NCBI RefSeq assembly: GCF_017355405.1
Contig: NZ_CP061178.1
Span: 310,001 to 374,000, forward strand
DNA from: Roseomonas haemaphysalidis
GTDB taxonomy: Bacteria > Pseudomonadota > Alphaproteobacteria > Acetobacterales > Acetobacteraceae
Direction of reading: 5' to 3'
Length of the DNA stretch: 64,000 nucleotides
Position 1 is the stretch's first letter; each line of letters opens with the position of its first letter. Both the position numbers and the translations under genes were made by a program. The notes beneath the pieces were generated by a model. The model made no database searches. It was not told the origin of the DNA and saw only the letters and a program-made list of their open reading frames with translations. This document shows, piece after piece, positions 1-64,000 of this stretch.

Positions 1-1802
1 ATGGCGTCGTCGGTATCGATGATCAGGGCGTTGGTGTTCAGCGTGCCATCGCGCAGCGCCAGGTCGGCCACGAAGCAGCGCAGGTCGGTGCGCGCCGGGA
101 TGCCCAGCGCCGACAGCACCGCGTTGGCCAGCCGCAGCCCCGACAGGTCCACCAGCAGGGCCGACAGGTTGCCGCCGGCGGTGGACAGCACCACCCGCCC
201 GTCGCCATTGCCCAGCAGCTGCGCGACCGAGGCGCCGGTGGACCGCAGTTCCGCCCGCCCGTTCAGCGCGCCGCCGCCTTCGGAGCCGGCGGCGGCCATC
301 AGCTTGGAAATGTCCAGCCGCTGGAACTCGGCCTTCACATCCGCCCTGAGCCCGTTGCCGGCGGGGGACAGGCGGCCGGTGAACAGCATCTGCCCCCGCC
401 CGATACCGAAGCCGATCGGGTGCAGGTTGATGGCCCCGTCCACGATGTCGAAATCGGCACGCAGGTTGTCCAGCGGCTGCCGCCGACCGCCGCGGATGCT
501 GCCGGCACGGTAGCGCACGTGCAGGTCGGCGGCCGTCAGCTTGGGCAGGCTCACCGGCGTGTCCGGCAGCACCTTGGCACTGGCTGGCGCGGGGGCCGTC
601 TGGCCCGGTTCCTCGCCGATAAAGCCGGCGAGGTCGTCCAGGTCCACCCGGCGGGACGACAGGTCGACGGTCACGTCCGGCCGCGGCTGGCGCGGCAGCA
701 CCGCGACGCTGCCTGACAGGTCGGTGCTGCCGACGGTGCCCTGGATCCGCTCCATGCGGATGCGATCGGCGGTGTAGTCCAGCGCGCCCGCCACGCGATA
801 GGGCGGGGTCTTGGGGATGGGCACGCCGGTCAGCGGCGTCAGCAGGCTCATGTCCGGCCCGGCCAGCACCAGCCGCAACGCGGCGCCCTGGAAGTGCAGG
901 GGGTCGCTGACCGTCCCTTCCAGCGCAACATTGGTGGGGCCGTTGTCCACCCGCAGCTGCACCGGCCAGGGCTTCTCGGTATCGCGCAGCGACAGCAGGG
1001 CGCCGCCGACCAGCCGGGCCCGGATCGGCTGGCCGGCGTAGGTGCCCTCGGCGCTGGCGACGATGCGCGCCGGCTCGTCGTCCAGCGCGGGCGGCGGCGG
1101 CAGGTCGTTGGCGGCCGCCGGTGGCTCGGGCGCGGGGGGCGCGGGCAGCGGCAGGCCGTTCTCGGCGATCACCATGGTGGACTGCGGCTCCGGCTCCGGG
1201 GCCGCGGCGGGGGCAGGCGCGGCTGCTGCGGCACGCGACACGGCTGCGGCGGTCGCCTCGGGCGAGCCTTCCTCCGTCGCCACGCGAATGGCGAAGTCGG
1301 CGCGGAACTGCGGGATCACCACCTTGCCTTCGCCATCGCGGATGCGCACCACGCCGATCTGCGGCGCGGCGGCCGGTTCGGCCGGGGGCGCGTCCGCGGC
1401 AGGCGGGGTGGTGTTGAACAGGTAGTTGGCGCGCCCGTCCGGCATGGCACGCACGTTGACCACCGGGTGATCCAGCTCGATCCACGGCAGCGTCAGGCCG
1501 CGGCCCCGCCACCAGTCCCAGGCGTTGACGGCGGCGCTCAGCCGGCCGACGCGGGCGAGCGGCACCGGGTCCTCGAACCCTTCCGGGTTGCCCACGGTCA
1601 CGCCGTTGGCAGTGACCACGACGGTGCGGCCCAGCTTCACATGCAGGTGTTCCAGCGTAACCGGGCGGCCCAGCGCGGCAGAGGCGCGGGGCTCGATCAG
1701 CGGAATCAGCCAGTCCCAGCGGAACAGCAACACCGCCAGGGCAATGACGGCAACAGGAATCGCAAGCCCGATCAGCCACTTGCGCCCGCGCTTCATCGCC
1801 AT
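1..1802 (-). CDS. AsmA family protein (3' end outside window)
   Basis: Inner-membrane-anchored, mainly periplasmic protein of the AsmA family, linked in other bacteria to outer membrane assembly and lipid transport. About 600 codons are visible and the frame runs off the left edge. The reverse complement from 1802 reads MAMKRGRKWLIGLAIPVA, a basic tip followed by one hydrophobic anchor, then ALGRPVTLEHLHVKLGR and later NGRAELRSTGASVAQLLGNG, a pattern typical of AsmA C-terminal regions. A Pro/Ala-rich linker lies near 1090-1270. An in-frame ATG at 1796 is an alternative start. It is divergent from the Kef-type antiporter. The family call is good; the specific role is unknown. Confidence 0.8.
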   Translation of the reverse strand, partial: MAMKRGRKWLIGLAIPVAVIALAVLLFRWDWLIPLIEPRASAALGRPVTLEHLHVKLGRTVVVTANGVTVGNPEGFEDPVPLARVGRLSAAVNAWDWWRGRGLTLPWIELDHPVVNVRAMPDGRANYLFNTTPPAADAPPAEPAAAPQIGVVRIRDGEGKVVIPQFRADFAIRVATEEGSPEATAAAVSRAAAAAPAPAAAPEPEPQSTMVIAENGLPLPAPPAPEPPAAANDLPPPPALDDEPARIVASAEGTYAGQPIRARLVGGALLSLRDTEKPWPVQLRVDNGPTNVALEGTVSDPLHFQGAALRLVLAGPDMSLLTPLTGVPIPKTPPYRVAGALDYTADRIRMERIQGTVGSTDLSGSVAVLPRQPRPDVTVDLSSRRVDLDDLAGFIGEEPGQTAPAPASAKVLPDTPVSLPKLTAADLHVRYRAGSIRGGRRQPLDNLRADFDIVDGAINLHPIGFGIGRGQMLFTGRLSPAGNGLRADVKAEFQRLDISKLMAAAGSEGGGALNGRAELRSTGASVAQLLGNGDGRVVLSTAGGNLSALLVDLSGLRLANAVLSALGIPARTDLRCFVADLALRDGTLNTNALIIDTDDA

Positions 1803-1924
1803 GCCAGCCTCCGCGTTTGTTTCGCCACCTTTCTCAACGTAGGCGCGAGCCCGGGGTTCCCGATTGTCGCGCTCAAGCCCGCTTGGGATTATCCTGCGCC
1901 CCGACCTCGAATGGAGAATGCCCG

Positions 1925-3781
1925 ATGGCGGCCGAACAGGGCGGCGACCTGGTCAATGTTGTGGTGGTGCTGGCGGCGGGCGTGGTGGCGGTGCCGCTGT
2001 TCCGGCGGCTCGGCCTCGGCTCCGTGCTGGGCTACCTGGCGGCGGGGCTGGCCGTGGGTCCTTTCGGCCTGCGCTTCTTCGACGACCCCCAGGCGGTGCT
2101 GCACGTGGCCGAGCTGGGCGTGGTGATGTTCCTGTTCGTGATCGGGCTGGAAATGCAGCCGTCGCGCCTGTGGGGCATGCGGGGCGACATCTTCGGCTCA
2201 GGCCTGACGCAGGTGGTGGTGTGCGGCGGGCTGCTCACCGGCCTCGGCTGGCTGTGCGGCTTTCCCCTGCCCATGAGCTTCGTGGCCGCCATGGGCTTCG
2301 TGCTGTCCTCCACCGCCATTGTGATGCAGATCATGGAGGAGCGCGGCGAGGCCGGCACCCTGGCCGGGCAGCGCATCGTGTCCATCCTGCTGCTGGAGGA
2401 CCTGGCGATCGTGCCGCTGTTGGCCGTGGTGGCGCTGCTGGCGCCGGTGCCATCGGGCGGCAGCGACGCCTCGCAATGGGTCACGGTGGCCATCGCGCTG
2501 GCCGCCATCGCCGGGCTGGTGGCGATCAGCCGCTGGCTGCTGACGCCGGTCTTCGCGATGCTCGCCAATGCCCATGCGCGGGAGGTGATGACGGCGGCGG
2601 CCCTGCTGGTGGTGCTGGGCGCCGCGCTGGCCATGCAGGCGGCGGGGCTTTCCATGGCCATGGGCGCCTTCGCCGCCGGCGTGATGCTGTCCGAAAGCCC
2701 GTTCCGGCGCCAGCTTGAGGCGGATATCGAGCCGTTCCGCGGCATCCTGCTGGGCTTGTTCTTCATGGGTGTCGGCATGTCGCTGGACATCGCGCTGGTG
2801 GGCCGGGACTGGCCGGTGATCGTTGCCGGCGTGCTGGTGATGATGGCGGTCAAGGCATCCGGTATCTTCGTGGTCGCCCGGCTGACCTGCGCCGGCACGC
2901 GGGAAGCGCTGCACCGCGCGGCGCTGATGGGCCAGGGCGGCGAGTTCGCCTTCGTGCTTTACGCCGCCGCGGCGGCGGCCGGGCTGTTCGAACCGCGCAT
3001 CAACGCCGTGCTGACCGCCATCGTGGTGCTGTCCATGGCGTTGACGCCGCTGGCCGCCCTGGCGCTGCAGCTCCTGCCCCCGCCGCCCGCCAACATGGAC
3101 GGGGTGGAAGGCACGGACGGCATCCGCGAGGTGCGCGACCACCTGCTGATGGTCGGCTTCGGCCGCTTCGGGCAGGTGGCGGCGCAGGCGCTGCTGGCGC
3201 GCGGCATCGACATCACCATCATCGACAGCGACCCGGAAATGATCCAGGCCGCCGCCGGCTTCGGCTTCAAGGTCTATTACGGTGACGGCCGGCGGCTGGA
3301 CGTCCTGCACGCCTCGGGCGCCGAGCGGGCGCGCGCCGTTCTGGTGTGCACCGACCGGCCGGAGGTGACCACGGCGGTGGTGACCATGCTGAAGGCCGAG
3401 TTCCCGCTGGTGCCGGTGATGGCGCGTGCCTTTGACCGCCCGCACGCCGTGGCGCTGATCAAGGCGGAAGTGGACTTCCAGATCCGCGAAACGCTGGAAT
3501 CCGCGCTGCTCTTCAGCATGGCCACCCTGCGCCACCTCGGCGTGGAGGAGGAGGCCGTGGCCGAGCTGGAAGACGACGTGCGCCGCCGCGACCGCGCCCG
3601 GCTGGAGCTGGAGGGCCTGGGCGAGCGGGCCGCCGCCATGGCGCTGATCCATGGCAACCGCATGGTGCCGACGCCGCTGACCAAGCCGCGCCAGCCCGGC
3701 CGGGCGCTGAGCCCCGAAACCGTGGCGGTGATCGCGGCCGCGGCGCGCAGCGACGGACGGAAGGAAGGCCATCCGGTGTAA
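1925..3781 (+). CDS. Kef-type monovalent cation/proton antiporter (CPA2) with TrkA-N domain
   Basis: Predicted inner-membrane K+ (or Na+)/H+ antiporter of the CPA2 family, 618 residues. The first ~400 residues are a chain of hydrophobic helices with family-typical segments such as LGSVLGYLAAGLAVGPFG and VMFLFVIGLEMQPSRLWG. A cytosolic RCK/TrkA-N nucleotide-binding domain follows, with the Rossmann motif GFGRFG and an acidic strand end (IIDSDPEM). A C-terminal tail of ~60 residues ends the protein. The ATG at 1925 gives the usual family N-terminus and has GGAG just upstream; longer forms would add a non-conserved leader. KefB/KefC are glutathione-regulated, but no KefF/KefG ancillary gene is adjacent, so the ligand and ion are uncertain. 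Confidence 0.9.
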   Translation: MAAEQGGDLVNVVVVLAAGVVAVPLFRRLGLGSVLGYLAAGLAVGPFGLRFFDDPQAVLHVAELGVVMFLFVIGLEMQPSRLWGMRGDIFGSGLTQVVVCGGLLTGLGWLCGFPLPMSFVAAMGFVLSSTAIVMQIMEERGEAGTLAGQRIVSILLLEDLAIVPLLAVVALLAPVPSGGSDASQWVTVAIALAAIAGLVAISRWLLTPVFAMLANAHAREVMTAAALLVVLGAALAMQAAGLSMAMGAFAAGVMLSESPFRRQLEADIEPFRGILLGLFFMGVGMSLDIALVGRDWPVIVAGVLVMMAVKASGIFVVARLTCAGTREALHRAALMGQGGEFAFVLYAAAAAAGLFEPRINAVLTAIVVLSMALTPLAALALQLLPPPPANMDGVEGTDGIREVRDHLLMVGFGRFGQVAAQALLARGIDITIIDSDPEMIQAAAGFGFKVYYGDGRRLDVLHASGAERARAVLVCTDRPEVTTAVVTMLKAEFPLVPVMARAFDRPHAVALIKAEVDFQIRETLESALLFSMATLRHLGVEEEAVAELEDDVRRRDRARLELEGLGERAAAMALIHGNRMVPTPLTKPRQPGRALSPETVAVIAAAARSDGRKEGHPV

Positions 3782-3842
3782 AGCGGCGTGACGATTTGCC
3801 CGCTGCCGCGTTGACGCTTGCGCACGGGTGTGGAGCGGTTGG

Positions 3843-4679
3843 ATGCGGGGATGGGTTCGGGCTGGCGTGGCAGTGGCGGCGGCCGGCCTGCTGTCGCTCA
3901 CGGGGTGCACGCTGTCGCCGCCCCCGCCTCCGCCGCCGGTCACGGCCTCGGCGCGCCTGCCGCCGCAGCGCGCGGCGGTGGTCCAGGCGGCGCTGACCGA
4001 ATGGCAGCGCTGGGGCAAGCTGACGGTGGACGGCTGGCCGGAATTCCTCGACCCCCCGGCGGCACCGGAGAACTTCCCCAGCATCCTGGCCTATTGGGAA
4101 ACGGTGCCCGAGGGGCCGGCCGTGATCCGCCGCCATGAGGGCACCCGCGACGCCATGATGGTGGCCATGGCCGAATTCCAGGCGGAAGGCGCCCCGCCCC
4201 CGCCGCTGCCCGCCATCTCCCTGTTCGCCAGCCCGGCCTGGTCGGCGGCCTTCGTCAGCTACGTGATGCAGCGCGCGGGGGTGCCGGGCTTCGTGTTCCC
4301 CCCCGCCGCCGCGCATTCCACCTACATCGACGCACTGCTGTTTTCCTGGTCCGGCAACCCGGAGGGGGCGGCCTTCGTGCCGCACGAACCGGTGGACTAC
4401 AGCCCCCGCCCCGGCGACCTGATCTGCGCCGACCGTTCCCGCTCGCCGCTCTACCACTGGCAGGAACGGTTGTCCGAGGCCGGATCGTTCCGGCCCATGC
4501 ATTGCGACGTCGTGGTGGCCAGCGGCGGCGGACTGGTTCAGGCCATCGGGGGCAACGTGCTGGACGCCGTGGTGCTGCGCCGCTTTCCGGCCGATGCCGC
4601 CGGCCGCGCCCTGCCGCCGCCCTGGGACAAGGCGCCCTTCTTTGTGGTGTTCGAGAACCGGCTGGACCTGACGCGGTGA
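3843..4679 (+). CDS. DUF2272 domain lipoprotein
   Basis: Predicted lipoprotein of 278 residues. A basic start and hydrophobic stretch end in the lipobox LSLTGC, followed by a Pro-rich spacer (seven consecutive prolines). The rest matches the DUF2272 pattern: an SPAWSAAFVSYVMQRAGV segment containing a WSAAF-type helix, an AHSTYID histidine, PRPGDLICADR, and a late MHCDVVV histidine. This arrangement resembles an NlpC/P60-like cysteine peptidase fold, but no clear catalytic Cys is seen in the first helix, so an enzymatic role is inference. I chose ATG 3843 because GGAG at 3832-3835 sits 7 bases upstream; a GTG at 3828 is also in frame. Confidence 0.75.
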   Translation: MRGWVRAGVAVAAAGLLSLTGCTLSPPPPPPPVTASARLPPQRAAVVQAALTEWQRWGKLTVDGWPEFLDPPAAPENFPSILAYWETVPEGPAVIRRHEGTRDAMMVAMAEFQAEGAPPPPLPAISLFASPAWSAAFVSYVMQRAGVPGFVFPPAAAHSTYIDALLFSWSGNPEGAAFVPHEPVDYSPRPGDLICADRSRSPLYHWQERLSEAGSFRPMHCDVVVASGGGLVQAIGGNVLDAVVLRRFPADAAGRALPPPWDKAPFFVVFENRLDLTR

Positions 4680-4765
4680 GAGGGCGGGGCAGCCTTGCCT
4701 TGCCGCGGGTTCAAGCCCGGCGCGGCACGGGCTAGACAGCAGGCGACAACGACAGGACGGCAGGC

Positions 4766-6025
4766 ATGGACACCGCAGCGGGGGCGACCGTGCCCCCCGT
4801 GGCGCGCAGCGGCGCGCCTCACCCCGGCATGGGCTTCAAGCAGTTCGTCGCCATCATCGCCGCCATGATGGCGGCCAACGCGCTGGCCATCGATTCCATG
4901 TTGCCGGCATTGCCCGAGATCGCCCACGCCCTGGGCATCAGCAGCGCCAACCAGCAGCAATGGATCATCACGGCCTACCTGCTGGGCTTCGGCTCGGCGC
5001 AGATCGTCTACGGGCCGCTGGCCGACCGCTTCGGCCGCAAACCCCTGCTGATGACCGGCCTTGGCATCTACACCGTGGCCAGCATCGTCGCGATGTTCAG
5101 CAGCAGCTTCGAGATGCTGATGGCGGCGCGCGTGGCGCAAGGCATCGGCGCCGCCAGCACCCGGGTGCTGGCCGTGTCCATCGTGCGCGACTGCTACGCG
5201 GGGCGGAAGATGGCGCAGGTGATGTCGCTGGCCTTTATCGTCTTCCTGGCCGTGCCGGTGATCGCGCCGACGCTCGGTCAGGTGATCATGCTGGTCGCGC
5301 CCTGGCCCTGGATCTTCGCGGCGCTGGCGGTGTTCGGCGCAGGCGTCGCGCTGTGGATGACGGTGAAGCTGCCCGAGACCCTGCACCCGGAGGACCGCCG
5401 CGCCATCGCGCCCGGGCGCATCCTCGCCGCGTTCCAGTACACGCTCACCCAGCGCGTGGCGGTGGGCTACATGCTGGCCATGACCCTGATCATGGGCAGC
5501 CTGTTCGGCTTCATCAACTCGGCGCAGCAGGTCTTCGCGGACACCTTCGGCGCGGCGCAGTGGTTCACCAGCATCTTCGCGGGCATCGCGGTCGCCATGG
5601 CGGTGGCTTCCATGGTCAACGCCAAGCTGGTCGGGCGCTTCGGCACGCGGCGCATCTCGCACGCCATGCTGCTGGGCTACATTGGCTTCGCGGTGGTGCA
5701 TGCCGGCGTGGCGCTGTCCGGGCATGAGAACCTGTGGACCTTCGCGGTGCTGCAGGCCGGCATGATGTTCTGCTTCGGCCTGACGGCGCCGAACTTCGGC
5801 TCCATGGCCATGGAGCCGCTGGGGCACATCGCGGGCACCGCCTCCTCGGCGCAGGGCTTCGTCACCACGGTGGGCGGCGCGCTGATCGGCTTCTTCATCG
5901 GCCAGCAGTTCGACGGCACCACGGCGCCGCTGATGGTGGGCTTCGCCGCCTGCGGCATCCTGGCGCTGGGCATGGTGCTGTTCGCCGAGGGCGGCCGCCT
6001 GTTCCGCCCGCACCACGGGCGGTAG
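4766..6025 (+). CDS. Bcr/CflA family multidrug efflux MFS transporter
   Basis: Twelve-helix major facilitator drug/proton antiporter of the DHA1 Bcr/CflA type, 419 residues, typical length. The first helix ends in the family pattern NALAIDSMLPALPEIA. The loop 2-3 signature appears as YGPLADRFGRKPLL, and helix 4 has RVAQGIGAASTRVLAVSIVRD, the drug-exporter form of this segment. A ~20-residue polar N-terminal tail precedes helix 1. It stands alone: the DUF2272 gene ends 86 bases upstream, and the ABC permease gene converges on it about 20 bases downstream. The substrate cannot be read from the sequence. No regulator is adjacent. Confidence 0.9.
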   Translation: MDTAAGATVPPVARSGAPHPGMGFKQFVAIIAAMMAANALAIDSMLPALPEIAHALGISSANQQQWIITAYLLGFGSAQIVYGPLADRFGRKPLLMTGLGIYTVASIVAMFSSSFEMLMAARVAQGIGAASTRVLAVSIVRDCYAGRKMAQVMSLAFIVFLAVPVIAPTLGQVIMLVAPWPWIFAALAVFGAGVALWMTVKLPETLHPEDRRAIAPGRILAAFQYTLTQRVAVGYMLAMTLIMGSLFGFINSAQQVFADTFGAAQWFTSIFAGIAVAMAVASMVNAKLVGRFGTRRISHAMLLGYIGFAVVHAGVALSGHENLWTFAVLQAGMMFCFGLTAPNFGSMAMEPLGHIAGTASSAQGFVTTVGGALIGFFIGQQFDGTTAPLMVGFAACGILALGMVLFAEGGRLFRPHHGR

Positions 6026-6046
6026 CCAGCCGCCGGGCGGGGCGCC

Positions 6047-7075
6047 TCAGCTGGCGACCCGCCCGCGCGCGCGCAGCCGCTGCGCGTAGACGTTCACCAC
6101 CAGCGCCAGCAGCAGCACCATCCCGCGGATCAGGATCTTCAGGAAGCTGTCCATGCGGACGTGGTCCAGCCCGTTGTTCAGCACACCCAGCACCAAGACG
6201 CCGACGATGGTGTTGCCGATGCCCCCCTGCCCGCCGAACAGGCTGGTGCCGCCCACCACCACGGCCGAGATGGCATCCAGCAGGTAGTTGTCGAACTGGT
6301 TCTGCTGCGCGCTGCCGAAATAGGCGACGCCGAGCATGCCCGCGATGCCGGAGCACAGGGCGGAGATCATCATCACCCCCGCCACCACTGCCTTCACCGC
6401 CACGCCGGAATGCTCGGCCGCCTCGCGGTTGCCGCCCACCATGTAGACGTAGCGGCCGAAGCGCGTGTAGGCGAGCACCAGGTGCCCCACCAGCAGCACC
6501 AGCGCCGCGATCAGCACGATCCACGGCACCGGCCCGATGGAGCCGCTGCCCAGCGCCACGACCAGGTCGGGCACGTTGTAGGCGATCTGCCCGCGCACCA
6601 GCAGCGCGCCGATGCCGTTGCCGATCTGCAGCATGGCCAGCGTCATGATAAAGGACGGGATGCCGATCCAGGTGACGCCGAAAGCGGTGATGGCCCCCAG
6701 CGCCAATGCCCCCGCCAGCGTCAGCGCGATCGCCAGCAGTCCCGGCAGCGGCAGGTTGGCGATGTTCACGCTGCTGTCCTGCAGCGTGAAGAAAGCCAGC
6801 AGGATGCCGGCGGCGTTGGCGACGGAGGCGACGCTGAGGTCGATCTCCGCGCAAAGGATCACGTAGGTCAGCCCCACCGCGATGATGGCGGTGATGGACA
6901 CCTGCTGCAGCACGTTGCCGAGGTTGCCCAGCGTGGCGAAGGACGGGCTCAGCAGGCTGAACAGCACGACCAGCGCGATCAGCGTCGCGAAGGGCGCGAG
7001 GTTGCGCAGCTGCCCGCCGAGGCGCTGCCAGAGCGGCGCCGGCGGCGCGGCATGGTCGGTCAGGGGTGCGGACAT
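6047..7075 (-). CDS. Sugar ABC transporter permease (RbsC/XylH type)
   Basis: Inner-membrane permease of a carbohydrate uptake ABC transporter (CUT2/ribose class), 342 residues with about ten hydrophobic segments. Family signatures include TYVILCAEIDLSVASVANAAG (the EIDLS segment), a GIPSFIMTLAML helix entry, and the EAA-like loop GGNREAAEHSGV, followed by DAISAVVVGGTSLFGGQGG. GAGGA lies 6 bases before ATG 7075. It is the last gene of a minus-strand run (binding protein, ATPase, permease) and starts 20 bases after the ATPase stop. Substrates of this class are pentoses, hexoses, polyols and, in some branches, nucleosides; nothing in the permease settles which. Confidence 0.92.
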   Translation of the reverse strand: MSAPLTDHAAPPAPLWQRLGGQLRNLAPFATLIALVVLFSLLSPSFATLGNLGNVLQQVSITAIIAVGLTYVILCAEIDLSVASVANAAGILLAFFTLQDSSVNIANLPLPGLLAIALTLAGALALGAITAFGVTWIGIPSFIMTLAMLQIGNGIGALLVRGQIAYNVPDLVVALGSGSIGPVPWIVLIAALVLLVGHLVLAYTRFGRYVYMVGGNREAAEHSGVAVKAVVAGVMMISALCSGIAGMLGVAYFGSAQQNQFDNYLLDAISAVVVGGTSLFGGQGGIGNTIVGVLVLGVLNNGLDHVRMDSFLKILIRGMVLLLALVVNVYAQRLRARGRVAS

Positions 7076-7095
7076 CCGGGTTCCTCGGGGGTTTC

Positions 7096-8601
7096 TCAGG
7101 CCGCTTCCAGCAGGTGGTCCTTGCCCACCGCCTCGCCGGCGAATTCGCGCGCCAGCGTGCCACGCCGCATCACCAGGATCCGGTCCGCCAGCGACAGCAC
7201 CGTTTCCGGCTCCGACGACACGACCACGATGCCGATGCCCTCCGCCCGCAGCGCGCGCACGATGCGCACCACGTCGTCCTTGGCGCCCACGTCCATGCCA
7301 CGGGTCGGCTCGCTCAGCAGCAGCACGCGCGGCAGGTGGGTCAGCCAGCGGGCCAGCGCCACCTTCTGCTGGTTGCCGCCGGACAGCTGCCCCACCGGCA
7401 GGTCCACCTGCGCCGGGCGCACGCCGAGCCGGCGCACATGGCCCTCCGCGATGTCGCGCTCCCGGCGCGGGTGCACCAGCAGGCGCCCGATGCGTTCCAG
7501 GATGGAGATACTGATGTTGCGGTACACCGGCTCGGGCGCGAACAGCATGGCGCGGCGGCTTTCCGGCACGAAGGCGATGCCGGCGCGCTTTGCCGCCGGC
7601 GTGCCGCCGCGCAGTCGTGCCGCCTTTCCGTCCACCCGCACCGTGCCGTGGTCCAGCGGCAGCTTGCCGGACAGCGCGCGCGCCAATTCCAGCTGCCCCG
7701 ATCCCATGAAGCCGTAGATGCCCAGCACCTCGCCGGCATGCACGCGCAGCGTGGCGTCGTCGAACAGCCCGGCGACGCCGAGGCCGGCGGCATCCAGCAC
7801 CACCGGCGTGTTTGACCGCGGCGGCAGCAGGCGCGTGCCGGCCAGGCTTTCCTCCAGCCGCTCGTGCCCACGGCCGATCATGCGCTCGATCAGCCAGGTC
7901 TTGTCGATGTCGCGCGCCGCCGCGCCGTCGACGCGACGGCCGTTGCGGAACACGGTGACGGCGTCGGAGATCCGCAGGACGTCGTCCAGGAAGTGCGAGA
8001 TGAACACCACGCTGCGGCCGGATGCCCGCAGCCGCTCCAGCAGCGAGAACAGCCGCTCCACTTCCGGCGGGGACAGCGCGGAGGTCGGCTCGTCCAGGAT
8101 CAGGATGCGCGCGCCGGACAGCAGCACGCGCGCCAGCTCGATCATCTGCTGCAGGCCGAGCGGCAGGTCGCCGGCCGCCGCCGCAGGGTCGACCTCGATG
8201 CCCAGTTCCCGGAGCTGCGCCTGCGCCATGTCGCGCATGCGCCGCCAGGACACCAGCCCAAGCCCGTTCAGCGGCTGCCGGCCGAGCAGCACATTTTCCG
8301 CCACGGACAGCGCGGGCACGATGGACAGTTCCTGATGCACCATGCCGATGCCGGCATCCCGCGCGTCGCGCGGGGAGCGCAGGCGGATGGGCTGGCCATC
8401 CAGCCGCATCTCCCCCTCGAACTGCCCGTGCACGCCGGCGATGATCTTCATCAGCGTACTTTTGCCGGCGCCGTTCTCGCCGACCAGGCCGTGGATCTCG
8501 CCACGGCCCAGGGTGAAGTCCACGCCGTCCAGCGCCAACACGCCGGCGAAGCGCTTGGACACGCCGTGCAGTTCCAGCAGCGCTCCCTGTTCCGTCACCA
8601 T
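7096..8601 (-). CDS. Sugar ABC transporter ATP-binding protein (RbsA type, dual domain)
   Basis: Energising subunit of the CUT2 importer, 501 residues, two fused ATPase domains as in RbsA/XylG. The N-terminal domain has Walker A GENGAGKST and Walker B RILILDEPTSALS, with a degenerate signature (PLGLQQMIELAR). The C-terminal domain has a degenerate Walker A (GFMGSGQLELARAL) but a strong signature LSGGNQQKVALARWL and a B motif ending SEPTRGMD, where the usual L-D pair reads L-S. This asymmetry between domains is normal for the family. It lies between the binding protein (14 bases upstream) and the permease (20 bases downstream), clearly one operon. Confidence 0.93.
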   Translation of the reverse strand: MVTEQGALLELHGVSKRFAGVLALDGVDFTLGRGEIHGLVGENGAGKSTLMKIIAGVHGQFEGEMRLDGQPIRLRSPRDARDAGIGMVHQELSIVPALSVAENVLLGRQPLNGLGLVSWRRMRDMAQAQLRELGIEVDPAAAAGDLPLGLQQMIELARVLLSGARILILDEPTSALSPPEVERLFSLLERLRASGRSVVFISHFLDDVLRISDAVTVFRNGRRVDGAAARDIDKTWLIERMIGRGHERLEESLAGTRLLPPRSNTPVVLDAAGLGVAGLFDDATLRVHAGEVLGIYGFMGSGQLELARALSGKLPLDHGTVRVDGKAARLRGGTPAAKRAGIAFVPESRRAMLFAPEPVYRNISISILERIGRLLVHPRRERDIAEGHVRRLGVRPAQVDLPVGQLSGGNQQKVALARWLTHLPRVLLLSEPTRGMDVGAKDDVVRIVRALRAEGIGIVVVSSEPETVLSLADRILVMRRGTLAREFAGEAVGKDHLLEAA

Positions 8602-8614
8602 GCGGGTGGTCCCG

Positions 8615-9628
8615 CTAGATCAGAAAGTGCTTCTGCATCCAGGCCATGCCCCCGGCATTGGCCTTGGTGACGACGGGACCGTCCGTGATCACGCTTTTCG
8701 GGATGCCGTCCGCGCCGGTCTTCTCGCCCGCCACCACGGCCGCCACGCCGGCCATGATGGCGCCGCCATGGATGCGACAGGATGGGTTGCGCACGGTGGC
8801 CAGCATGCGCCCGTCCTGCACCGCCGCCAGCGCGGGCGGCATGGCGTCGCAGCCGCCGATCTTGATGTCCGTGCGGCCCTTGGCGCGCATGACGTTGTAG
8901 GCGGCCAGCGCCATGTCGTCGTTGTGGAAGTAGGCCGCGCTGATCTTGGGGAACTTGGTCAGGTGCGTGTCCCAGATGCGCGCCACCTTGGTCACGTCCC
9001 AATCGCCCGGCTGGGTGTCCAGCACCTCCACCTTGGGGTAGCGCTTGACCACAGAATCGAAGCCCCGCGCGCGCCCCTGCGCCCCGGTGTGGCCCAGCGC
9101 GCCCTGGGTCATGATGATGGTGCCCTCGCCGCCGATCGCCTGCATCAGCGCCTCGGTGACGGAGGCGCCCATGAACTCGTTGTCCGGCGCCAGGAAGCTG
9201 TGGACGTTCACCTGGTCCAGCGGCGCGATCAGCGTGTCCATGTCGATCACCGGGATGCCGGCATCGATCATCTTGCGCACCGGCGCGGTCAGGGTGCCGA
9301 TGCCGAAGGCCTGGATCGCCACGAAGTCCCAGCGCTGGGACGCCATGTTGTCGATGGCCGCGCGCTGGCGGGTGGCGTTCAGCTCACCGTCGAACCACGT
9401 GACATCCACGTTGTACAGCTTGCCCCAGTATTCCGCGGCGGCCTTGCCCTGGGCGCACCATGTGGCCTGCAGCCCGGCATTGGAGAAGGCGGCGCGCAAC
9501 GGCTTCTCGGACCGCCCCATCTCGGCGGCCAGGGCGGCGGTGGTGGCCGTGCCGCCCAGCAGCGGCGCCGCGGCGGCGGCAGCCAGCAGGGCACGGCGAC
9601 CGCCGCGTGGCAGGTCTCGCTGGTCCAT
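8615..9628 (-). CDS. Sugar-type ABC transporter substrate-binding protein
   Basis: Periplasmic ligand-binding protein of the RbsB/periplasmic-binding-protein type I group, 337 residues. An RGGRRALLAAAAAAPLLG leader looks like a weak Tat or long Sec signal. The mature part has family motifs: WFDGELNATRQRAAIDNM early, DTLIAPLDQVNVHSF, the FLAPDNEFMGASVTEALMQ region that corresponds to the D-N-x-x-G-G hinge, and YFHNDDMALAAYNVM late. Its gene leads the transporter operon, 14 bases ahead of the ATPase gene. The orphan modD gene lies 111 bases upstream on the same strand. The ligand is unknown; the family covers sugars, polyols and autoinducer-2. Confidence 0.88.
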   Translation of the reverse strand: MDQRDLPRGGRRALLAAAAAAPLLGGTATTAALAAEMGRSEKPLRAAFSNAGLQATWCAQGKAAAEYWGKLYNVDVTWFDGELNATRQRAAIDNMASQRWDFVAIQAFGIGTLTAPVRKMIDAGIPVIDMDTLIAPLDQVNVHSFLAPDNEFMGASVTEALMQAIGGEGTIIMTQGALGHTGAQGRARGFDSVVKRYPKVEVLDTQPGDWDVTKVARIWDTHLTKFPKISAAYFHNDDMALAAYNVMRAKGRTDIKIGGCDAMPPALAAVQDGRMLATVRNPSCRIHGGAIMAGVAAVVAGEKTGADGIPKSVITDGPVVTKANAGGMAWMQKHFLI

Positions 9629-9739
9629 GACGTATATCCCCCGCCCGGGGCGATCATGGGTGCCGCCACATCAGGCGGCGTCAGCTTGCATCCTGGGCAG
9701 CGGCGAATGCAATCATTCCGTGTGGCGTGCGAATCGCGC

Positions 9740-10591
9740 CTAGCCAAGGCGCTCCAGCGTGACCCTCACCGCCAGCGGCGGCGCGGCGTAGGGAGCGGCG
9801 GTCACCAGCATGTCAGCCCCCGCCCGGGCATAGGCGGCGGCGCTGCCCTCGTCCACCGGCCCGGCGGCGGCCAGCAGCGGGCGGCCGGCATGGTCGGCCA
9901 GGGCGCGCGCGACCTCGGCGAATTGCTCGGGCGAGAGATCGACGCACTGCACCATGTCGACACCGGCATGGGCCAGCAGCACCGCCTCGTCCACCGTGCC
10001 GGCTTCCACCACCACCTTGCGGCCGGGCTGCGCGGCGCGCAGGCGGCTGACCCAGCGGTGCGCGGGCTCGCGCCCCAGGAATGCCCGGTGCTGCGCCAGC
10101 ACCAGGATGCTGTCGGACAGGCCGAGCCGGTGCGGCACGCAGCCGCCGGTCATGATGGCCTTGATCATGATGTCCTTGATGCCCGGCAGGTGCTGCCGGG
10201 TGGCGGCGACCACCACGTCCGGCCGCGCGGTGCGGGCCTCGGCGCGGATGCGCGCGGCGCGCGTGGCCACACCGGATGCGGTTTCCATCAGCCGCTGCGC
10301 CGCCCGGGCGGCGAGCTGCAACCCGGCCGCCGGGCCGCTGGCGGTCAGGATGGTGCCGCCTTCTTCCAGCAGCGCGCCGGAGGCCGCGACCCGGTGCACC
10401 TCGCCGCAGCCGGCGAGGCGGAACAGCGCCTCGGCCTCCTCGGCACCGCACAGGGTCATGGTGGTGCCGGCGCGCAGCACCGCCTGGCCCCGTTCCTCGC
10501 CGATCCCCAACGCCAGGGTGGTCAGGTCGCCATAGGGCGCGTCCTCGCGCAGCATGGCGTCCAGCCGGGCGTTCGGGATCAGAAAGGTCAT
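9740..10591 (-). CDS. modD: ModD protein (nicotinate-nucleotide pyrophosphorylase-like)
   Basis: 283-residue member of the ModD branch of the NadC/quinolinate phosphoribosyltransferase superfamily. The N-terminus carries the ModD-type sequence REDAPYGDLTTLALGIGEE, the centre ASGVATRAARIRAEAR, and the active-site region GGCVPHRLGLSDSILV, where NadC would have DNH in place of PHRLGLS. A glycine-rich phosphate-binding end (GADMLVTAAPYAAPP) follows. ModD is usually found beside modABC molybdate transport genes, but its reaction is not established. Here it sits upstream of a sugar-class ABC importer with no molybdate genes in view. A phosphoribosyl transfer role is inference. Confidence 0.85.
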   Translation of the reverse strand: MTFLIPNARLDAMLREDAPYGDLTTLALGIGEERGQAVLRAGTTMTLCGAEEAEALFRLAGCGEVHRVAASGALLEEGGTILTASGPAAGLQLAARAAQRLMETASGVATRAARIRAEARTARPDVVVAATRQHLPGIKDIMIKAIMTGGCVPHRLGLSDSILVLAQHRAFLGREPAHRWVSRLRAAQPGRKVVVEAGTVDEAVLLAHAGVDMVQCVDLSPEQFAEVARALADHAGRPLLAAAGPVDEGSAAAYARAGADMLVTAAPYAAPPLAVRVTLERLG

Positions 10592-10720
10592 GCGGTGGTC
10601 TCCTCCGGCTGGCAGGTGCCTTCGGGGCCACGATAGCGCCTTTGCCGCCGGGGCATGACAGGGGCTGGCGGGCGGCTCGCATGTGCTGCCCTCATGCCTC
10701 CCCGCCCCGGCGGCGGGGCG

Positions 10721-11125
10721 TCAGGCGGGGGTGAAGTCCATCGCCACGCCGTTGATGCAGTAGCGAAGGCCGGTCGGCGGCGGGCCGTCCGGGAACACGT
10801 GGCCAAGGTGGCTGCCGCAGCGGGCGCAGTGCACCTCGGTGCGGATCATGCCATGGCTGCGGTCCGTGGTGGTGGCGACGCCGCCTTCCACCGGCGTGTC
10901 GAAGGACGGCCAGCCGGTGCCGCTTTCGAACTTCTTGCCCGCCTCGAACAGCGGCTGCGCGCAGCCGGCGCAGGAAAATACGCCGGCACGCTTTTCCTGC
11001 AGCAGGGCGCAGGAGCCGGGACGCTCGGTGCCGTGGGCCCGCATCACGCGGTACTGCTCGGGCGACAGGCGCTGGCGCCACTCGGCGTCGGTGAAGGTGA
11101 CGGGGTAGTCCTGGGTCTCGCTCAT
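10721..11125 (-). CDS. msrB: Peptide-methionine (R)-S-oxide reductase
   Basis: Repairs methionine-R-sulfoxide in proteins. 134 residues from ATG 11125. Structural zinc ligands are visible as two CxxC pairs (SCAGC around residues 52-55 and HCARCG around 100-103), and the catalytic cysteine lies in RYCINGVAMDF near residue 123. The resolving-type region SGTGWPSFDTPV is intact. Two starts have good ribosome binding sites: ATG 11125 (AGGAGA, 8-base spacing) and in-frame ATG 11170 (GAGGAGG, 6-base spacing), which would add 15 residues beginning MNIWPFRR. I give the shorter, family-typical form. It follows the SDR gene by 40-85 bases on the same strand. Confidence 0.93.
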   Translation of the reverse strand: MSETQDYPVTFTDAEWRQRLSPEQYRVMRAHGTERPGSCALLQEKRAGVFSCAGCAQPLFEAGKKFESGTGWPSFDTPVEGGVATTTDRSHGMIRTEVHCARCGSHLGHVFPDGPPPTGLRYCINGVAMDFTPA

Positions 11126-11210
11126 GGGGCGGCTCTCCTGGGCGGTTCGGCGGAAAGGCCAGATGTTCATCGGCGGCCTCCTCTGGGTCGCTCCATGAGA
11201 TGGGGTGCCG

Positions 11211-11981
11211 CTACTCCGCCGTCCACCCGCCATCGACCAGCATCGCCGAGCCGGTCATCAGCGAGGAGGCGGCCGAGGCCAGGAACACCACCGCGCCCAT
11301 CAGCTCCTCCACCTGCCCGATACGCCCGAGCTTGATGCGCGATACGACGCTTTCGCGGAATGCGGGGTCCTGAAAGAACGGCGCGGTCATCGGCGTCTCG
11401 ATAAAGGTGGGGCCGATGCTGTTGACCCGGATGCGGTGCGGCGCGAGGTCGATGGCCATGGCCTTGGTCAGCCCTTCCAGCGCGTGCTTGCTGGCGCAGT
11501 AGACCGTGCGCCGCGCCCCGCCCACATGCCCCATCTGCGAGGACACATGGATGATGGAGCCCGGCCGCCCTTCCGCCACCAGCCGCTTGGCCACAGCCTG
11601 GGCGGTGAAAAAGGCGGCGCGCAGGTTGAGGTCCAGCACCGCGTCGAAATCCTCCACCGTCACCTCGGTGAAGGCGGCGGGGCGGTTGGTGCCGGCGTTG
11701 TTGACCAGGATGTCGTAGGCGGGCTGCCCCGCCAGCACAGCGGCGGTGGCCGCCGGTTCGTTGATGTCCAGGCATAGCGCGTCGGCGCTGCCGCCTTCCG
11801 CGCGGATCGCCTCGGCGGCTTCCTCGATCTCGGTCGCGGTGCGGGCCAGCAGGGTGACATGCGCCCCTGCCTCGGCCAGCGCGGCGGCCATGGCGAGGCC
11901 GATGCCCCGCCCCGCCCCCGTGACCAGCGCCCGCTGCCCGTCCAGCCGGAAGGATGGCGTGCGGGGGAGTTGCACCGTCAT
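11211..11981 (-). CDS. SDR family NAD(P)-dependent oxidoreductase
   Basis: Classical short-chain dehydrogenase/reductase, 256 residues. Cofactor motif TGAGRGIG (residues 21-28), NNAG at 94-97, the catalytic Ser in HVSSQM (147/148), and the YxxxK pair Tyr161/Lys165 are all present, with the C-terminal MLVDGGWTAE typical of the gluconate-5-dehydrogenase and FabG-like branch. The residue after the second beta strand is Arg (LLARTATE), hinting at NADP(H), which is inference. ATG 11981 overlaps the stop of the upstream 3-hydroxyacyl-CoA-dehydrogenase-like gene by four bases, so the two are translationally coupled. Probably acts on a hydroxy- or polyhydroxy acid together with its operon partners. 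Confidence 0.9.
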   Translation of the reverse strand: MTVQLPRTPSFRLDGQRALVTGAGRGIGLAMAAALAEAGAHVTLLARTATEIEEAAEAIRAEGGSADALCLDINEPAATAAVLAGQPAYDILVNNAGTNRPAAFTEVTVEDFDAVLDLNLRAAFFTAQAVAKRLVAEGRPGSIIHVSSQMGHVGGARRTVYCASKHALEGLTKAMAIDLAPHRIRVNSIGPTFIETPMTAPFFQDPAFRESVVSRIKLGRIGQVEELMGAVVFLASAASSLMTGSAMLVDGGWTAE

Positions 11982-12919
11982 GCCTCGGCGTCCTTCTTGT
12001 GGGCGGCCAGGGCCATCAGCCGGCGGTCCCGCCAGGCGCGGCGCTCCGCCAGGCCGTCGGCCGGCAGGACGGCGCGGCGCTGCGCCTCCACCGTGCCGAT
12101 GACCGCGTCATCCCAGACCTTGTGCTCGGCGGTCGAGGCGGCGATGGACCGGTACAACGGGCCCAGCCGGCGGGCGTAGTCGGCCACGCCGCCGGGCGCG
12201 TTGAGGTCGATGGTCTCGAAGGGGCCCATGAAGGCCCAGCGCAGGCCCAGCCCGTCCTTGACGGTGCGGTCCACGTCCTCGGCCGTGGCATAGCCTTCCT
12301 CGACCAGCCGCCATGCTTCCATCAGCAGCACGCCCTGCAGGCGGTTGAGGATGAAGCCCTCGATCTCCCGCGTCATCTCCACCGGGGACTGGCCGACCTG
12401 CTCCATCAGGGCACGCACCGACCGCACCGTTTCGGGCGCCGTCCAGGGCGCGGGCACCAGCTCCACCACCGGCGCCAGCGAGGGCGGGTTGACCGGGTGC
12501 GCCACCAGGCAGCGCGACCGGCAGGCCACGTGGTCGGTATAGGCCGAGGCCGGGATGCCGGAGGAGGAGGAGCCGACCAGCGTGTCCGGCCCGATCGCGG
12601 CATCGATGGCCGAGAAGACCTCGCGCTTCACGTCCAACCGCTCGAAGGTGCTTTCCTGGGCATAGGCGGCGCCGGACAGCGCATCGGCCAGGTCCCGCGC
12701 CACGCTGACGCGCCCGAGCACCGCTTCCGGCGCCTCGGCGATCAGCCCGTGGGCCGCGAGGTCGCGCAGCTGCTGCGCCACCACCTCCCTGCCCCGCTCC
12801 GCCGCGCCGGGCACGCTGTCATAAAGCGCCACGTCGCAGCCGGCGCGGGCGAAGACCACCGCCCAGCCGCTGCCCACCAGCCCCGTGCCGATCACGGCGA
12901 CCTTCACGGCGGCGGTCAT
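11978..12919 (-). CDS. 3-hydroxyacyl-CoA dehydrogenase family protein (lambda-crystallin/L-gulonate dehydrogenase type)
   Basis: 313-residue NAD-dependent dehydrogenase. The Rossmann motif [19 protein letters not shown] is at the N-terminus with Asp after beta-2 (ALYDS), indicating NAD. The catalytic-type segment [11 protein letters not shown] and HPVNPP (His of the dyad) match the lambda-crystallin/carnitine 3-dehydrogenase group, which acts on small free hydroxy acids rather than CoA esters. The C-terminal domain is the usual short single 3HCDH domain. ATG 12919 overlaps the stop of the upstream HisD-like gene (ATGA), and its own stop overlaps the next start in the same way. L-gulonate 3-dehydrogenase and carnitine 3-dehydrogenase are equally possible names; the substrate is open. 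Confidence 0.87.
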
Positions 12920-14223
12920 TCGGCGGCGGCGCCATAGGGCACGTTCTTGCCGCCGAAGCGGCGCACGCGCAGGTTGGCCTGCTCGCCATGGCCGATGAAG
13001 CCTTCCAGCGCGCACAGGCGCGAGCAGTATTCACCGATCATCGCCGAGGCCTCGTCCGTCAGCACCCGCTGGTAGGTGCAGGTCTTGAGGAACTTGCCGA
13101 CCCACAGGCCGCCCGTGTAGCGCGCTGCCTTCTTGGTCGGCAGCGTGTGGTTGGTGCCGATCACCTTGTCGCCATAGGCCACGTTGGTGCGCGGGCCGAG
13201 AAACAGCGCGCCGTAGTTGGTCATGTTGTTCAGGAACCAGTCCGGGTCGCGCGTCATCACCTGCACGTGCTCGGAAGCGATCTGGTCGGCGATCTTCAGC
13301 ATCTCCGCATCGTCCTCCGCGACGATCACGGCGCCGTGGCTTTCCCAGGCCTTCCGGGCGATGTCGGCGGTGGGCAGGATGCCAAGCAGGCGCTCCACCT
13401 GCGCCATGGTATCGCGCGCCAGCTTCTCGGAGGTGGTCAGCAGGATGGCAGGCGAGTCCGGGCCGTGCTCCGCCTGGCCCAGCAGGTCGGTCGCGCACAT
13501 CTCGCCGTCCACGCTCTCATCGGCGATCACCAGCGTTTCCGTCGGGCCGGCGAACAGGTCGATGCCGACGCGGCCGTAGAGCTGGCGCTTGGCCTCGGCC
13601 ACGAATGCATTGCCGGGGCCGACCAGCATGTCCACGCTCTCGATGCTTTCCGTGCCCAGCGCCATGGCGCCGATCGCCTGGATGCCGCCCAGGCAATAGA
13701 TCTCGTCCGCGCCCGCCATGTGCTGCGCGGCGACGATGGCCGGCGCCGGCTTGCCCTGGTAGGGCGGGGCCGCGGTGATGATGCGCGGCACGCCCGCCAC
13801 CTTGGCGGTGATGACGGACATGTGGGCGGAGGCCAGCAGCGGGTACTTGCCGCCCGGCACGTAGCAACCCACGGAGTTGACCGGCACGTTCTTGTGGCCC
13901 AGCACGACGCCCGGCAGCGTCTCGACCTCCACGTCCTTGAAGGCGTCGCGCTGCGCCTGGGCGAAGTTCTTCACCTGCTTCTGCGCGAAGGCGATGTCCT
14001 CCAGGTCACGGTCCTTGAGCTGGCCCATGCAGTCCTGGATCTCCGAGGAGCTGAGGCGGTAGCCGTCCCGGTCCCACTTATCGAAGCGCACGGACAGCTC
14101 GCGCACCGCGGCGTCGCCGCGTGCCTCGATGTCCAGCAGAATGGCTTCCACCGTTTCCCGGACCTGCTTGTCCGCGGTCTTCGCCGCCTCGACATCGGTG
14201 CCGCGCTTGAGCCACTGGGCCAT
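12916..14223 (-). CDS. Histidinol dehydrogenase-family enzyme (HpsN/sulfopropanediol 3-dehydrogenase-like)
   Basis: 435-residue zinc-dependent NAD dehydrogenase of the HisD superfamily. Family landmarks are [52 protein letters not shown] and [17 protein letters not shown]. The long conserved tail ([18 protein letters not shown]) belongs to catabolic HisD paralogs such as HpsN, which oxidises 2,3-dihydroxypropane-1-sulfonate to sulfolactate, rather than to biosynthetic HisD. No his genes are nearby. AGAGGA precedes ATG 14223, and a 16-bp palindrome lies 22 bases upstream. It is the first gene of a three-gene coupled unit behind a LacI regulator. The sulfonate substrate is a family-based guess; another polyol acid is possible. 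Confidence 0.85.
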
Positions 14224-14244
14224 GGGACGTCCTCTCGTCTGTCT

Positions 14245-14260
14245 TTGCATACGTATGCAA
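14245..14260. promoter_or_regulatory. Probable LacI-family operator (16-bp perfect palindrome)
   Basis: TTGCATACGTATGCAA is a perfect palindrome with the central CG that LacI-family proteins commonly kink. It lies in the 56 bases between the lacI-like gene and the start of the HisD-like gene, 22 bases upstream of that start. A repressor bound here would block the dehydrogenase operon. Binding by the adjacent LacI protein is inference. Confidence 0.75.
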
Positions 14261-14279
14261 GAAGTCTAGCGCAGCCGGC

Positions 14280-15350
14280 TCAGCCGCGCCAGACCCGTTC
14301 GCCATCCTGCAACGAAACCCCGTCATGCGGCTCCCGGGCGGAACCGCGCAGCAGCAGCGCCCCTGGCACGGTTTCCCGCAGCGGGGCCTCGTCCGGCGCC
14401 AGCATCTGGCGCATCAGGGCCGTCACCACGCGGTCCACCATGGGTCGCAAGGGCTGGCTGTAGGTGGTCAGGCCCAGCGCCGCCCAGCCGGCCGGCCCGG
14501 CATCGTCGAACCCCACCACGGACACCGGCAGCCCGCCGAATTCCCGCCGCGCCACCCCCAGGGCCGCGAAGCCCATGTGGTCGTTGGCACAGAACAGCGC
14601 GTCGGGCGGCGCGGCGGCGGACAACAGCACGCGCGTGGCGGCCTCCGCCCGCCCGAAGTCGTAATGCCCCACCGCGCGCAGCGGCGGGCCGAACCCCAGC
14701 GCCGCCAATTCGGTGGCGAACCCCGCTTCGCGCTCGCGGCTGGTGGAGGCGTCTTCCAGCCCGGCCAGAAACGCCGGCCGCCGGTGCCCGCCGGCGGCCA
14801 GAAAGCGCGCGATCAGCGCCGCGCCGCCGGCGTTGTCGCCGGTGATGCAGGCGGCGCCATCGTCCTCGCTGCGGCGGTTGACCAGCACCACCGGCACCCC
14901 CGCCTGGCGGCATTCCCGCGCAAAGCGCGACGACAGGCCGACCGAAGCCAGCACCAGCGCATCCACCCGGTAGCGCAGCACCTCCTCCAGGATCGGGTCC
15001 GTGTTGGCGCCGGGGCGGGCGGTGAACAGCAGCACGCGGTGCCCGGTGGCTTCCAGCGCCACGGACAGGGCGTCCAGCAACGCCGCGTAGAAGGGATTGT
15101 CCAGATAGGCCACGGCGACGCCCACGATGCTGGACCGCCGCGTGATCAGCGACCGTGCGATCAGGTTGGGCCGGTAGCCCAGCGCCGCCGCCGCTTCCTC
15201 CACCCGCGCCCGGGTGGCGGCCGACACGCTGGCGCCCGGCGTGAAGGCCCGCGACACCGCCGACTGGGACACGCCCGCCCGCCGCGCCACGTCATGGGCC
15301 GTGGCGGCACGCTCGGGGCGGCGGGGCGGGGCAGCAGGAGGCTTGGACAT
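14280..15350 (-). CDS. LacI family transcriptional regulator
   Basis: 356-residue repressor-type regulator. The N-terminal helix-turn-helix reads TAHDVARRAGVSQSAVSRAF, with the hinge helix YRPNLIARSL following, then a periplasmic-binding-like effector domain (VGVAVAYLDNPFYAALLDAL, FCANDHMGFAALGVARR, VSVVGFDDAG). It lies directly upstream of, and on the same strand as, the HisD-like operon, with a perfect palindrome between them, so local control of that operon is the simplest reading. A ~15-residue Pro/Arg-rich leader precedes the HTH. The effector is probably a hydroxy acid or sugar acid; the sequence does not show which. Confidence 0.92.
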   Translation of the reverse strand: MSKPPAAPPRRPERAATAHDVARRAGVSQSAVSRAFTPGASVSAATRARVEEAAAALGYRPNLIARSLITRRSSIVGVAVAYLDNPFYAALLDALSVALEATGHRVLLFTARPGANTDPILEEVLRYRVDALVLASVGLSSRFARECRQAGVPVVLVNRRSEDDGAACITGDNAGGAALIARFLAAGGHRRPAFLAGLEDASTSREREAGFATELAALGFGPPLRAVGHYDFGRAEAATRVLLSAAAPPDALFCANDHMGFAALGVARREFGGLPVSVVGFDDAGPAGWAALGLTTYSQPLRPMVDRVVTALMRQMLAPDEAPLRETVPGALLLRGSAREPHDGVSLQDGERVWRG

Positions 15351-15434
15351 CGGCGCGGAGCATAGCCGCGCCGCCGGCTTTGCCCACCGCCGCCGCAGCG
15401 ACTATGGGGAGGCGCTTGGGCAGGGAGACAGGGC

Positions 15435-16022
15435 ATGCGGCGATTCCTCGGGCGGTGGCTGTCGGACTTCCTGCGGCTGGGGCTGGGCCTGGGGCTGGCC
15501 ATCGGCGCCATGCAGCTGCCCGCCCTGGCCGCCTCCTACGGCACCGCGCTGCTGCAGGTGGCCGAAGGCGCGCGGCGCGACATCGACCAGCGCAAGCAGG
15601 TCGCCGGCCAGTTCTACCGCTGGGACGGCACCCTCACCGACGGCGCCGCGATCGACGCGCTGCGCGGCCCGGAGCCCGCCAACGCGGAAGGCCTCGCAGG
15701 TTCGGTCCGGCGCGAGCAGCAGCTGCGCGAGGCCGAAGCCCGGCTTCGCGCCCGCCCCGCCTTGCTGCGGCCGGTGCAGGCGGCGTGGGACTGGCCATCG
15801 GGTGGTGACGAGGTCCGCGCCGTGCTGCGCCTCGCGCTGGACACCCATGTGCCACAGGTCGTGCTGTCGCTGGCCGGGGCGACCTATGGCTTGGCGGGGC
15901 TGCTGCTGGGCTTGCTCGTCGCCAACTTGCTTGTTGCCGTCGGGGGGCGCGAACGGGTGCCGCCGCCGCCGCGCCCCGGCCGCTCCGTGGCGGACCGCCG
16001 GACGCCCTCGCTGCGGGCCTGA
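15435..16022 (+). CDS. DUF2937 family membrane protein
   Basis: 195-residue protein of unknown function matching the DUF2937 pattern. An N-terminal hydrophobic segment (LGLGLGLAIGAMQLPALA) is followed by HxYxxALLQVA-like helix SYGTALLQVAEGARRDIDQR, a central soluble part of about 90 residues, and a second hydrophobic segment near residues 140-165 (GATYGLAGLLLGLLVANLL). The tail is basic and Pro-rich. GGGAGA lies just upstream of ATG 15435. It is divergent from the lacI gene, with 84 bases between them. No function can be assigned; the topology suggests both ends face the same side with a soluble domain between. Confidence 0.75.
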   Translation: MRRFLGRWLSDFLRLGLGLGLAIGAMQLPALAASYGTALLQVAEGARRDIDQRKQVAGQFYRWDGTLTDGAAIDALRGPEPANAEGLAGSVRREQQLREAEARLRARPALLRPVQAAWDWPSGGDEVRAVLRLALDTHVPQVVLSLAGATYGLAGLLLGLLVANLLVAVGGRERVPPPPRPGRSVADRRTPSLRA

Positions 16023-16103
16023 GGAAACGGCCAAGGTTGAATCAGCCGGCCAACCTGCGTCATCACCCTCTTGCGACGCGAGGAGACGCAGGGGAGCACG
16101 GCG

Positions 16104-16538
16104 ATGCGGGTGATGAGGTGTTTGGCGGTCGGGCTGGTCCTGGCCCTGGCGGGCGGCAGCGAGCCGGCGTCCAGCCGCGAGCGGACAAGCCACGGCGTCA
16201 GCAGCGCGCAGCAGGGCCCCAAGGTCGCCAAGCCGCAGCGGGGCCGGGCATCCTTCTACGCCAACCGCTTTCACGGGCGGCGCATGGCCAATGGCCGGCG
16301 ATTCGACCGCAACTCCAACATGGCGGCGTCCCGCAGCCTGCCACTCGGCAGCCGGGCGCAGGTGCGGAACCTAGAAAACGGCCGCACCGCCATTGTCAGC
16401 ATCCAGGACCGCGGGCCGTTCACCCGCGGCCGCGTGCTCGATGTCAGCCCCAGCGTCGCCACCCAGCTCGGCATGCGCGAGCAGGGCACCGCGATGGTCG
16501 AGATCGTGCCGCTGCCCGCCGGCGGCGGCGCCGGCTAG
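16104..16538 (+). CDS. RlpA-like double-psi beta-barrel protein
   Basis: 144-residue secreted protein with a signal peptide (CLAVGLVLALAGGS) and one double-psi beta-barrel domain. RlpA hallmarks are GRASFYANRFHGRRMANG, LPLGSRAQVRNLENGR and the catalytic-type aspartate in IQDRGPFTRGRVLDVS. RlpA proteins are septal lytic transglycosylases acting on denuded glycan strands; this one is short, without the SPOR domain, as in many alphaproteobacteria. There is no lipobox cysteine at the end of the leader, so it may be periplasmic rather than lipid anchored. I chose ATG 16104 because GGGGAGC lies at suitable spacing; an earlier ATG at 16071 would add 11 polar residues. Confidence 0.88.
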   Translation: MRVMRCLAVGLVLALAGGSEPASSRERTSHGVSSAQQGPKVAKPQRGRASFYANRFHGRRMANGRRFDRNSNMAASRSLPLGSRAQVRNLENGRTAIVSIQDRGPFTRGRVLDVSPSVATQLGMREQGTAMVEIVPLPAGGGAG

Positions 16539-16544
16539 GGCGCC

Positions 16545-16769
16545 TCAGCCCAGCGGCACCACCGGCAGGTCCATGCCCTGCGCCGGATGGTCGGCCTCCA
16601 CCTTGTACATGATGATCATCGAGCCGAGGCAGGCGAACAGCGCCACCAGATGGCCCGAGTGCACATAGGCCGCCAGCCCGGCGATCACGGCGCAGACCAG
16701 CGCAGAGGCGTAGGGGTTGCGGCCGATCATCTTCCAGAACGGGGACAACGGGCGGAAAAAGGCGTCCAT
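16545..16769 (-). CDS. Small membrane protein, unknown
   Basis: 74 residues, not recognised as a named family. The sequence opens MDAFFRPLSPFWKMIGRN and has one or two hydrophobic segments (SALVCAVIAGLAAYVHSGH and LVALFACLGSMIIMY). AGGAG lies 4 bases before ATG 16769. It converges tail-to-tail with the RlpA gene, with 6 bases between the stops. The 146 bases upstream, toward hemA, hold its likely promoter, but I see no convincing motif. Confidence 0.55.
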   Translation of the reverse strand: MDAFFRPLSPFWKMIGRNPYASALVCAVIAGLAAYVHSGHLVALFACLGSMIIMYKVEADHPAQGMDLPVVPLG

Positions 16770-16915
16770 GATGCGCTCCTGCGTCCCGGCGGGTCGTGGG
16801 CCCGCCTGGGAATGTTGTCCCGGCCAGGCATCCAGCGCAGCTTTGCAACATCGCAACAAGGGTCGCCACGGGGCATGGGGCATTTGTCACGCCTCAGCCA
16901 TCGGCCGCCCATGCG

Positions 16916-18148
16916 TCAGGGGGCGTTGGGCAGCAGTCCCACCTGGCGCAGCACCGCTGCCACGGCCTGCGCGGCGAACGCAATGTCCGCGTCATCGTGG
17001 CGCGGCGTGGGGGTGAAGCGCAGCCGCTCGGTGCCGCGCGGCACGGTGGGGTAGTTGATCGGCGTGACGTAAAGGCCGTGCTCTTCCAGCAGCAGGCGGC
17101 TGACTTCGCGGCACAGCGCGGCATCGCCCACCGGCACCGGCACGATGTGGCTGGCCGAGGGCATCGGCCGCACGCCCGCCGCCTGGAAGGCCGCCTTCAG
17201 GCGCGCTGCGCGCTCGGCATGCCGCTCGCGCAGTGCCGTGGCACCCTTGACATGCCGCACGCTGGCCAGGCCCGCCGCGGCCAGCGCCGGCGGCAGCGAG
17301 GTGGTGAAGATGAAGCCCGCGGCGGCCGAACGCAGAAAGTCGATCACCTCGGCCGGGCCCGCCACGTAGCCTCCATGGCAGCCAAGGGCCTTGGCCAGGG
17401 TGCCCTGCACGATGTCGATGCGGTCCAGCACGCCGTCGCGCTCCGCGACCCCCGCGCCCGTCGCGCCATACATGCCCACCGCGTGCACCTCGTCCAGGTA
17501 GCTCAGCGCCCCGTGGCGGCGGCACGTGGCTGCGAGCTCCGCCAGCGGCGCGATGTCGCCGTCCATGGAGTAGACAGATTCAAAGGCTACCAGCTTGTTG
17601 ACACCGGGGCCGGCGGCCGCCATCAGCGCGTCCAGATGGGCCACGTCGTTGTGGCGGAAGATGCTCTTGGCACGGGCGTTCTTCATGCCCGCAATCATGG
17701 AGTTGTGGTTCTTCTCGTCCGAGAACACGTGCCAGTTGCCATCCATGCTGCTCAGGATGGTGCCCAGCGCCGCCTGGTTGGCCACGTAGCCGGAGGTGAA
17801 GACCAGGGCGGCGGGCTTGGCGTGCAGCGCCGCGAGCTCGCTTTCCAGCGCCTCGTGCAGCGGGGTGTTGCCGGAGATATTGCGCGTGCCGCCGGAGCCG
17901 ACGCCATGTGCCTCGATCGCCGCCGTGGCGGCCGCGGCCAGAACGTCCGACCCGCCAAGGCCCAGGTAGTCATTGGATGACCACACCGTGATCCGCCGCC
18001 CCGTGCTGTCCGTGTAGCGCGGAAAGTCGCGGCGCGACTTGGCCAGCGCGGCAAAGCTTCGGTAGCGGCCTTCCTGTCGCATCTGCGCCAGGGCCGCCTG
18101 GCAATGCTGCAGAAACGGGTGGGGCGCGGGAAACAGGCTGTCGGGCAT
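16916..18148 (-). CDS. hemA: 5-aminolevulinate synthase
   Basis: Condenses glycine and succinyl-CoA to 5-aminolevulinate with PLP, the first step of haem and tetrapyrrole synthesis by the C4 route, a marker of alphaproteobacteria. 410 residues, normal length. Landmarks are VWSSNDYLGLGG, GVGSGGTRNISGNTPLHEAL, the PLP-binding Asp in YLDEVHAVGMYG (near 219), and the Schiff-base lysine in GTLAKALGCHGGY (Lys253). It is a single gene with no haem partners adjacent, divergent from the marR efflux operon across ~150 bases. A haem-regulatory CP motif is not obvious. Confidence 0.95.
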   Translation of the reverse strand: MPDSLFPAPHPFLQHCQAALAQMRQEGRYRSFAALAKSRRDFPRYTDSTGRRITVWSSNDYLGLGGSDVLAAAATAAIEAHGVGSGGTRNISGNTPLHEALESELAALHAKPAALVFTSGYVANQAALGTILSSMDGNWHVFSDEKNHNSMIAGMKNARAKSIFRHNDVAHLDALMAAAGPGVNKLVAFESVYSMDGDIAPLAELAATCRRHGALSYLDEVHAVGMYGATGAGVAERDGVLDRIDIVQGTLAKALGCHGGYVAGPAEVIDFLRSAAAGFIFTTSLPPALAAAGLASVRHVKGATALRERHAERAARLKAAFQAAGVRPMPSASHIVPVPVGDAALCREVSRLLLEEHGLYVTPINYPTVPRGTERLRFTPTPRHDDADIAFAAQAVAAVLRQVGLLPNAP

Positions 18149-18260
18149 GCGGCAGACTTAGGTTCCCCGCCGGATGCTGTCACCCCGCCCCGCCCATCGC
18201 CGGTCAGCCAGGGCCTCAGCGCATGGCTTCGGCGCTTGCCGCACTGCAACGCAAGCCTTA

Positions 18261-18287
18261 GTTAGCATGCTAACGTTAGCTTGCTAC
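18261..18287. promoter_or_regulatory. Stacked palindromic operator upstream of marR efflux operon
   Basis: GTTAGCATGCTAAC (18261-18274) and GCTAACGTTAGC (18269-18280) are two perfect palindromes sharing a half-site, and a degenerate fourth half-site GCTAC ends at 18287. The array lies 10 bases before the GTG start of the MarR gene, where binding would block transcription. Autoregulation by this MarR is inference. Confidence 0.7.
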
Positions 18288-18297
18288 AGGAACCGTT

Positions 18298-18750
18298 GTG
18301 TCCATGCCCGTTCACGAAGCCTTCGGGGCTGAGCTGCGCCGCGTGTTCTTCCGCTGGCGCAGCCATTTCGACAGCGAGCTGCGCGCTTCCGGCCAGACGC
18401 TGGCGCGCGCCCGGGCCCTGGCGGTGCTGGCGCCGGAACCGGAGGGGCTGCCGCAACGCGATCTCGCCCTTGCCCTGTCGATCGAACATCCGACGCTGGT
18501 GCGCCTCCTGGACGGCCTGCAGCAACAGGGCCTGGTCACCCGCCTGCCCGCCCCTGGCGACCGCCGCGCCAACCGCGTGGCGCTGACCCCCGCGGCCGGC
18601 CCCGTCGCGGACGAGGTGGTGGAGATCTCCGCTCGCCTGCGCGAACGCGTGCTGGAGGGCATCGACGATGCCGAGCTCGCCACGGCGCTGGACGTGCTGC
18701 GCGCCATCAGCGCCAACCTTGATGCCTTGTCCACGGAAGCCCGGTCATGA
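18298..18750 (+). CDS. MarR family transcriptional regulator
   Basis: 150-residue winged-helix repressor. The DNA-binding part reads PQRDLALALSIEHPTLVRLLDGLQ (recognition helix) followed by the wing LPAPGDRRANRVALT, where the D-x-R-A/S-x-x motif is typical of MarR/SlyA proteins. A C-terminal dimerisation helix ends the protein. The start is probably GTG 18298, with AGGA six bases upstream; ATG 18304 is possible. The stop overlaps the exporter start by four bases (ATGA), so regulator and pump are one operon. It most likely represses its own operon through the palindromes just upstream and is released by a toxic ligand. Confidence 0.9.
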   Translation: MSMPVHEAFGAELRRVFFRWRSHFDSELRASGQTLARARALAVLAPEPEGLPQRDLALALSIEHPTLVRLLDGLQQQGLVTRLPAPGDRRANRVALTPAAGPVADEVVEISARLRERVLEGIDDAELATALDVLRAISANLDALSTEARS

Positions 18751-20351
18751 GCGCCACCACCGCGGCCGCCGTGCCCGATACCGTGCCGCCGCCGGAAGGC
18801 GGGGTGCTGCGCGTGTGCGGGTTCTTCCTGTGCTCGCTGCTGTTCGGCCTCACCTCCGGGCTGAGCAACAACCTGGTCGCGGTCAACATCCAGGCGGCGC
18901 AGGCACAGTTCGGCGCCACCACAAACGAGGCGCTGTGGCTTACCGCCGCCTATACCTCCACCAGCGTCACCGCCACGCTGATGCTGTGGAAGTTCCGCAC
19001 GCAATACGGCATCCGGCTGTTCGCGAAGCTGGGGCTGGCGGCCTTCGCCCTGGTGTCGCTGCTGCACTTGTTCACCAATGACCTGAATGCGGCCGTCGTG
19101 CTGCGCGCCGTCGCCGGCTTCGCCACGGCCCCGCTCGGCACGCTGGCCTTCCTATACATGCTGGAACCGTTCCCCCCGGCCCGCCGGCTGACCACGGGCA
19201 TCTGCCTCGGGCTGCTCGGCACCTCGCTGGCCACGCCGCTGGCACGGGTGATCTCGCCACACCTGCTGGAGGTGGGGCTGTGGCACGGGCTGAACATGCT
19301 GGAGCTCGGGCTGGCGTTGCTCAGCCTGACGGTGGTGCACCTGGTACCCATCACGCCGCCGCCCCGCGCCAAGGTGTTCGATGCCATGGACGCCATCAGC
19401 CTGCCGCTGCTGGCGCTGGGCGCCGGGCTGATCTCGGTCGCGCTCACCGTCGGGCGCTACTACTGGTGGACCGAGGCGCCCTGGGTCGGCGTAACGCTGG
19501 CCGCCGGCATCGGCGTGCTGGCGCTGGTGCTGGTGATCGAGCTGAACCGCAAGCAGCCGCTGCTGCACCTGCGCTGGCTGTCGTCGGGGGCCATGATCAC
19601 CTTCGCGGGCTCCATGCTGATCGCGCGCTTCGTGCTGGCCGAGCAGACCAGCGGCGTGGTCGGCTTCTTTCAGAACCTCGGCTTCCTGAACGACCACATG
19701 ATCGGGTTGTTCACCGTGATATCGCTGGCCACCATCGCCGGCTACCTGTGCGTCGCACCGTTCAACCAGCCGGACCGGGCGGAGCTGATCCACCTGATCG
19801 CGCTCAGCATGATCGCGGTCGGCGCCTGGATGGACAGCCATGCCACCAGCCTGACGCGGCCGCATGATTTGTACCTGTCCCAGGGCCTGATCAGCTTCGG
19901 TGCCGCGATCTTCCTGCCGGCCGCGATGTCCTGGAGCTTCACCCACGTGGTCCGCACCGGCATGCAGTACCTGCCAAGCTTTCTGGCGGTGTTCCTGGTG
20001 TCGCAGAACTTCGGCGGCCTGCTCGGCTCGGCCGGCCTCGGCACGCTGATGGTGTACCGGGAGAAGTTCCATTCCAGCCACGTGGTGTCATCGCTGACGA
20101 TGCAGAACCCGCTGGTGGCCCAGCGCGTGCAGCAATACAGCGGCGCCTATGCCGGAACCCTGGGCGACCCCACGCTGCGCGGCGCCGAGGGAACGGCGCT
20201 GCTGGCGCAGACCGCCACCCGCGAATCCTACGTGCTCGCCTACAACGACGTGTTCCATGCCGTTGCCCTGCTGGCGCTGGCCGCGATCGCGCTGCTGCTG
20301 TGCCATGTCGCCTTCAAGTTGCTGCGCGCCCGCGCCGCCGAACCCGCCTGA
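18747..20351 (+). CDS. DHA2/EmrB-type MFS multidrug exporter
   Basis: 534-residue transporter with about 14 hydrophobic segments, typical of EmrB/QacA. The region ANIQAAQ-like is VAVNIQAAQAQFGATTNEALWLTAAY in full, matching the first periplasmic loop of EmrB-type pumps, and the helix 4-5 region has PARRLTTGICLGLLG. It would work with the membrane-fusion protein encoded next, and an outer membrane factor, to export drugs across both membranes. It begins inside the stop of marR and ends 11 bases before the fusion protein gene. The substrate is unknown. Confidence 0.9.
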   Translation: MSATTAAAVPDTVPPPEGGVLRVCGFFLCSLLFGLTSGLSNNLVAVNIQAAQAQFGATTNEALWLTAAYTSTSVTATLMLWKFRTQYGIRLFAKLGLAAFALVSLLHLFTNDLNAAVVLRAVAGFATAPLGTLAFLYMLEPFPPARRLTTGICLGLLGTSLATPLARVISPHLLEVGLWHGLNMLELGLALLSLTVVHLVPITPPPRAKVFDAMDAISLPLLALGAGLISVALTVGRYYWWTEAPWVGVTLAAGIGVLALVLVIELNRKQPLLHLRWLSSGAMITFAGSMLIARFVLAEQTSGVVGFFQNLGFLNDHMIGLFTVISLATIAGYLCVAPFNQPDRAELIHLIALSMIAVGAWMDSHATSLTRPHDLYLSQGLISFGAAIFLPAAMSWSFTHVVRTGMQYLPSFLAVFLVSQNFGGLLGSAGLGTLMVYREKFHSSHVVSSLTMQNPLVAQRVQQYSGAYAGTLGDPTLRGAEGTALLAQTATRESYVLAYNDVFHAVALLALAAIALLLCHVAFKLLRARAAEPA

Positions 20352-20362
20352 GATCCACACCC

Positions 20363-21424
20363 ATGAGCCTGAACTTCTTCAAGTCCCGCGCCACCATCCC
20401 GGTGCTGCTGGTCGGTGTCGCCGGCGTGCTGCTGGTGCTGCACGCCTGGCGCCTACCGCCCTTCACCACCACGGAGGAGGTGACGGACAACGCCTATGTG
20501 CGCGGGCTGGTCACCGTGATCAGCCCCCAGGTGGCCGGCTATGTCACCGAGATCCCGGTGCAGGACTACATGGAGGTCAAGCAGGGCGCTTTGCTGGTCC
20601 AGATCGACGACCGCATCTACCGGCAGAAGCTGGAGCAGGCGCGCGCCACGCTGGCGTCCTCTCAGGCCAATCTCACCAACCTCGCTGTCACCATCGAGAC
20701 GCGGGAAGCCAGCATCGCCGTGTCCCGCGCCCAGGTGCAGAACGCCGAGGCGGTGCTGACCAAGGCGGACGCGGATAATGACCGCATCGCGCCGCTGGTC
20801 GCCTCCAACATCCAGTCGCGCGCCACGCTGGTGACCACCCAGGCGGCCTTGCAGCAGGCCCGTGCCGGGTTGGCACAGGCGCGCGCCTCCGTGACGGTGG
20901 CCGAGCAGAACCTGGCCGAAACCCAGGCCACCCGCGCCACGCTGGAAGCCAGCGTGCACAATGCCGAGGCCGCCGTGCGCCTGGCCGAGATCGACCTGCA
21001 AAACACCCGTGTGGTGGCGCCCGAGGATGGCCGACTCGGCGAGGTCGGCGCCCGTGTGGGGCAATACGTGCAGGCCGGCACACAGTTGACCACCGTGGTG
21101 CCGCCGCGCCGCTGGGTGGTGGCCAACTACAAGGAAACCCAGCTCGCCGGCATGCAGCCCGGCCAGCCGGTGCGCTTCACCGTCGATGCGCTGGGCGGCG
21201 CCGAGATGCGCGGGCGGATCGAGCGTTTCTCGCCCGCCACGGGCTCGGAATTCAGCGTCATCCGCGCCGACAACGCGACCGGCAACTTCACCAAGGTGGC
21301 GCAGCGCCTGCCGGTGCGGATCTCGATCGACGAGGGGCAGGAGCTCGCGGCGCGGCTACGGCCGGGCATGTCCGTGATCGCGCATATCGACACGGCGGCG
21401 GCACCGGCCACCGCCGCGCCCTAG
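20363..21424 (+). CDS. HlyD/EmrA family membrane fusion protein
   Basis: 353-residue periplasmic adaptor. One N-terminal membrane anchor (PVLLVGVAGVLLVLHAWRL) is followed by the biotinyl-lipoyl half motif EVTDNAYVRGLVTVISPQV, a long alpha-helical hairpin rich in Ala, Gln and Thr (residues ~95-200), the second lipoyl half LQNTRVVAPEDGRLGEVG, and beta-barrel VANYKETQLAGMQPGQPV. This order is standard for EmrA. It links the upstream EmrB-type exporter to an outer membrane channel not encoded here. Its stop shares the palindromic tetramer CTAG with the stop of the convergent lacI gene. Confidence 0.92.
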   Translation: MSLNFFKSRATIPVLLVGVAGVLLVLHAWRLPPFTTTEEVTDNAYVRGLVTVISPQVAGYVTEIPVQDYMEVKQGALLVQIDDRIYRQKLEQARATLASSQANLTNLAVTIETREASIAVSRAQVQNAEAVLTKADADNDRIAPLVASNIQSRATLVTTQAALQQARAGLAQARASVTVAEQNLAETQATRATLEASVHNAEAAVRLAEIDLQNTRVVAPEDGRLGEVGARVGQYVQAGTQLTTVVPPRRWVVANYKETQLAGMQPGQPVRFTVDALGGAEMRGRIERFSPATGSEFSVIRADNATGNFTKVAQRLPVRISIDEGQELAARLRPGMSVIAHIDTAAAPATAAP

Positions 21425-22461
21425 CGCGTCGAACCCCGCACTTCCAGCGTGCCGGGCAGGGACACGATCTCGTCCTCCAGCGGCGCGCCGCCGATGCGCG
21501 CCAGCAGCAGGTCCAGCCCGCGCGCCACCATCGCCGGCAGCGGCTGGACCACGGTGGTGAGGCGGTAGGGCGGGCGGGCGGCGGCGCCGATGCCGTCCAT
21601 GCCCACCACCGCCACATCCCCCGGCACGGTCAGCCCGGCCTCGCGCAGCGCATCCATGGCCCCCATGGCCAGGATGTCGCTGACCCCGAACACCGCGTCG
21701 GGGCGCTCGGCCGCCGGCATGGCCGCGATGGCCTGCCCTGCCGCGAAGCCTTCCGGGTGCCCGGCGCCCCCTGGCAGCACCAGGGGTGCCGGAAGCCCGG
21801 CCGCCTGCACCGCCTGCGCGAAGCCCGCCACACGCTCCGTGCTGGTGGAGGTGCCGGCATTGCCGGCGATCACCGCCATGCGCCGGTGCCCGCCGTCCAG
21901 CAGCAGCCGCGCCAGAGCGGCGCTGCCGGCCATGTTGTCGCAGGACACGGCGCTGCCATGCTCCCGCGCCACGCGGTTCAGCATCACCAGCGGCACGCGG
22001 TTGGCGGCGCAGATGGCGGCGGCGCGCGACGACAGCGTGGCGGAGGTGATCAGGCAGCCATCCACCCGGTATTGCAGCAGCGCCTCGGCGGTCGCGTCCT
22101 CGATCGGGCCGCGGCCGGCATGGAGCAGCAGCAGGCGCCAGCCGCGCTCGGCGGCCTGCGACACGGTCTGCTGCATCAGCTCGGCATAGAAGGGGTTGTC
22201 CACGGGCCCCAGCACCAGCCCGATCAGGCCGCTGCGGCCACTGACCAGCGTGCGGGCCAGGACATTGGGCGTATAGCCCGCTTCCTGGGCCAGCGCGACG
22301 ATGCGCTCCCGCACCTTGGGCGAGATGCGCGGGTCGTCGCGCAACGCGCGCGACACGGTGGACGCGGCGACACCGGCCCGGCGGGCGAGGCTGGCCACCG
22401 TGGCGCGCACCGGCTGCGCCCCGGCCGGGTCGGGAAGGCCGGCGGGAGGGCGGTCATCCAT
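21421..22461 (-). CDS. LacI family transcriptional regulator (controls leuCD-like operon?)
   Basis: 346 residues from ATG 22461; a TTG at 22497 would extend it by 12. The HTH reads TVASLARRAGVAASTVSRAL, the hinge YTPNVLARTL, and the effector domain LVLGPVDNPFYAELMQQTV and VFGVSDILAMGAMDALREAG. It is divergent from the hydratase/lyase operon, with ~175 bases between them that contain an AAGCGCTT core, the classic LacI/CcpA-family operator centre. It probably represses that operon until its substrate, perhaps a branched dicarboxylate, is present; that effector assignment is inference. Confidence 0.9.
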   Translation of the reverse strand: MDDRPPAGLPDPAGAQPVRATVASLARRAGVAASTVSRALRDDPRISPKVRERIVALAQEAGYTPNVLARTLVSGRSGLIGLVLGPVDNPFYAELMQQTVSQAAERGWRLLLLHAGRGPIEDATAEALLQYRVDGCLITSATLSSRAAAICAANRVPLVMLNRVAREHGSAVSCDNMAGSAALARLLLDGGHRRMAVIAGNAGTSTSTERVAGFAQAVQAAGLPAPLVLPGGAGHPEGFAAGQAIAAMPAAERPDAVFGVSDILAMGAMDALREAGLTVPGDVAVVGMDGIGAAARPPYRLTTVVQPLPAMVARGLDLLLARIGGAPLEDEIVSLPGTLEVRGSTR

Positions 22462-22515
22462 GCCCGCGCCGTTAGCAGCCGGGCCTTGGCGGTGCAATCA
22501 CGCCGACCGACGCCA

Positions 22516-22530
22516 GGGAAGCGCTTTACG
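22516..22530. promoter_or_regulatory. Candidate LacI-family operator and promoter region
   Basis: GGGAAGCGCTTTACG contains the 8-bp palindrome AAGCGCTT (22519-22526), the usual core of LacI/GalR-family operators. It lies between the divergent lacI and leuC-like genes. A weak promoter toward leuC may overlap it: TTTACG (22525-22530), 16-base spacer, TATCGT (22547-22552). Confidence 0.5.
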
Positions 22531-22636
22531 CGATGCGGGGACGTGCTATCGTTTGCGCATATGCCGGGTCGCAGCCTGGCGGCAAACGAGCAGCGCCCGG
22601 CGCCCCGCCGCGGCCTGCCATGGAGGGAGCGGCGCC

Positions 22637-23923
22637 ATGCGGGACGGCACCATCACGCAGAAGATCCTGGCCGCGCATGCGGTTGGCGGCGAGGCCCCGG
22701 CCGGCGCCATCGTCACCATCCGCCCGGACGTGGTGCTGCTGAACGACGTGTCCGGCCCGCTGTCCTTCGAGCAGTTCGATCGGATGGGCGCGGCCCGACC
22801 CTTCGACCCCGAGCGCATCGTGCTGGTGGCCGACCACTTCGCCCCCGCGCCGGACATCGTGGCGGCCGGCGCCATCGCCCTGACGCGCGATTTCGCCAAG
22901 GCACACGGCATCCGCCATTACTACGAGCCGGGCCGCGGCGGCATCGAGCACACGCTGCTGGCGGAGCTCGGCATGGTCGGCCACGGCACCATCGTCTTCG
23001 GCGCCGACAGCCACACCTGCACGGCAGGCGCCTTCAACGCCCTGGGCATCGGCTTCGGCTCCACCGACCTCGCCGGCGCCCTGGCCATGGGGCAGCTCTG
23101 GATGCGCGTGCCCGACAGCATCCGCGTCGAGCTGACCGGGCAGCCCGGCCCCTATGTGACGGGCAAGGACGTGATCCTGGAGCTGATCCGCCGCATCGGC
23201 TCGGACGGCGCCGCCGATGCCGCGCTGGAATTCGGCGGCCCGGGCGTGGCGGCGCTGGCGATCGACGAGCGGATGGCGGTGGCCAACATGGCGGTGGAGG
23301 CCGGTGCCGACACCTGCGTGTTCGAGGGCGATGCGGCGTCCACGGCCGACATGGTCAAGCGCGGGGTGCCGGCGGCCGCGGCCGTGGCCGCCGACCCCGA
23401 CGCCGTGTATCGCCAGCGCATCGAGATCGACCTTTCCTCGCTGACGCCCATGGTGGCCAGGCCCCCCTCCCCGGCCTCGGGCGTCGCGGTCGGTGCCCTG
23501 CGCGGGCAGAAGGTGGACCAGGTCTATGTCGGCAACTGCTCCAACGGCACCATGACCGACCTGCGGCAATGCGCCGAGATGCTGCGCGGCCGGCAGATCG
23601 CCCCCGGCGTCCGCATGGTGGTGGTTCCCGCCACCCAGAAGATCTGGCGCGAGGCGCTGGCGGAAGGGTTGCTGGATGTCTTCGCCGCCGCCGGCGCCGC
23701 CGTTTCCACCCCCACCTGCGGCGCCTGCTTCGGCGGCCACATGGGCATCCTGGCCGCCGGCGAAACCGCCATCGCCACCACCAACCGCAACTATCGCGGC
23801 CGCATGGGGCACCCGGACAGCCAAGTGTTCCTGGCCAATGCCTGGGTCGCCGCCGCCGCCGCCGTGGCCGGCGAGATCGTCCCGCCCGAGGACGTCGCCC
23901 GCATGCTGGAGACCGTTGCATGA
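22637..23923 (+). CDS. Aconitase-superfamily hydratase large subunit (LeuC/DmdA-like)
   Basis: 428-residue [4Fe-4S] hydro-lyase large subunit, closer in length to homoaconitase/DmdA types than to 466-residue E. coli LeuC. Iron-sulfur ligands are visible: GNCSNG and the CxxC in TPTCGACFGGHMG. Substrate-site segments include FGADSHTCTAGAFNALGIG and NRNYRGRMGH. GGAGGGAG precedes ATG 22637. It overlaps the small subunit by four bases and is followed by an isocitrate-lyase-family enzyme rather than leuB, so leucine synthesis is unlikely. In Eubacterium barkeri nicotinate fermentation the same pair is dimethylmaleate hydratase plus dimethylmalate lyase; a similar alkylmaleate or citraconate hydration is my inference. 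Confidence 0.88.
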   Translation: MRDGTITQKILAAHAVGGEAPAGAIVTIRPDVVLLNDVSGPLSFEQFDRMGAARPFDPERIVLVADHFAPAPDIVAAGAIALTRDFAKAHGIRHYYEPGRGGIEHTLLAELGMVGHGTIVFGADSHTCTAGAFNALGIGFGSTDLAGALAMGQLWMRVPDSIRVELTGQPGPYVTGKDVILELIRRIGSDGAADAALEFGGPGVAALAIDERMAVANMAVEAGADTCVFEGDAASTADMVKRGVPAAAAVAADPDAVYRQRIEIDLSSLTPMVARPPSPASGVAVGALRGQKVDQVYVGNCSNGTMTDLRQCAEMLRGRQIAPGVRMVVVPATQKIWREALAEGLLDVFAAAGAAVSTPTCGACFGGHMGILAAGETAIATTNRNYRGRMGHPDSQVFLANAWVAAAAAVAGEIVPPEDVARMLETVA

Positions 23924-24411
23924 GCACCTTTCAGGGCCGCGTTCACCGCTTCGGCGACGAGGTGAACACCGACGTCATCCTGCCCGGCCGCTACCTGTCC
24001 CTGCGCAAGCCGGAGGAGCTGGGCCAGCACTGCATGGAAGGGCTGGACCCTGACTTCGTGAAGCGCGTGCGGCCGGGCGACATCCTGGCCGTCGGCCGCA
24101 ACTTCGGCTGCGGTTCCTCGCGCGAGCATGCGGTGATCGCGCTCAAGGCCGCCGGCGTCGCGGCCATCGTGGCGCACAGCGCGGCGCGCATCTTCTTTCG
24201 CAACGCCGTCAACCTCGGCCTGCCCGTGCTGCTTTGCCCCGAGGGTGCGGCGGCGCTGCGGGCGGACGAGGACGCACGCATCGACCTGGACAGCATGACC
24301 GTGGCGCAGGGCAGCATGCAGTGGCAGGCCTTGCCGCTGGGCGATGAAGTCCGCGCCATCCTGGCCGCCGGCGGGCTGGTGCCGCGCGTCCGCGCCGCGC
24401 TGGCGGCTTAA
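23920..24411 (+). CDS. Aconitase-superfamily hydratase small subunit (LeuD/DmdB-like)
   Basis: 163-residue swivel-domain partner of the upstream large subunit. Landmarks are the N-terminal GRVHRFGDEVNTDVILPGRY and the substrate-carboxylate loop FGCGSSREHAVIALKAAG, followed by ARIFFRNAVNLGLPVL. The short length matches archaeal-type LeuD/DmdB, not the ~200-residue enterobacterial LeuD. ATG 23920 overlaps the large-subunit stop (ATGA), giving stoichiometric expression. Together they should hydrate or isomerise a dicarboxylic or tricarboxylic acid; the loop residues between the two Ser and Arg are conserved and do not fix the substrate. Confidence 0.9.
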   Translation: MSTFQGRVHRFGDEVNTDVILPGRYLSLRKPEELGQHCMEGLDPDFVKRVRPGDILAVGRNFGCGSSREHAVIALKAAGVAAIVAHSAARIFFRNAVNLGLPVLLCPEGAAALRADEDARIDLDSMTVAQGSMQWQALPLGDEVRAILAAGGLVPRVRAALAA

Positions 24412-24439
24412 GAACACTCCAAAGAGGAAAGACACACAC

Positions 24440-25330
24440 ATGGCCGATCCCCGCCTCAAGGCAGCCCTCGCCGCCAAGCAGTTCGTCGTCGCCCCCGGCA
24501 TCTTCGACATGATCTCCGCCCGCATCGCGGACCGCATGGGCTTCAACGCGCTGTATGCCACCGGCTACGGCACTGTCGCCTCGCATCTCGGCATCCCCGA
24601 CGCGGGCGTGGCCACCTTCACCGACATGGTGTCCCGCATGGCGCGCTTCGCGCAGGGCAGCACCACGCCGGTGATCGCCGATGCCGACACCGGCTACGGC
24701 GGCCTGCTGAACGTGCGCCACACCGTGATGGGGTATGAGGCCGGCGGCGTGACGGCGATCCAGCTGGAAGACCAGGAAGTGCCCAAGAAGTGCGGCCACA
24801 CCCCCGGCCGCCGCGTGATCCCGGCCGAGGAGATGGCGCTGAAGATCGAGGTCGCCGCGGAGGCCCGCAAAAGCAGCGACTTCCTGATCATCGCCCGCAC
24901 CGACGCCCGCACCACGCTGGGCCTGGACGAGGCGATCCGCCGCGGCAAGCTGTACCGCCAGGCCGGCGCCGACATCGTCTTCATCGAAAGCCCGGAATCC
25001 GAGGACGAGATGAAGCGCATCGGCCAGGAGATCGACGCGCCGCTGCTGGCCAACAACGTCGACGGCGGCGGCCGCACGCCGATCCTGTCGGCCGAGAAGC
25101 TTGCCTCCTTCGGCTACGACATCGCCATCTACCCGGCGGTGGGCTTCCTGACGGTCGCGCAGGCGCTGGAGAATTCCTACCGCCACCTGCTGCAGCACGG
25201 CGACACCAACGGCCTGCCCGAGGGCGTGATCTACGACTTCGGCAAGATGAACGAGCTGATGGGCTTCCCCGAGGTCTGGGACTTCGACAAGCGCTGGGCG
25301 CGGCCGGACGCCAAGCAGGCGGCGGAATAA
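24440..25330 (+). CDS. Isocitrate lyase/PEP mutase family C-C lyase (2,3-dimethylmalate or alkylmalate lyase-like)
   Basis: 296-residue TIM-barrel lyase. Mg-binding DADTGYGG and the active-site loop QLEDQEVPKKCGHTPGRRVIP (in part) are present. The KKCGH cysteine is the general acid found in true lyases (isocitrate, 2-methylisocitrate, dimethylmalate) and absent in the PEP mutase, phosphonopyruvate hydrolase and oxaloacetate decarboxylase branches. AGAGGA lies before ATG 24440. Encoded 28 bases after the hydratase small subunit, it would cleave the hydrated product to pyruvate (or glyoxylate) plus a carboxylate. There is no prpC or prpD nearby, which argues against the methylcitrate cycle. The exact substrate is unproven. 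Confidence 0.87.
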   Translation: MADPRLKAALAAKQFVVAPGIFDMISARIADRMGFNALYATGYGTVASHLGIPDAGVATFTDMVSRMARFAQGSTTPVIADADTGYGGLLNVRHTVMGYEAGGVTAIQLEDQEVPKKCGHTPGRRVIPAEEMALKIEVAAEARKSSDFLIIARTDARTTLGLDEAIRRGKLYRQAGADIVFIESPESEDEMKRIGQEIDAPLLANNVDGGGRTPILSAEKLASFGYDIAIYPAVGFLTVAQALENSYRHLLQHGDTNGLPEGVIYDFGKMNELMGFPEVWDFDKRWARPDAKQAAE

Positions 25331-25337
25331 CGCCGCC

Positions 25338-26474
25338 ATGCTGGCGATGAACTTCGCGACCACCCCGCGCATCGTGCTGCGCGACGGCGCGCTGGACAAG
25401 CTGCCGGCGATCCTGGCCGAGTTCGGCGTCCGCCACGTGGCCTTGGTCACCGACGCCGGGCTGGTGCGCGCCGGGCTGGTGGCGCCGGTGGAGGCATCGT
25501 TGCGCGCGGCGGGGCTTTCCGTCACGCTGTATGATGCCGTGCAGGCCGACCCGCCGGAGCACATCGTGCTCGGCGCGGTGGAGCAGCTGCGGGCGGCGGG
25601 CGTGGATGGCGTCTTCGCCCTCGGCGGCGGCAGCGCCATGGATGTCGCGAAGCTGGTCGCCTACCTGCTCCGCTCGCCCTGCGCGCTGGACACCATCTAC
25701 GGCGTCGACCTCGCCCGCGGCGCGCGCCTGCCGCTGGTGCTGGCGCCGACCACGGCCGGCACCGGGTCCGAGGTCACGCCCATCTCCATCGTCACCACGG
25801 CGGGCGACGAGAAGCGGGGCGTCGTGTCCCGCCGCCTGTTGCCCGATGTGGCGCTGCTGGACCCTGCGCTGACGCTCGGCCTGCCCGGCCCGGTGACGGC
25901 GGCCACCGGCATCGACGCCATGGTGCATGCCATCGAGGCCTTCACCAGCAAACGCCTGAAGAATCCGCTATCGGACGTGCTGGCGCAGCAGGCGCTGGCG
26001 CTGCTTTCGGCCAACCTGCCGCGCGTCCTGGCGAACGGCAGGGATGTCGAGGCGCGCGGCGCCATGCTGCTGGGCTCCTGCCTCGCCGGCATGGCCTTCG
26101 CCAATGCGCCGGTGGCTGCCGTGCACGCGCTCGCCTATCCGCTGGGCGGTCGCTACCACGTGCCGCACGGGCTTTCCAACGCGCTGATGCTGTTGCCGGT
26201 GCTGCGCTTCAACCTGGCCGCCGCCGCGCCGCTCTACGCGCAGCTCGCCTCCTCGGTGGGCGCCACGGCGCAAACGGCGGAGGGCTTCCTGGCGGCCATC
26301 GAGACGCTGGTGGCGGGCTGCGACATGCCCAAGCGGCTGCATGAGCTGCAGGTGACGCGCGACAGCCTGCCGCAGCTGGCGCGCGACGCCATGCAGCAGC
26401 AGCGCCTGTTGATCAACAACCCGGTGGAGGTCTCCGAGGCCGACGCCCTGCGGCTCTACGAAGAGGCGTTCTGA
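25338..26474 (+). CDS. Iron-containing alcohol dehydrogenase
   Basis: 378-residue group III dehydrogenase. The NAD-binding GGGSAMDVAK, the TAGTGSEVT loop, and metal ligands in GIDAMVHAIEAF and the HALAYPLGGRYHVPHGLSNAL stretch (two spaced His) are intact. It starts seven bases after the lyase stop, so it is in the same operon. Members oxidise or reduce short alcohols, lactaldehyde, 4-hydroxybutyrate or maleylacetate; here it could produce or reduce an acid semialdehyde entering or leaving the hydratase-lyase route. ATG 25347 (MNFATTPR) is an alternative start. Confidence 0.9.
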   Translation: MLAMNFATTPRIVLRDGALDKLPAILAEFGVRHVALVTDAGLVRAGLVAPVEASLRAAGLSVTLYDAVQADPPEHIVLGAVEQLRAAGVDGVFALGGGSAMDVAKLVAYLLRSPCALDTIYGVDLARGARLPLVLAPTTAGTGSEVTPISIVTTAGDEKRGVVSRRLLPDVALLDPALTLGLPGPVTAATGIDAMVHAIEAFTSKRLKNPLSDVLAQQALALLSANLPRVLANGRDVEARGAMLLGSCLAGMAFANAPVAAVHALAYPLGGRYHVPHGLSNALMLLPVLRFNLAAAAPLYAQLASSVGATAQTAEGFLAAIETLVAGCDMPKRLHELQVTRDSLPQLARDAMQQQRLLINNPVEVSEADALRLYEEAF

Positions 26475-26511
26475 ACGCCCGCTGCCTGCCCTCACGAGGA
26501 ACGTCCAAGCA

Positions 26512-27504
26512 ATGACAACAAAGACCATCCTGACCCGCCGCGCCCTTGGCGGGCTGGCCGCCGGCCTGCTCGCCACCCCTGCCCTGGGCGCCCCCGCTGC
26601 CGCCGCCTGGCCGGACCGGCCGGTGCGCATGGTGGTGCCCTTCGGGGCCGGCGGCGCCATCGACACCCTGGCCCGCGTCTTCGGACAGCGCTTCCAGGAA
26701 TTCGCCAACGGCCAATCGCTGGTGATCGAGAACCGCTCCGGCGCCGGCGGGCTGGTGGCGGGCGCCTATGTGACGCAGCAGCCGCCCGACGGCTACACGC
26801 TGATGATGGCCGACATCGGCGCCAACGCCATCGGCAAGGAATTGAACCCGCGCATCGGCTACGACCCGATGACCGGCTTCACGCCCATCATGCAGGGCGC
26901 CAAGCTCAACGCGACGCTGATGGCCAATCCCAAGGTCAAGGAGCAGACGGTCGCCGAGATCATCGCACGCGCCAAGGCGGAGCCGGACTACTACACCTAT
27001 GCCTCGGCCGGCGTCGGCAACGGCAGCCACCTGTTCATGGCGCTGCTGGAACGCCAGGCCGGCATCTCCATGGTGCACGTCCCCTACCGCAGCGGTTCCG
27101 AGGCCGTTACGGCGGTGATGCGCGGCGACGCGCAGTTCGTGTTCCCCACCCTGTCCTCCGGCCTGCAGATGGTGCGTGGTGGCCAGATCCGCGCGGTGGC
27201 CATGGGCGGCCCGGCGACGGACATGCTGCCCGGCGTGCCCGCCATCGCGGACACGCTCCCCGGCTTCGACGTCGCCATCTGGTACGCCTTCGCCGCACCG
27301 CCGGGCATGGACCCGGCGCTGGCCGACCGCATCAACGCGGTGCTCAACCAGATCGCGGCACTGCCCGAGGTGCGCAAGGCGGTGGCCGAAAGCCAGGCGG
27401 GCGTCGTGGTCGGCGGCACGCGAAAGGAATTCGCCGACTTCCTGAAGGCCGAATACGACCGCTGGACCCCGGTGATCCGCGAAGGCGGCATCCGCGTCGA
27501 GTGA
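26512..27504 (+). CDS. Bug/TctC family periplasmic solute receptor
   Basis: 330-residue tripartite tricarboxylate transporter substrate-binding protein. The leader LTRRALGGLAAGLLATPALG has a twin-arginine, Tat-like pattern. Mature motifs are typical: WPDRPVRMVVPFGAGGAIDTLAR, VIENRSGAGG, DGYTLMM, VPYRSGSEAVTAV and GMDPALADRINAVLNQI. These receptors bind carboxylates such as citrate, glutamate, nicotinate or aromatic acids. No TctA or TctB membrane gene is in the window, so it either uses a remote pair or acts as a sensor. It lies 37 bases after the iron dehydrogenase gene, suggesting the operon substrate is a carboxylic acid. Confidence 0.92.
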   Translation: MTTKTILTRRALGGLAAGLLATPALGAPAAAAWPDRPVRMVVPFGAGGAIDTLARVFGQRFQEFANGQSLVIENRSGAGGLVAGAYVTQQPPDGYTLMMADIGANAIGKELNPRIGYDPMTGFTPIMQGAKLNATLMANPKVKEQTVAEIIARAKAEPDYYTYASAGVGNGSHLFMALLERQAGISMVHVPYRSGSEAVTAVMRGDAQFVFPTLSSGLQMVRGGQIRAVAMGGPATDMLPGVPAIADTLPGFDVAIWYAFAAPPGMDPALADRINAVLNQIAALPEVRKAVAESQAGVVVGGTRKEFADFLKAEYDRWTPVIREGGIRVE

Positions 27505-27510
27505 CGCGGC

Positions 27511-27530
27511 GCCCGGCTTGGCGGCCGGGC
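27511..27530 (+). terminator. Intercistronic hairpin after Bug receptor gene
   Basis: GCCCGGC (27511-27517), loop TTGGCG, GCCGGGC (27524-27530): a 7-bp GC stem with no T tract. It may protect or attenuate transcript between the receptor and P1 peptidase genes. Weak evidence. Confidence 0.35.
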
Positions 27531-27553
27531 GGCGGGGCCCCAGGATGGCGGGC

Positions 27554-28564
27554 ATGGACCTGAACCTGCTGACCGACATCCCCGGCCTCCGCGTCGGCCA
27601 TGCCACCGACCCGGCGCTGGGCTCCGGCGTCACCGCCATCCTGTTCGATGCGCCGGCCGTCGCCGCCGTGGCCATCGGCGGCGGTGCCCCCGGCACGCGC
27701 GACACCGACCTGCTGCGCACCGACATGACGCTGGAGCGCGTGGACGCCATCGTGCTGTCCGGCGGCTCGACCTTCGGGCTGGACGCGGCGGGGGGCGTGC
27801 AGGCGGCACTGCGGGAAGACGGGCGCGGCATCCGCTTCGGCGGCGTGAACGTTCCACTGGCGCCCCAGGCCATCCTGTTCGACCTGCTGAACGGCGGCGA
27901 CAAGGACTGGGGCCGCTTCAGCCCGTACCGCGAACTGGGCTACCAGGCGGCGCGCGCCGCCGCCACTGGCGCCTTCGCGCTCGGTTCCGTGGGCGCCGGC
28001 ACGGGGGCCACCACAGCCACGGTCAAGGGCGGGCTGGGCTCGGCCAGCACCGTCACGGCGCAGGGCCACCGCGTGGCGGCGATCATGGCGGTGAACGCGG
28101 TCGGCACGCCGTTGATCGGCGATGGCCCCTGGTTCTGGGCTGCGCCCTTCGAATGCGGCAACGAGTTCGGCGGGCGGGGCCTGCCGGAGTTCCGCCCGGA
28201 ATACCTGACGCCGCGCCTGAAGGGCGGTCCTGGCACCGCCACCACCATCGGGCTGGTGGTGACGGATGCGGCGCTATCCAAGGTCCAGGCCCGGCGGCTG
28301 GCCACCATGGGGGACGACGGGCTGGCCCGCGCCATCCTGCCCGCCCATGCGCCGACCGATGGCGACACCCTGTTCGCCGCCTCGACCGGGACGCGGGAGT
28401 TGCACGATCCCATCGCCGAGCTCACGCAACTCGGCCATGCGGCGACCCAGGTGGTGGCAAGGGCCGTCGCGCGCGCCATCTACCATGCCCGGTCCCTGGC
28501 CTGGCCCGGCGCGCAGCCGGCCTGGGTGGACCGATTCGAAAGCGGAAAGGCGACACACGCATGA
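27554..28564 (+). CDS. P1 family peptidase (DmpA/L-aminopeptidase-D-esterase type)
   Basis: 336-residue autoprocessing Ntn-type hydrolase of the DmpA family. It opens with LTDIPGLRVGHATDPALGSG, a family hallmark, with SGGSTFGLDAAGGVQAAL and GSVGAGTGATTATVKGGLGS in the middle. The nucleophile created by self-cleavage should lie in the GTATTIGLVVTDAALSK region, where a Thr replaces the more usual Ser, matching the Thr/Ser variation in the family. It may act as an amidase or esterase on the substrate imported by this operon. I chose ATG 27554 because AGGA lies upstream; ATG 27545 is also in frame. Its stop overlaps the next start (ATGA). Confidence 0.87.
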   Translation: MDLNLLTDIPGLRVGHATDPALGSGVTAILFDAPAVAAVAIGGGAPGTRDTDLLRTDMTLERVDAIVLSGGSTFGLDAAGGVQAALREDGRGIRFGGVNVPLAPQAILFDLLNGGDKDWGRFSPYRELGYQAARAAATGAFALGSVGAGTGATTATVKGGLGSASTVTAQGHRVAAIMAVNAVGTPLIGDGPWFWAAPFECGNEFGGRGLPEFRPEYLTPRLKGGPGTATTIGLVVTDAALSKVQARRLATMGDDGLARAILPAHAPTDGDTLFAASTGTRELHDPIAELTQLGHAATQVVARAVARAIYHARSLAWPGAQPAWVDRFESGKATHA

Positions 28565-29562
28565 AAGCCGTTGGCTACCACGCTCCGGGCGACGCATCGG
28601 CCCTGGACGACATCGAGCGGCCGCACCCGCACCCCGAGGTCCATGACCTGGTGGTGGAGGTCCGCGCCATCTCGGTCAACCCGGTGGATACCAAGGTGCT
28701 GGGCCGCGCGGCGCCCAATGGCAACGAGCCGGGCGTGCTGGGCTTCGACGCCGCCGGCGTGGTGCGCACCGTCGGCCCCGCCGTGACGCTGTTTCGCCCG
28801 GGCGACGAGGTATTCTACGCGGGTGCCCTGAACCGCCCCGGCAGCAACGCTGAGTTCCAGGCGGTGGACGAGCGGCTGGTCGGCCGCAAGCCCGCCAACC
28901 TGTCCTTCGCGGAGGCGGCCGCCATGCCGCTGACCAGCCTGACGGCCTGGGAGCTGCTGTTCGACCGCCTGAAGGTGTCGCGGCAAAGCACCGGCACGCT
29001 GCTGGTGATCAACGGCGCCGGCGGCGTCGGCTCCGTGCTGATCCAGATGGCGCGGCAGCTTACCGGGTTGACCGTGGTGGCCACCGCGTCGCGCCCGGAA
29101 AGCATCGACTGGTGCAAGCGCATGGGCGCGCATCACGTGATCGATCACCACCGCCCGCTGGACGAGGCGCTGAAGGACGCGGGCATCGAGCAGGCGGAAT
29201 ACGTGGCCAGCCTGACCGGTTCCGACGAGCACCTGCCGGCCATCGCCAAGCTGATCGCGCCGCAGGGCCACCTGGCCCTGATCGACGACCCCAAGGTCTT
29301 CGACATCGTGCCGCTGAAGACCAAGAGCATCACGGTCAGCTGGGAGCTGATGTTCACCCGCTCGCTGTTCCAGACGCCGGACATGGCGGCGCAGCACCAG
29401 GCTTTGAACGAGGTGGCATCGCTGCTGGAAGCCGGCACGTTGAAGACGACGCTGCAGCAGCACTACGGCACCATCAGCGCCGCCAACCTCCGCCGGGCGC
29501 ACGAGTTGCTGCGCAGCGGCCGCAGCATCGGCAAGGTGGTGCTGGAAGGCTTCGCCGCCTGA
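28561..29562 (+). CDS. Zinc-type alcohol dehydrogenase/quinone oxidoreductase family protein
   Basis: 333-residue medium-chain dehydrogenase of the zinc-binding alcohol dehydrogenase/YfiQ-like group. It has the GroES-like N-terminal domain (VRAISVNPVDTKVLGR, GFDAAGVVRTVG) and the Rossmann motif NGAGGVGSVLIQMARQL. The NPVD motif and lack of the Cys-rich structural zinc lobe place it with NADPH quinone oxidoreductases rather than true zinc alcohol dehydrogenases. ATG 28561 overlaps the P1 peptidase stop. It is the last gene of the operon, followed by a strong hairpin. The substrate is unknown; enone or aldehyde reduction is plausible. Confidence 0.9.
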   Translation: MKAVGYHAPGDASALDDIERPHPHPEVHDLVVEVRAISVNPVDTKVLGRAAPNGNEPGVLGFDAAGVVRTVGPAVTLFRPGDEVFYAGALNRPGSNAEFQAVDERLVGRKPANLSFAEAAAMPLTSLTAWELLFDRLKVSRQSTGTLLVINGAGGVGSVLIQMARQLTGLTVVATASRPESIDWCKRMGAHHVIDHHRPLDEALKDAGIEQAEYVASLTGSDEHLPAIAKLIAPQGHLALIDDPKVFDIVPLKTKSITVSWELMFTRSLFQTPDMAAQHQALNEVASLLEAGTLKTTLQQHYGTISAANLRRAHELLRSGRSIGKVVLEGFAA

Positions 29563-29570
29563 AGGCCAGG

Positions 29571-29596
29571 GCCGGCGCGGCGGATGCCGCGCCGGC
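29571..29596. terminator. Bidirectional hairpin terminator
   Basis: GCCGGCGCGGC, loop GGAT, GCCGCGCCGGC forms a perfect 11-bp stem exactly between the convergent zinc-type dehydrogenase gene and fdhD. There is no long T tract on either side, which is common in GC-rich genomes. Confidence 0.75.
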
Positions 29597-30397
29597 TCAG
29601 GCTTCCTCGATGCGCCAGGGGTGGGTGAAGACCTCGAACCCGTCCCGCCGGGCGATGCCGACCACGGTGATGCCGGCCGTTTCCGCCACCTGCAGGGCCA
29701 GGACGGTGGGTGCGGACACGCCCGCCAGCACCGCCACGCCCATCATCGCCGCCTTCTGCACCAGCTCCACCGAGATGCGGCTGGTCATCAGCACCATGCC
29801 ATCAGCCGGCCGCAGCGCCCGGGCTGCCAGCGCGCCCGCCAATTTGTCCATGGCGTTGTGGCGGCCCACATCCTCGCGCAGCGCCGCCAGCCCCAGCGCG
29901 GGGTGCCAAAAGGCGGCCGCGTGCACGGCGCGCGTTTCGGCGTGTAGCTGCTGCGCCGGCGGCAGGGCTTCCAGCGCCGCCGCCACCTCCTGCGGTGTGA
30001 AGCGCGCGCCCTGCCCCACCCGCGGCACGGCGCGCTGTGCCTGGGACAGAGTTTCCAGCCCGCACATGCCGCAACCCACCGGCCCCGCCATGCGGCGGCG
30101 GCGGGCCGCCAGCGCATCGCCCCGGTCCGCCCGCAACCAGAAGCGCAGGTCGATGCCGGTGGGCAGCGAAACCACCTCCAGGCTCTCGACCTCCGAGGCA
30201 TCCTCAAGGATCCCCTCGGTCAGGCTGAAGCCGATGCCGAAGTCCCGCAGGTCGTCCGGCGTCGCCATCATCACCGCGTGGGACACGCCGTCATAGGTGA
30301 AGGCGACGGCGACCTCCTCCGGCAGGGCGCGGTCGCCCTCCACCCAACCGCCGGCGCGCCAGGCGCGGCGCGGGGCGGCGCGGGCGCCGATGTTCAC
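29597..30397 (-). CDS. fdhD: Formate dehydrogenase accessory sulfurtransferase
   Basis: 266-residue FdhD, which transfers sulfur from IscS to the molybdenum cofactor of formate dehydrogenase-like enzymes. The CxxC active pair is in GCGMCG (Cys109/Cys112), preceded by the basic RRRRMAGPV segment and followed by REDVGRHNAMDKL and MTSRISVELVQKAA, both strongly conserved. The start is GTG 30397, which overlaps the stop of the YdeP-type gene by four bases (GTGA). This coupling ties it to the molybdoenzyme encoded just upstream. Family length and motifs are normal. Confidence 0.94.
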   Translation of the reverse strand: MNIGARAAPRRAWRAGGWVEGDRALPEEVAVAFTYDGVSHAVMMATPDDLRDFGIGFSLTEGILEDASEVESLEVVSLPTGIDLRFWLRADRGDALAARRRRMAGPVGCGMCGLETLSQAQRAVPRVGQGARFTPQEVAAALEALPPAQQLHAETRAVHAAAFWHPALGLAALREDVGRHNAMDKLAGALAARALRPADGMVLMTSRISVELVQKAAMMGVAVLAGVSAPTVLALQVAETAGITVVGIARRDGFEVFTHPWRIEEA

Positions 30398-32676
30398 GCG
30401 GCACCCGCGTCAGGCGTGATGCGCACGGGCACCGACTTAGCGGCCGGCACCTTGGCGCGCTCGGCATGGTGCCACAGCGGGATCAGCGGGTTGCATTCCG
30501 GGTAGTAGGCGGCGCAACAGCCGTCGGGAACGTCGTAGGCCACCACGCGCATGCTGCCGACGCTGCGTGTCCGCCCGTCCTGCACCGCCGTGGTCAGTCG
30601 CACCGTCTGGCCGTCCGAAAGGCCCAGCCGCACCATGTCGTTGCGGCCGATGAACAGCACCCGCCGCGTGCCGTTGACCCCGCGGAAGCGGTCGTCATAG
30701 CCATAGATAGTGGTATTGAACTGGTCGTTGGAGCGGATGGTCATCAACCGCAGCACGTCCGGCCCCAGGGCCGGTGCATCCGGGTCCGCCACCAGCCCGG
30801 CCGGGACAATGAAGTTGGCCTTGCCGGTCTTGGTCTTCCAGATCCGCTCGCGTGCCGCGCGGGCACGCGGGAAGCCGCCGGGCTTGCGCAGCCGCGCGTT
30901 GTAGTCGTGAAAGCTTTCCGGCAGGGATTCGGCCACCGCGTCGCGGATGCGCGCGTAGTCGGCCACCCAGTCGTCCCACGGCACCTTGCCGCTGTCCGGC
31001 AGGGTGGCCTTGGCCAGCTCAGCGATGATCGCCGGTTCAGAGCGGAGGTGCGGCCCGGCCGGCTTGGCCACGCCGCGCGACGGATGGATCTGGCCGTTGG
31101 AGTCCTCGATCGAGACCAGCTGCGGCCCGTTGCGCTGCTCGTCGATTTCCGTGCGCCCGAGGCAGGGCAGCAGAAAGGTGACTTCGCCCGGGATCAGGTG
31201 ATTGCGGTTCAGCTTGGTGGCGATCTGCACGGAAAGCCGCAGCCGGGGCCAGGCTTCTTCCATCGCCTCGGTTTCCGGCACGGCGCGGATGAAGTTGCCG
31301 CCCAGGCCCAGAAAGCCGCGCACGCTGCCGTCGATGATGCCTTCGCAGGTTTCGACCGTGTTGCGGCCCAGCTTGCGCGGCGACTTGAAGCCGTATTGCT
31401 GGTCCAGCTTGTCCAGCGGCGCCAGCTCGGGCTTTTCCGTGATGCCGACGGTGCGCTGGCCCTGCACGTTGGAATGGCCGCGCACCGGGCAGATGCCCGC
31501 GCCGGCCTTGCCGATGTTGCCGCGCAGCAGAAGCAGATTGACCAGCATCTGCACGGCCTCCACGCCGCGCCGGTGCTGCGTGATGCCCATGCCATAAACC
31601 AGCACCACGCCATCGGCCGCGGCGTAGACCCGCGCGGCGCTTTCCAGCGCGGCACGGGTCAGCCCGGACTCACGCTCGATCTCGGCCCAGTCGCTTTTGC
31701 GGGCGTAGTCCTGGAAGTCCGCGAATCCATGCGTGTGTTGCTGGATGAAGGCATGGTCCAGCACCTTGGCGCCGGCATCATCCGCCATCACCAGGGCCTT
31801 GCACAGGCCGAGCACCGCCGCGATGTCACCACCCGCCCGGAGCTGGTGGTATTCGGACGAGATCCGCGTTTCCTTGCCCGTTAGCATCTCCACCGGCGAC
31901 TGCGGGTTGGTGAAGCGCTCCAGGCCCCGTTCGCGCAGCGGATTGAAGGTGACGATCGGCACGCCGCGCTTGGAGGCCTCCTGCAAGGGGTGCAGCATGC
32001 GCGGGCTGTTGGTGCCGACGTTCTGGCCGAAAAAGAAGATCGCGTCGGTCTGCTCGAAATCCTCCAGCGTCACCGTGCCGACCGGAATGCCGATGCTTTC
32101 CGGCAGCGCGACCGAGGTGCTCTCGTGGCACATGTTCGAAGAGTCGGGCAGGTTGTTGTTGCCGTACAACCGCGCGAAGAGCTGCCACATGTAAGACGTC
32201 TCAAGCGCCGCGCGGCCCGAGGCGTAGAAGATCACCGACTCCGGGTCGAGCTTCCGCAGTTCGGCGCCGATCTCCCTGTAGGCATCCTCCCAGGCGACGG
32301 GGCGATAGGTGTCGCTGGCCTTGTCCCACCGCATGGGGTGAGTCAGCCGCCCTTCCGCTTCCAGCGCATGGTCGGTCCAGCCGCGCAGCTCGGCCAGCGT
32401 GTGCCCGGCGAAGAATTCGGGTGGCACGCGCTTGGAGGTGATCTCCCAGGCCGTGGCCTTGGCGCCGTTCTCGCAATATTCGAAGACCGCGGGCTGCGCC
32501 GGCTTTTCCCAGGCGCAGCTGACGCAGGAAAAGCCGTCATGCTTGTTCTGCTTCAACAGCAGCGCATTGCCGGCGGCGAGGCGGTTTTCCCGCGCGAGAA
32601 TCCCTTCCACAGACTTCAGGGAGCCCCAACCTCCGGCCGGACCAACATAGGGCTCGATAGACGGGTCGTCGGACAT
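30394..32676 (-). CDS. FdhF/YdeP family molybdopterin oxidoreductase
   Basis: 760-residue bis-MGD oxidoreductase of the YdeP group. An N-terminal SCVSC motif (Cys51/Cys54) replaces a classical four-Cys [4Fe-4S] site. The predicted molybdenum-ligand cysteine is in NMCHES (Cys183), where FdhF has selenocysteine. Cofactor segments FFFGQNVGTNSPRM and RGNIGKAGAGICPVRGHSNVQG are intact, and the C-terminal molybdopterin dinucleotide domain begins near VLRLMTIRSNDQFN. Such proteins are annotated as formate-dehydrogenase-like, and E. coli YdeP is linked to acid resistance; the substrate is unknown. Coupled to fdhD downstream. No quinone or NAD subunit genes are nearby. Confidence 0.93.
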   Translation of the reverse strand: MSDDPSIEPYVGPAGGWGSLKSVEGILARENRLAAGNALLLKQNKHDGFSCVSCAWEKPAQPAVFEYCENGAKATAWEITSKRVPPEFFAGHTLAELRGWTDHALEAEGRLTHPMRWDKASDTYRPVAWEDAYREIGAELRKLDPESVIFYASGRAALETSYMWQLFARLYGNNNLPDSSNMCHESTSVALPESIGIPVGTVTLEDFEQTDAIFFFGQNVGTNSPRMLHPLQEASKRGVPIVTFNPLRERGLERFTNPQSPVEMLTGKETRISSEYHQLRAGGDIAAVLGLCKALVMADDAGAKVLDHAFIQQHTHGFADFQDYARKSDWAEIERESGLTRAALESAARVYAAADGVVLVYGMGITQHRRGVEAVQMLVNLLLLRGNIGKAGAGICPVRGHSNVQGQRTVGITEKPELAPLDKLDQQYGFKSPRKLGRNTVETCEGIIDGSVRGFLGLGGNFIRAVPETEAMEEAWPRLRLSVQIATKLNRNHLIPGEVTFLLPCLGRTEIDEQRNGPQLVSIEDSNGQIHPSRGVAKPAGPHLRSEPAIIAELAKATLPDSGKVPWDDWVADYARIRDAVAESLPESFHDYNARLRKPGGFPRARAARERIWKTKTGKANFIVPAGLVADPDAPALGPDVLRLMTIRSNDQFNTTIYGYDDRFRGVNGTRRVLFIGRNDMVRLGLSDGQTVRLTTAVQDGRTRSVGSMRVVAYDVPDGCCAAYYPECNPLIPLWHHAERAKVPAAKSVPVRITPDAGAA

Positions 32677-33199
32677 GGGGGGCTTCCTTCAGGTCGGCAG
32701 GGGCATGGGCGGATGCACCGGGTGCCGTGCAGAACTGGCCACCGCACCGCCACACCGCCGGCATGCGAAACCGTGCGGCGGGAAGCGGAGGAGGGCGGTC
32801 GGCATCGCGAGCAGGCTCCCTGCCGGTGCGACGGCACCGACATCGTGATTGCGGATCAACGCTAGGCGGGGCCGGACCGTTGCCGCGCCGCCGTCACGAT
32901 GCCCGACCAAAGTTTCCACGCCGAAATTTTGTGTTTATAAAAATTATGCTTGCGTGCGTGCTGGTTAAGGAGCATCACCCCCGCGCCATTCCAGCAACCG
33001 GGCTTCGGCCCCGCGGGGATTTGACCCATGCAGCTTGCACCGCGTCACCAAATGCTAAAGCGCCATCCTGCCTGCCGGATGATGGCGACCCTGGCCGTGG
33101 CCCGAATGCGCTGTCGGCGCTGACGCGCCGCACGCCTCGCCCACAGCCACGCACCACATCCCCGGGTACCTCCGCGTGCCCCGGCAGGAGTTCGCTTTC
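32677..33199. other. Long non-coding gap between ydeP-like gene and small + strand gene
   Basis: 523 bases with no supported gene. It holds divergent promoters and an AT-rich island (about 32910-32950) that stands out in this GC-rich DNA. There is an AAGGAG at 32967 that is not followed by a start codon at normal spacing. A small stem is possible near 33061-33087 (CGCCATC pairing with GATGGCG). No known riboswitch or sRNA was recognised. Confidence 0.5.
32913..32941 (+). promoter_or_regulatory. Candidate sigma-70 promoter toward small orphan gene
   Basis: TTTCCA (32913-32918), 17-base spacer, TATAAA (32936-32941), in the AT-rich island of the intergenic region. It would give a 5' leader of about 250 bases ahead of the gene at 33200. 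The -35 match is weak, so this is tentative. Confidence 0.4.
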
Positions 33200-33409
33200 A
33201 TGATCGCCTCACGCCCCATCGACATTGCGGGCCGCTTTGTCGGCGTCGCCGTTTCTCATCACGCCGGCTGGCGCTTTCGCGCCGTCGATCCCGTGGTGGA
33301 CGACCTGGACGGCGCCACCTTCAGCAGCCTGGGGGAAGCCGCCCGGGTGGCGCAGCTGGTGGCCGCGCGCACGCAGGACTGGGCACGCGGCAAGGCCCGC
33401 GTCGCCTGA
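33200..33409 (+). CDS. Small conserved-looking hypothetical protein
   Basis: 69 residues beginning MIASRPIDIAGRFVGVAV, with SHHAGWRFRAVDPVVDDLDG and SLGEAARVAQLVAART following. No domain was recognised. The pattern of an aromatic/His beta-rich half and an amphipathic helical half is protein-like, and AGGAG lies nine bases before ATG 33200. An upstream in-frame ATG at 33176 is possible but lacks a better ribosome site. It stands alone behind a long leader and ends at a strong GC hairpin shared with the convergent cupin gene. Confidence 0.6.
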   Translation: MIASRPIDIAGRFVGVAVSHHAGWRFRAVDPVVDDLDGATFSSLGEAARVAQLVAARTQDWARGKARVA

Positions 33410-33413
33410 AGCC

Positions 33414-33440
33414 CGGGGGGGGGGCCAAAAGCCCCCCCCG
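33414..33440. terminator. G-run/C-run bidirectional terminator hairpin
   Basis: C plus ten G (33414-33424), then CCAAAAG, then eight C and a G (33432-33440): a near-perfect G:C stem with an A-rich loop between convergent genes. The homopolymer runs may also be a sequencing-error or slippage site, though they lie outside coding sequence. Confidence 0.7.
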
Positions 33441-33447
33441 ATTCCGG

Positions 33448-33942
33448 TTAGCCCTTATGGATCGGGTCGATCCAGGGCACGTTCTCCGGCTGCTCCGCCG
33501 GTTCGATCTCCAGGTTCACCACCACCGCCTCGTTGTCGCTGCGGACCAGCACGCATTCCAGCGTCTCGTCTTCCAGGGCGTTGATCTCCTGGTGCGGCAC
33601 GAAGGGCGGCACGTAGATGAAGTCGCCCGGCCCGGCCTCGGCCACGTATTCCAGCGCCTCGCCCCAGCGCAGCCGCGCGCGCCCCTTCACCACGTAGATC
33701 ACGCTTTCCAGCGGCCCATGGTGATGCGCGCCGGTCTTGGCGTTGGCATGGATGTGCACGGTGCCGGCCCAGATCTTCTGCGCGCCGACGCGCGCCAGAT
33801 TGATGGCGGCGGCCCGGTTCATGCCGGGCGTCTGCGCGGTGTTCGTGTCCAGCTTGTCGCCGGGGATGACGCGGACGCCGGAATGCTTCCAGCCATCCGG
33901 CGGCACCTCCAGCGAGCCATGGTCGTGGCCGTCATGCGGCAT
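33448..33942 (-). CDS. Cupin domain protein
   Basis: 164-residue single-domain cupin. Motif 1 appears as HIHANAKTGAHHHGPLESVIYVVKG (His and Glu metal ligands), motif 2 as GPGDFIYVPPFVPHQEIN, so a metal site is likely intact. A His-rich N-terminus (MPHDGHDHG) may bind metal. AAGGAGC lies 8 bases before ATG 33942; upstream in-frame residues look non-coding. Small cupins of this kind include dioxygenases, isomerases and sensors; the function cannot be inferred. It is downstream of no obvious operon partner; the debranching enzyme gene ends about 110 bases away on the same strand. Confidence 0.8.
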   Translation of the reverse strand: MPHDGHDHGSLEVPPDGWKHSGVRVIPGDKLDTNTAQTPGMNRAAAINLARVGAQKIWAGTVHIHANAKTGAHHHGPLESVIYVVKGRARLRWGEALEYVAEAGPGDFIYVPPFVPHQEINALEDETLECVLVRSDNEAVVVNLEIEPAEQPENVPWIDPIHKG

Positions 33943-34050
33943 GGTCGGCGCTCCTTGTTCTTGTTTCGCGGCACTGCGGAAAAGCCGCGCGGATGGTAGA
34001 TCGGCCGCTGTGCGGCGGTCCACCGGCGCGGCCACCCGGCGGCGTGCCAG

Positions 34051-36264
34051 CTAGCTCGTCATGGTGGCGCGGATGGCACCCTCGCGCGACAGAACCGCCA
34101 TGCCCACCTCGCTGTCCACCCGGCGGAAGCCGATGTCGATGCGGCTGTCGGCCAGCCGGAGGTTACGCAGTGCCACCGTGTCCAGGAACGCCGGCAGCGA
34201 GGGGCGCTGAAAGCCCACGCAGCCATCCGACGGGTCAAAGCGCAGCCCCAGGCAGGAGGCCAGCAGCGACAAGGGCGTGACCGCCGCCCAGGCCTGCGGC
34301 GCGCAGGCCACGGGGTAGGGCGTCGGGCCATCGCCGTTGCGCCGGGGAAAGCCGCAGAACAGTTCCGGCAGCCGCCGCAGCTCCAGATGCTCGGCGGCGG
34401 CGAACATGCCGTCCAGCACCCGCGCGGCCTCGGCGCGAAAGCCGTAGCGGGAAAAGCCGGCGGCGATCATGGCGTTGTCGTGCGGCCATACCGACCCGTT
34501 GTGGTAGCTCATGGGGTTGTAGCGGGCCTCGCCGGCGGCCAGGGTGCGGATGCCCCAGCCGGAAAAGCTCGCCGGGTCCATCAGGGTCCGCACCAGCCGC
34601 GCCGCCCGTTCCGGCTTGGCGATGCCGGAAAACAACGCGTGCCCGGCGTTGGAGGAGCGCACGCGGCACGGCCGCCCTTCGCCATCCAGGGCCAGCACGT
34701 AGGTGCCTAGCGCCTCGTCCCAGAACACGCGGTCGAAGTCCTCGCGCAGCGCCGCGGCGCGGGCATCCAGCGCCTCGGCGCGCGGCTGCAGGCCCAGCGC
34801 GCGGGCGATGCGGGCGGCGGCGCGCCACGCCGCGTAGACATAGCCCTGCATCTCCACCAGCGCGATCGGCCCATCCGCCAGCGTGCCGTCGGCGTGGAAG
34901 ATGCTGTCGCCGCTGTCCTTCCAGCCCTGGTTCACCAGCCCCTGCGGCGTGCGCCGCTGATAGGTGACAAAGCCGCGCTCGGCACCGCCGCACCGCTGCG
35001 CGCGTTCCATCCAGCCCAGCGCGGCCTCGATCTGCGGCCACAGCCGGCGCGGCGTGGCCAGGTCTCCCGTGCGGTCCAGGTAGTCGCCGGCCAGCATCAC
35101 GAACAGGGGGGTGGAATCAACGCTGCCGTAGTACCGGCCGTAGGGCACCTCGCCCAGTCGCGCCATCTCGCCCGCCCGCATCTCGTGCAGGATCTTGCCG
35201 GGCTCGGCATCGTTGGCCGGGTCCTCCGTTGTGGCCTGCGTTTCAGCCAGAAAGGTCAGCACGCCCCGCGCGATCGCCGGGTCGAACCACAGCACCTGCC
35301 AGGCGGTGATCAGCGCGTCGCGGCCGAAGGCGGTGCTGAACCAGGGGATGCCGGCATAGGGGTAGGGTCCGCCCGGCTTGTCGGTCAGCAGCATGTCGAG
35401 GTCCGCGCCGGCGCGCCGCAGCACCTCGTTGAAGATCTCGTGCGACGTCTCGATGCGCGCGGCGCGCGATGCCATCCGCCGCAGCGCCCGGCGCGACGTG
35501 CGGAGCGCGGCATGGAAGGCCCGGTCGGCCCCGGCCTCGGGCAATGCCCGCGCGGGGTTGCCTTCCTCCACCTCAACGGACAGGAACACCACGCATTGCT
35601 TGCCCGGCGGCACGTCCAGCACGAAGCCCGCCCCGCCGGGGGCGATGCTGTGCGGCGCGGGGGCGAAGCGCAGGCGGGTGCGGCGCAGGGCGCCGTCCAG
35701 CCCGTGGTAGGAGAGTTCCACCGCATCGGCGCGCACCACGGGCGGCTGGTCCTCGCCTCGCACCGGGCGGCGCCGGCCGCGCACCTCGAACAGGTCCACG
35801 AAGTCGGCGGCGAAGGCATAGTCGAGCCGCACCTGCTGCGCGCTGTCGCCGAAGTTACGGACCGCCACGCGCTCGTGGCAGGCATTGTTCCAGATGAACT
35901 TGGAGCGCCGCAGGTGCAGCTGCCCGCGCGGCATTTCCAGACCCGCGTCGGGGTTGGTCATGTCGCAGGTCAGGGTCGTGTTATCCGCGCTGAGCGCCGA
36001 GCCGAGCAGCACCGGCGGCTGGCCGTTCAGTGTCAGGGACAGGCGCGACAGGTAGCGGGTGTCGAGGTGGAACAGCCCTTCGGGGCTGTCAGGGGCGCCA
36101 TCCAGGTCGCCGGCGCGGTCGAACAGGCCGAAGCTGTCGCCGTGCTTCAGGGCGCGGGGGCGGCGCTCCTGCAAGGAGGTCCGGGCCGTGGGCGGCGCGT
36201 CGGCCTGGGGGGTCGGCTGTGGTTGTGGCTGCAAGACTGGCTCTCCCGGCGCTGTGCACAGCAT
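34051..36264 (-). CDS. Glycogen debranching (amylo-alpha-1,6-glucosidase-type) family protein
   Basis: 737-residue protein with an N-terminal debranching domain (LKHGDSFGLFDRAGDL, GLFHLDTRYLSRLSLTLNG) and a C-terminal (alpha/alpha)6-barrel glycosidase domain (AGIPWFSTAFGRDALITAWQ, YGSVDSTPLFVMLAGDYL, NPMSYHNGSVWPHDNAMIA). The acidic residues in FGRDALI and near QGWKDSGDSIFH are likely catalytic positions. It may act on glycogen-like or osmoregulated glucans in the cytosol. I chose ATG 36264; longer frames extend into the intergenic region. A PQPQPTPQ stretch near the start is non-conserved. No glgA, glgB or treZ genes lie alongside. Confidence 0.87.
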   Translation of the reverse strand: MLCTAPGEPVLQPQPQPTPQADAPPTARTSLQERRPRALKHGDSFGLFDRAGDLDGAPDSPEGLFHLDTRYLSRLSLTLNGQPPVLLGSALSADNTTLTCDMTNPDAGLEMPRGQLHLRRSKFIWNNACHERVAVRNFGDSAQQVRLDYAFAADFVDLFEVRGRRRPVRGEDQPPVVRADAVELSYHGLDGALRRTRLRFAPAPHSIAPGGAGFVLDVPPGKQCVVFLSVEVEEGNPARALPEAGADRAFHAALRTSRRALRRMASRAARIETSHEIFNEVLRRAGADLDMLLTDKPGGPYPYAGIPWFSTAFGRDALITAWQVLWFDPAIARGVLTFLAETQATTEDPANDAEPGKILHEMRAGEMARLGEVPYGRYYGSVDSTPLFVMLAGDYLDRTGDLATPRRLWPQIEAALGWMERAQRCGGAERGFVTYQRRTPQGLVNQGWKDSGDSIFHADGTLADGPIALVEMQGYVYAAWRAAARIARALGLQPRAEALDARAAALREDFDRVFWDEALGTYVLALDGEGRPCRVRSSNAGHALFSGIAKPERAARLVRTLMDPASFSGWGIRTLAAGEARYNPMSYHNGSVWPHDNAMIAAGFSRYGFRAEAARVLDGMFAAAEHLELRRLPELFCGFPRRNGDGPTPYPVACAPQAWAAVTPLSLLASCLGLRFDPSDGCVGFQRPSLPAFLDTVALRNLRLADSRIDIGFRRVDSEVGMAVLSREGAIRATMTS

Positions 36265-36322
36265 GTCGAGCGCATGGCCGGGAAGTCCAGCCCCGGCGCC
36301 GCATCGGCACCGGGGCGGACCG

Positions 36323-38491
36323 TCACCATTTGTAGCTGAGGCTGCCCAGCACGTTGAGGCTGTTGCCGTAGAAGCAGCCGGTTTCGCCGGCGCAGCGGCT
36401 GACATAGCGGGTGTCGGCCAGGTTGCTGGCGTTGACCGCGAACTGCAGCCCCTTCATCCGCTCGCTCAGGCGCGACAGGTCGTAGCGCAGGCTGGCGTCG
36501 AACAAGGTCGTGTCCGGCACCACCGCGCCGCCGGTGTTCACCGCCGAGGTATTGCCGAGGTAGCGCACGCCTGCGCCCAGCGTCAGCCCGCCCAGCGGGC
36601 CGTTGAAGGCCGCGAAACTGTATTCGGCGTAAAGCCCGGCGTTGTTCTTGGCCACGCCCGCGGGGCGGTGGCCCAGCTCGTTGGCCGCGTTGCTGCGGGT
36701 GATCTCCGGGTCCAGGTAGGTGTAGGAGCCGACGAGGCTGACGCCGCCGCCCAGCTCGGCCACCATTTCCAGCTCCACGCCGCGCACGCGGATCTCGCCG
36801 ACCGAAACCTGCAGGAACGGGCTCCGCAGATCAGGCGTCAGGGTGTTGGCCTGGGTCAGGTGAAAGGCGGCCACCTGCACGAAGGAACGCATGCCGTTGG
36901 GCTGGAACTTGATGCCCACCTCGTACTGCTCGCCTTCCAGCGGGTTCCAGGCGTTGCCCTGGCTGTCCGTGCCGATCTGCGGCTGAAAGGAGCGGGCGTA
37001 GCTGGCATAGGGCGAGACGCCGTTCTCGCCCAGGTACAGCAGCCCGGCGCGCCAGGTGAAGGCGTCGTCGTTCTGGTAGCGGCGGGCGCCGCCGGCGTCG
37101 CGGTCGTCGATGTCGGAATAGGCCCAGTCCTGGCGGATGCCGGCCAGCAGCACCAGCCGGTCGAGCCGCATCTGGTCCTGCAGGTACAGGCCGTACTGGC
37201 TGTTGATCTGCCGCACGTTGTCATAGGGCGTGGTCAGCGCCGGCACCGGGCTGCCATAGGCCGGCGTGAACACGTCCAGCCCGCCCGCGAAGTCGAAATA
37301 CTGCGCGTTGCGGTAGTTCACCCGGCTGTAGTCGAAGCCGCCGAGCAGCGTGTGGGTGAGCGGCCCGGTGGAGAACTCGGCCTTCACCTGGTTGTCCACC
37401 TGGAAGGTGCCGACATCGATGTCGGCGCGGTAGGCGAAGCGGTTCAGCGTGCGCCGGTCCGCCTGCAGCCCGCCGCCATAGACCTGGTTCCAGTCGATGT
37501 CGGTGTGGCCGTAGCGCAGGTTCTGCTGCACCGACCAGACGTTGTTGAAGCGGTGGCTCAGCTCGTAGCCGACGCCGTACTGGGTGCGGTCGAAGCGGTC
37601 GTAGCTTTGCTCGCCGGTGAAGCGGCTGCGCGAGATGCGGCCGAAGGGCGTGGGCTCCACCGTGCCGTCATAGGGCAGGAACTGGTTTCCCGAGGTGCGG
37701 TCCCGCTGATAATAGCCCAGCACGGTCAGCGAGGTGTCGGCGGTCGGCTTGAATGTCAGGCTGGGGGCCAGGAAGATGCGGTCGTCCTGCACCTCGTCCA
37801 CCGCCGTGTCGGCATCGCGCACCAGCCCGGTCAGGCTGTAGGACCAGACGCCGTCGCGCGTCAGGGGGCCGGAGGAATAGCCCTGCGCCTGCAGCCGGTC
37901 GTGGCTGCCCGCCGTCAGCCGCACCTCGCCCTGGGCGAAGTCGGTGGGGCGGCGCTGCACCATGTTGACCAGCCCGCCCGGGGCGATCTGGCCGTACAGC
38001 ACCGAGGTCGGGCCGCGCAGCACCTCGTAGCGTTCCAGGCCATAGGTCTCGAACACGCTGCCGGCATAGCCGGTGTTGTAGCGCAGGCCGTTCAGGAAGA
38101 TGCCGTTGTCCTGCGCGTTGAAGCCACGCAGCTGGAACCAGTCGGTGCGGCTGTCGGTGCCGTAGTTCTCGCCGCGCACGCCGGCGGTGTAGCGCAGCGC
38201 CTCGCCCAGCGTCTGCGCCTGGCGGGCATCGATCTGGTCGCGCGGCACGACGGAGATGGATTGCGGGTTCTCGATCAGCGGCGTGTCGGTCTTGGTGCCG
38301 GTGATCTCCTGCTGCGCCACGAAGCCGCGCACCGGGTCCAGCGCGCGCTCACGCTCGCCGGTCACCTGCACGGTCGGCAGCTGCAGCGGCTCGGCGTCCG
38401 CCTGCGCCCAGGCGGCGGCGGGAAACAGCGCGGTCGCGGCGAGCAGCCAAAGCGCGCGCCGCGCCGTGGGGCCGATGGGGGTCGCCAGCAT
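36323..38491 (-). CDS. TonB-dependent siderophore receptor (ferrichrome type)
   Basis: 722-residue outer membrane receptor. A signal peptide ends near AAAWAQA, followed by a plug domain (LIENPQSISVVPRDQIDARQ, GFNAQDNGIFLNGLR, YEVLRGPTSVLYGQIAPGG) and a 22-strand-type barrel. The C-terminal end RYVSRCAGETGCFYG with its two cysteines and the final SYKW is typical of FhuA/FoxA-like hydroxamate receptors. A Fur-like box lies about 50 bases upstream. It would import ferric siderophores with TonB/ExbBD encoded elsewhere. There is no adjacent siderophore reductase or ABC importer, so the ligand is an inference from the family. Confidence 0.93.
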   Translation of the reverse strand: MLATPIGPTARRALWLLAATALFPAAAWAQADAEPLQLPTVQVTGERERALDPVRGFVAQQEITGTKTDTPLIENPQSISVVPRDQIDARQAQTLGEALRYTAGVRGENYGTDSRTDWFQLRGFNAQDNGIFLNGLRYNTGYAGSVFETYGLERYEVLRGPTSVLYGQIAPGGLVNMVQRRPTDFAQGEVRLTAGSHDRLQAQGYSSGPLTRDGVWSYSLTGLVRDADTAVDEVQDDRIFLAPSLTFKPTADTSLTVLGYYQRDRTSGNQFLPYDGTVEPTPFGRISRSRFTGEQSYDRFDRTQYGVGYELSHRFNNVWSVQQNLRYGHTDIDWNQVYGGGLQADRRTLNRFAYRADIDVGTFQVDNQVKAEFSTGPLTHTLLGGFDYSRVNYRNAQYFDFAGGLDVFTPAYGSPVPALTTPYDNVRQINSQYGLYLQDQMRLDRLVLLAGIRQDWAYSDIDDRDAGGARRYQNDDAFTWRAGLLYLGENGVSPYASYARSFQPQIGTDSQGNAWNPLEGEQYEVGIKFQPNGMRSFVQVAAFHLTQANTLTPDLRSPFLQVSVGEIRVRGVELEMVAELGGGVSLVGSYTYLDPEITRSNAANELGHRPAGVAKNNAGLYAEYSFAAFNGPLGGLTLGAGVRYLGNTSAVNTGGAVVPDTTLFDASLRYDLSRLSERMKGLQFAVNASNLADTRYVSRCAGETGCFYGNSLNVLGSLSYKW

Positions 38492-38542
38492 CCGCGTCTC
38501 TCCTGGAAGGGCCAGGCCTCGGCGCTGGCATTTCCGGCCGCG

Positions 38543-38560
38543 TAATGCGAATGCCTCTCA
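38543..38560 (-). promoter_or_regulatory. Candidate Fur box upstream of TonB receptor
   Basis: On the minus strand the site reads TGAGAGGCATTCGCATTA, close to common Fur sites of the TGAGAAT-n-ATTCGCATT type, about 50 bases before the receptor start. A second site sharing the TGCGAAT....CTCA pattern lies at 61091. Iron repression is inference. Confidence 0.55.
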
Positions 38561-38622
38561 GCAGCAATATCGGGCGCGATCACCCCCGGGAATTCCCGCC
38601 ACGCTGTGGCCGCCGCGCCACA

Positions 38623-40902
38623 TCACGCCAGGCGCGGGCGCCAGCCCAGCAGGCGCAGCGCGTTCAGCGTCACCAGCACGGTGGCCCCGGTATCGGCCAG
38701 GATGGCCGGCCACAGCCCGGTGATGCCCAGCAGCGTGGTGACCAGCAGCACCGCCTTCAGCCCGACCGCGACCGCCACGTTCTGCTTGACGTTGGCCAGC
38801 GTGGCGCGGGACAGCGCCACCAGCTCCGCCACGCCCGCCACCTGGCCGCGCAGCAGCGCCGCGTCGGCGGCTTCCAGCGCCGCGTCCGTCCCGCCGCCCA
38901 TGGCGATGCCGACCGAGGCGGCGGCCAGCGCCGGCGCATCGTTGATGCCGTCGCCCACCATGGCCACCGGCCCGGCCTGCCGCAGCGCGCCGATGTGGCG
39001 CAGCTTGTCTTCCGGCAGCAGCCCGGCCTCGGCATCCAGGCCCAGGGCGCCGGCGATGGCGGCGGCGGTGCGCGGGTTGTCGCCAGTCAGCATCACCGGG
39101 CGCAGGCCCAGCGCCTTGAGGCTGGCGATGCCGGCGGCGGCATCCGCGCGCGGCTCGTCACGCATCGCCAGAAGTGCCAGGGCGGTGCCATCCGCCACCA
39201 GCACCACCACTGTCTTGCCTTCCGCTTCCAGCGCGCCGATGCGCGCATGGTCCAGCGTGGCGCCCGCCTCGGCGGCATGGCGCGGGCTGCCCACGGACAC
39301 GCGCCGGCCTTCCACCACCGCCTGCGCGGCCCGGCCGGGCACGGCGCTGGCCTCGCCCGCCGCCGGCAGCGCCAGCCCCGCCGCGCGTTCCAGGATGGCG
39401 CGCGCCAGCGGGTGGCCCGAGCCCTGCTCCACCGCCGCCGCCAGCCGCAGCGCCTCCGCCTCCGTGGCGCCGCCCAGCGGCAACAGGTCGGTCACGCGCG
39501 GCCGGCCTTCCGTCAGCGTGCCGGTCTTGTCGAAGGCGATGGTCTTGGCGCTGCCGATCGCCTCCAGCGCCGCGCCGCCCTTGACCAGCAGCCCGCGCCG
39601 CGCGCCGGCGGACAGGCCGGACGCCATGGCGGCGGGCACAGAGATCACCAGCGCGCAGGGGCAGGCTACCAGCAGCAGCGCCAGCCCGCGATAGAACCAG
39701 GTGCCCCAGTCCCCGCCCAGCAGCGGCGGCAGCAGCATGGTCACCGCCGCGGCGGCCATGGCGCCCGGCGTCCACCAGGTGCTGAACCGCTCGATGAAGC
39801 GCTGGGTGGGCGCGCGGGACGCCGTCGCCTCCTCCACCAGCCGTACGATGCGGGCCAGGGTGTTGTCGGCGGCGCCGCGCGTCACGCGCAGCCGCAGCGC
39901 GCCGTCGGTGCTGATGGAGGCGGCGATCACGGCATCGCCCACGCCGCGGGTCACCGGCACGCTTTCGCCCGTCACGGGGCTTTCATCCATGGCGCTGCGG
40001 CCTTCCAGCACCTCGCCATCGCAGGGCAGCCGCTCGCCGGGGCGGATCAGCACGGTGTCGCCGGGGCGCAGCGCGGCGGCGGGCACCTCCTCCACCGTGC
40101 CGGAAGCGGCCTCGCGCCGGGCGGTGCTGGGCATCAGCCCGGCGAGCGCGCGGATGCCGGCACGGGCACGCCCGGCGGCGACATTTTCCAGCAGCTCGCC
40201 CAGCGCGAACAGGAACACCACCAGCGCCGCTTCCTGCGCGGCGCCGATGACGATGGCGCCCAGGGCCGCCACGCTCATCAGCGTTTCAATGGAAAACGGG
40301 CTGCCGGCGCGGGCCAGCGCCACGGCGCGGCGGCCAAAGGGCCACAGGCCCGCCAGCGTCGCCAGCAGCCAGAACCACTGCGCCTGCGCCGGCAACAGCG
40401 CCGAGGCGCCCCAGGCCAGCAGCACGAGCACGCCGATCAGCCCGACCAGCCTTGCCTTGCCGGTGGCATACCAGGGGGTGCCGGCCGCCATCTCGGCATC
40501 CTCGTCACCATGCGAATGCGGGATGCCGCCGTGCTGGTGCGCGGCGGCGGGGGCCCCGTGGTCCTGGGTGGCGTGGTCATGGGTGGCGTGGTCGTGATCG
40601 TGGTGATCATGGCCATGGTGATCATGCCCGCAACCACCCCCGGCCGGGGCCTGGTCCACCGGCACCGGCCCGGCGACGCGCCGCGCGGTATAGCCCAGCG
40701 CCGTCACCTGCCGCTCGATCGCCTCCGCCGTCGCGCCGCCCTCCTCCAGGGTCAGGCTCAGCCGCTCGGCCATGAGGTTGACGCGGATGTCGCTGACGCC
40801 GGGTAAGCGGGCCACGGCCTTCTCCACCTTGGCCACGCAGGAGGCGCAGTCCATGCCGCCCACTGTCCAGGCCAGGGTTTCGCTGTCGTGATCATGCGCC
40901 AT
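38623..40902 (-). CDS. Zn/Cd/Pb-type P1B-ATPase (ZntA/CadA-like)
   Basis: 759-residue heavy-metal exporter. An N-terminal metal-binding domain has GMDCASC (residues 16-22), followed by a His-rich linker (about 15 His between residues 91 and 131, GHDHHGHDHHDHDH at its core). The membrane metal motif CPC is in VACPCALVISVPAAMASGL, the ZntA/CadA (P1B-2) form. The phosphorylation site is DKTGTLTEG and the hinge is MVGDGINDAPALA. It pumps divalent soft metals out of the cytosol. It is divergent from a ZntR/CadR-like MerR regulator, with an overlong-spacer promoter between them. Confidence 0.95.
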   Translation of the reverse strand: MAHDHDSETLAWTVGGMDCASCVAKVEKAVARLPGVSDIRVNLMAERLSLTLEEGGATAEAIERQVTALGYTARRVAGPVPVDQAPAGGGCGHDHHGHDHHDHDHATHDHATQDHGAPAAAHQHGGIPHSHGDEDAEMAAGTPWYATGKARLVGLIGVLVLLAWGASALLPAQAQWFWLLATLAGLWPFGRRAVALARAGSPFSIETLMSVAALGAIVIGAAQEAALVVFLFALGELLENVAAGRARAGIRALAGLMPSTARREAASGTVEEVPAAALRPGDTVLIRPGERLPCDGEVLEGRSAMDESPVTGESVPVTRGVGDAVIAASISTDGALRLRVTRGAADNTLARIVRLVEEATASRAPTQRFIERFSTWWTPGAMAAAAVTMLLPPLLGGDWGTWFYRGLALLLVACPCALVISVPAAMASGLSAGARRGLLVKGGAALEAIGSAKTIAFDKTGTLTEGRPRVTDLLPLGGATEAEALRLAAAVEQGSGHPLARAILERAAGLALPAAGEASAVPGRAAQAVVEGRRVSVGSPRHAAEAGATLDHARIGALEAEGKTVVVLVADGTALALLAMRDEPRADAAAGIASLKALGLRPVMLTGDNPRTAAAIAGALGLDAEAGLLPEDKLRHIGALRQAGPVAMVGDGINDAPALAAASVGIAMGGGTDAALEAADAALLRGQVAGVAELVALSRATLANVKQNVAVAVGLKAVLLVTTLLGITGLWPAILADTGATVLVTLNALRLLGWRPRLA

Positions 40903-40931
40903 CGCCGGCCTCCGTCGATTCGTCCTGCCCT

Positions 40932-40962
40932 GTTATGCGACCTCCAGGGACTGGAGGTTCAA
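40932..40962 (-). promoter_or_regulatory. MerR-type promoter with 19-bp spacer and dyad operator
   Basis: On the minus strand TTGAAC (40962-40957) and CATAAC (40937-40932) are separated by exactly 19 bases, the overlong spacer of MerR-activated promoters. The spacer region holds the inverted repeat ACCTCCAG, GGA, CTGGAGGT (40940-40958). It drives the P-type ATPase gene and faces the MerR gene. Confidence 0.85.
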
Positions 40963-41009
40963 GAGGCGATCGTGCAACCCATATGCACGGCACAAGGAGC
41001 CCGCGCCGC

Positions 41010-41480
41010 ATGACCGCCCAATTTTCCATCGGTGACCTGGCGCGGGAAACCGCGACCAACGTCCGCACCATCCGGTACTACGAGACGGTGGGGCTGCTGC
41101 CGCCGCCGCGCCGCACGCCCGGCAACCAGCGTGTCTACGGCGAGGCGCAGCGCAAGCGCCTGGCCTTTATCCGCCACGCCCGCGACATGGGTTTTTCCAT
41201 GGAAGCCATCCGCGAGCTGTTGCGGCTGGCCAGCGCGGGCCCTGACACCCCCTGCGCCGACGCCGACGCCATCGCCCGCCGCCAGCTGGACGCGGTGCGC
41301 GGCCGGATCGCCCGGCTGCAATCGCTGCAGGCGGAACTGGAGCGGATGACGGAAGCGCATTGCCACACCATCGGCGAATGCCGCGTGATCGAGGTGCTGG
41401 CCGACAGCAGCCACGCCCATTGCCTGGACCCCAGCCACGGCCGCGATGGCGAGGCGGGCGCGCATATTGATTTCGCGTAA
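41010..41480 (+). CDS. MerR family metal-responsive regulator (ZntR/CadR-like)
   Basis: 156-residue MerR activator. The HTH reads FSIGDLARETATNVRTIRYYETVGLLPPPRR, cut here as the winged-helix start, followed by RVYGEAQRKRLAFIRHARD and a dimerisation coiled coil. Three cysteines at positions 82, 118 and 124 match the Cys79/114/124-type ligand set of ZntR and CadR, with extra C-terminal His and Cys (HAHC, near 135-138). It should activate the divergent P-type ATPase on Zn, Cd or Pb binding. AAGGAG lies ten bases before ATG 41010. An upstream ATG frame exists but lacks the conserved start. Confidence 0.93.
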   Translation: MTAQFSIGDLARETATNVRTIRYYETVGLLPPPRRTPGNQRVYGEAQRKRLAFIRHARDMGFSMEAIRELLRLASAGPDTPCADADAIARRQLDAVRGRIARLQSLQAELERMTEAHCHTIGECRVIEVLADSSHAHCLDPSHGRDGEAGAHIDFA

Positions 41481-41501
41481 CCCCATGCCGAATTGCTGAG
41501 G

Positions 41502-42326
41502 ATGATCGACCCCAAATCCCTCCTCGACCGCTTTCTCGGCCCCAACGCGGGGGCGCAGCTCGGCAATGTGCTGGGGCAGGTGACCGGACAGCGGGGCGCG
41601 CAGCCCCCCGCCCGTGCCGGCGGCGGCCCCTGGGGCCTGCCCGCGGCACCGCCGGGCGGCGGCGGGGGCCTGCCGGGCAACCTTGGCGGCATGCTGGGCG
41701 GTCTGGGCAGCAAGCTGCCGGGCGGCTTCATGGGCGGCGCCGCCAGCGGCGGGCTGCTCGGAATGCTGCTGGGCGGCGGCAAGGGCGGCAAAGGCATTGG
41801 CGGCGTGCTGAGCCATGGCGGCGCGGCGGCGCTGGGCGCGCTGGCCTTCCGGGCCTACCAGAACTGGCAGCAGGGGCAGGCGCCCGCCGCCGCCACGCCC
41901 GCCACGGCGCGGGATGCCCAGACCATGGACGCGTCCTTCCACCCGGACGCGCCGGCCGCCGACGGCCAGCCCTTCGCCCTGGCCCTGGTGCGCGCCATGA
42001 TCGGCGCCGCCAAGGCGGATGGCCATGTGGACGCGCAGGAGCAGGAAGCGATCTTCGCGCATGTGGAGCAGGCGGGCATGGATGCCGAGGCCAAGGCCTT
42101 TGTGTTCGACGCCCTGTCCCAGCCCACCGACCTCAACGCCATTGCCGCCAGCGCCGGCACGCAGGAGCAGAAGGCGGAGCTTTACCTCGCCACCTGCCTG
42201 GCCATCGACCCGGACCACCCGGCCGAGCGCGCCTACCTGGAAGCCCTGGCGCACCGCCTGGCCCTGCCGGCGGAGCTGGTGGCGCATCTGCGCGCCCAGG
42301 CCGACGCCGCCCACAAGGCCGGGTAG
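41502..42326 (+). CDS. DUF533 (YebE/TerB-like) protein
   Basis: 274-residue protein. The N-terminal half is a Gly-rich low-complexity stretch (GGMLGGLGSKLPGGFMGGAA), then a hydrophobic GHGGAAALGALAFRAYQNW-like segment, then a C-terminal helical TerB-like domain: ALVRAMIGAAKADGHVDAQE and the later LAIDPDHPAERAYLEALAHR. The acidic AKADGHVDAQE pattern is the TerB metal-binding type. The arrangement matches DUF533/YebE inner membrane proteins of unknown function. It follows the MerR gene by about 20 bases on the same strand, but nothing ties it to metal resistance directly. Confidence 0.82.
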   Translation: MIDPKSLLDRFLGPNAGAQLGNVLGQVTGQRGAQPPARAGGGPWGLPAAPPGGGGGLPGNLGGMLGGLGSKLPGGFMGGAASGGLLGMLLGGGKGGKGIGGVLSHGGAAALGALAFRAYQNWQQGQAPAAATPATARDAQTMDASFHPDAPAADGQPFALALVRAMIGAAKADGHVDAQEQEAIFAHVEQAGMDAEAKAFVFDALSQPTDLNAIAASAGTQEQKAELYLATCLAIDPDHPAERAYLEALAHRLALPAELVAHLRAQADAAHKAG

Positions 42327-42384
42327 CGCCGCTCCCGCCCCTCTGCCATGGTTTCCGCCCCCAAAAGGCGGAGACCAGACGGCG

Positions 42385-43338
42385 ATGAACGACCTGCCTC
42401 AAGCCCCGCAGCTCGACGCCGAGGTGCTGCAAGCCCAGGCCCGCATCCGCGAGCGCGGCGTGGCCAACGGCGACATGCTGCGCGACCCGCCCGCCAAGGC
42501 ACGCGCCGATACCGGCCGCTACCAGGCCTTCCTCAACGAGGGCGGCCCGGCCGCCGACATCACCGAGCATGTGCTGCCCACCACGCCGGAGGTGCGGGTG
42601 CGGCTGTATCGGCCGCGCGGCCAGGATGGCGTGTTGCCGGTCTACCTGCACATCCATGGCGGCGGCTTCGCCTTTGGCAGCCTGGATACCGCCGACCGCC
42701 TGAAGCGCGAGCTGGCGGAGGAGGCCGGCGTCGTGGTCGCCGGCCTGGACTATGCCCTGGCCCCGGAACACCCCTTCCCCACCGCGCTGGAACAGGTGCT
42801 GGCGGTGCTGCGCTGGTTGCACACCGAGGCCGCCTTGCTGAGGATCGACCCGCTGCGCATCGGCATCGGCGGAGACTCGGCCGGCGGCAACCTGGCGCTG
42901 TCCAGCCTGCTGCGGCTGCGCGACGAGGGCGGCCCGGTGATCGGCTTCGGCGCCATCGTTTACGGCATGCTGTCCACGGCGCACCAGACGCCGTCGCACT
43001 TGCAGCTGGGCGACGGGCGCTTCGGCCTGTCCACCGCCAAGCTGGACTGGTTCTGGGATGCCTACCTCGCCGGCACCGGGCGCGACGACGCGGCGGTCCG
43101 CCCGCTGGACGCGCCGCTGGAAGGCCTGCCGCCCCTGCTGCTCATCGCCGCCGCGCTGGACCCGCTGCTGGACGACACGCTGGCCCTGGACCGGCGCCTG
43201 ACAAACGCCGGCGTGGCGCATGAGATGGTGATCTATGACGGCATGCCGCACGGCTTCCTGGGGCAGACGGCCTTGCTGGAAAAGGCGCGAAACGCGCGGA
43301 GCAGGATCGCGGCCAGTCTGCGGCGCTTTCTGGGCTGA
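42385..43338 (+). CDS. Alpha/beta hydrolase (hormone-sensitive lipase, family IV esterase)
   Basis: 317-residue esterase. Oxyanion motif HIHGGGFAFGS, nucleophile motif GDSAGG, and catalytic Asp (AALDPLLDD) and His (MPHGF) are in the order expected for family IV. Substrates are typically short-chain esters and lactones. A polar N-terminal helical cap precedes the core. ATG 42385 has GGAG some distance upstream. It lies 58 bases after DUF533 and ends at a strong palindromic terminator. Confidence 0.93.
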   Translation: MNDLPQAPQLDAEVLQAQARIRERGVANGDMLRDPPAKARADTGRYQAFLNEGGPAADITEHVLPTTPEVRVRLYRPRGQDGVLPVYLHIHGGGFAFGSLDTADRLKRELAEEAGVVVAGLDYALAPEHPFPTALEQVLAVLRWLHTEAALLRIDPLRIGIGGDSAGGNLALSSLLRLRDEGGPVIGFGAIVYGMLSTAHQTPSHLQLGDGRFGLSTAKLDWFWDAYLAGTGRDDAAVRPLDAPLEGLPPLLLIAAALDPLLDDTLALDRRLTNAGVAHEMVIYDGMPHGFLGQTALLEKARNARSRIAASLRRFLG

Positions 43339-43346
43339 CGGGGGGT

Positions 43347-43370
43347 TGGCCAGGGGGCGCCCCCTGGCCA
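43347..43370. terminator. 24-bp palindromic bidirectional terminator
   Basis: TGGCCAGGGGGC pairs perfectly with GCCCCCTGGCCA across the centre (43347-43370), between the convergent esterase and NTF2-like genes. The stem is very GC-rich, with a T-poor flank. Confidence 0.75.
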
Positions 43371-43377
43371 GGCCGCG

Positions 43378-43824
43378 TCAGCTCGCCAACGGCTTGTTGC
43401 CGTGCGACACGTCCGGCGTGCTGCGGAACAGCGACATGTGGGTGTGCGTCGCCACCCACGGTGCCCCCACCGCACTGCGCCGGAAGGAGCAGGTGGCACG
43501 GCCGGGGCGCGGAAAGGGCGTGCCGTCCGGGTGGTAGCCCGTGGAATCCCAGACCCCCATGCCCACCGCGAACAACCGGTCGGGCGAGACCAGCGCCTGC
43601 ACCTCGTCCAGCTTCCAGGTGAAGCCGTCGATGGTGGGCCAGACCTTGCGCCACTGGTTGGCCTCGGCGTTGTCGCGGCCGGGCACGAAGTCGCTGAAGG
43701 TGCCGAAGGCGATGAAATCCTCGGCGAAGAGATGGCGCGCGGCGGCGAAGTCCACGGCGCGGACGTGCTCGGCCAGCTCGCGGAACCAGTCGCGGACCAG
43801 GGCGTGGTCGGTCGGGTCTGTCAT
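43378..43824 (-). CDS. Nuclear transport factor 2-like (SnoaL) protein
   Basis: 148-residue NTF2-like fold protein: VRDWFRELAEHVRAVDFAAARHLFAEDFIAFGTF at the start (two helices and a strand), then RKVWPTIDGFTWKLDEVQALV, then the beta-sheet ending GAPWVATHTHMSLFRS. The family includes small hydrolases, isomerases and ligand binders. No catalytic set can be assigned with confidence. It begins eight bases after the stop of a Bug receptor gene on the same strand, so the two form an operon. AAAGG lies before ATG 43824. Confidence 0.8.
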   Translation of the reverse strand: MTDPTDHALVRDWFRELAEHVRAVDFAAARHLFAEDFIAFGTFSDFVPGRDNAEANQWRKVWPTIDGFTWKLDEVQALVSPDRLFAVGMGVWDSTGYHPDGTPFPRPGRATCSFRRSAVGAPWVATHTHMSLFRSTPDVSHGNKPLAS

Positions 43825-43832
43825 GGCAACCT

Positions 43833-44810
43833 TTATTGCGGTTCGAACTGTGCGATCTGCAACAGCTTGGCGCTGCGGGCAACGTCCTCGGCGATGGCGG
43901 CCTCCACCTGCGGGATGGTTTCCCGCACCGGCTCGAAGCCCTGGGCCGCGAGGCGCGACACCATGTCCGGCTGGTGCAGGCCTTCCACGATGACGCTGTT
44001 GAGCCGCGCCGCGATCTCCGGCGGCAGGCCGCGCGGGCCCCAGATGCCGTACCAGGAATAGAACTCGAAGCCCGGCAGGCCGGACTCCGCCAGGGTCGGC
44101 AGTTCCGCCGCCAGCGGCGTGCGCGTGGGCGTGGCGATGCCCAGCCCCCTGAGCTGCCCGCCGCGCACCATGGGCAGGGTCGCCAGCACGGGGTCGAACA
44201 TCAGCTGCACGTTGCCGGCCGCCACATCCGTGAGCGCCGGGGCGGAGCCGCGATACGGCACCACCTCGATCTCCGTTCCCGCCGCGCGGTTGAACTCGAT
44301 GGACGCCAGATGCCCGGCGGCGCCGAGCGAGGAGGTGGCGAAGGACCATCTGCGCGGCTCGGCCTTTACCGCCGCGATCAGCTCGGCCACCGACCTCGGC
44401 GCCAGCCGCGGGTCCATCACCAGCACGCAGGGGCCGCGCGCGGTGCGGGCCAGCGGCAGAAAGTCGGCGATGGGGTCGTAGGGCACGCTTTTCATCACGT
44501 ACCGGGCCATGGGATGGATCGAGGCGGAGCCCATCACGGTGTAGCCGTCGGGCGGGGCCTGCAGCATCGCCTGGCCACCCAGCGTGCCGCTGCCGCCCGA
44601 GCGGTTCTCCACCACCACGGTGACGCCCAGCGCTTCCTGCATCTTCAGCGCGGCGAGGCGGGCCATGGCGTCCGTCGCGGCGCCGGGCGTGTAGGGCACG
44701 ATCATGCGGATCGGCCGGTTGGGCCAGCTGCCCTGCGCGCGCACGGCCGGCGCGGCGAGCAGCCCGGCGGCGGCGAGGCCGGTGTGCTTCAGGAAATCAC
44801 GGCGGTCCAT
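43833..44810 (-). CDS. Bug/TctC family periplasmic solute receptor
   Basis: 325-residue tripartite tricarboxylate receptor. The start MDRRDFLKHTGLAAAGLLAAP is cut here as a perfect Tat motif (RRDFLK), so export is probably folded. Mature motifs are WPNRPIRMIVPYTPGAATDAM, VVENRSGGSGTLGG, PDGYTVMGS, and LPPEIAARLNSVIVEGL. No TctA or TctB membrane genes are adjacent, as with the first Bug gene at 26.5 kb. Upstream is the upp gene on the opposite strand; downstream is the NTF2-like gene. Start ATG 44810 gives the clean signal; earlier in-frame codons look non-coding. Confidence 0.92.
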   Translation of the reverse strand: MDRRDFLKHTGLAAAGLLAAPAVRAQGSWPNRPIRMIVPYTPGAATDAMARLAALKMQEALGVTVVVENRSGGSGTLGGQAMLQAPPDGYTVMGSASIHPMARYVMKSVPYDPIADFLPLARTARGPCVLVMDPRLAPRSVAELIAAVKAEPRRWSFATSSLGAAGHLASIEFNRAAGTEIEVVPYRGSAPALTDVAAGNVQLMFDPVLATLPMVRGGQLRGLGIATPTRTPLAAELPTLAESGLPGFEFYSWYGIWGPRGLPPEIAARLNSVIVEGLHQPDMVSRLAAQGFEPVRETIPQVEAAIAEDVARSAKLLQIAQFEPQ

Positions 44811-44973
44811 CGGGTGGCTCCAACGGCGATGAACCCGGAGCGTGCCGCAGCGCGGCAAAACACGCAACACCGAAGGCTAATCATATATTCCACGTTTCAT
44901 TGCGCGATATGCTGAACACTGGACACTCCCCCCCAGGGTAGCGGAAGAGCAGCCGCAGCATAGGAGAGCGACG

Positions 44974-45624
44974 ATGGCCGACAACACCACCCTCCCCGCC
45001 CAGGTCACGGTGATCGGCCATCCGCTGGTGCGTCACAAGCTGACCCTGCTGCGCCAGGTCGGCACGGCGACCAGCGAGTTCCGGCGCCTGGCGCGCGAGA
45101 TCAGCCTGCTGATGGCCTATGAGCTGACACGCGACCTGCCGATCGAGCTGACCGAGATCGAAACTCCGCTGGAGGTGATGCAGGCGCCGATCCTGGCGGG
45201 CAAAAAGCTGTGCATCGTGTCCATCCTGCGCGCCGGCAACGGCATCGCGGACGGCATGCTGGAGCTGCTGCCTTCCGCCCGGGTCGGCCATGTCGGCCTT
45301 TTCCGCGACCATGAGACGCTGCGGCCCGTGGAATACTATCGCAAGCTGCCCGAGGACATCGGCGATCGGCTGGTGATCGTGGTGGACCCGATGCTGGCGA
45401 CCGGCCATTCCGCCGCCGCCGCGCTGGCGCTGCTGAAGCAGGCCGGCGCCACGCAGTTGCGCTTCGCCTGCCTGCTGGCGGCGCCCGAGGGCCTGGAGGT
45501 GCTGACCCGGGCCCACCCGGACGTGCCGGTCTTCACCTGCGCGGTCGACCGGCAGCTCGACGAGCGTGGCTACATCCGCCCCGGGCTCGGCGACGCCGGG
45601 GACCGGCTGTACGGCACGAAATAA
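44974..45624 (+). CDS. upp: Uracil phosphoribosyltransferase
   Basis: Salvages uracil with PRPP to UMP. 216 residues. Landmarks are [16 protein letters not shown] at the N-terminus, the [20 protein letters not shown] segment, the PRPP-binding [16 protein letters not shown] (GHS in place of the more common GGS), and the uracil-binding C-terminus [26 protein letters not shown]-type sequence precedes ATG 44974. The upstream ~160 bases are AT-rich and probably hold its promoter and that of the divergent Bug gene. It is a single housekeeping gene. Confidence 0.95.
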
Positions 45625-45689
45625 ATCGGAGGCCGCCGCGTGGGTTCCGCCATCCCGGTCCGTATCATGGAGGAACAGCAGGGCCGCGC

Positions 45690-46319
45690 ATGTCCGTCTC
45701 GCTTCTCCTCCGGGCCCGCAGGGCCGAGCCGCCCATCGCCCCGCGCCTGAACGCCGGCGCCGCGCCGCTGGACCGCGACCTGGACGCGGCGGCGGACGAG
45801 CTGCTGCTCGGCTGGGCGGCGGAAGGCGACCGCCGGGCCTTTGACCGGCTGGCGCTGCGCCACCTGCCCCGGCTGTTCCGCGTTGCCTGCCGCATCACCG
45901 GCGACAGCGGCGCGGCCGAGGAGGTGGCGCAGGAAGCCATGCTCCGCGCCTGGCAGGCGGCGGCGCGCTTCGACCCTGCCCGCGCAAGCGTCTCGACCTG
46001 GCTGCATCGCATCGCCACCAACATCGCGATCGACCGGCGGCGGGCCTGGCGCCCCGCCGTGGCGCCCGACCAGGCCCTGCGCGACCCCGGCCCCGACCCC
46101 GAGCAGCGGCTGTCCGACCGCCAGCAGCGCCTGGCCCTGGCGGAAGCGGTGGCCGAGCTGCCGGCGCGCCAGCGGGCGGCACTGGCACTGTTCTACGACA
46201 ACGAGATGCCGGGGGCCGAGGCCGCCGCCGCACTGTCCGTGTCCACCCGGGCGCTGGAAGGGCTGCTGCGGCGGGCCCGGCGGTTTCTGGCCGCGCGGTT
46301 GGGCGGAGAGGGAGGATGA
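45690..46319 (+). CDS. ECF-type RNA polymerase sigma factor
   Basis: 209-residue sigma-70 family factor with regions 2 and 4 only. Region 2: FDRLALRHLPRLFRVACRIT, AEEVAQEAMLRAW, and VSTWLHRIATNIAIDRRR (the -10 recognition helix). Region 4: AEAVAELPARQRAALALFYD and AAALSVSTRALEGLLRRAR. A ~35-residue N-terminal extension precedes region 2. It is the first gene of a seven-gene chain; its stop overlaps the next gene by four bases. It likely directs expression of this operon when its anti-sigma partner is inactivated. Confidence 0.92.
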   Translation: MSVSLLLRARRAEPPIAPRLNAGAAPLDRDLDAAADELLLGWAAEGDRRAFDRLALRHLPRLFRVACRITGDSGAAEEVAQEAMLRAWQAAARFDPARASVSTWLHRIATNIAIDRRRAWRPAVAPDQALRDPGPDPEQRLSDRQQRLALAEAVAELPARQRAALALFYDNEMPGAEAAAALSVSTRALEGLLRRARRFLAARLGGEGG

Positions 46320-46738
46320 GCATGCGCATGGTCCGCTTCGCCGACCTGTTGGACAGCCACGGCGCCGACTTGGCGCGCTGGCCGGCGGCCGAGGCCCCGG
46401 CCGCCCGCGCCCTGCTGGCGGAAAGCCCGGAGGCGCAGCGGCGCCTGCGGGCGGCGGCCCGGCTGGACGCGCGGCTGCGCGCCAGCCGGGCCGGGCCGGA
46501 CGACGCGGCGCTGGCCCGCATGCGCGCCCATGTGGCGCGGGAAGTGGCACGCTCGCCTTTGCCGGCGCGTCCCGGCTGGCGGCAGTGGCTGCGGCCCCTG
46601 TTGCCCATGGGCGGCGGTGCCGTGCTGGCGCTGGCGGCCTGCGGCGTGTGGCTCAGCCTGTCGCCGCCTTCCCCTTTCACCGGCACGGCGGACTTCAGCG
46701 CGCCGCGCCAGATCGCGATGATCGAGAGCACCGACTGA
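46316..46738 (+). CDS. Probable anti-sigma factor (single-pass membrane protein)
   Basis: 140 residues. A cytosolic N-terminal part of ~95 residues rich in Ala, Arg and Leu (FADLLDSHGADLARWPAAEA) is followed by one membrane span (LPMGGGAVLALAACGVWLSL, near 95-115) and a short periplasmic tail. The layout matches CnrY/RseA-type anti-sigma factors, and the gene overlaps the ECF sigma gene by four bases (ATGA). No zinc-binding ZAS motif (HxxxCxxC) is seen. The anti-sigma role rests on position and topology. Confidence 0.7.
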   Translation: MSMRMVRFADLLDSHGADLARWPAAEAPAARALLAESPEAQRRLRAAARLDARLRASRAGPDDAALARMRAHVAREVARSPLPARPGWRQWLRPLLPMGGGAVLALAACGVWLSLSPPSPFTGTADFSAPRQIAMIESTD

Positions 46739-46740
46739 CC

Positions 46741-47169
46741 ATGCGCATTTCCGCCGGGATGGCCCTGAGGGCGGCGCTTGGCGCTTCCCTCGCCCTCAAC
46801 CTCGTCTTCGCCGCGCTGCTGTTCTGGCAGGGCCCGGCCCGGCCGCGCGGCGTGCGCGGCCTGGAGGCACGCATGGAACGCGCCTTGGGCGAGGAAGACC
46901 GCGTCACCTTCCGCCGCATCATGGAAGCCAACCGCCCGAGCTACGAGGCGGCGCAGCAGAGCATGCGGCAAACGGCCCCCGCCATCGCCGCGGCCCTCGG
47001 CGCCGAGCCGTTTTCCGAGGACGCGCTGCGCGCGGCGCTGCAGGCCGGCCGGGAAGGCTGGCGGGCGTTCAGCGAAAGCTATGAGAACAGCCTGACCAAG
47101 GCCACCGCCGCCATCTCGCCCGATGGCCGCCGCCGCTTGCTGGCGGACCTGCCGGGGCACGCCGAATGA
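46741..47169 (+). CDS. Periplasmic heavy-metal-sensor/Spy-like protein
   Basis: 142 residues. An N-terminal membrane anchor (LRAALGASLALNLVFAALLF) is followed by a helical periplasmic domain with the RxxFRRIMEANRP-type segment of the periplasmic heavy-metal sensor family (CnrX, ZraP, Spy relatives). It carries only one His (near the C-terminus) and no Cys, so the His/Met metal site of CnrX is missing; it may sense misfolding or drugs instead. It starts two bases after the anti-sigma stop and overlaps the outer membrane factor start by four bases. Confidence 0.75.
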   Translation: MRISAGMALRAALGASLALNLVFAALLFWQGPARPRGVRGLEARMERALGEEDRVTFRRIMEANRPSYEAAQQSMRQTAPAIAAALGAEPFSEDALRAALQAGREGWRAFSESYENSLTKATAAISPDGRRRLLADLPGHAE

Positions 47170-48530
47170 GCCGCGCCGCCCCCGCCCTGCTGGCCGTGCT
47201 GCTGCTGGCCGGCTGCGCCTTCCGCCCCGACCCCGCGCAATCCGGCCTGAGCACCCCCGCCGCCTTTCGCGACGCCGCCGCCCGCGCCCCCGCGCAATGG
47301 CCGGACCCGCATTGGTGGCGCGGCTTCAACGCGCCGGAGCTGGACCGGCTGATGGCCGAATCCGCCGCTGGCGCCTTTGATCTCGCCGCCGCCGCCGCGC
47401 GGGTGCGGCAGGCGGACGCGCAGGCGCGCATCGCGGGCTCTCCGCTACTGCCCTTTGTCAGCGCCGGGGCGAATGCGTCGCGCCGCCAGGTCGGCGGCTT
47501 CCGCCGCAGCACCGCCTATGACGCCACGCTGTCGGCCAGCTACGAGATCGATTTCTGGGGCCGCAACCGCAACACGGCGGACGCCGCCCGGCTGGCGGCA
47601 GTGGCCTCGCGCTTCGATGCCGTGACGGTGATGCTGACCACCCAGAGCAGCGTGGCCAACACCTATTTCGACATCGTGGCGACGCGCGAGCAGCTGCGCG
47701 TGCAAACAGAGAACCTGGAAGCCGCGCGGCGCATCCTCACCGTGATCCGCGCCCAGGTGGCCGCGGGCATCGCCACGGGGCTGGACCTGGCGCAGCAGGA
47801 AACCGTGGTGGCGCAGCAGGAAGCGCAGCTGCCCTCGCTGCGGCAGGGCATCGCGCAAAGCACCAACGCGCTGGCGGTGCTGCTGGGCCGCCCGCCCGAG
47901 GAAGTAGAGGTCGCGGCCGGCGGGCTGGACACGCTGCGCGTGCCCTCCACCACCCCCGGCCTGCCGAGCGAGCTGCTGGCCCGCCGCCCGGACGTTTACG
48001 CGGCCGAGGCGCAGCTCGCCGCCAGCAACGCCGACATCGCCGCCGCCCGCGCGGCGCTGTTGCCGAGCGTGACGCTGTCGGCCTCCGGCGGCCTCAGCGG
48101 CGCCGTGTTCGGCACGCTGCTGCGGCCGGATGCCCAGGTCTGGTCGCTGGCGTCCGGCGTGACGCAGACCATCTTCGACAACGGCGCGTTGCGCGGGCGG
48201 GTGGACCTGACGCAGGCGCAGGCCGAGGAGCTGGTGGTGGAATACCGCCGCGCCATCGTGGCCGCCCTGGCGGATGTCGAGGATTCCCTGGTGGCGCTGC
48301 GCGAAACCACGGAGCAGGAGCGGCTGCGGGTGGAAGCGGAAGGCCGCGCGTCACGCGCCGCCGGCATCGCGGAATCGCAGCTGCGCGCCGGCACCATCAA
48401 CCTGATCACCCTGCTGAACACCCAGCAGACCCTTTATACCGCGCGCAACGCGCTGGTGTCGGCGCGGCTGCAGCGGCTGCAAGCCGCCGTCGGCCTGTTC
48501 CGGGCGCTGGGCGGCGGGTGGCAACCATGA
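47166..48530 (+). CDS. NodT/OprM-type outer membrane efflux channel lipoprotein
   Basis: 454-residue outer membrane factor. The lipobox LLLAGC is at the end of the signal peptide. Two repeated OEP halves follow: WWRGFNAPELDRLMAESAAG, VLLGRPPEEVEV, LLARRPDVYAAEAQLAASNAD and the second-half equivalent ending TLYTARNALVSARLQRLQAAVG. It forms the trimeric exit duct of the tripartite pump with the MdtA-like and MdtBC-like proteins. It overlaps both neighbours (ATGA at each junction), so expression is tightly coupled. Confidence 0.94.
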   Translation: MSRAAPALLAVLLLAGCAFRPDPAQSGLSTPAAFRDAAARAPAQWPDPHWWRGFNAPELDRLMAESAAGAFDLAAAAARVRQADAQARIAGSPLLPFVSAGANASRRQVGGFRRSTAYDATLSASYEIDFWGRNRNTADAARLAAVASRFDAVTVMLTTQSSVANTYFDIVATREQLRVQTENLEAARRILTVIRAQVAAGIATGLDLAQQETVVAQQEAQLPSLRQGIAQSTNALAVLLGRPPEEVEVAAGGLDTLRVPSTTPGLPSELLARRPDVYAAEAQLAASNADIAAARAALLPSVTLSASGGLSGAVFGTLLRPDAQVWSLASGVTQTIFDNGALRGRVDLTQAQAEELVVEYRRAIVAALADVEDSLVALRETTEQERLRVEAEGRASRAAGIAESQLRAGTINLITLLNTQQTLYTARNALVSARLQRLQAAVGLFRALGGGWQP

Positions 48531-49840
48531 GCCGAAAGACCACGATGGCCCGAGCGTTCCGCCTTTTCATGCTGCTGCTGTTGCTGGCAGGCCTCCTGGC
48601 CGCCGGCTGGTGGTGGTGGAACGCCCGCACCGCCGCGCAGCCGGCGGCCCAGGGCCAGGGCCAAGGGCAGCGGCGCGGGGCGGGCGGTGCCGCCGGCCCG
48701 GGTGCGCAGGCCATTCCCGTGACGATGGCCGCCGCCACGCGGCGCGACCTGCCCCTGACGCTGGACACGCTGGGCACGGCGGCGGCGCTGGCCAGCGTCA
48801 CCGTCCGCTCCCAGGTGTCGGGGCAGTTGATGGAGGTGCTGTTCCAGGAAGGCCAGGAGGTGAAGGCCGGGGACGTGCTGGCGCGCATCGACGACCGCAC
48901 CTACCGCGCCGCCCTGGCCCAGGCCGAGGCCAAGCGGGCGTTCGACGCCGCGCAGCTGGCCAATGCCCGCACCGACCTTGCCCGCTACCAGTCGCTGCTG
49001 GCCGCCAGCGGCGTCACGCGCCAGCAGGTGGACACGCAGCGCTCGCAGGTGGCGATGTACGAGGCGCAGATCCAGCAGGACCAGGCGGCCATCGACACGG
49101 CGAAGACCCAGCTGGACTTCACCACCATCCGCAGCCCCATCGCCGGGCGCGTCGGCCTGCGGCAGGTGGATGCGGGCAACCTGGTGGGCACGTCCGACAG
49201 CAACGGCATCGTTACCGTCACGCAGCTGCGGCCCATCGGCGTCACCTTCAGCCTGCCACAGCAGGAGCTGCCGAGGCTGCTGCGCGCCATGGCCGCCGGC
49301 CCCGTGCCGGTGAGCAGCGTGCCCGCCCTGCCGGGCGAGGCGGTGGAGGGCGGCACCGTGCTGACGGTGGACAACGCGGTTGACCCCACCACCGGCACCG
49401 TGAAGGTCAAGGCCGTGTTCGCCAATGACGGCGGGCGGCTGTGGCCGGCGGCCTTTGTGAACCTGCGCATCCGCATGGAGGTGGTGCAGAATGCCGTGGT
49501 GGTGCCGCTGGTGGCGGTGCAGCAGGGCCCGCGCGGCGCCTTCGCCTTCGTGGTCAAGCCCGACAACACGGTGGAGATGCGCGACCTGAAGCTCGGCGCC
49601 GTGACGCAGGACGAGGCGGTGATCGCCGAAGGGCTGGCGGTGGGCGAGAACGTCGTCACCTCCGGCGCGCTGCGGCTCAACCCCGGCAGCCGCGTGGCGG
49701 TGGCCGAGCCCGCGGCCGCGCCCGCCCGCACGGCGCCGGCCGGCGAAAGCGGCCCGCGGCGCGAGCGCACCCGCCCCGGCGCGGCGCCCACCCCGCCCCC
49801 CGCATCGGCGCCCGGCGCCACCACGGGTGCCACGCCGTGA
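48527..49840 (+). CDS. mdtA: RND efflux periplasmic adaptor (MdtA-like)
   Basis: 437-residue membrane fusion protein. One N-terminal anchor or uncleaved signal (MLLLLLLAGLLAAGWWWW), then lipoyl halves (VTVRSQVSGQLMEVLFQEGQ and DFTTIRSPIAGRVGLRQVD), an alpha hairpin, beta-barrel and membrane-proximal domain (VVPLVAVQQGPRGAFAFVV). A ~40-residue Ala/Pro-rich tail ends it. The ATG at 48527 overlaps the preceding stop, and its stop overlaps the GTG of the first RND gene (GTGA). Being followed by two different RND permeases supports the MdtABC arrangement. Confidence 0.93.
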   Translation: MSRKTTMARAFRLFMLLLLLAGLLAAGWWWWNARTAAQPAAQGQGQGQRRGAGGAAGPGAQAIPVTMAAATRRDLPLTLDTLGTAAALASVTVRSQVSGQLMEVLFQEGQEVKAGDVLARIDDRTYRAALAQAEAKRAFDAAQLANARTDLARYQSLLAASGVTRQQVDTQRSQVAMYEAQIQQDQAAIDTAKTQLDFTTIRSPIAGRVGLRQVDAGNLVGTSDSNGIVTVTQLRPIGVTFSLPQQELPRLLRAMAAGPVPVSSVPALPGEAVEGGTVLTVDNAVDPTTGTVKVKAVFANDGGRLWPAAFVNLRIRMEVVQNAVVVPLVAVQQGPRGAFAFVVKPDNTVEMRDLKLGAVTQDEAVIAEGLAVGENVVTSGALRLNPGSRVAVAEPAAAPARTAPAGESGPRRERTRPGAAPTPPPASAPGATTGATP

Positions 49841-52800
49841 ACATCGCCGCCCCCTTCATCGCCCGCCCCGTCGCCACCACGCTGCTGGCCATCGCGGTGC
49901 TGCTGGCGGGGGTGCTGGGCTATCTGCGGCTGCCGGTCTCGGCCTTGCCCAACGTCGACTTCCCGACCATCGAGATCAGCACGCAGCTGCCCGGCGCGTC
50001 GTCCGAAACCTCGGCCTTGCTGGTGACGGCGCCGCTGGAACGGCAGCTCGCGCAGATCTCCGGGCTGGCCAGCATGTCCTCGGTGTCCGGCCCGGGCGTC
50101 AGCCGCATCACGCTGCAGTTCGTGCTGGCCAAGAGCATGGACGAGGCGACGCAGGACGTGCAGGCGGCGCTGGACGCGGCGCGCGGCACGCTGCCCAGCA
50201 CGCTGCCCTACCCGCCGCTGTATTCCAAGGTGAACCCGGCCGACCCGCCGATCGTGACGCTGGCGCTGAGCTCTGACACCTTGCCCATGGCGCGGCTGTC
50301 GGACACCGCCGACACGCTGCTGGCGCAGAAGCTGGCGCAGGTCAGCGGCGTCGGCCGCGTGACGGTGCAGGGCAACATGCGCCCCGCCGTGCGGCTGCGC
50401 ATCGACCCGGCGCGGCTGGCCGCCTATGGCCTGGGGATGGAGGCGGTGCGCACCGCCGTCATCAACGCCAACCTGAATTCCCCCAAGGGCTCGCTGGACG
50501 GGCCGCGGCAATCCTCCACCATCCTGGCCAACGACCAGATCACCACGGCGGCCGAGTTCGCCGATGTCGTGATCGCCTTCGCCAACGGCGCGCCCGTGCG
50601 GCTGCGCGACGTCGGCACGGCGGTGGAAGCGCTGGAAAACGCCCGCAACGGCGCCTGGCACGATGGGCACGAGGCCATCCTGATCGACGTGCAGCGCCAG
50701 CCCGGCGCCAACATCGTCAGCACCGTCGCGCAGATCCAGGCCATCCTGCCGGAGCTGCGCACCGCCATTCCCGCGGGCGCGCGCCTGGCCCTGGTGAGCG
50801 ACCGCACCGAAACCATCCGCGCCAGCGTGCATGAGGTGCAGTTCACCCTGGTGCTGTCCATCGCGCTGGTGGTGGGCGTCATCTACCTGTTCCTCGGCAG
50901 CCTGCGCGCGACCCTGGTGCCGGCGGTGTCGCTGCCGCTGTCCATCATCGGCACCTTCGGCGTGATGGCGGCGATGGGATATTCGCTGGACAACCTGTCC
51001 CTGATGGCGCTGACCATCGCCGCCGGCTTCGTGGTGGACGATGCGATCGTGATGATCGAGAACATCGTGCGGCTGATGGAAAAGGGCATGAAGCCGCTGC
51101 AAGCGGCCTTTGAGGGCTCCAAGCAGATCGCCTTCACCATCGTGTCGCTGACCGTGTCGCTGATCGCGGTGTTCATTCCGCTGCTGTTCATGGAGGGCGT
51201 GGTCGGCCGGCTGTTCCGCGAGTTCGCGGAAACCCTGACCGCCGCCGTGCTGGTGTCCATGGTGGTGTCGCTGACGCTGACGCCGATGATGTGCGCGCTG
51301 GTGCTGCGCGCCGGCGCGCACGACAACCCCGGCCTCGCCGCGCGCTGGACCGGCCGGGGCTTCGATTGGCTGCGCGACCGCTACGCCGGCGCGCTGGCCT
51401 TCACCATGCGGCACCAGGTGGCGACGCTGCTGGTCGCCGCCGCCAGTGTGGTGCTGACCGGCTGGCTCTACGTGGTCATGCCCAAGGGCTTTCTGCCGCA
51501 GCAGGACACCGGCCTGCTGCTGATCACCACCGAGGCGCCGCAGGACACCTCCTTCGCCCGCCTCGCCGAGATGCAGGGGGCGCTGGCGGCGGTGGTGCGG
51601 CGGGACCCGGCCGTGGCCTCGGTCGCTTCCGTCGCCGGCTCCGGCACGTTGAACCCGGCGCAGAACACCGGCCGCGTCACCGCGGTGCTGAAGCCGCGCG
51701 AGCAGCGCGACGCCGACGCCTTCGCGGTGATCGAGCGGCTGAAGCCGCGCATGGCCGCCGTGCCCGGCATCGCCGCCTATGCCCAGGCGGTGCAGGACAT
51801 CCAGATCGGCACCCGCACCGCCACAACCGCCTACCAGTACCTGCTGACGGATACCGACGCGGATGAGCTGGGGCAGTGGGCGCCGCAGCTGCTGGACCGG
51901 CTGCGCAACCAGCCGGAACTGCGCGACGTCGCTTCCGACCAGCGGGACGGGGGCCTGCGGCTGCAGATCCGCGTGGACCGCGACCGCGCGGCGCGGCTCG
52001 GCATCACCATGCAGGCCGTGGTCAACGCGTTGTACGATGCCTATGGCCAGCGGCAGATCTCCACCATCTACGGCCAAAGCAACCAGTACCGCGTGGTGCT
52101 GGAAGCCAGTGATGCCATCCGCACCGATGCTTCGGCCGTCGGGCAACTGCGCATCACCGGCAGCACGGCGCAGGTGCCGCTGGCCGAGATCGCCGCCATC
52201 ACCCGCACCAACGGGCCGCTGCTGGTCACGCGGGAAAACCAGTTCCCCGCCGTCACGCTCAGCTTCAACCTCGCCCCCGGCGCCGCGCTGGGCGACGCGG
52301 TGGCCGCCGTGCGCGCGGCGGAACGCGACCTCGCCATGCCCGGCACCATCAACGGGCGCTTCGTGGGCGACGCGGCGGAGTTCGACAGCTCGCTGGCCGG
52401 CCAGCCCTGGCTGATCCTGGCGGCGGTGGTGGTGATCTACCTGGTGCTGGGCATGCTCTACGAGAGCTTCATCCACCCCATCACCATCCTGTCCACGCTG
52501 CCGTCCGCCGGCATCGGCGCGCTGCTGGCGCTGGAGCTGGCGGGGATGGACCTGTCGGTGGTGGGGCTGATCGGCATCATCCTGCTGATGGGCATCGTCA
52601 AGAAGAACGCCATCATGATGATCGACTTCGCGCTGGAAGCGCAGCGCGAGCACGGCATGGCACCGCCCGACGCGATCCGGGAGGCGGCCCTGCTGCGCTT
52701 CCGTCCGATCATGATGACCACGGCCGCGGCCCTACTGGGCGCGCTGCCGCTGATGCTCGGCACCGGCACGGGGGCCGAGCTGCGCCAGCCGCTGGGCGTC

Positions 52801-52932
52801 TCCATCGTCGGCGGGCTGATCCTGAGCCAGATTATCACGCTGTTCACCACGCCCGCCATCTACTTGGCGATGGAGGGCGCCCGCGCCCGCGTCGACCGCT
52901 GGCGGCGCCCCGCCGCCGCCCCGGCGGAGTGA
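49837..52932 (+). CDS. mdtB: RND multidrug transporter subunit MdtB-like
   Basis: 1031-residue inner-membrane RND permease from GTG 49837. It matches MdtB of E. coli in segments such as QPGANIVSTVAQIQAILPEL and LPNVDFPTIEISTQLPGASS. The proton relay DD pair is present in FVVDDAIVMIEN (helix 4) and the helix 10 Lys in GIVKKNAIMMIDFALE. In E. coli MdtB and MdtC form a B2C heterotrimer exporting bile salts, novobiocin and other compounds; MdtB is thought to be the proton-coupled partner that drives the cycle. It is followed four bases later by the MdtC-like gene. Confidence 0.94.
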   Translation: MNIAAPFIARPVATTLLAIAVLLAGVLGYLRLPVSALPNVDFPTIEISTQLPGASSETSALLVTAPLERQLAQISGLASMSSVSGPGVSRITLQFVLAKSMDEATQDVQAALDAARGTLPSTLPYPPLYSKVNPADPPIVTLALSSDTLPMARLSDTADTLLAQKLAQVSGVGRVTVQGNMRPAVRLRIDPARLAAYGLGMEAVRTAVINANLNSPKGSLDGPRQSSTILANDQITTAAEFADVVIAFANGAPVRLRDVGTAVEALENARNGAWHDGHEAILIDVQRQPGANIVSTVAQIQAILPELRTAIPAGARLALVSDRTETIRASVHEVQFTLVLSIALVVGVIYLFLGSLRATLVPAVSLPLSIIGTFGVMAAMGYSLDNLSLMALTIAAGFVVDDAIVMIENIVRLMEKGMKPLQAAFEGSKQIAFTIVSLTVSLIAVFIPLLFMEGVVGRLFREFAETLTAAVLVSMVVSLTLTPMMCALVLRAGAHDNPGLAARWTGRGFDWLRDRYAGALAFTMRHQVATLLVAAASVVLTGWLYVVMPKGFLPQQDTGLLLITTEAPQDTSFARLAEMQGALAAVVRRDPAVASVASVAGSGTLNPAQNTGRVTAVLKPREQRDADAFAVIERLKPRMAAVPGIAAYAQAVQDIQIGTRTATTAYQYLLTDTDADELGQWAPQLLDRLRNQPELRDVASDQRDGGLRLQIRVDRDRAARLGITMQAVVNALYDAYGQRQISTIYGQSNQYRVVLEASDAIRTDASAVGQLRITGSTAQVPLAEIAAITRTNGPLLVTRENQFPAVTLSFNLAPGAALGDAVAAVRAAERDLAMPGTINGRFVGDAAEFDSSLAGQPWLILAAVVVIYLVLGMLYESFIHPITILSTLPSAGIGALLALELAGMDLSVVGLIGIILLMGIVKKNAIMMIDFALEAQREHGMAPPDAIREAALLRFRPIMMTTAAALLGALPLMLGTGTGAELRQPLGVSIVGGLILSQIITLFTTPAIYLAMEGARARVDRWRRPAAAPAE

Positions 52933-52936
52933 GCCG

Positions 52937-55900
52937 ATGTTCTCCATCTCCGCCCCCTTCATCCGCCGGCCCGTCGCCACGCTGCTGATGGCGCTGGGGC
53001 TGGCGCTGGCCGGCATCGCCGCGTTCTTCGAGCTGCCGGTCTCGGCCCTGCCGCGCGTGGACCTGCCGACGGTGCTGGTCTCCGTCAGCCAGCCGGGCGC
53101 CAACCCGGAAACCCTGGCGGCCACCGTGATCGCGCCGCTCGAACGCCGCATCGGCGAGATCGCCGGCATCACGGAGATGACGTCCTTCGCCAATACCGGC
53201 AGCGGCAACATCATCGTGCAGTTCGACATCGCCCGCACCCAGGCCAGCGTGGCGCGGGACGTGCAGGCGGCGGTCAACGCGGCGCGGCAGGACCTGCCGT
53301 CCGGTCTGCCCAACCCGCCCAGCGTGCGCAAGTTCAATCCGGCCGATGCGCCGGTGATGATCCTGGCCCTCACCTCCGACCGCCTGCCCACCACCGGGCT
53401 TTACGACTTGGCCGACAGCATCGTGGCCCCGCAGCTGTCCCGCGTGCAGGGCATCGCGCAGGTGCAGGTGGGCGGCGCCGACCAGCCGGCGGTGCGCGTG
53501 GCGGTGGACCCGGCGGCGGCGGCCGCGGCCGGCATCTCGCTGGAACAGGTGCGGACCGCCATCAACACCGCCAACGTCACCTCGCCGATCGGCATGGTGG
53601 AAGGCGCGGGGCAGTCCGCCGCGCTGTCGCTGAACGACAGGCTGAGCGAGGCGGAGCAGTTCGCGACCCTGGTGGTCAAGTCTACCGACACCGGCATCGT
53701 CCGCCTGTCCGGCATCGCCCGCGTGACGGACGGCAGCCGCAACCGCCGGCAGGCAGCCTGGTACAACGACACGCCATCCGTGCTGCTGCAGGTCTACAAG
53801 CAGCCGGACGCCAACGTCATCGAGGTGGTGGACGGCGTACAGGAGATGCTGCCGGAACTGGAGAACCTGCTGCCCGCGGGCACCCGGCTGCTGATCCAGA
53901 ACGACCGCTCCCGCACCATCCGCGCCAGCGTGCATGAAGTGGAAAAGACGCTGCTGATCAGCATCGCGCTGGTCATCCTCGTCGTCGCCGCGTTTCTGCG
54001 CCGCAAGTCCTCCGTGCTGGCGGCCTGCATCTCCGTGCCACTGTCGCTGCTCGGCACGCTCTGCGTCATGTGGTGGCTGGGCTATTCGCTCAACAACTTC
54101 TCGCTGATGGCGCTGACCATCTCCGTCGGCTTCGTGGTGGACGACGCCATCGTCATGATCGAGAACATGGCGCGGCTGCGTGAGCGCGGCATGCCGCCAT
54201 TGCAGGCGGCGCTGCAGGGCGCGCGGGAGATCGGCTTCACCATCGTCTCCATCACCGTGTCGCTGGTGGCGGTGTTCCTGCCGCTGCTGGCCATGCCGGG
54301 CATCATCGGCCGGCTGTTCCGCGAATTCTCCGTCACGCTGGCCACCGCCGTGGTGCTGTCCGCCGTGATCTCGCTCACCGTCACGCCCATGGTCGCGGCC
54401 CGCCTGGCCAGCGACGCGCACCGCCCCCCCGGCCGCTTCGGCCGTTTTTTCGAGGCGGTGCTGGGCTGGCTGCAGCGCGGCTACCTCCGGAGCCTCGGCA
54501 CCGTGCTGCGCTTCCGGCGCCTGATGCTGGTGGGGACGCTGGGGCTGGTCGGGCTGACGGTGTGGCTTTACGTGGTGGTGCCCAAGGGCTTCTTTCCGGA
54601 ACAGGACACGGGGCTGCTGCGCGGCACCGTGCAGGCGGCTTCCGACACGTCGTTCAACGCCATGCTGGCGCTGCACACCCGCGCCGCCGACATCATCCGC
54701 GCCGACCCCGCCATCCTGAACATCAGCGGCTCCATCGGCAGCGGCTTCAACAGCTCCACCAATTCCGGCCAGTTCTTCATCACCCTGAAGCCGTTGGGCG
54801 AGCGGCCGCCGATCAACGATGTCATCGCGCGGCTGCGCGGGCCCCTGTCGCGTATCGCGGGCGCGCAGGTGTTCCTGCGGGCGGAGCAGGAGCTGAACAT
54901 CGGCGGCCGCCCCGGCAACGCCGCCTACAGCTACAGCCTGCTCGGCCCCGACCTCGACGAGTTGCGGACCTGGACGGAGCGCATGGTGGACAAGTTGCGC
55001 ACCGTGTCCGGCATCAACGACGTGTCCTCGGACCAGGAGCGCACGGGGCTGGTCAACCGGCTGATCATTGATCGCGACGCGGCGGCGCGGCTCGGCGTCG
55101 GCATCGACGACATCAGCAACACCTTCAACGATGCCTTCAGCCAGCGGCAGGTGTCCACCATCTACGGCCCGCGCAACCAGTACCGCGTGGTGCTGGAGAT
55201 CACGCCCGGCCTGCAGCAGGACGCCACGGATTTCGACCATGTGTTCGTGCCCGCCTCGGACGGCACCATGGTGCCGCTCAAGGCGCTGGCCCGCGTGCAG
55301 CGCGACGTGGCGCCGCTGCGGGTCACGCATCGCGGCCAGTATCCCGCGACCACCATCTCCTTCAACCTCGACCCCTCCATCGCGCTGGGCGACGTACCGC
55401 CGCTGTTGCAGCAGGCGGAACTGGAAGCCGGCATGCCGGATACCATCCGCGGCCAGTACGGCGGCAACGCCGCCGCGGCGCAGGCCTTCGGCAGCTCCAT
55501 GCCGCTGCTGATCCTGGCCGCGCTGCTGACCATCTACATCGTGCTGGGCGTGCTGTACGAAAGCTTCATCCACCCCATCACCATCCTGTCCACCCTGCCC
55601 ACCGCCGGCATCGGCGCCCTGGTGGCCCTGCTGGTGACCGGCATGGAACTGTCAGTGATCGCGCTGATCGGCATCATCCTGCTGATGGGCATCGTCAAGA
55701 AGAACGCCATCATGATGATCGACTTCGCGCTGGAGCATGAGCGCGAGCATGGCGCGGACGGCATGACCTCCATCCTGGAAGCCTGCCGCGACCGCTTCCG
55801 CCCCATCCTGATGACCACGCTGGCCGCCCTGTTCGGCGCCGTGCCATTGGCGATCGCGACCGGCGCGGGGGCGGAGCTGCACCGGCCGCTTGGTGTCACC

Positions 55901-56023
55901 ATCATCGGCGGGCTGCTGCTGTCGCAGTTGCTGACGCTCTACACCACGCCCGTGGTGTATCTGGCGCTCGACGGCTGGCGCCGCCGCCGGCCCGCCGTGA
56001 GCGCGGCCGCGCCGGCGGAATAG
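52937..56023 (+). CDS. mdtC: RND multidrug transporter subunit MdtC-like
   Basis: 1028-residue RND permease, the partner of the upstream MdtB-like subunit. Matches to MdtC include NPADAPVMILALTSD, DRSRTIRASVHEVEKTLLIS and the helix 4 segment FVVDDAIVMIENMARL; the helix 10 GIVKKNAIMMIDFALEHE is also intact. ATG 52937 has a GGAGTGAGCC context that gives a GGAG ribosome site overlapping the previous stop. It ends the sigma-led operon, with a convergent methyltransferase gene four bases beyond its stop. Confidence 0.94.
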   Translation: MFSISAPFIRRPVATLLMALGLALAGIAAFFELPVSALPRVDLPTVLVSVSQPGANPETLAATVIAPLERRIGEIAGITEMTSFANTGSGNIIVQFDIARTQASVARDVQAAVNAARQDLPSGLPNPPSVRKFNPADAPVMILALTSDRLPTTGLYDLADSIVAPQLSRVQGIAQVQVGGADQPAVRVAVDPAAAAAAGISLEQVRTAINTANVTSPIGMVEGAGQSAALSLNDRLSEAEQFATLVVKSTDTGIVRLSGIARVTDGSRNRRQAAWYNDTPSVLLQVYKQPDANVIEVVDGVQEMLPELENLLPAGTRLLIQNDRSRTIRASVHEVEKTLLISIALVILVVAAFLRRKSSVLAACISVPLSLLGTLCVMWWLGYSLNNFSLMALTISVGFVVDDAIVMIENMARLRERGMPPLQAALQGAREIGFTIVSITVSLVAVFLPLLAMPGIIGRLFREFSVTLATAVVLSAVISLTVTPMVAARLASDAHRPPGRFGRFFEAVLGWLQRGYLRSLGTVLRFRRLMLVGTLGLVGLTVWLYVVVPKGFFPEQDTGLLRGTVQAASDTSFNAMLALHTRAADIIRADPAILNISGSIGSGFNSSTNSGQFFITLKPLGERPPINDVIARLRGPLSRIAGAQVFLRAEQELNIGGRPGNAAYSYSLLGPDLDELRTWTERMVDKLRTVSGINDVSSDQERTGLVNRLIIDRDAAARLGVGIDDISNTFNDAFSQRQVSTIYGPRNQYRVVLEITPGLQQDATDFDHVFVPASDGTMVPLKALARVQRDVAPLRVTHRGQYPATTISFNLDPSIALGDVPPLLQQAELEAGMPDTIRGQYGGNAAAAQAFGSSMPLLILAALLTIYIVLGVLYESFIHPITILSTLPTAGIGALVALLVTGMELSVIALIGIILLMGIVKKNAIMMIDFALEHEREHGADGMTSILEACRDRFRPILMTTLAALFGAVPLAIATGAGAELHRPLGVTIIGGLLLSQLLTLYTTPVVYLALDGWRRRRPAVSAAAPAE

Positions 56024-56027
56024 GCGC

Positions 56028-56612
56028 TCAGTTCCGGCGCAGCAGGTCCAGGCGGTAGCGCTCCGTCCGCTCCTGCCGCTCCACGCGCATGATGTCGGCG
56101 GTGGCCGCGATGAAGCCCTCCACCGCCACGTCGCCCGACAGCGGGTAGTCCGTGGTGCCGATCCAGTGCACCAGCAGCACGTCGCCGCCCGGCGCCACGT
56201 CGCGCCGCGCCAGCTCCGCCACGAGGGCCAGGTCCGCCTCGTCCCAGTAATAAACCACCTCGGACAGCAGCAGGAGGTCGTAGCGGCCGCGCGGCCATTG
56301 CCGCGGCACCTCCCGCACCTCCACCGACAACCCCGGCATGCTGCCGCAATGCTTGCGCGCCTCGCCCACCGCGCGGGCCGAGGCATCCAGCGCCAGCAGC
56401 GTGTCGCAGCGTTCCGCCAGCATTTTGGTCAGCACGCCGATTGAGCAGCCGACTTCCAGCCCGCTGCCGTAGCGGGGCTTCGGCAGGGCCGACAGCGTAT
56501 GGGCGTATTTGGCCGCCTCGTACTCGCTGGTGCGAAAGGCCCAGGGGTCGGGGTTGGAGGCGTAGAGCGCCTCGAAATAGCTGGCGGGCAACGATCCGGT
56601 GGGCTGGTTCAT
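56028..56612 (-). CDS. NodS-like SAM-dependent methyltransferase
   Basis: 194-residue class I methyltransferase. It starts with SYFEALYASNPDPWAFRTSEYEAAKY (the NodS/SAM-MT lead-in, cut here by the usual YxxLY pattern) and has motif I LEVGCSIGVLTKMLAERC and an acidic post-I residue (LALDASA). NodS N-methylates the free amino group of deacetylated chitooligosaccharide. ATG 56612 overlaps the upstream PIG-L stop by four bases, so it probably methylates the amine that the deacetylase exposes. The acceptor is not known. Confidence 0.87.
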   Translation of the reverse strand: MNQPTGSLPASYFEALYASNPDPWAFRTSEYEAAKYAHTLSALPKPRYGSGLEVGCSIGVLTKMLAERCDTLLALDASARAVGEARKHCGSMPGLSVEVREVPRQWPRGRYDLLLLSEVVYYWDEADLALVAELARRDVAPGGDVLLVHWIGTTDYPLSGDVAVEGFIAATADIMRVERQERTERYRLDLLRRN

Positions 56613-57352
56613 GCGGCTTCCTCCAGCAGGATCTCGAAGGGGCGGTCGAAATGCGCCAGCATGGCTTCCGGCAGCACGAAGCCCTCGGGGTCGTCGTCGA
56701 TCACCTGCCCGAGCTGCGAACGATGCGCCCGCACGGCGGCGTGCTTGGCGCCGGCCCAGGGGGCGATGTCCAGCCGCAGCCCACGCGGCGGGTCCAGCGG
56801 CAGCGCCATGCCGGGCGGCAGGGTATGCGCCCACACCGGCACGCTGAACAACGCCGCGCCCGGCAGCCCCGGCATCGCCGCCCGTGCCATGCGGAAGCTG
56901 GCCTGATGGTCGCAATGCGGGTCGTGGCCCCAGGTGGTGACCACCAGGCCGGCATCGATGTCCCGCCCCGCCTGCACGATGGCGGCCACGGCGGCGTCGA
57001 ACACCGGCCCGCCGCTGGGCACGGCCGCATCGGGCAGGTCCAGGCACAGCAGCACGCCGGGCGGCAGGCCCAGCAGGCCCAAGGCGGTTTCGGCCTCGGC
57101 CCGGCGCAGCGCCCGCCGCGCATCGGGGGGAAAGCGACGCGAATTGTTGTGGGAAGCGACGCCGTCGCTCACCATCACCACGCCCACCCGCTTGCCGCGC
57201 GCCACGGCTGCGGCGATCAACCCGCCGCAGCCCAGGCTTTCATCATCCGGGTGCGGCACCACGACCAGAAGCCCACCGGGCCGGTCCACCGCCTCGAAGC
57301 CCGCCAGCGGCAATGCCTCCGCCGCAGCCAGAAACGCACCGGCGGTGGTCAC
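56609..57352 (-). CDS. PIG-L family deacetylase
   Basis: 247-residue zinc hydrolase of the PIG-L/LmbE type that removes N-acetyl groups from GlcNAc conjugates. Zinc motif VVPHPDDESLGCGG and the second ligand region HDPHCDHQASFRMA are intact. The start is GTG 57352, whose GTGA overlaps the acyl-CoA dehydrogenase stop; a second GTG three bases earlier is possible. Its stop overlaps the methyltransferase start. The three coupled genes suggest a pathway making an N-methylated amino-sugar or aminoglycolipid, but the glycosyltransferase expected with them is not in the window. Confidence 0.9.
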   Translation of the reverse strand: MTTAGAFLAAAEALPLAGFEAVDRPGGLLVVVPHPDDESLGCGGLIAAAVARGKRVGVVMVSDGVASHNNSRRFPPDARRALRRAEAETALGLLGLPPGVLLCLDLPDAAVPSGGPVFDAAVAAIVQAGRDIDAGLVVTTWGHDPHCDHQASFRMARAAMPGLPGAALFSVPVWAHTLPPGMALPLDPPRGLRLDIAPWAGAKHAAVRAHRSQLGQVIDDDPEGFVLPEAMLAHFDRPFEILLEEAA

Positions 57353-58452
57353 CACCCCGGCTGGCCCAGCACATGCGCGGCGCCGGATTGCAGCGCGTAG
57401 TCCGGTGCCGGCTGGCGCAGATAGGTGCCCAGATCGCGCGACAGGCGCTCGATCGGATGCGGCCGCATCAGCCCGGCCAGGCCGACCGAGCGCTGCACGT
57501 CCTCGATCATCCGCGCCGCACCGCGCTCCACGGCGCCGCGCGCCAAGTTCACGTAGGCCACCAGCGCCTCGGCCTCGTCTTCCAGCGGCTCGGCCGCCAT
57601 GCGCGCGGCGCGGTCCACCCACAGGCGGGCGGTTTCCAGGGCAATGGCGCAATCCGCCACGCGGGCGCGCTGCTGCGCGTCGCCGTCCCGGCCGGCCCCG
57701 ACCAGATGGGTCCGCAACAGCGACAGCAGCTCCGCCATGCCGCCGGTCTGCACCGCCAGGCAGCGCCAATGACCGGAGGAGAAATACGGCTGCCGCAGGT
57801 AGTCCCCCGGCGCGCCCAGGATCTCGCCCTCGCTCAGCTCGATGCCGTCCAGGTCCACGGCGCCGGTCGCGGAAGCCCGCATGCCGGATGCCTGCCAGGA
57901 CGACAGATCCGCACGCTCGCCCTGCCGCAGGTGGGGCAGCACCATCACGGCACCCTCGGGCGTCGCGGCGGTGACCAGCGGGCGTTCCACCCAGCCGGCG
58001 CCTGATGCGAGGATCTTGCGACCGCGGAGGATGCCGCCGGTGCCGCGCCGCTCCAGCCGCAGCGGCGCGGCCCGGTCATCGGTGTTCCAAACGCCGAACA
58101 GGCGGCCCGCGCGGATCTCCGGCTCCAGCAATGCCCGCTGCGGCGCGCCGCCCAGGCGGTGCAGCAGCCCCAGGGCATTGACGTGGCCTTCATACACCCG
58201 GCCCAGGGGCAGGCTGCCGGCGCCGATGGCGCAGAGCACCCCCGCCAGGGTGGCGGCACCCGCCTCGCCTTGCCGCAGCCAGTCCAGGGGCGCCGCCATC
58301 AGGCCGGCGTGGTGCAGGGCCACGATCTCCTGGTCCGGAAAGGCGCCATCGGCGTCCAGCGCGGCGCCCCGGCGACGCGCCGCTTCAGCCACCTGCCGGG
58401 CTGCCGGCAGGGGCGGCAGCGCTGTGGGGCGGCCAGGCAAGGTGACGGTCAT
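57349..58452 (-). CDS. Acyl-CoA dehydrogenase family protein
   Basis: 367-residue flavoprotein of the acyl-CoA dehydrogenase fold. N-terminal helical region (QVAEAARRRGAALDADGAFPDQEIVALHHAGL), middle beta domain with GVWNTDDRAAPLRLERRGTGGILRGRKI, cut for length, and a C-terminal helical bundle (MIEDVQRSVGLAGLMRPHPIER). No clear catalytic glutamate can be placed, and such atypical members often act on non-fatty substrates. It heads the coupled trio with the PIG-L and NodS-like genes. AAAGG lies before ATG 58452. It may oxidise or desaturate an acyl chain attached to the amino-sugar product. Confidence 0.87.
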   Translation of the reverse strand: MTVTLPGRPTALPPLPAARQVAEAARRRGAALDADGAFPDQEIVALHHAGLMAAPLDWLRQGEAGAATLAGVLCAIGAGSLPLGRVYEGHVNALGLLHRLGGAPQRALLEPEIRAGRLFGVWNTDDRAAPLRLERRGTGGILRGRKILASGAGWVERPLVTAATPEGAVMVLPHLRQGERADLSSWQASGMRASATGAVDLDGIELSEGEILGAPGDYLRQPYFSSGHWRCLAVQTGGMAELLSLLRTHLVGAGRDGDAQQRARVADCAIALETARLWVDRAARMAAEPLEDEAEALVAYVNLARGAVERGAARMIEDVQRSVGLAGLMRPHPIERLSRDLGTYLRQPAPDYALQSGAAHVLGQPGW

Positions 58453-58573
58453 GGGAGAACCTTTCGTTGCAGCAGCAACACACCGGGCGGTGAAGCGGTT
58501 GCGCAGGGATGGAACCCAGGCGCAAGCAGAGCGTTTCCCGGGCACGAGCGATTGCGCAGAAGGACCTTTGGCA

Positions 58574-59623
58574 ATGGGCCAGAAAACCGCCAGCATTGAG
58601 CATTCCCTGCGCGAGCGCCTTGACCGCGTCACCGGCGAGCAGACGGCGGATCGAGCGCCCGGCCGACCCGCCGCCGCCGGCGTGCCCACGGACGCGGGCC
58701 ACAACGCCACGACGCCGACCGAGATCCCCCGCCGGGGCTGGTGGGCCATCGCCAAGCGGACGGTGACGGAAGCCAACCAGGACCGGGTGATGACCGAGGC
58801 GGCGGGCATCACCTTCTACGCCCTGCTGTCGCTGTTTCCCGGATTGACGGCGCTGGTGTCGCTGTATGGCCTGTTCGCGGACCGCGCGACCATGCGCGAG
58901 CACCTGGGCGACATCGCCGGCTTTCTGCCCCAGGGGGGCATGACCATCATCAACGACCAGCTGGAGCGCCTGTTGGCCAGCCCGCAGCAGGCCTTGGGCA
59001 TCGGGGCCGTCATCGGCCTGGGGGCCGCGCTGTGGAGTGCCAACCAGGGCACCAAGGCGTTGGTGGACGCGCTGAACATCGTCTACGAGGAAAAGGAAAA
59101 GCGCTCCTTCCTGAAGCTGACCGCGCTGTCGCTGTCCATGACCTTTGGCGCGCTGCTGTTCGTGCTGATCGCCATGGGGGCGATCGTCGTGCTGCCGGTG
59201 GTGCTGAACTTCCTGTGGCTGGGCGAAAGCACCGAGCTGCTGCTGAAGATCGCCCGCTGGCCGATCCTGCTGGTGGCCATCACGCTGCTGCTGTCGGTCA
59301 TCTACCGCTACGGGCCCAGCCGGCAGCGCGCGCGCTGGCGCTGGGTCAGCTACGGCGGCGTGTTCGCGGCCGTGATGTGGTCGCTGGTGTCGGCCGGCTT
59401 CACCTTCTACGTCGCCCGCTTCGGCAATTACGACGCGACCTACGGCTCGCTGGGCGCGGTGATGGGCTTCATGACCTGGATCTGGCTGTCCTCCATCGTG
59501 GTGCTGGTCGGCGCCGAGCTGAACGCCGAGATGGAGCACCAGACGGCGCAGGACAGCACCACCGGCCCCCCGCTGCCCATGGGCACGCGCGGGGCCGCCA
59601 TGGCGGACAGCGTGGCCAGCTAG
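58574..59623 (+). CDS. YihY/BrkB family membrane protein
   Basis: 349-residue inner-membrane protein with about six hydrophobic spans. A ~50-residue Pro/Ala-rich cytosolic start is followed by the family segment MTEAAGITFYALLSLFPGLTALVSLYGLF and WSANQGTKALVDALNIVYEEKEKRSF, cut here to landmarks. The function of YihY/BrkB proteins is unknown; they were long mislabelled as RNase BN. AAGGA lies about nine bases before ATG 58574. It is divergent from the acyl-CoA dehydrogenase gene and converges with the nitroreductase gene, stops one base apart. Confidence 0.92.
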   Translation: MGQKTASIEHSLRERLDRVTGEQTADRAPGRPAAAGVPTDAGHNATTPTEIPRRGWWAIAKRTVTEANQDRVMTEAAGITFYALLSLFPGLTALVSLYGLFADRATMREHLGDIAGFLPQGGMTIINDQLERLLASPQQALGIGAVIGLGAALWSANQGTKALVDALNIVYEEKEKRSFLKLTALSLSMTFGALLFVLIAMGAIVVLPVVLNFLWLGESTELLLKIARWPILLVAITLLLSVIYRYGPSRQRARWRWVSYGGVFAAVMWSLVSAGFTFYVARFGNYDATYGSLGAVMGFMTWIWLSSIVVLVGAELNAEMEHQTAQDSTTGPPLPMGTRGAAMADSVAS

Positions 59624-59624
59624 C

Positions 59625-60449
59625 CTAGCGGAGCGGAAAGCCGAGGCGCCGCAGGGCCGGCTTCATGCCGTCCCGCCCGTGCAGCGCCGCGGCGTCCGCC
59701 ATGCGCGACAGCATCCGCCCGACCCAGCCGGCCGGGCCGATGCCCTGGGACAGCGAGAAAGCCTTCAGCGTCTCGTCATACTGCGCCACGGCGGCTTCCT
59801 CCGCCGCCGAATCATAGCGCTCGCGGTGCAGCACCGCCGCCTGCGGCAGGCGCGGCTTCACCGAGGCGGGTGCCGCGGGGTCCGGCCGCCCGACGCACAG
59901 CCCGAACAGCGCCACGGCGCCGGGCGGCAGGTTCAGCTCCGCCGCCACCTCCTCCGGCTTGTTGCGCAGGGCGCCTACATAAACGGTGCCGAGGCCCAGC
60001 GCTTCCGCCGCAACCACCGCGTTCTGCGACGCCAGCGCGGCATCCACCGAAGCGACGATAAAGGCTTCCAGGTAGTCCAGCCCTTCCATCGGGTTGCCAT
60101 GGCGTGCGCCAAGGCGGCGCAGGCGGGAGGTGTCGGCCACAAAGGCCAGGAACAGCGGCGCGCGGGCAATGAACGCCTGCCTCCCCGACAGCTCCGCCAG
60201 CCGCGCCTTTAACCCCGGCTCTGTCACCGCCACCAAGCTCCAGGCCTGGACGTTCGAGGAGGTGGAGGCCGACTGCGCCGCCGCCGCCAGGATTTCCAGC
60301 GTGCCCGCCGGCAGGGCATCGGGCAGAAACGCGCGGACGGAGCGGTGTGCCAGCAGCGCCTCGATCACCGGGTTGGCGGGCAGTGGCAGGGCGGTGTCCG
60401 GCGCGGTGCCATAGCGGGCGGCCAGCAGCGACGGGGTTTCGGCATCCAT
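59625..60449 (-). CDS. NfsA/nitroreductase family NADPH-dependent oxidoreductase
   Basis: 274-residue FMN enzyme of the NfsA/flavin reductase branch. FMN/phosphate contact HRSVRAFLPDALP is at residues ~48-60, the ASTSSNVQAWSLVAV segment (SSNVQ in place of more common SSNxQPW) follows, and the dimer arm with AALASQNAVVAAEALGLGTVYVG and a GLCVGRPD segment closes the core. It reduces nitro compounds, quinones or flavins using NADPH. ATG 60449 gives a clean N-terminus (MDAETPSLLAARYG); a TTG or GTG further up is less likely. It stands alone; YihY converges with it. Confidence 0.9.
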   Translation of the reverse strand: MDAETPSLLAARYGTAPDTALPLPANPVIEALLAHRSVRAFLPDALPAGTLEILAAAAQSASTSSNVQAWSLVAVTEPGLKARLAELSGRQAFIARAPLFLAFVADTSRLRRLGARHGNPMEGLDYLEAFIVASVDAALASQNAVVAAEALGLGTVYVGALRNKPEEVAAELNLPPGAVALFGLCVGRPDPAAPASVKPRLPQAAVLHRERYDSAAEEAAVAQYDETLKAFSLSQGIGPAGWVGRMLSRMADAAALHGRDGMKPALRRLGFPLR

Positions 60450-60512
60450 GGGCGGGGCATCCTTGAGCGATCCGGGGCAATCAACCACATCGCGCCGCCG
60501 CCGTCTGCCGGG

Positions 60513-60986
60513 CTAGGCGGCGGCGGCAACCCTGCGGCGGCGCGGCCGGGGCAGCCGCATGCCTTCGTACAGCCCTTCCAAGAGGTCGCCGATCGCATAG
60601 CGGGACCGCCATGTCACCCAACGCTGCCGCCGGTGCCATTCGCGGTCCAGCCGCAGGTGGCAGGCGTTGCAGGCCGCGACCAGCAGGCTGGGGTCGCTGT
60701 CGCGCGGGTCATGGCGGGCATGGCAGCAGGCCAGCACCACCGGGCGCTTCCAGGCCCGGGCCTCGCCATAGGCCAGCATGTCCGGCGCGCGGGCGGTGCG
60801 GCCGCGCCGGTCGCGCCAGGTGCCGTCGCCCGCGGTCCAGCGGCCGTCGCGCAACTGGCGCACGCGGGCGCCGTGCGGCTTGCCGCAGTATTCGCAGCAG
60901 CCGCCGGCACGGCCAAAGCGGATGGCGGTGCTGATGGCGGGCCAGTCGGCGGGGTAGAACGGGCGCATGTCCGGGCGGATCGGCAT
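60513..60986 (-). CDS. HNH-nuclease-like zinc protein
   Basis: 157 residues. A CEYCG zinc knuckle near residue 31 and a second CNACH knuckle near 105 flank VVLACCHARHDPRDSDPSLLVAACN, which has the layout of HNH endonucleases of the type that read VLTVAHLDHDP...LRALCQRCHLRYD. The first catalytic His is retained (CCHARHDP). The basic tail RRRRVAAAA is unusual. It is not beside phage or restriction genes. Nuclease activity is inference; a zinc-binding structural role is possible. Confidence 0.65.
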   Translation of the reverse strand: MPIRPDMRPFYPADWPAISTAIRFGRAGGCCEYCGKPHGARVRQLRDGRWTAGDGTWRDRRGRTARAPDMLAYGEARAWKRPVVLACCHARHDPRDSDPSLLVAACNACHLRLDREWHRRQRWVTWRSRYAIGDLLEGLYEGMRLPRPRRRRVAAAA

Positions 60987-61090
60987 GGCGGCACGCTAGC
61001 ATGCTGTTTTGCGGGGGTGAATCCCAGAATGCGCCGGATCCGCCGTTATCCCCGCGTCACACAGTTCCGCACAGCCTGTGGATGACTACT

Positions 61091-61111
61091 TGCGAATCTG
61101 TCTCATTCGCA
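61091..61111 (+). promoter_or_regulatory. Strong candidate Fur box
   Basis: A 7-7-7 dyad: arm TGCGAAT (61091-61097), spacer CTGTCTC, arm ATTCGCA (61105-61111). Both arms are exact inverse complements and the whole resembles iron-box (Fur) sites. It lies 32 bases before a small reading frame at 61144 and shares TGCGAAT....CTCA with the site at the TonB receptor gene. Confidence 0.7.
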
Positions 61112-61143
61112 TTCAGATGTCTCCGCAACCCGGAGCAGAAGCC

Positions 61144-61308
61144 ATGCAACACCACCGGTCCATCGGCACCGCCACCCTTGTCGCGCTGATGGCGGCGCAC
61201 CGCACCGCCGCCCTGCACCAGCCCGTGGCCGAGCGCGCGGTCCAGCCGCTCGACCCGCGGCTGATCGACCGCGCCGTCGAGCGGCTGTGGAACCCGGAGC
61301 CGCAGCCC

Positions 61309-61338
<30 letters not shown>
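61144..61338 (+). CDS. Small hypothetical protein behind a Fur-like box
   Basis: 64 residues, no recognised family. It begins [20 protein letters not shown] (a weak hydrophobic stretch) and is rich in Arg, Ala and Pro afterwards. GGAG lies before ATG 61144. Its last 30 bases overlap the 3' end of the opposite-strand LLM oxidoreductase gene, which lowers confidence that it is real, but the strong dyad in its promoter region supports it. If real, it would be iron-regulated. Confidence 0.4.
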
Positions 61339-62310
<972 letters not shown>

Positions 62311-62359
62311 CGAGGGGAACCCCCTGGCAGTGGAGTGCGGCATCTGCCGCGTCACCCGG

Positions 62360-63790
62360 TTACGTGGGGTCGGCCGGCGCCGGCCGCCAGGGCTGGCCGG
62401 TCAGGGCGGCGCCCAGGGCATGAAACAGCTCCTCCGCCCCGATGTCTCGCCGCGCCCCCGCCCCCGCCGCGTCGCTCCGCCACAGCAGCCAGGAGCTGCG
62501 GCGGTCGCCAAGGCCCGCGGTGTCCGGCAGGGCCGGCAAATGGTCGCCATAGGCGCACAGCACCAGCGGCCGGCCGAGCGAGGGCGCGGCATCGGCCAGC
62601 AGGCCCAGCATGGCGTCGGCATCGCGCAGGTGGCCGAGCCACTGGGCGCGGGGATCGTGCCCCGGCCATGGGCCATGCGCCTGCATGGTGATGGCGAAGG
62701 CCAGGGCCGGACCCGGCGCGGCGCGCAGCTCGTCCAGAATGCGCGCGGCCACGGCGGCATCGGCCACATATCCGCCGGCACGGGGCGCCCCGGCGAAGCC
62801 GGCGGCCGCTACGAACCGGCCGAAGCCCAGGGCCGGCAGCACCCGGTGCCGGCCGAAGAACCGCCGGTCGAAGGGGTGCAGCGCCACGGTGGCATAACCC
62901 GCCGCGGCCAGACCGCCCGGCAGGCTGCGCAGCCCCGCGCGGGCAAAGCGGAAATACGGGTTGAAGCGGTCCAGCCCCAGGGCCCCCTCGCCGATGCCGG
63001 TGAGCACGGCGAATTCCGCGCGCATGGTGTTGGCGCCGAAGCCCGGCACCCGCAGCCGCCCCTGCCCGATCGCGGCGGCGGCCAGACGGTCCCAGTTCGG
63101 CAGGGGCGGCGCGCCGGGCAGCGTGCCGCGCGGGTCCCAGAAGGATTCCATCTGCACCAGCACCACGTGCGGCGCCGGCGCCGCCGGGCGCAGGGCGGCG
63201 GCGGGAAAGGCCGCCCGCCGCGCCGGCCGCTCCGCCCAGGCCACGGCGCGGAACAGCGCCAGCGTGGCCAGGGTGCCGAAGCGCCGGGTATCGGCAAAGG
63301 GCTCGCGCGCCAGGGCCGCCCGCAGCCGGGCGGGCGGCACCAGCAGCAGCAGCAGCAACCCCAACCCCAGCACCGCCAGCACCACGCGCGGCGTGCCCCG
63401 CAGCGCCACGGGCTCCAGCCCCGCCAGCACAGCCAGCACCGCCGCGCCCAGCGCCGCCCCGCCCAGCACCCAGCCGGTGCCGGCGAAGGGCAGGTACAGG
63501 CCGGGGTGGCGCACCACCAGCGGCAGCATGGCGGCGTCGCTGAACACCACCGGCTCCTGCAGCACGGCGCGCTTGGTGGCATCCGCCAGGGCCAGCCCGG
63601 CCAGCGGCAAGCCCGCCAGCACGCCGGACAGCCAGGGCAGCCCCGTCAGGCCGAGCAGCAGCAACGGCAGGCCCAGCGGAAACAGCAGATCCAGCCACAA
63701 GGCAGCCGTACCCGCCGCCCGCGCCACCCTGCGGCAGGCGAGCCACCCCAGCAGGGGCGGCAACAAGGCGGGCAGCAGCACAAAGGACAT
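62360..63790 (-). CDS. LtaS-like sulfatase-fold membrane protein
   Basis: 476 residues. The N-terminal ~175 residues hold about five hydrophobic spans, then an extracytoplasmic alkaline-phosphatase/sulfatase-fold domain: [14 protein letters not shown], the nucleophile region [20 protein letters not shown] (Thr likely), [11 protein letters not shown], and the closing metal ligands in [15 protein letters not shown] lies five bases before ATG 63790. Family members transfer phosphoglycerol, phosphoethanolamine or other groups to envelope polymers. Lipoteichoic acid is not expected in a Gram-negative cell; periplasmic glucan or capsule decoration is more likely. Confidence 0.87.
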
Positions 63791-63873
63791 CTTGTCCTCC
63801 CTACACCGCCCCGCGCATCCTGCCACCGTGCCACAGCGTTGCAGGCACCGAACCAGAGCCAGGATTTTCCGCC

Positions 63874-64000
63874 ATGCGCCTGCGCCCCTTTATCGGCGCC
63901 CTCACCTTCTGCGTCTTCGCCGCGTCCGGTGCCCATGCGCTGGAGCAGCATACCTGGCGCGACCGCGTCGTGCTGGTTTTCGCGGCCCGCGACACCGCCA
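63874..64000 (+). CDS. DUF4174 domain protein (3' end outside window)
   Basis: 42 codons of a gene running off the right edge. It starts MRLRPFIGALTFCVFAASG, a signal peptide, followed by ALEQHTWRDRVVLVFAARD, the start of a DUF4174 domain (W-x-x-R-x-L/V-x-V-F-A). AGGA lies before ATG 63874. It is divergent from the LtaS-like gene. The function of DUF4174 proteins is unknown; they are periplasmic and thioredoxin-like in shape. Confidence 0.7.
   Translation, partial: MRLRPFIGALTFCVFAASGAHALEQHTWRDRVVLVFAARDTA

Follow-up and report, generated by a model that had tools for sequence, protein, structure and literature searches.

A conserved LacI-linked hydratase-lyase operon in Roseomonas haemaphysalidis and its possible role in alkylmaleate catabolism

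Introduction

A LeuCD-type hydratase encoded directly ahead of a lyase of the ICL/PEP-mutase superfamily raises the question of which substrate the two enzymes might share. Such a pair occurs in the nicotinate fermentation of Eubacterium barkeri, which employs dimethylmaleate hydratase (DmdAB) and 2,3-dimethylmalate lyase; the likeness is one of enzyme families. We analyzed such a locus in a 64,000-nucleotide stretch of the Roseomonas haemaphysalidis genome (positions 310,001 to 374,000 of contig NZ_CP061178.1), referred to here as the window. A preliminary description had read the hydratase, the lyase and an iron-containing alcohol dehydrogenase (Fe-ADH) as a likely route of alkylmalate catabolism. 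A search of titles and abstract openings in the open-access literature, with subscription journals mostly outside its scope, returned no paper on this operon.

Results

The layout of the locus (Table 1) agrees with the preliminary description in its details: hydL and hydS overlap by ATGA, the lyase gene follows after 28 bases and encodes an intact KKCGH motif (residues 116-120), and the Fe-ADH gene begins seven bases further on. The reported absence of leuA, leuB, prpC and prpD also held, in that E. coli LeuA, LeuB, PrpC and PrpD had no match in the window (tblastn, E<=1e-3); at the same threshold E. coli LeuC and PrpB had one match each, hydL and the lyase gene, respectively. For the divergent LacI-family regulator, the true start is probably an ATG further inside the listed open reading frame.

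Table 1. Features of the hydratase-lyase locus (positions within the window)
Feature	Position	Strand	Basis
LacI-family regulator, divergent	21421..22497	-	PF00356/PF13377; listed ORF start TTG
Operator-like sequence TGCTATCGTTTGCG, presumed LacI site	22544..22557	+	Recurrence upstream of related operons
hydL, aconitase-superfamily (LeuC-like) [4Fe-4S] hydratase large subunit	22637..23923	+	PF00330, cluster cysteines, GNCSNGT
hydS, LeuD/DmdB-type small subunit	23920..24411	+	PF00694, recognition loop RYLSL, GSSRE motif
ICL/PEP-mutase superfamily lyase, KKCGH	24440..25330	+	PF13714/PF00463, metal-site residues D54, D81, D83, E110, R153
Fe-ADH, accessory	25338..26474	+	PF00465/PF25137
TctC-type periplasmic binding protein of tripartite tricarboxylate transporter	26512..27504	+	PF03401
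S58 (P1/DmpA) peptidase-family protein, doubtful member	27518..28564	+	PF03576; listed ORF start TTG

Conservation of the neighborhood was assessed at 58 loci, comprising 24 close relatives (distinct loci with hydL matches of at least 675 bits, the window itself not among them), 13 loci of betaproteobacterial type and 21 others, after removal of 11 loci whose hydL duplicated one already counted (L031, L039, L078, L148, L150, L151, L152 and L157-L160). A lyase was counted at >=350 bits on the same strand, and a LacI gene at >=300 bits on the opposite strand, each within 7.5 kb of hydL; some contigs stop near hydL, so that absences at those loci are soft. The lyase lies beside hydLS in 22 of the 24 close relatives (L040 and L149 have none nearby), and hence the arrangement is not a matter of chance; the functional coupling of hydratase and lyase proposed earlier is in keeping with this. 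Over the same 7.5 kb, 22/24 relatives have a TctC gene in the orientation of hydL and 20/24 have the LacI gene on the opposite strand, at a distance of about 3.5 kb in L023, L038 and L162. The Fe-ADH gene is present in six relatives only and the S58 peptidase-family gene in three. Thus, the emphasis formerly placed on Fe-ADH was not justified: this gene is optional and lies outside the conserved core, and the conserved unit is the LacI regulator diverging from hydL-hydS-lyase-TctC, not the hydratase-lyase-dehydrogenase set first proposed.

The operon is also marked by its upstream sequence. The sole exact match of TGCWANCGWTTGCR in the R. haemaphysalidis genome is the operator-like site upstream of hydL; the operator-like sequence was found at the operon in all nine operon-bearing genomes of the genus that were searched, and 16 of 25 operons have an exact match ahead of hydL at a distance of at most 260 bases. 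Three more matches in relatives (G1031:C41, G107:C40 and G107:C144) had no obvious regulon gene in their 3-kb surroundings. The gene order kept in 22 of 24 relatives, together with the regulator and the operator-like site, speaks against the view that there is no pathway and that a surplus isomerase of leucine type lies by chance next to an oxaloacetate hydrolase or decarboxylase. The names given to homologues by their sources, which include oxaloacetate decarboxylase and 3-isopropylmalate dehydratase, would suit such an explanation, but the distance of hydL from the genome's own LeuC and the proline that the lyase carries where the acetylhydrolase has serine are further points against it, and we consider it very improbable.

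The hydratase belongs to the aconitase/IPM dehydratase superfamily, with both domains (PF00330 and PF00694) and all three cluster cysteines (C301, C361 and C364, aligned to 4kp1/4kp2) in place. At a cluster cysteine, hydL has GNCSNGT in contrast to the GSCTN[GSA]R of biosynthetic LeuC, and it does not match the wider pattern G[ST]CTN[GSA]R; among its 120 closest homologues, 118 have GNC[SA]NGT and two GNCANGS. Its scores fall below the cut-offs of both equivalog models, TIGR02083 (493.5 bits against 610.65) and TIGR00170 (195.9 against 560.25). In line with the preliminary description, as far as tested, hydL does not group with biosynthetic LeuC, from which it is far removed. The motif, the two scores and the lack of leuA and leuB in the window rule out a biosynthetic LeuCD. 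Several sources name members of the hydL branch 3-isopropylmalate dehydratase. No match to a curated model names a cis-butenedioate hydratase activity for the GNC[SA]NGT hydratases, which occur in Proteobacteria, Bacillota, Acidobacteria, Actinomycetota, Thermoplasmatota and others. With 178 bits, the small subunit exceeds the cut-off of 109 for the NCBIfam LeuD/DmdB subfamily model, a feature shared with the DmdAB system; its recognition loop has Ala, Ser or Thr in 24/24 relatives, compared to the Arg of homoaconitase 2pkp.

The closest isomerase structures, those of the M. jannaschii IPM/citramalate isomerase (4kp1, 325 bits; 3vba, 152 bits), share family, cluster cysteines and GSSRE with the window proteins but differ in GSCTNGR for GNCSNGT and YLVY for YLSL, and no leucine genes accompany the operon in the window. 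Maleate hydratase activity is reported for M. jannaschii LeuC (PMC8307300), a point in favor of hydration of a cis-butenedioate. In a cimA-leuC-leuD-leuB operon of Monoglobus, LeuC is 46% identical to hydL, and this cimA-linked protein suggests that the ancestor may have isomerized 2- and 3-alkylmalates. Such chemistry could persist: HydLS would convert an imported 2-alkylmalate (citramalate or 2-isopropylmalate) to its 3-alkyl isomer, and the lyase would cleave that isomer to glyoxylate and a fatty acid, much as aconitase and isocitrate lyase isomerize and then cleave citrate. One Sulfobacillus relative would fit, in that its lyase gene is followed by an acyl-CoA synthetase gene whose product could serve to activate the fatty acid. 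However, the arginine of GSCTNGR in IPM isomerases is lost throughout the hydL branch, and the ten further annotated genes of the window include none for glyoxylate assimilation.

The lyase bears on this isomerization as well. All 120 closest homologues keep KKCGH, and 119 keep the Glu metal ligand. Residue 43, Tyr in the window lyase, is Tyr in 64 of them and Phe in the other 56; it is Gly or Ala in the PrpB sequences compared and Trp in isocitrate lyase. Tyr or Phe at this place would suit cleavage of a 3-alkylmalate, and glyoxylate is a possible product judging from Tyr43. Yet residue 43 does not decide the matter, because Tyr43 is also present in the petal death protein, which accepts 2-alkylmalates. 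On balance, isomerization followed by cleavage appears unlikely.

The petal death protein (1zlp), an oxaloacetate/alkylmalate lyase, is the best PDB match of the window lyase and also has KKCGH; it differs in Ser for Pro at place 232 and stands outside the window clade on a long branch. Residue 232 is Pro in 120/120 homologues, as in dimethylmalate lyase, and Ser in the acetylhydrolase 3lye. Ser at this place marks oxaloacetate acetylhydrolase, an assignment rejected here on account of the proline. PrpB shares the superfamily, the metal site and the catalytic Cys; it differs from the window lyase, which lacks the TEF and FPEA motifs, scores 248.5 bits against the NCBIfam PrpB equivalog (cut-off 354.4) and has Leu at 237 (as do 120/120 homologues) where the PrpB chains compared have Arg. 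This Arg is present in the four named chains used for comparison (1mum, 1o5q, 6t4v and 3eoo; the 2-methylisocitrate lyase chains 9hra, 9hgk, 9hgo and 9hhs were left out), as well as in 4iqd and the PrpB-like protein that the genome encodes elsewhere (C1:2675808); the place is Tyr in the petal death protein, Gly in dimethylmalate lyase and Ala in oxaloacetate acetylhydrolase. From the residue pattern, the Arg would bind a third carboxylate, and Leu237 in its stead points away from a third carboxylate in the lyase substrate.

For the lyase tree, the repeat loci L026, L027, L031 and L039, matches below 140 bits (among them the genome's own lyase C1:1591236) and six more rows (one partial, five near-duplicates) were removed. 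The lyase falls in a 17-row window clade (support 100/100), outside the four-row PrpB clade (99/97) that includes C1:2675808, and the solved dimethylmalate lyase 3fa3 pairs with the acetylhydrolase 3lye (100/100) outside the window clade; the 25-row fork holding both this pair and the window clade reaches only 86/82. On the clade, Leu237 and the score below cut-off, PrpB of the methylcitrate cycle was rejected. In line with the preliminary description, as far as tested, the lyase stands apart from PrpB and 3lye and, in a comparison by score, from the oxaloacetate decarboxylase 3b8i (92 bits, against 195 to the petal death protein).

These data also weigh on a tricarboxylate route, in which HydLS would hydrate cis-aconitate or 2-methylaconitate and the lyase would act as an isocitrate or methylisocitrate lyase releasing succinate. 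Leu237, the separate clade and the placement of the genome's two citrate synthase and five MmgE/PrpD sites, all outside the window, argue against it, and one of the genome's other lyases (C3:407554), which has the PrpB Arg, adjoins an MmgE/PrpD gene (C3:409050). In its favor are the TctC-type uptake gene in the operon and a Hydrogenophaga plasmid on which a 52% hydL relative with the same YLS loop adjoins TcuA (tricarballylate dehydrogenase) and PrpF; that context and loop suggest aconitate-like substrates for part of the hydL branch. The Thr of GNCSNGT also resembles the Ser that true aconitases have at this place more closely than it does the arginine in IPM isomerases, a point against the reading we prefer. 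Superfamily lyases of other lineages stand beside the same hydratase branch at 8 of the 13 betaproteobacterial-type loci, in seven of these eight on the opposite strand only, and at 6 of the 21 remaining loci, a pairing that favors the reading we prefer; the opposite-strand partners of the betaproteobacterial-type loci and the L061 lyase have Arg at the PrpB place, which favors the tricarboxylate route. Also in favor of this route, a protein named dimethylmalate lyase is reported within the R. rubrum methylcitrate gene set Rru_A2318-A2320 (PMC8471276). Overall, we regard the tricarboxylate route as improbable.

Within the family, the lyase was found in 40 of 200 genomes (E<=1e-120), and only seven of these 40 are among the 21 genomes with the exact hydratase motif; in one of the seven (G891), the two lie on different contigs. 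The lyase thus also serves independently of the hydratase, a point against the reading we prefer. Twenty lyase loci without an adjoining hydratase were considered, including L173, whose genome has the hydratase elsewhere. Fifteen of them have a called lyase gene (the other five were left out), and in eight of these fifteen TctC immediately precedes the lyase gene in the same orientation; the neighbors gave no clear substrate. A class scan at E<=1e-125 (385 genomes) and a phylum scan for the exact motif (398 genomes) each returned the own genome only. At one further locus (L024), hydLS-lyase is flanked by an FAD hydroxylase (best PDB matches PnpA and 6-hydroxy-3-succinoylpyridine 3-monooxygenase) and, on the other side, by a protein with a weak resemblance to maleate isomerase and arylmalonate decarboxylase (41 bits to its best PDB match), neighbors that would fit a cis-butenedioate intermediate.

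Discussion

We see an even chance that this is a LacI-controlled catabolic operon in which HydLS hydrates an alkylmaleate-type cis-butenedioate and the lyase cleaves the C2-C3 bond of the resulting alkylmalate, a reading that draws on sequence comparison. The TctC-type protein, which together with the divergent regulator belongs to the unit, would bind a small extracellular organic acid. The substrate of HydLS would be a maleate with small alkyl substitution, for example citraconate or dimethylmaleate, hydrated at its cis double bond; splitting of the product alkylmalate by the KKCGH lyase would then release a short carboxylate together with a 2-oxoacid, either pyruvate or, where C2 bears a hydrogen, glyoxylate. 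LacI would repress the operon until the substrate or an intermediate binds. As for the optional Fe-ADH, our guess is that it probably deals with a by-product or an alcohol precursor. Against this alkylmaleate reading, the window has no TctA gene beside TctC (the four in the genome lie elsewhere, three on C1 and one on C3), and no downstream assimilation gene was recognized.

The chemistry resembles one known pair of steps in an anaerobe, and the enzymes form their own branch. The operon departs from the DmdAB system in its LacI and TctC neighbors and in GNCSNGT, and among the 17 genes annotated in the window none resembles a gene of nicotinate fermentation. The wider proposal, that the GNC[SA]NGT hydratases are a separate aconitase-superfamily class of catabolic cis-butenedioate hydratases and that the operon encodes aerobic breakdown of an alkylmaleate with direct, CoA-independent alkylmalate cleavage as its last step, we advance tentatively, at somewhat short of an even chance. 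If true, hydratase and lyase together would offer acids such as those in the context of the P. aeruginosa itaconate cluster a short path that needs no CoA, and a function could be assigned to a LeuC-like branch whose present label, 3-isopropylmalate dehydratase, can lead models of leucine biosynthesis astray.

A hydratase-lyase gene set conserved among relatives

The preliminary description had placed a hydratase pair, a lyase and an iron alcohol dehydrogenase (Fe-ADH) in the window, with no leuA/leuB or prpC/prpD gene. All four genes, including the hydS start at 23920, are borne out in the sequence, and domain searches assign them to Aconitase, Aconitase_C, PEP_mutase/ICL and Fe-ADH; the same searches identify TctC and peptidase S58 genes downstream and a divergent LacI regulator upstream. 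The reported absence likewise holds for the window, where tblastn with E. coli LeuA, LeuB, PrpC and PrpD gave no match (E<=1e-3). The source genome (4.9 Mb, 8 contigs; window at G000:C2:310001-374000), which looks Roseomonas-like by the names its nearest homologues bear, has four TctA genes, on contigs C1 and C3 and none within the window.

Features of the window and their positions
Feature	Position	Strand	Assignment
HisD-like set	11214-15350	-	adjoining SDR oxidoreductase, 3-hydroxyacyl-CoA dehydrogenase-like, histidinol-dehydrogenase-like and second LacI regulator genes
Region shared with p1318-4	18298-30397		MarR, MFS, HlyD upstream; S58, FdhD downstream
LacI	21421-22497	-	regulator
TGCWANCGWTTGCR	22544-22557		operator-like sequence
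hydL	22637-23923	+	LeuC-like hydratase subunit
hydS	23920-24411	+	LeuD-like hydratase subunit
Lyase	24440-25330	+	ICL/PEP-mutase superfamily
Fe-ADH	25338-26474	+	iron alcohol dehydrogenase
TctC	26512-27504	+	TctC
S58	27518-28564	+	peptidase S58

Relatives of hydL were gathered from named genome contigs (best 80 of at least 584), plasmids and genomes of the family, and the neighbourhoods of those with the GNC motif were scanned with the window proteins within 7.5 kb. Among 24 distinct close relatives (hydL >=675 bits, window excluded), a same-strand lyase (>=350 bits) was found in 22, all except L040 and L149, a same-strand TctC gene in 22 and an opposite-strand LacI gene in 20 (about 3.5 kb off in L023, L038 and L162), with Fe-ADH in 6 and an S58 gene in 3. 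Of the annotated examples, Roseomonas marmotae plasmid p1318-4 has the Fe-ADH gene and Pseudoroseomonas cervicalis plasmid pL11-C lacks it. Lyases of other superfamily lineages accompany 8 of 13 betaproteobacterial-type loci, 7 solely on the opposite strand, and 6 of the 21 remaining distant loci of the hydratase branch; L052 (Zwartia; GntR, hydLS, TctC, then a lyase of 354 bits) has a lyase on the same strand and another on the opposite strand. Nothing points more strongly to hydratase and lyase acting in series than their pairing across several lyase lineages. Such pairing recurs with an ordinary-motif hydratase, since a second TctC/LeuCD-like/PrpB-superfamily lyase set in the source genome (C3:196000-215900) carries GSCTNAR, with hydL-like and lyase proteins at about 35% and 35%.

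Two further observations concern the surroundings. The HisD-like set resembles catabolic HisD-like gene sets of the HpsN type more closely than histidine synthesis. As the window and p1318-4 have genes on both sides of the operon in common, C2 could itself be a plasmid; alternatively, the region may pass from one replicon to another.

The hydratase is distinct from biosynthetic LeuC

The hydL product scored 493.5 bits, below the LEU2 equivalog cut-off of 610.65, and passed only subfamily models. A tree of 57 sequences places it within a 14-row alphaproteobacterial clade (100/99) whose sister is an 8-row betaproteobacterial clade (100/99), a long way from E. coli LeuC and from the source-genome protein paired with E. 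coli LeuC; grouping of the large subunit with biosynthetic LeuC, set beforehand as a check, does not occur there. The species label looks doubtful for a MAG titled Bordetella parapertussis, whose hydL forms a pair with the Zwartia hollandica gene (100/100).

At the first cluster cysteine the branch has GNC[SA]NGT (118 of the 120 closest hydL homologues, with GNCANGS in 2), whereas M. jannaschii IPM isomerase and homoaconitase, Monoglobus and Ruminococcus LeuC and source-genome paralogues carry GSCTN[GSA]R. Since Monoglobus LeuC, from a cimA-leuC-leuD-leuB operon, is 46% identical to hydL, the branch may descend from a similar enzyme. GSSRE is retained in the small subunit, whose recognition loop is YLS in the window and in the TcuA-linked Hydrogenophaga relative; 24 relatives have YLA (18), YLS (3) or YLT (3), and the comparators YLV (3vba, LeuD-type) and YLR (2pkp, homoaconitase). 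As stated in PMC7308503, this region decides substrate preference; the small residue argues against a homoaconitate-like charged side chain and singles out no substrate.

The lyase is set apart from PrpB

The catalytic residues of the lyase are intact. In a 38-row tree its 17-row clade (100/100) stands apart from a 4-row PrpB clade (99/97) that includes the source-genome protein C1:2675808; deeper joins in this tree are unsure, with several long branches (program warning). Leu237, present in 120 of 120 homologues, replaces an arginine found in each of the four inspected chains that are named PrpB, in 4iqd and in the source genome's PrpB-like protein, so the lyase would lack the contact to a third carboxylate that this arginine presumably makes. 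Nor is there an arginine here in dimethylmalate lyase, petal death protein or oxaloacetate acetylhydrolase.

PMC11982470 gives KRCGH as the PrpB and KKCGH as the isocitrate lyase motif, and Tyr45, Ser47, Gly48, Gly49 and Arg160 as holding pyruvate in P. aeruginosa PrpB. The window lyase shares KKCGH with both 4iqd and petal death protein, so that motif on its own decides nothing. Since Tyr39, Thr41, Gly42, Tyr43 and Arg153 align to the pyruvate residues, the oxoacid site is kept but more crowded, and glyoxylate is a possible product.

An operator-like sequence upstream of hydL

In 16 of 25 operons, window counted, the 260 bases upstream of hydL contain an exact match to TGCWANCGWTTGCR; none was found there in L022, L023, L024, L035, L038, L040, L149, L161 or L162, with near matches in L022 and L035. 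Fifteen of these 16 operons (all but L067) also have a weaker copy, with [CT]GCAA[AT]C at its start, 51-68 bases farther upstream: the distance is 58 in eleven, 68 in three and 51 in the window. Across 14 genomes searched there were 12 exact matches, and one for the reversed pattern used as a control. They occur at the operon in all nine searched operon-bearing genomes of the genus (the tenth, G1070, lay outside the search) and at three other places in two of these nine; none occurs in four genus genomes without a motif match, or in G011, which has the operon. With two mismatches allowed, the window has 7 matches against 7.9 expected, not above chance, so the operator claim rests on exact matches and conservation. 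We predict that the operon's LacI protein binds this sequence.

Substrate and distribution

Locus L024 (FAD hydroxylase, hydL, hydS, lyase and a gene weakly maleate-isomerase/arylmalonate-decarboxylase-like) and the lyase residues favour a dicarboxylate substrate. For another part of the hydratase branch, L111 (Hydrogenophaga plasmid) favours a tricarboxylate: TctC, TcuA and PrpF accompany a 52% hydL relative, and the neighbourhood scan found no lyase. At L058 (Sulfobacillus) an acyl-CoA synthetase gene follows the lyase.

Other settings were also seen. In the MAG contig JAJXSZ010000004.1 a GNC-motif hydratase is followed by 2-hydroxyacid dehydrogenase, phosphoesterase, HpcH/HpaI aldolase and galactarate/altronate dehydratase-type genes, a catabolic setting of another kind. 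A Peribacillus frigoritolerans plasmid has, in a row, a CoA-transferase, a LeuCD-like pair and a gene named hydroxymethylglutaryl-CoA lyase, apparently another, CoA-dependent, catabolic use of LeuCD.

HydLS and the lyase probably carry out coupled hydration and cleavage of a malate-type acid. We take the HydLS-lyase pair to work like dimethylmaleate hydratase (DmdAB, Eubacterium barkeri) and dimethylmalate lyase, a likeness of working that assigns no pathway membership. Alkylmaleates are the best single guess at the class, and the whole statement, hydration, cleavage and class together, is evenly poised between right and wrong; any single compound is at best an improbable choice.

The system is patchy in distribution: 21 of the 397 family genomes, and 10 of the 14 in the genus, carry the exact hydratase motif, and in a phylum sample of 398 it occurs only in the source genome. 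The lyase was found in 40 of 200 family genomes searched (E<=1e-120), 33 of them outside the 21 motif-bearing genomes, and at 8 of the 15 examined loci with no hydratase beside the lyase a TctC gene lies immediately upstream of it. The lyase substrate can thus apparently be imported directly, and the hydratase would broaden the diet.
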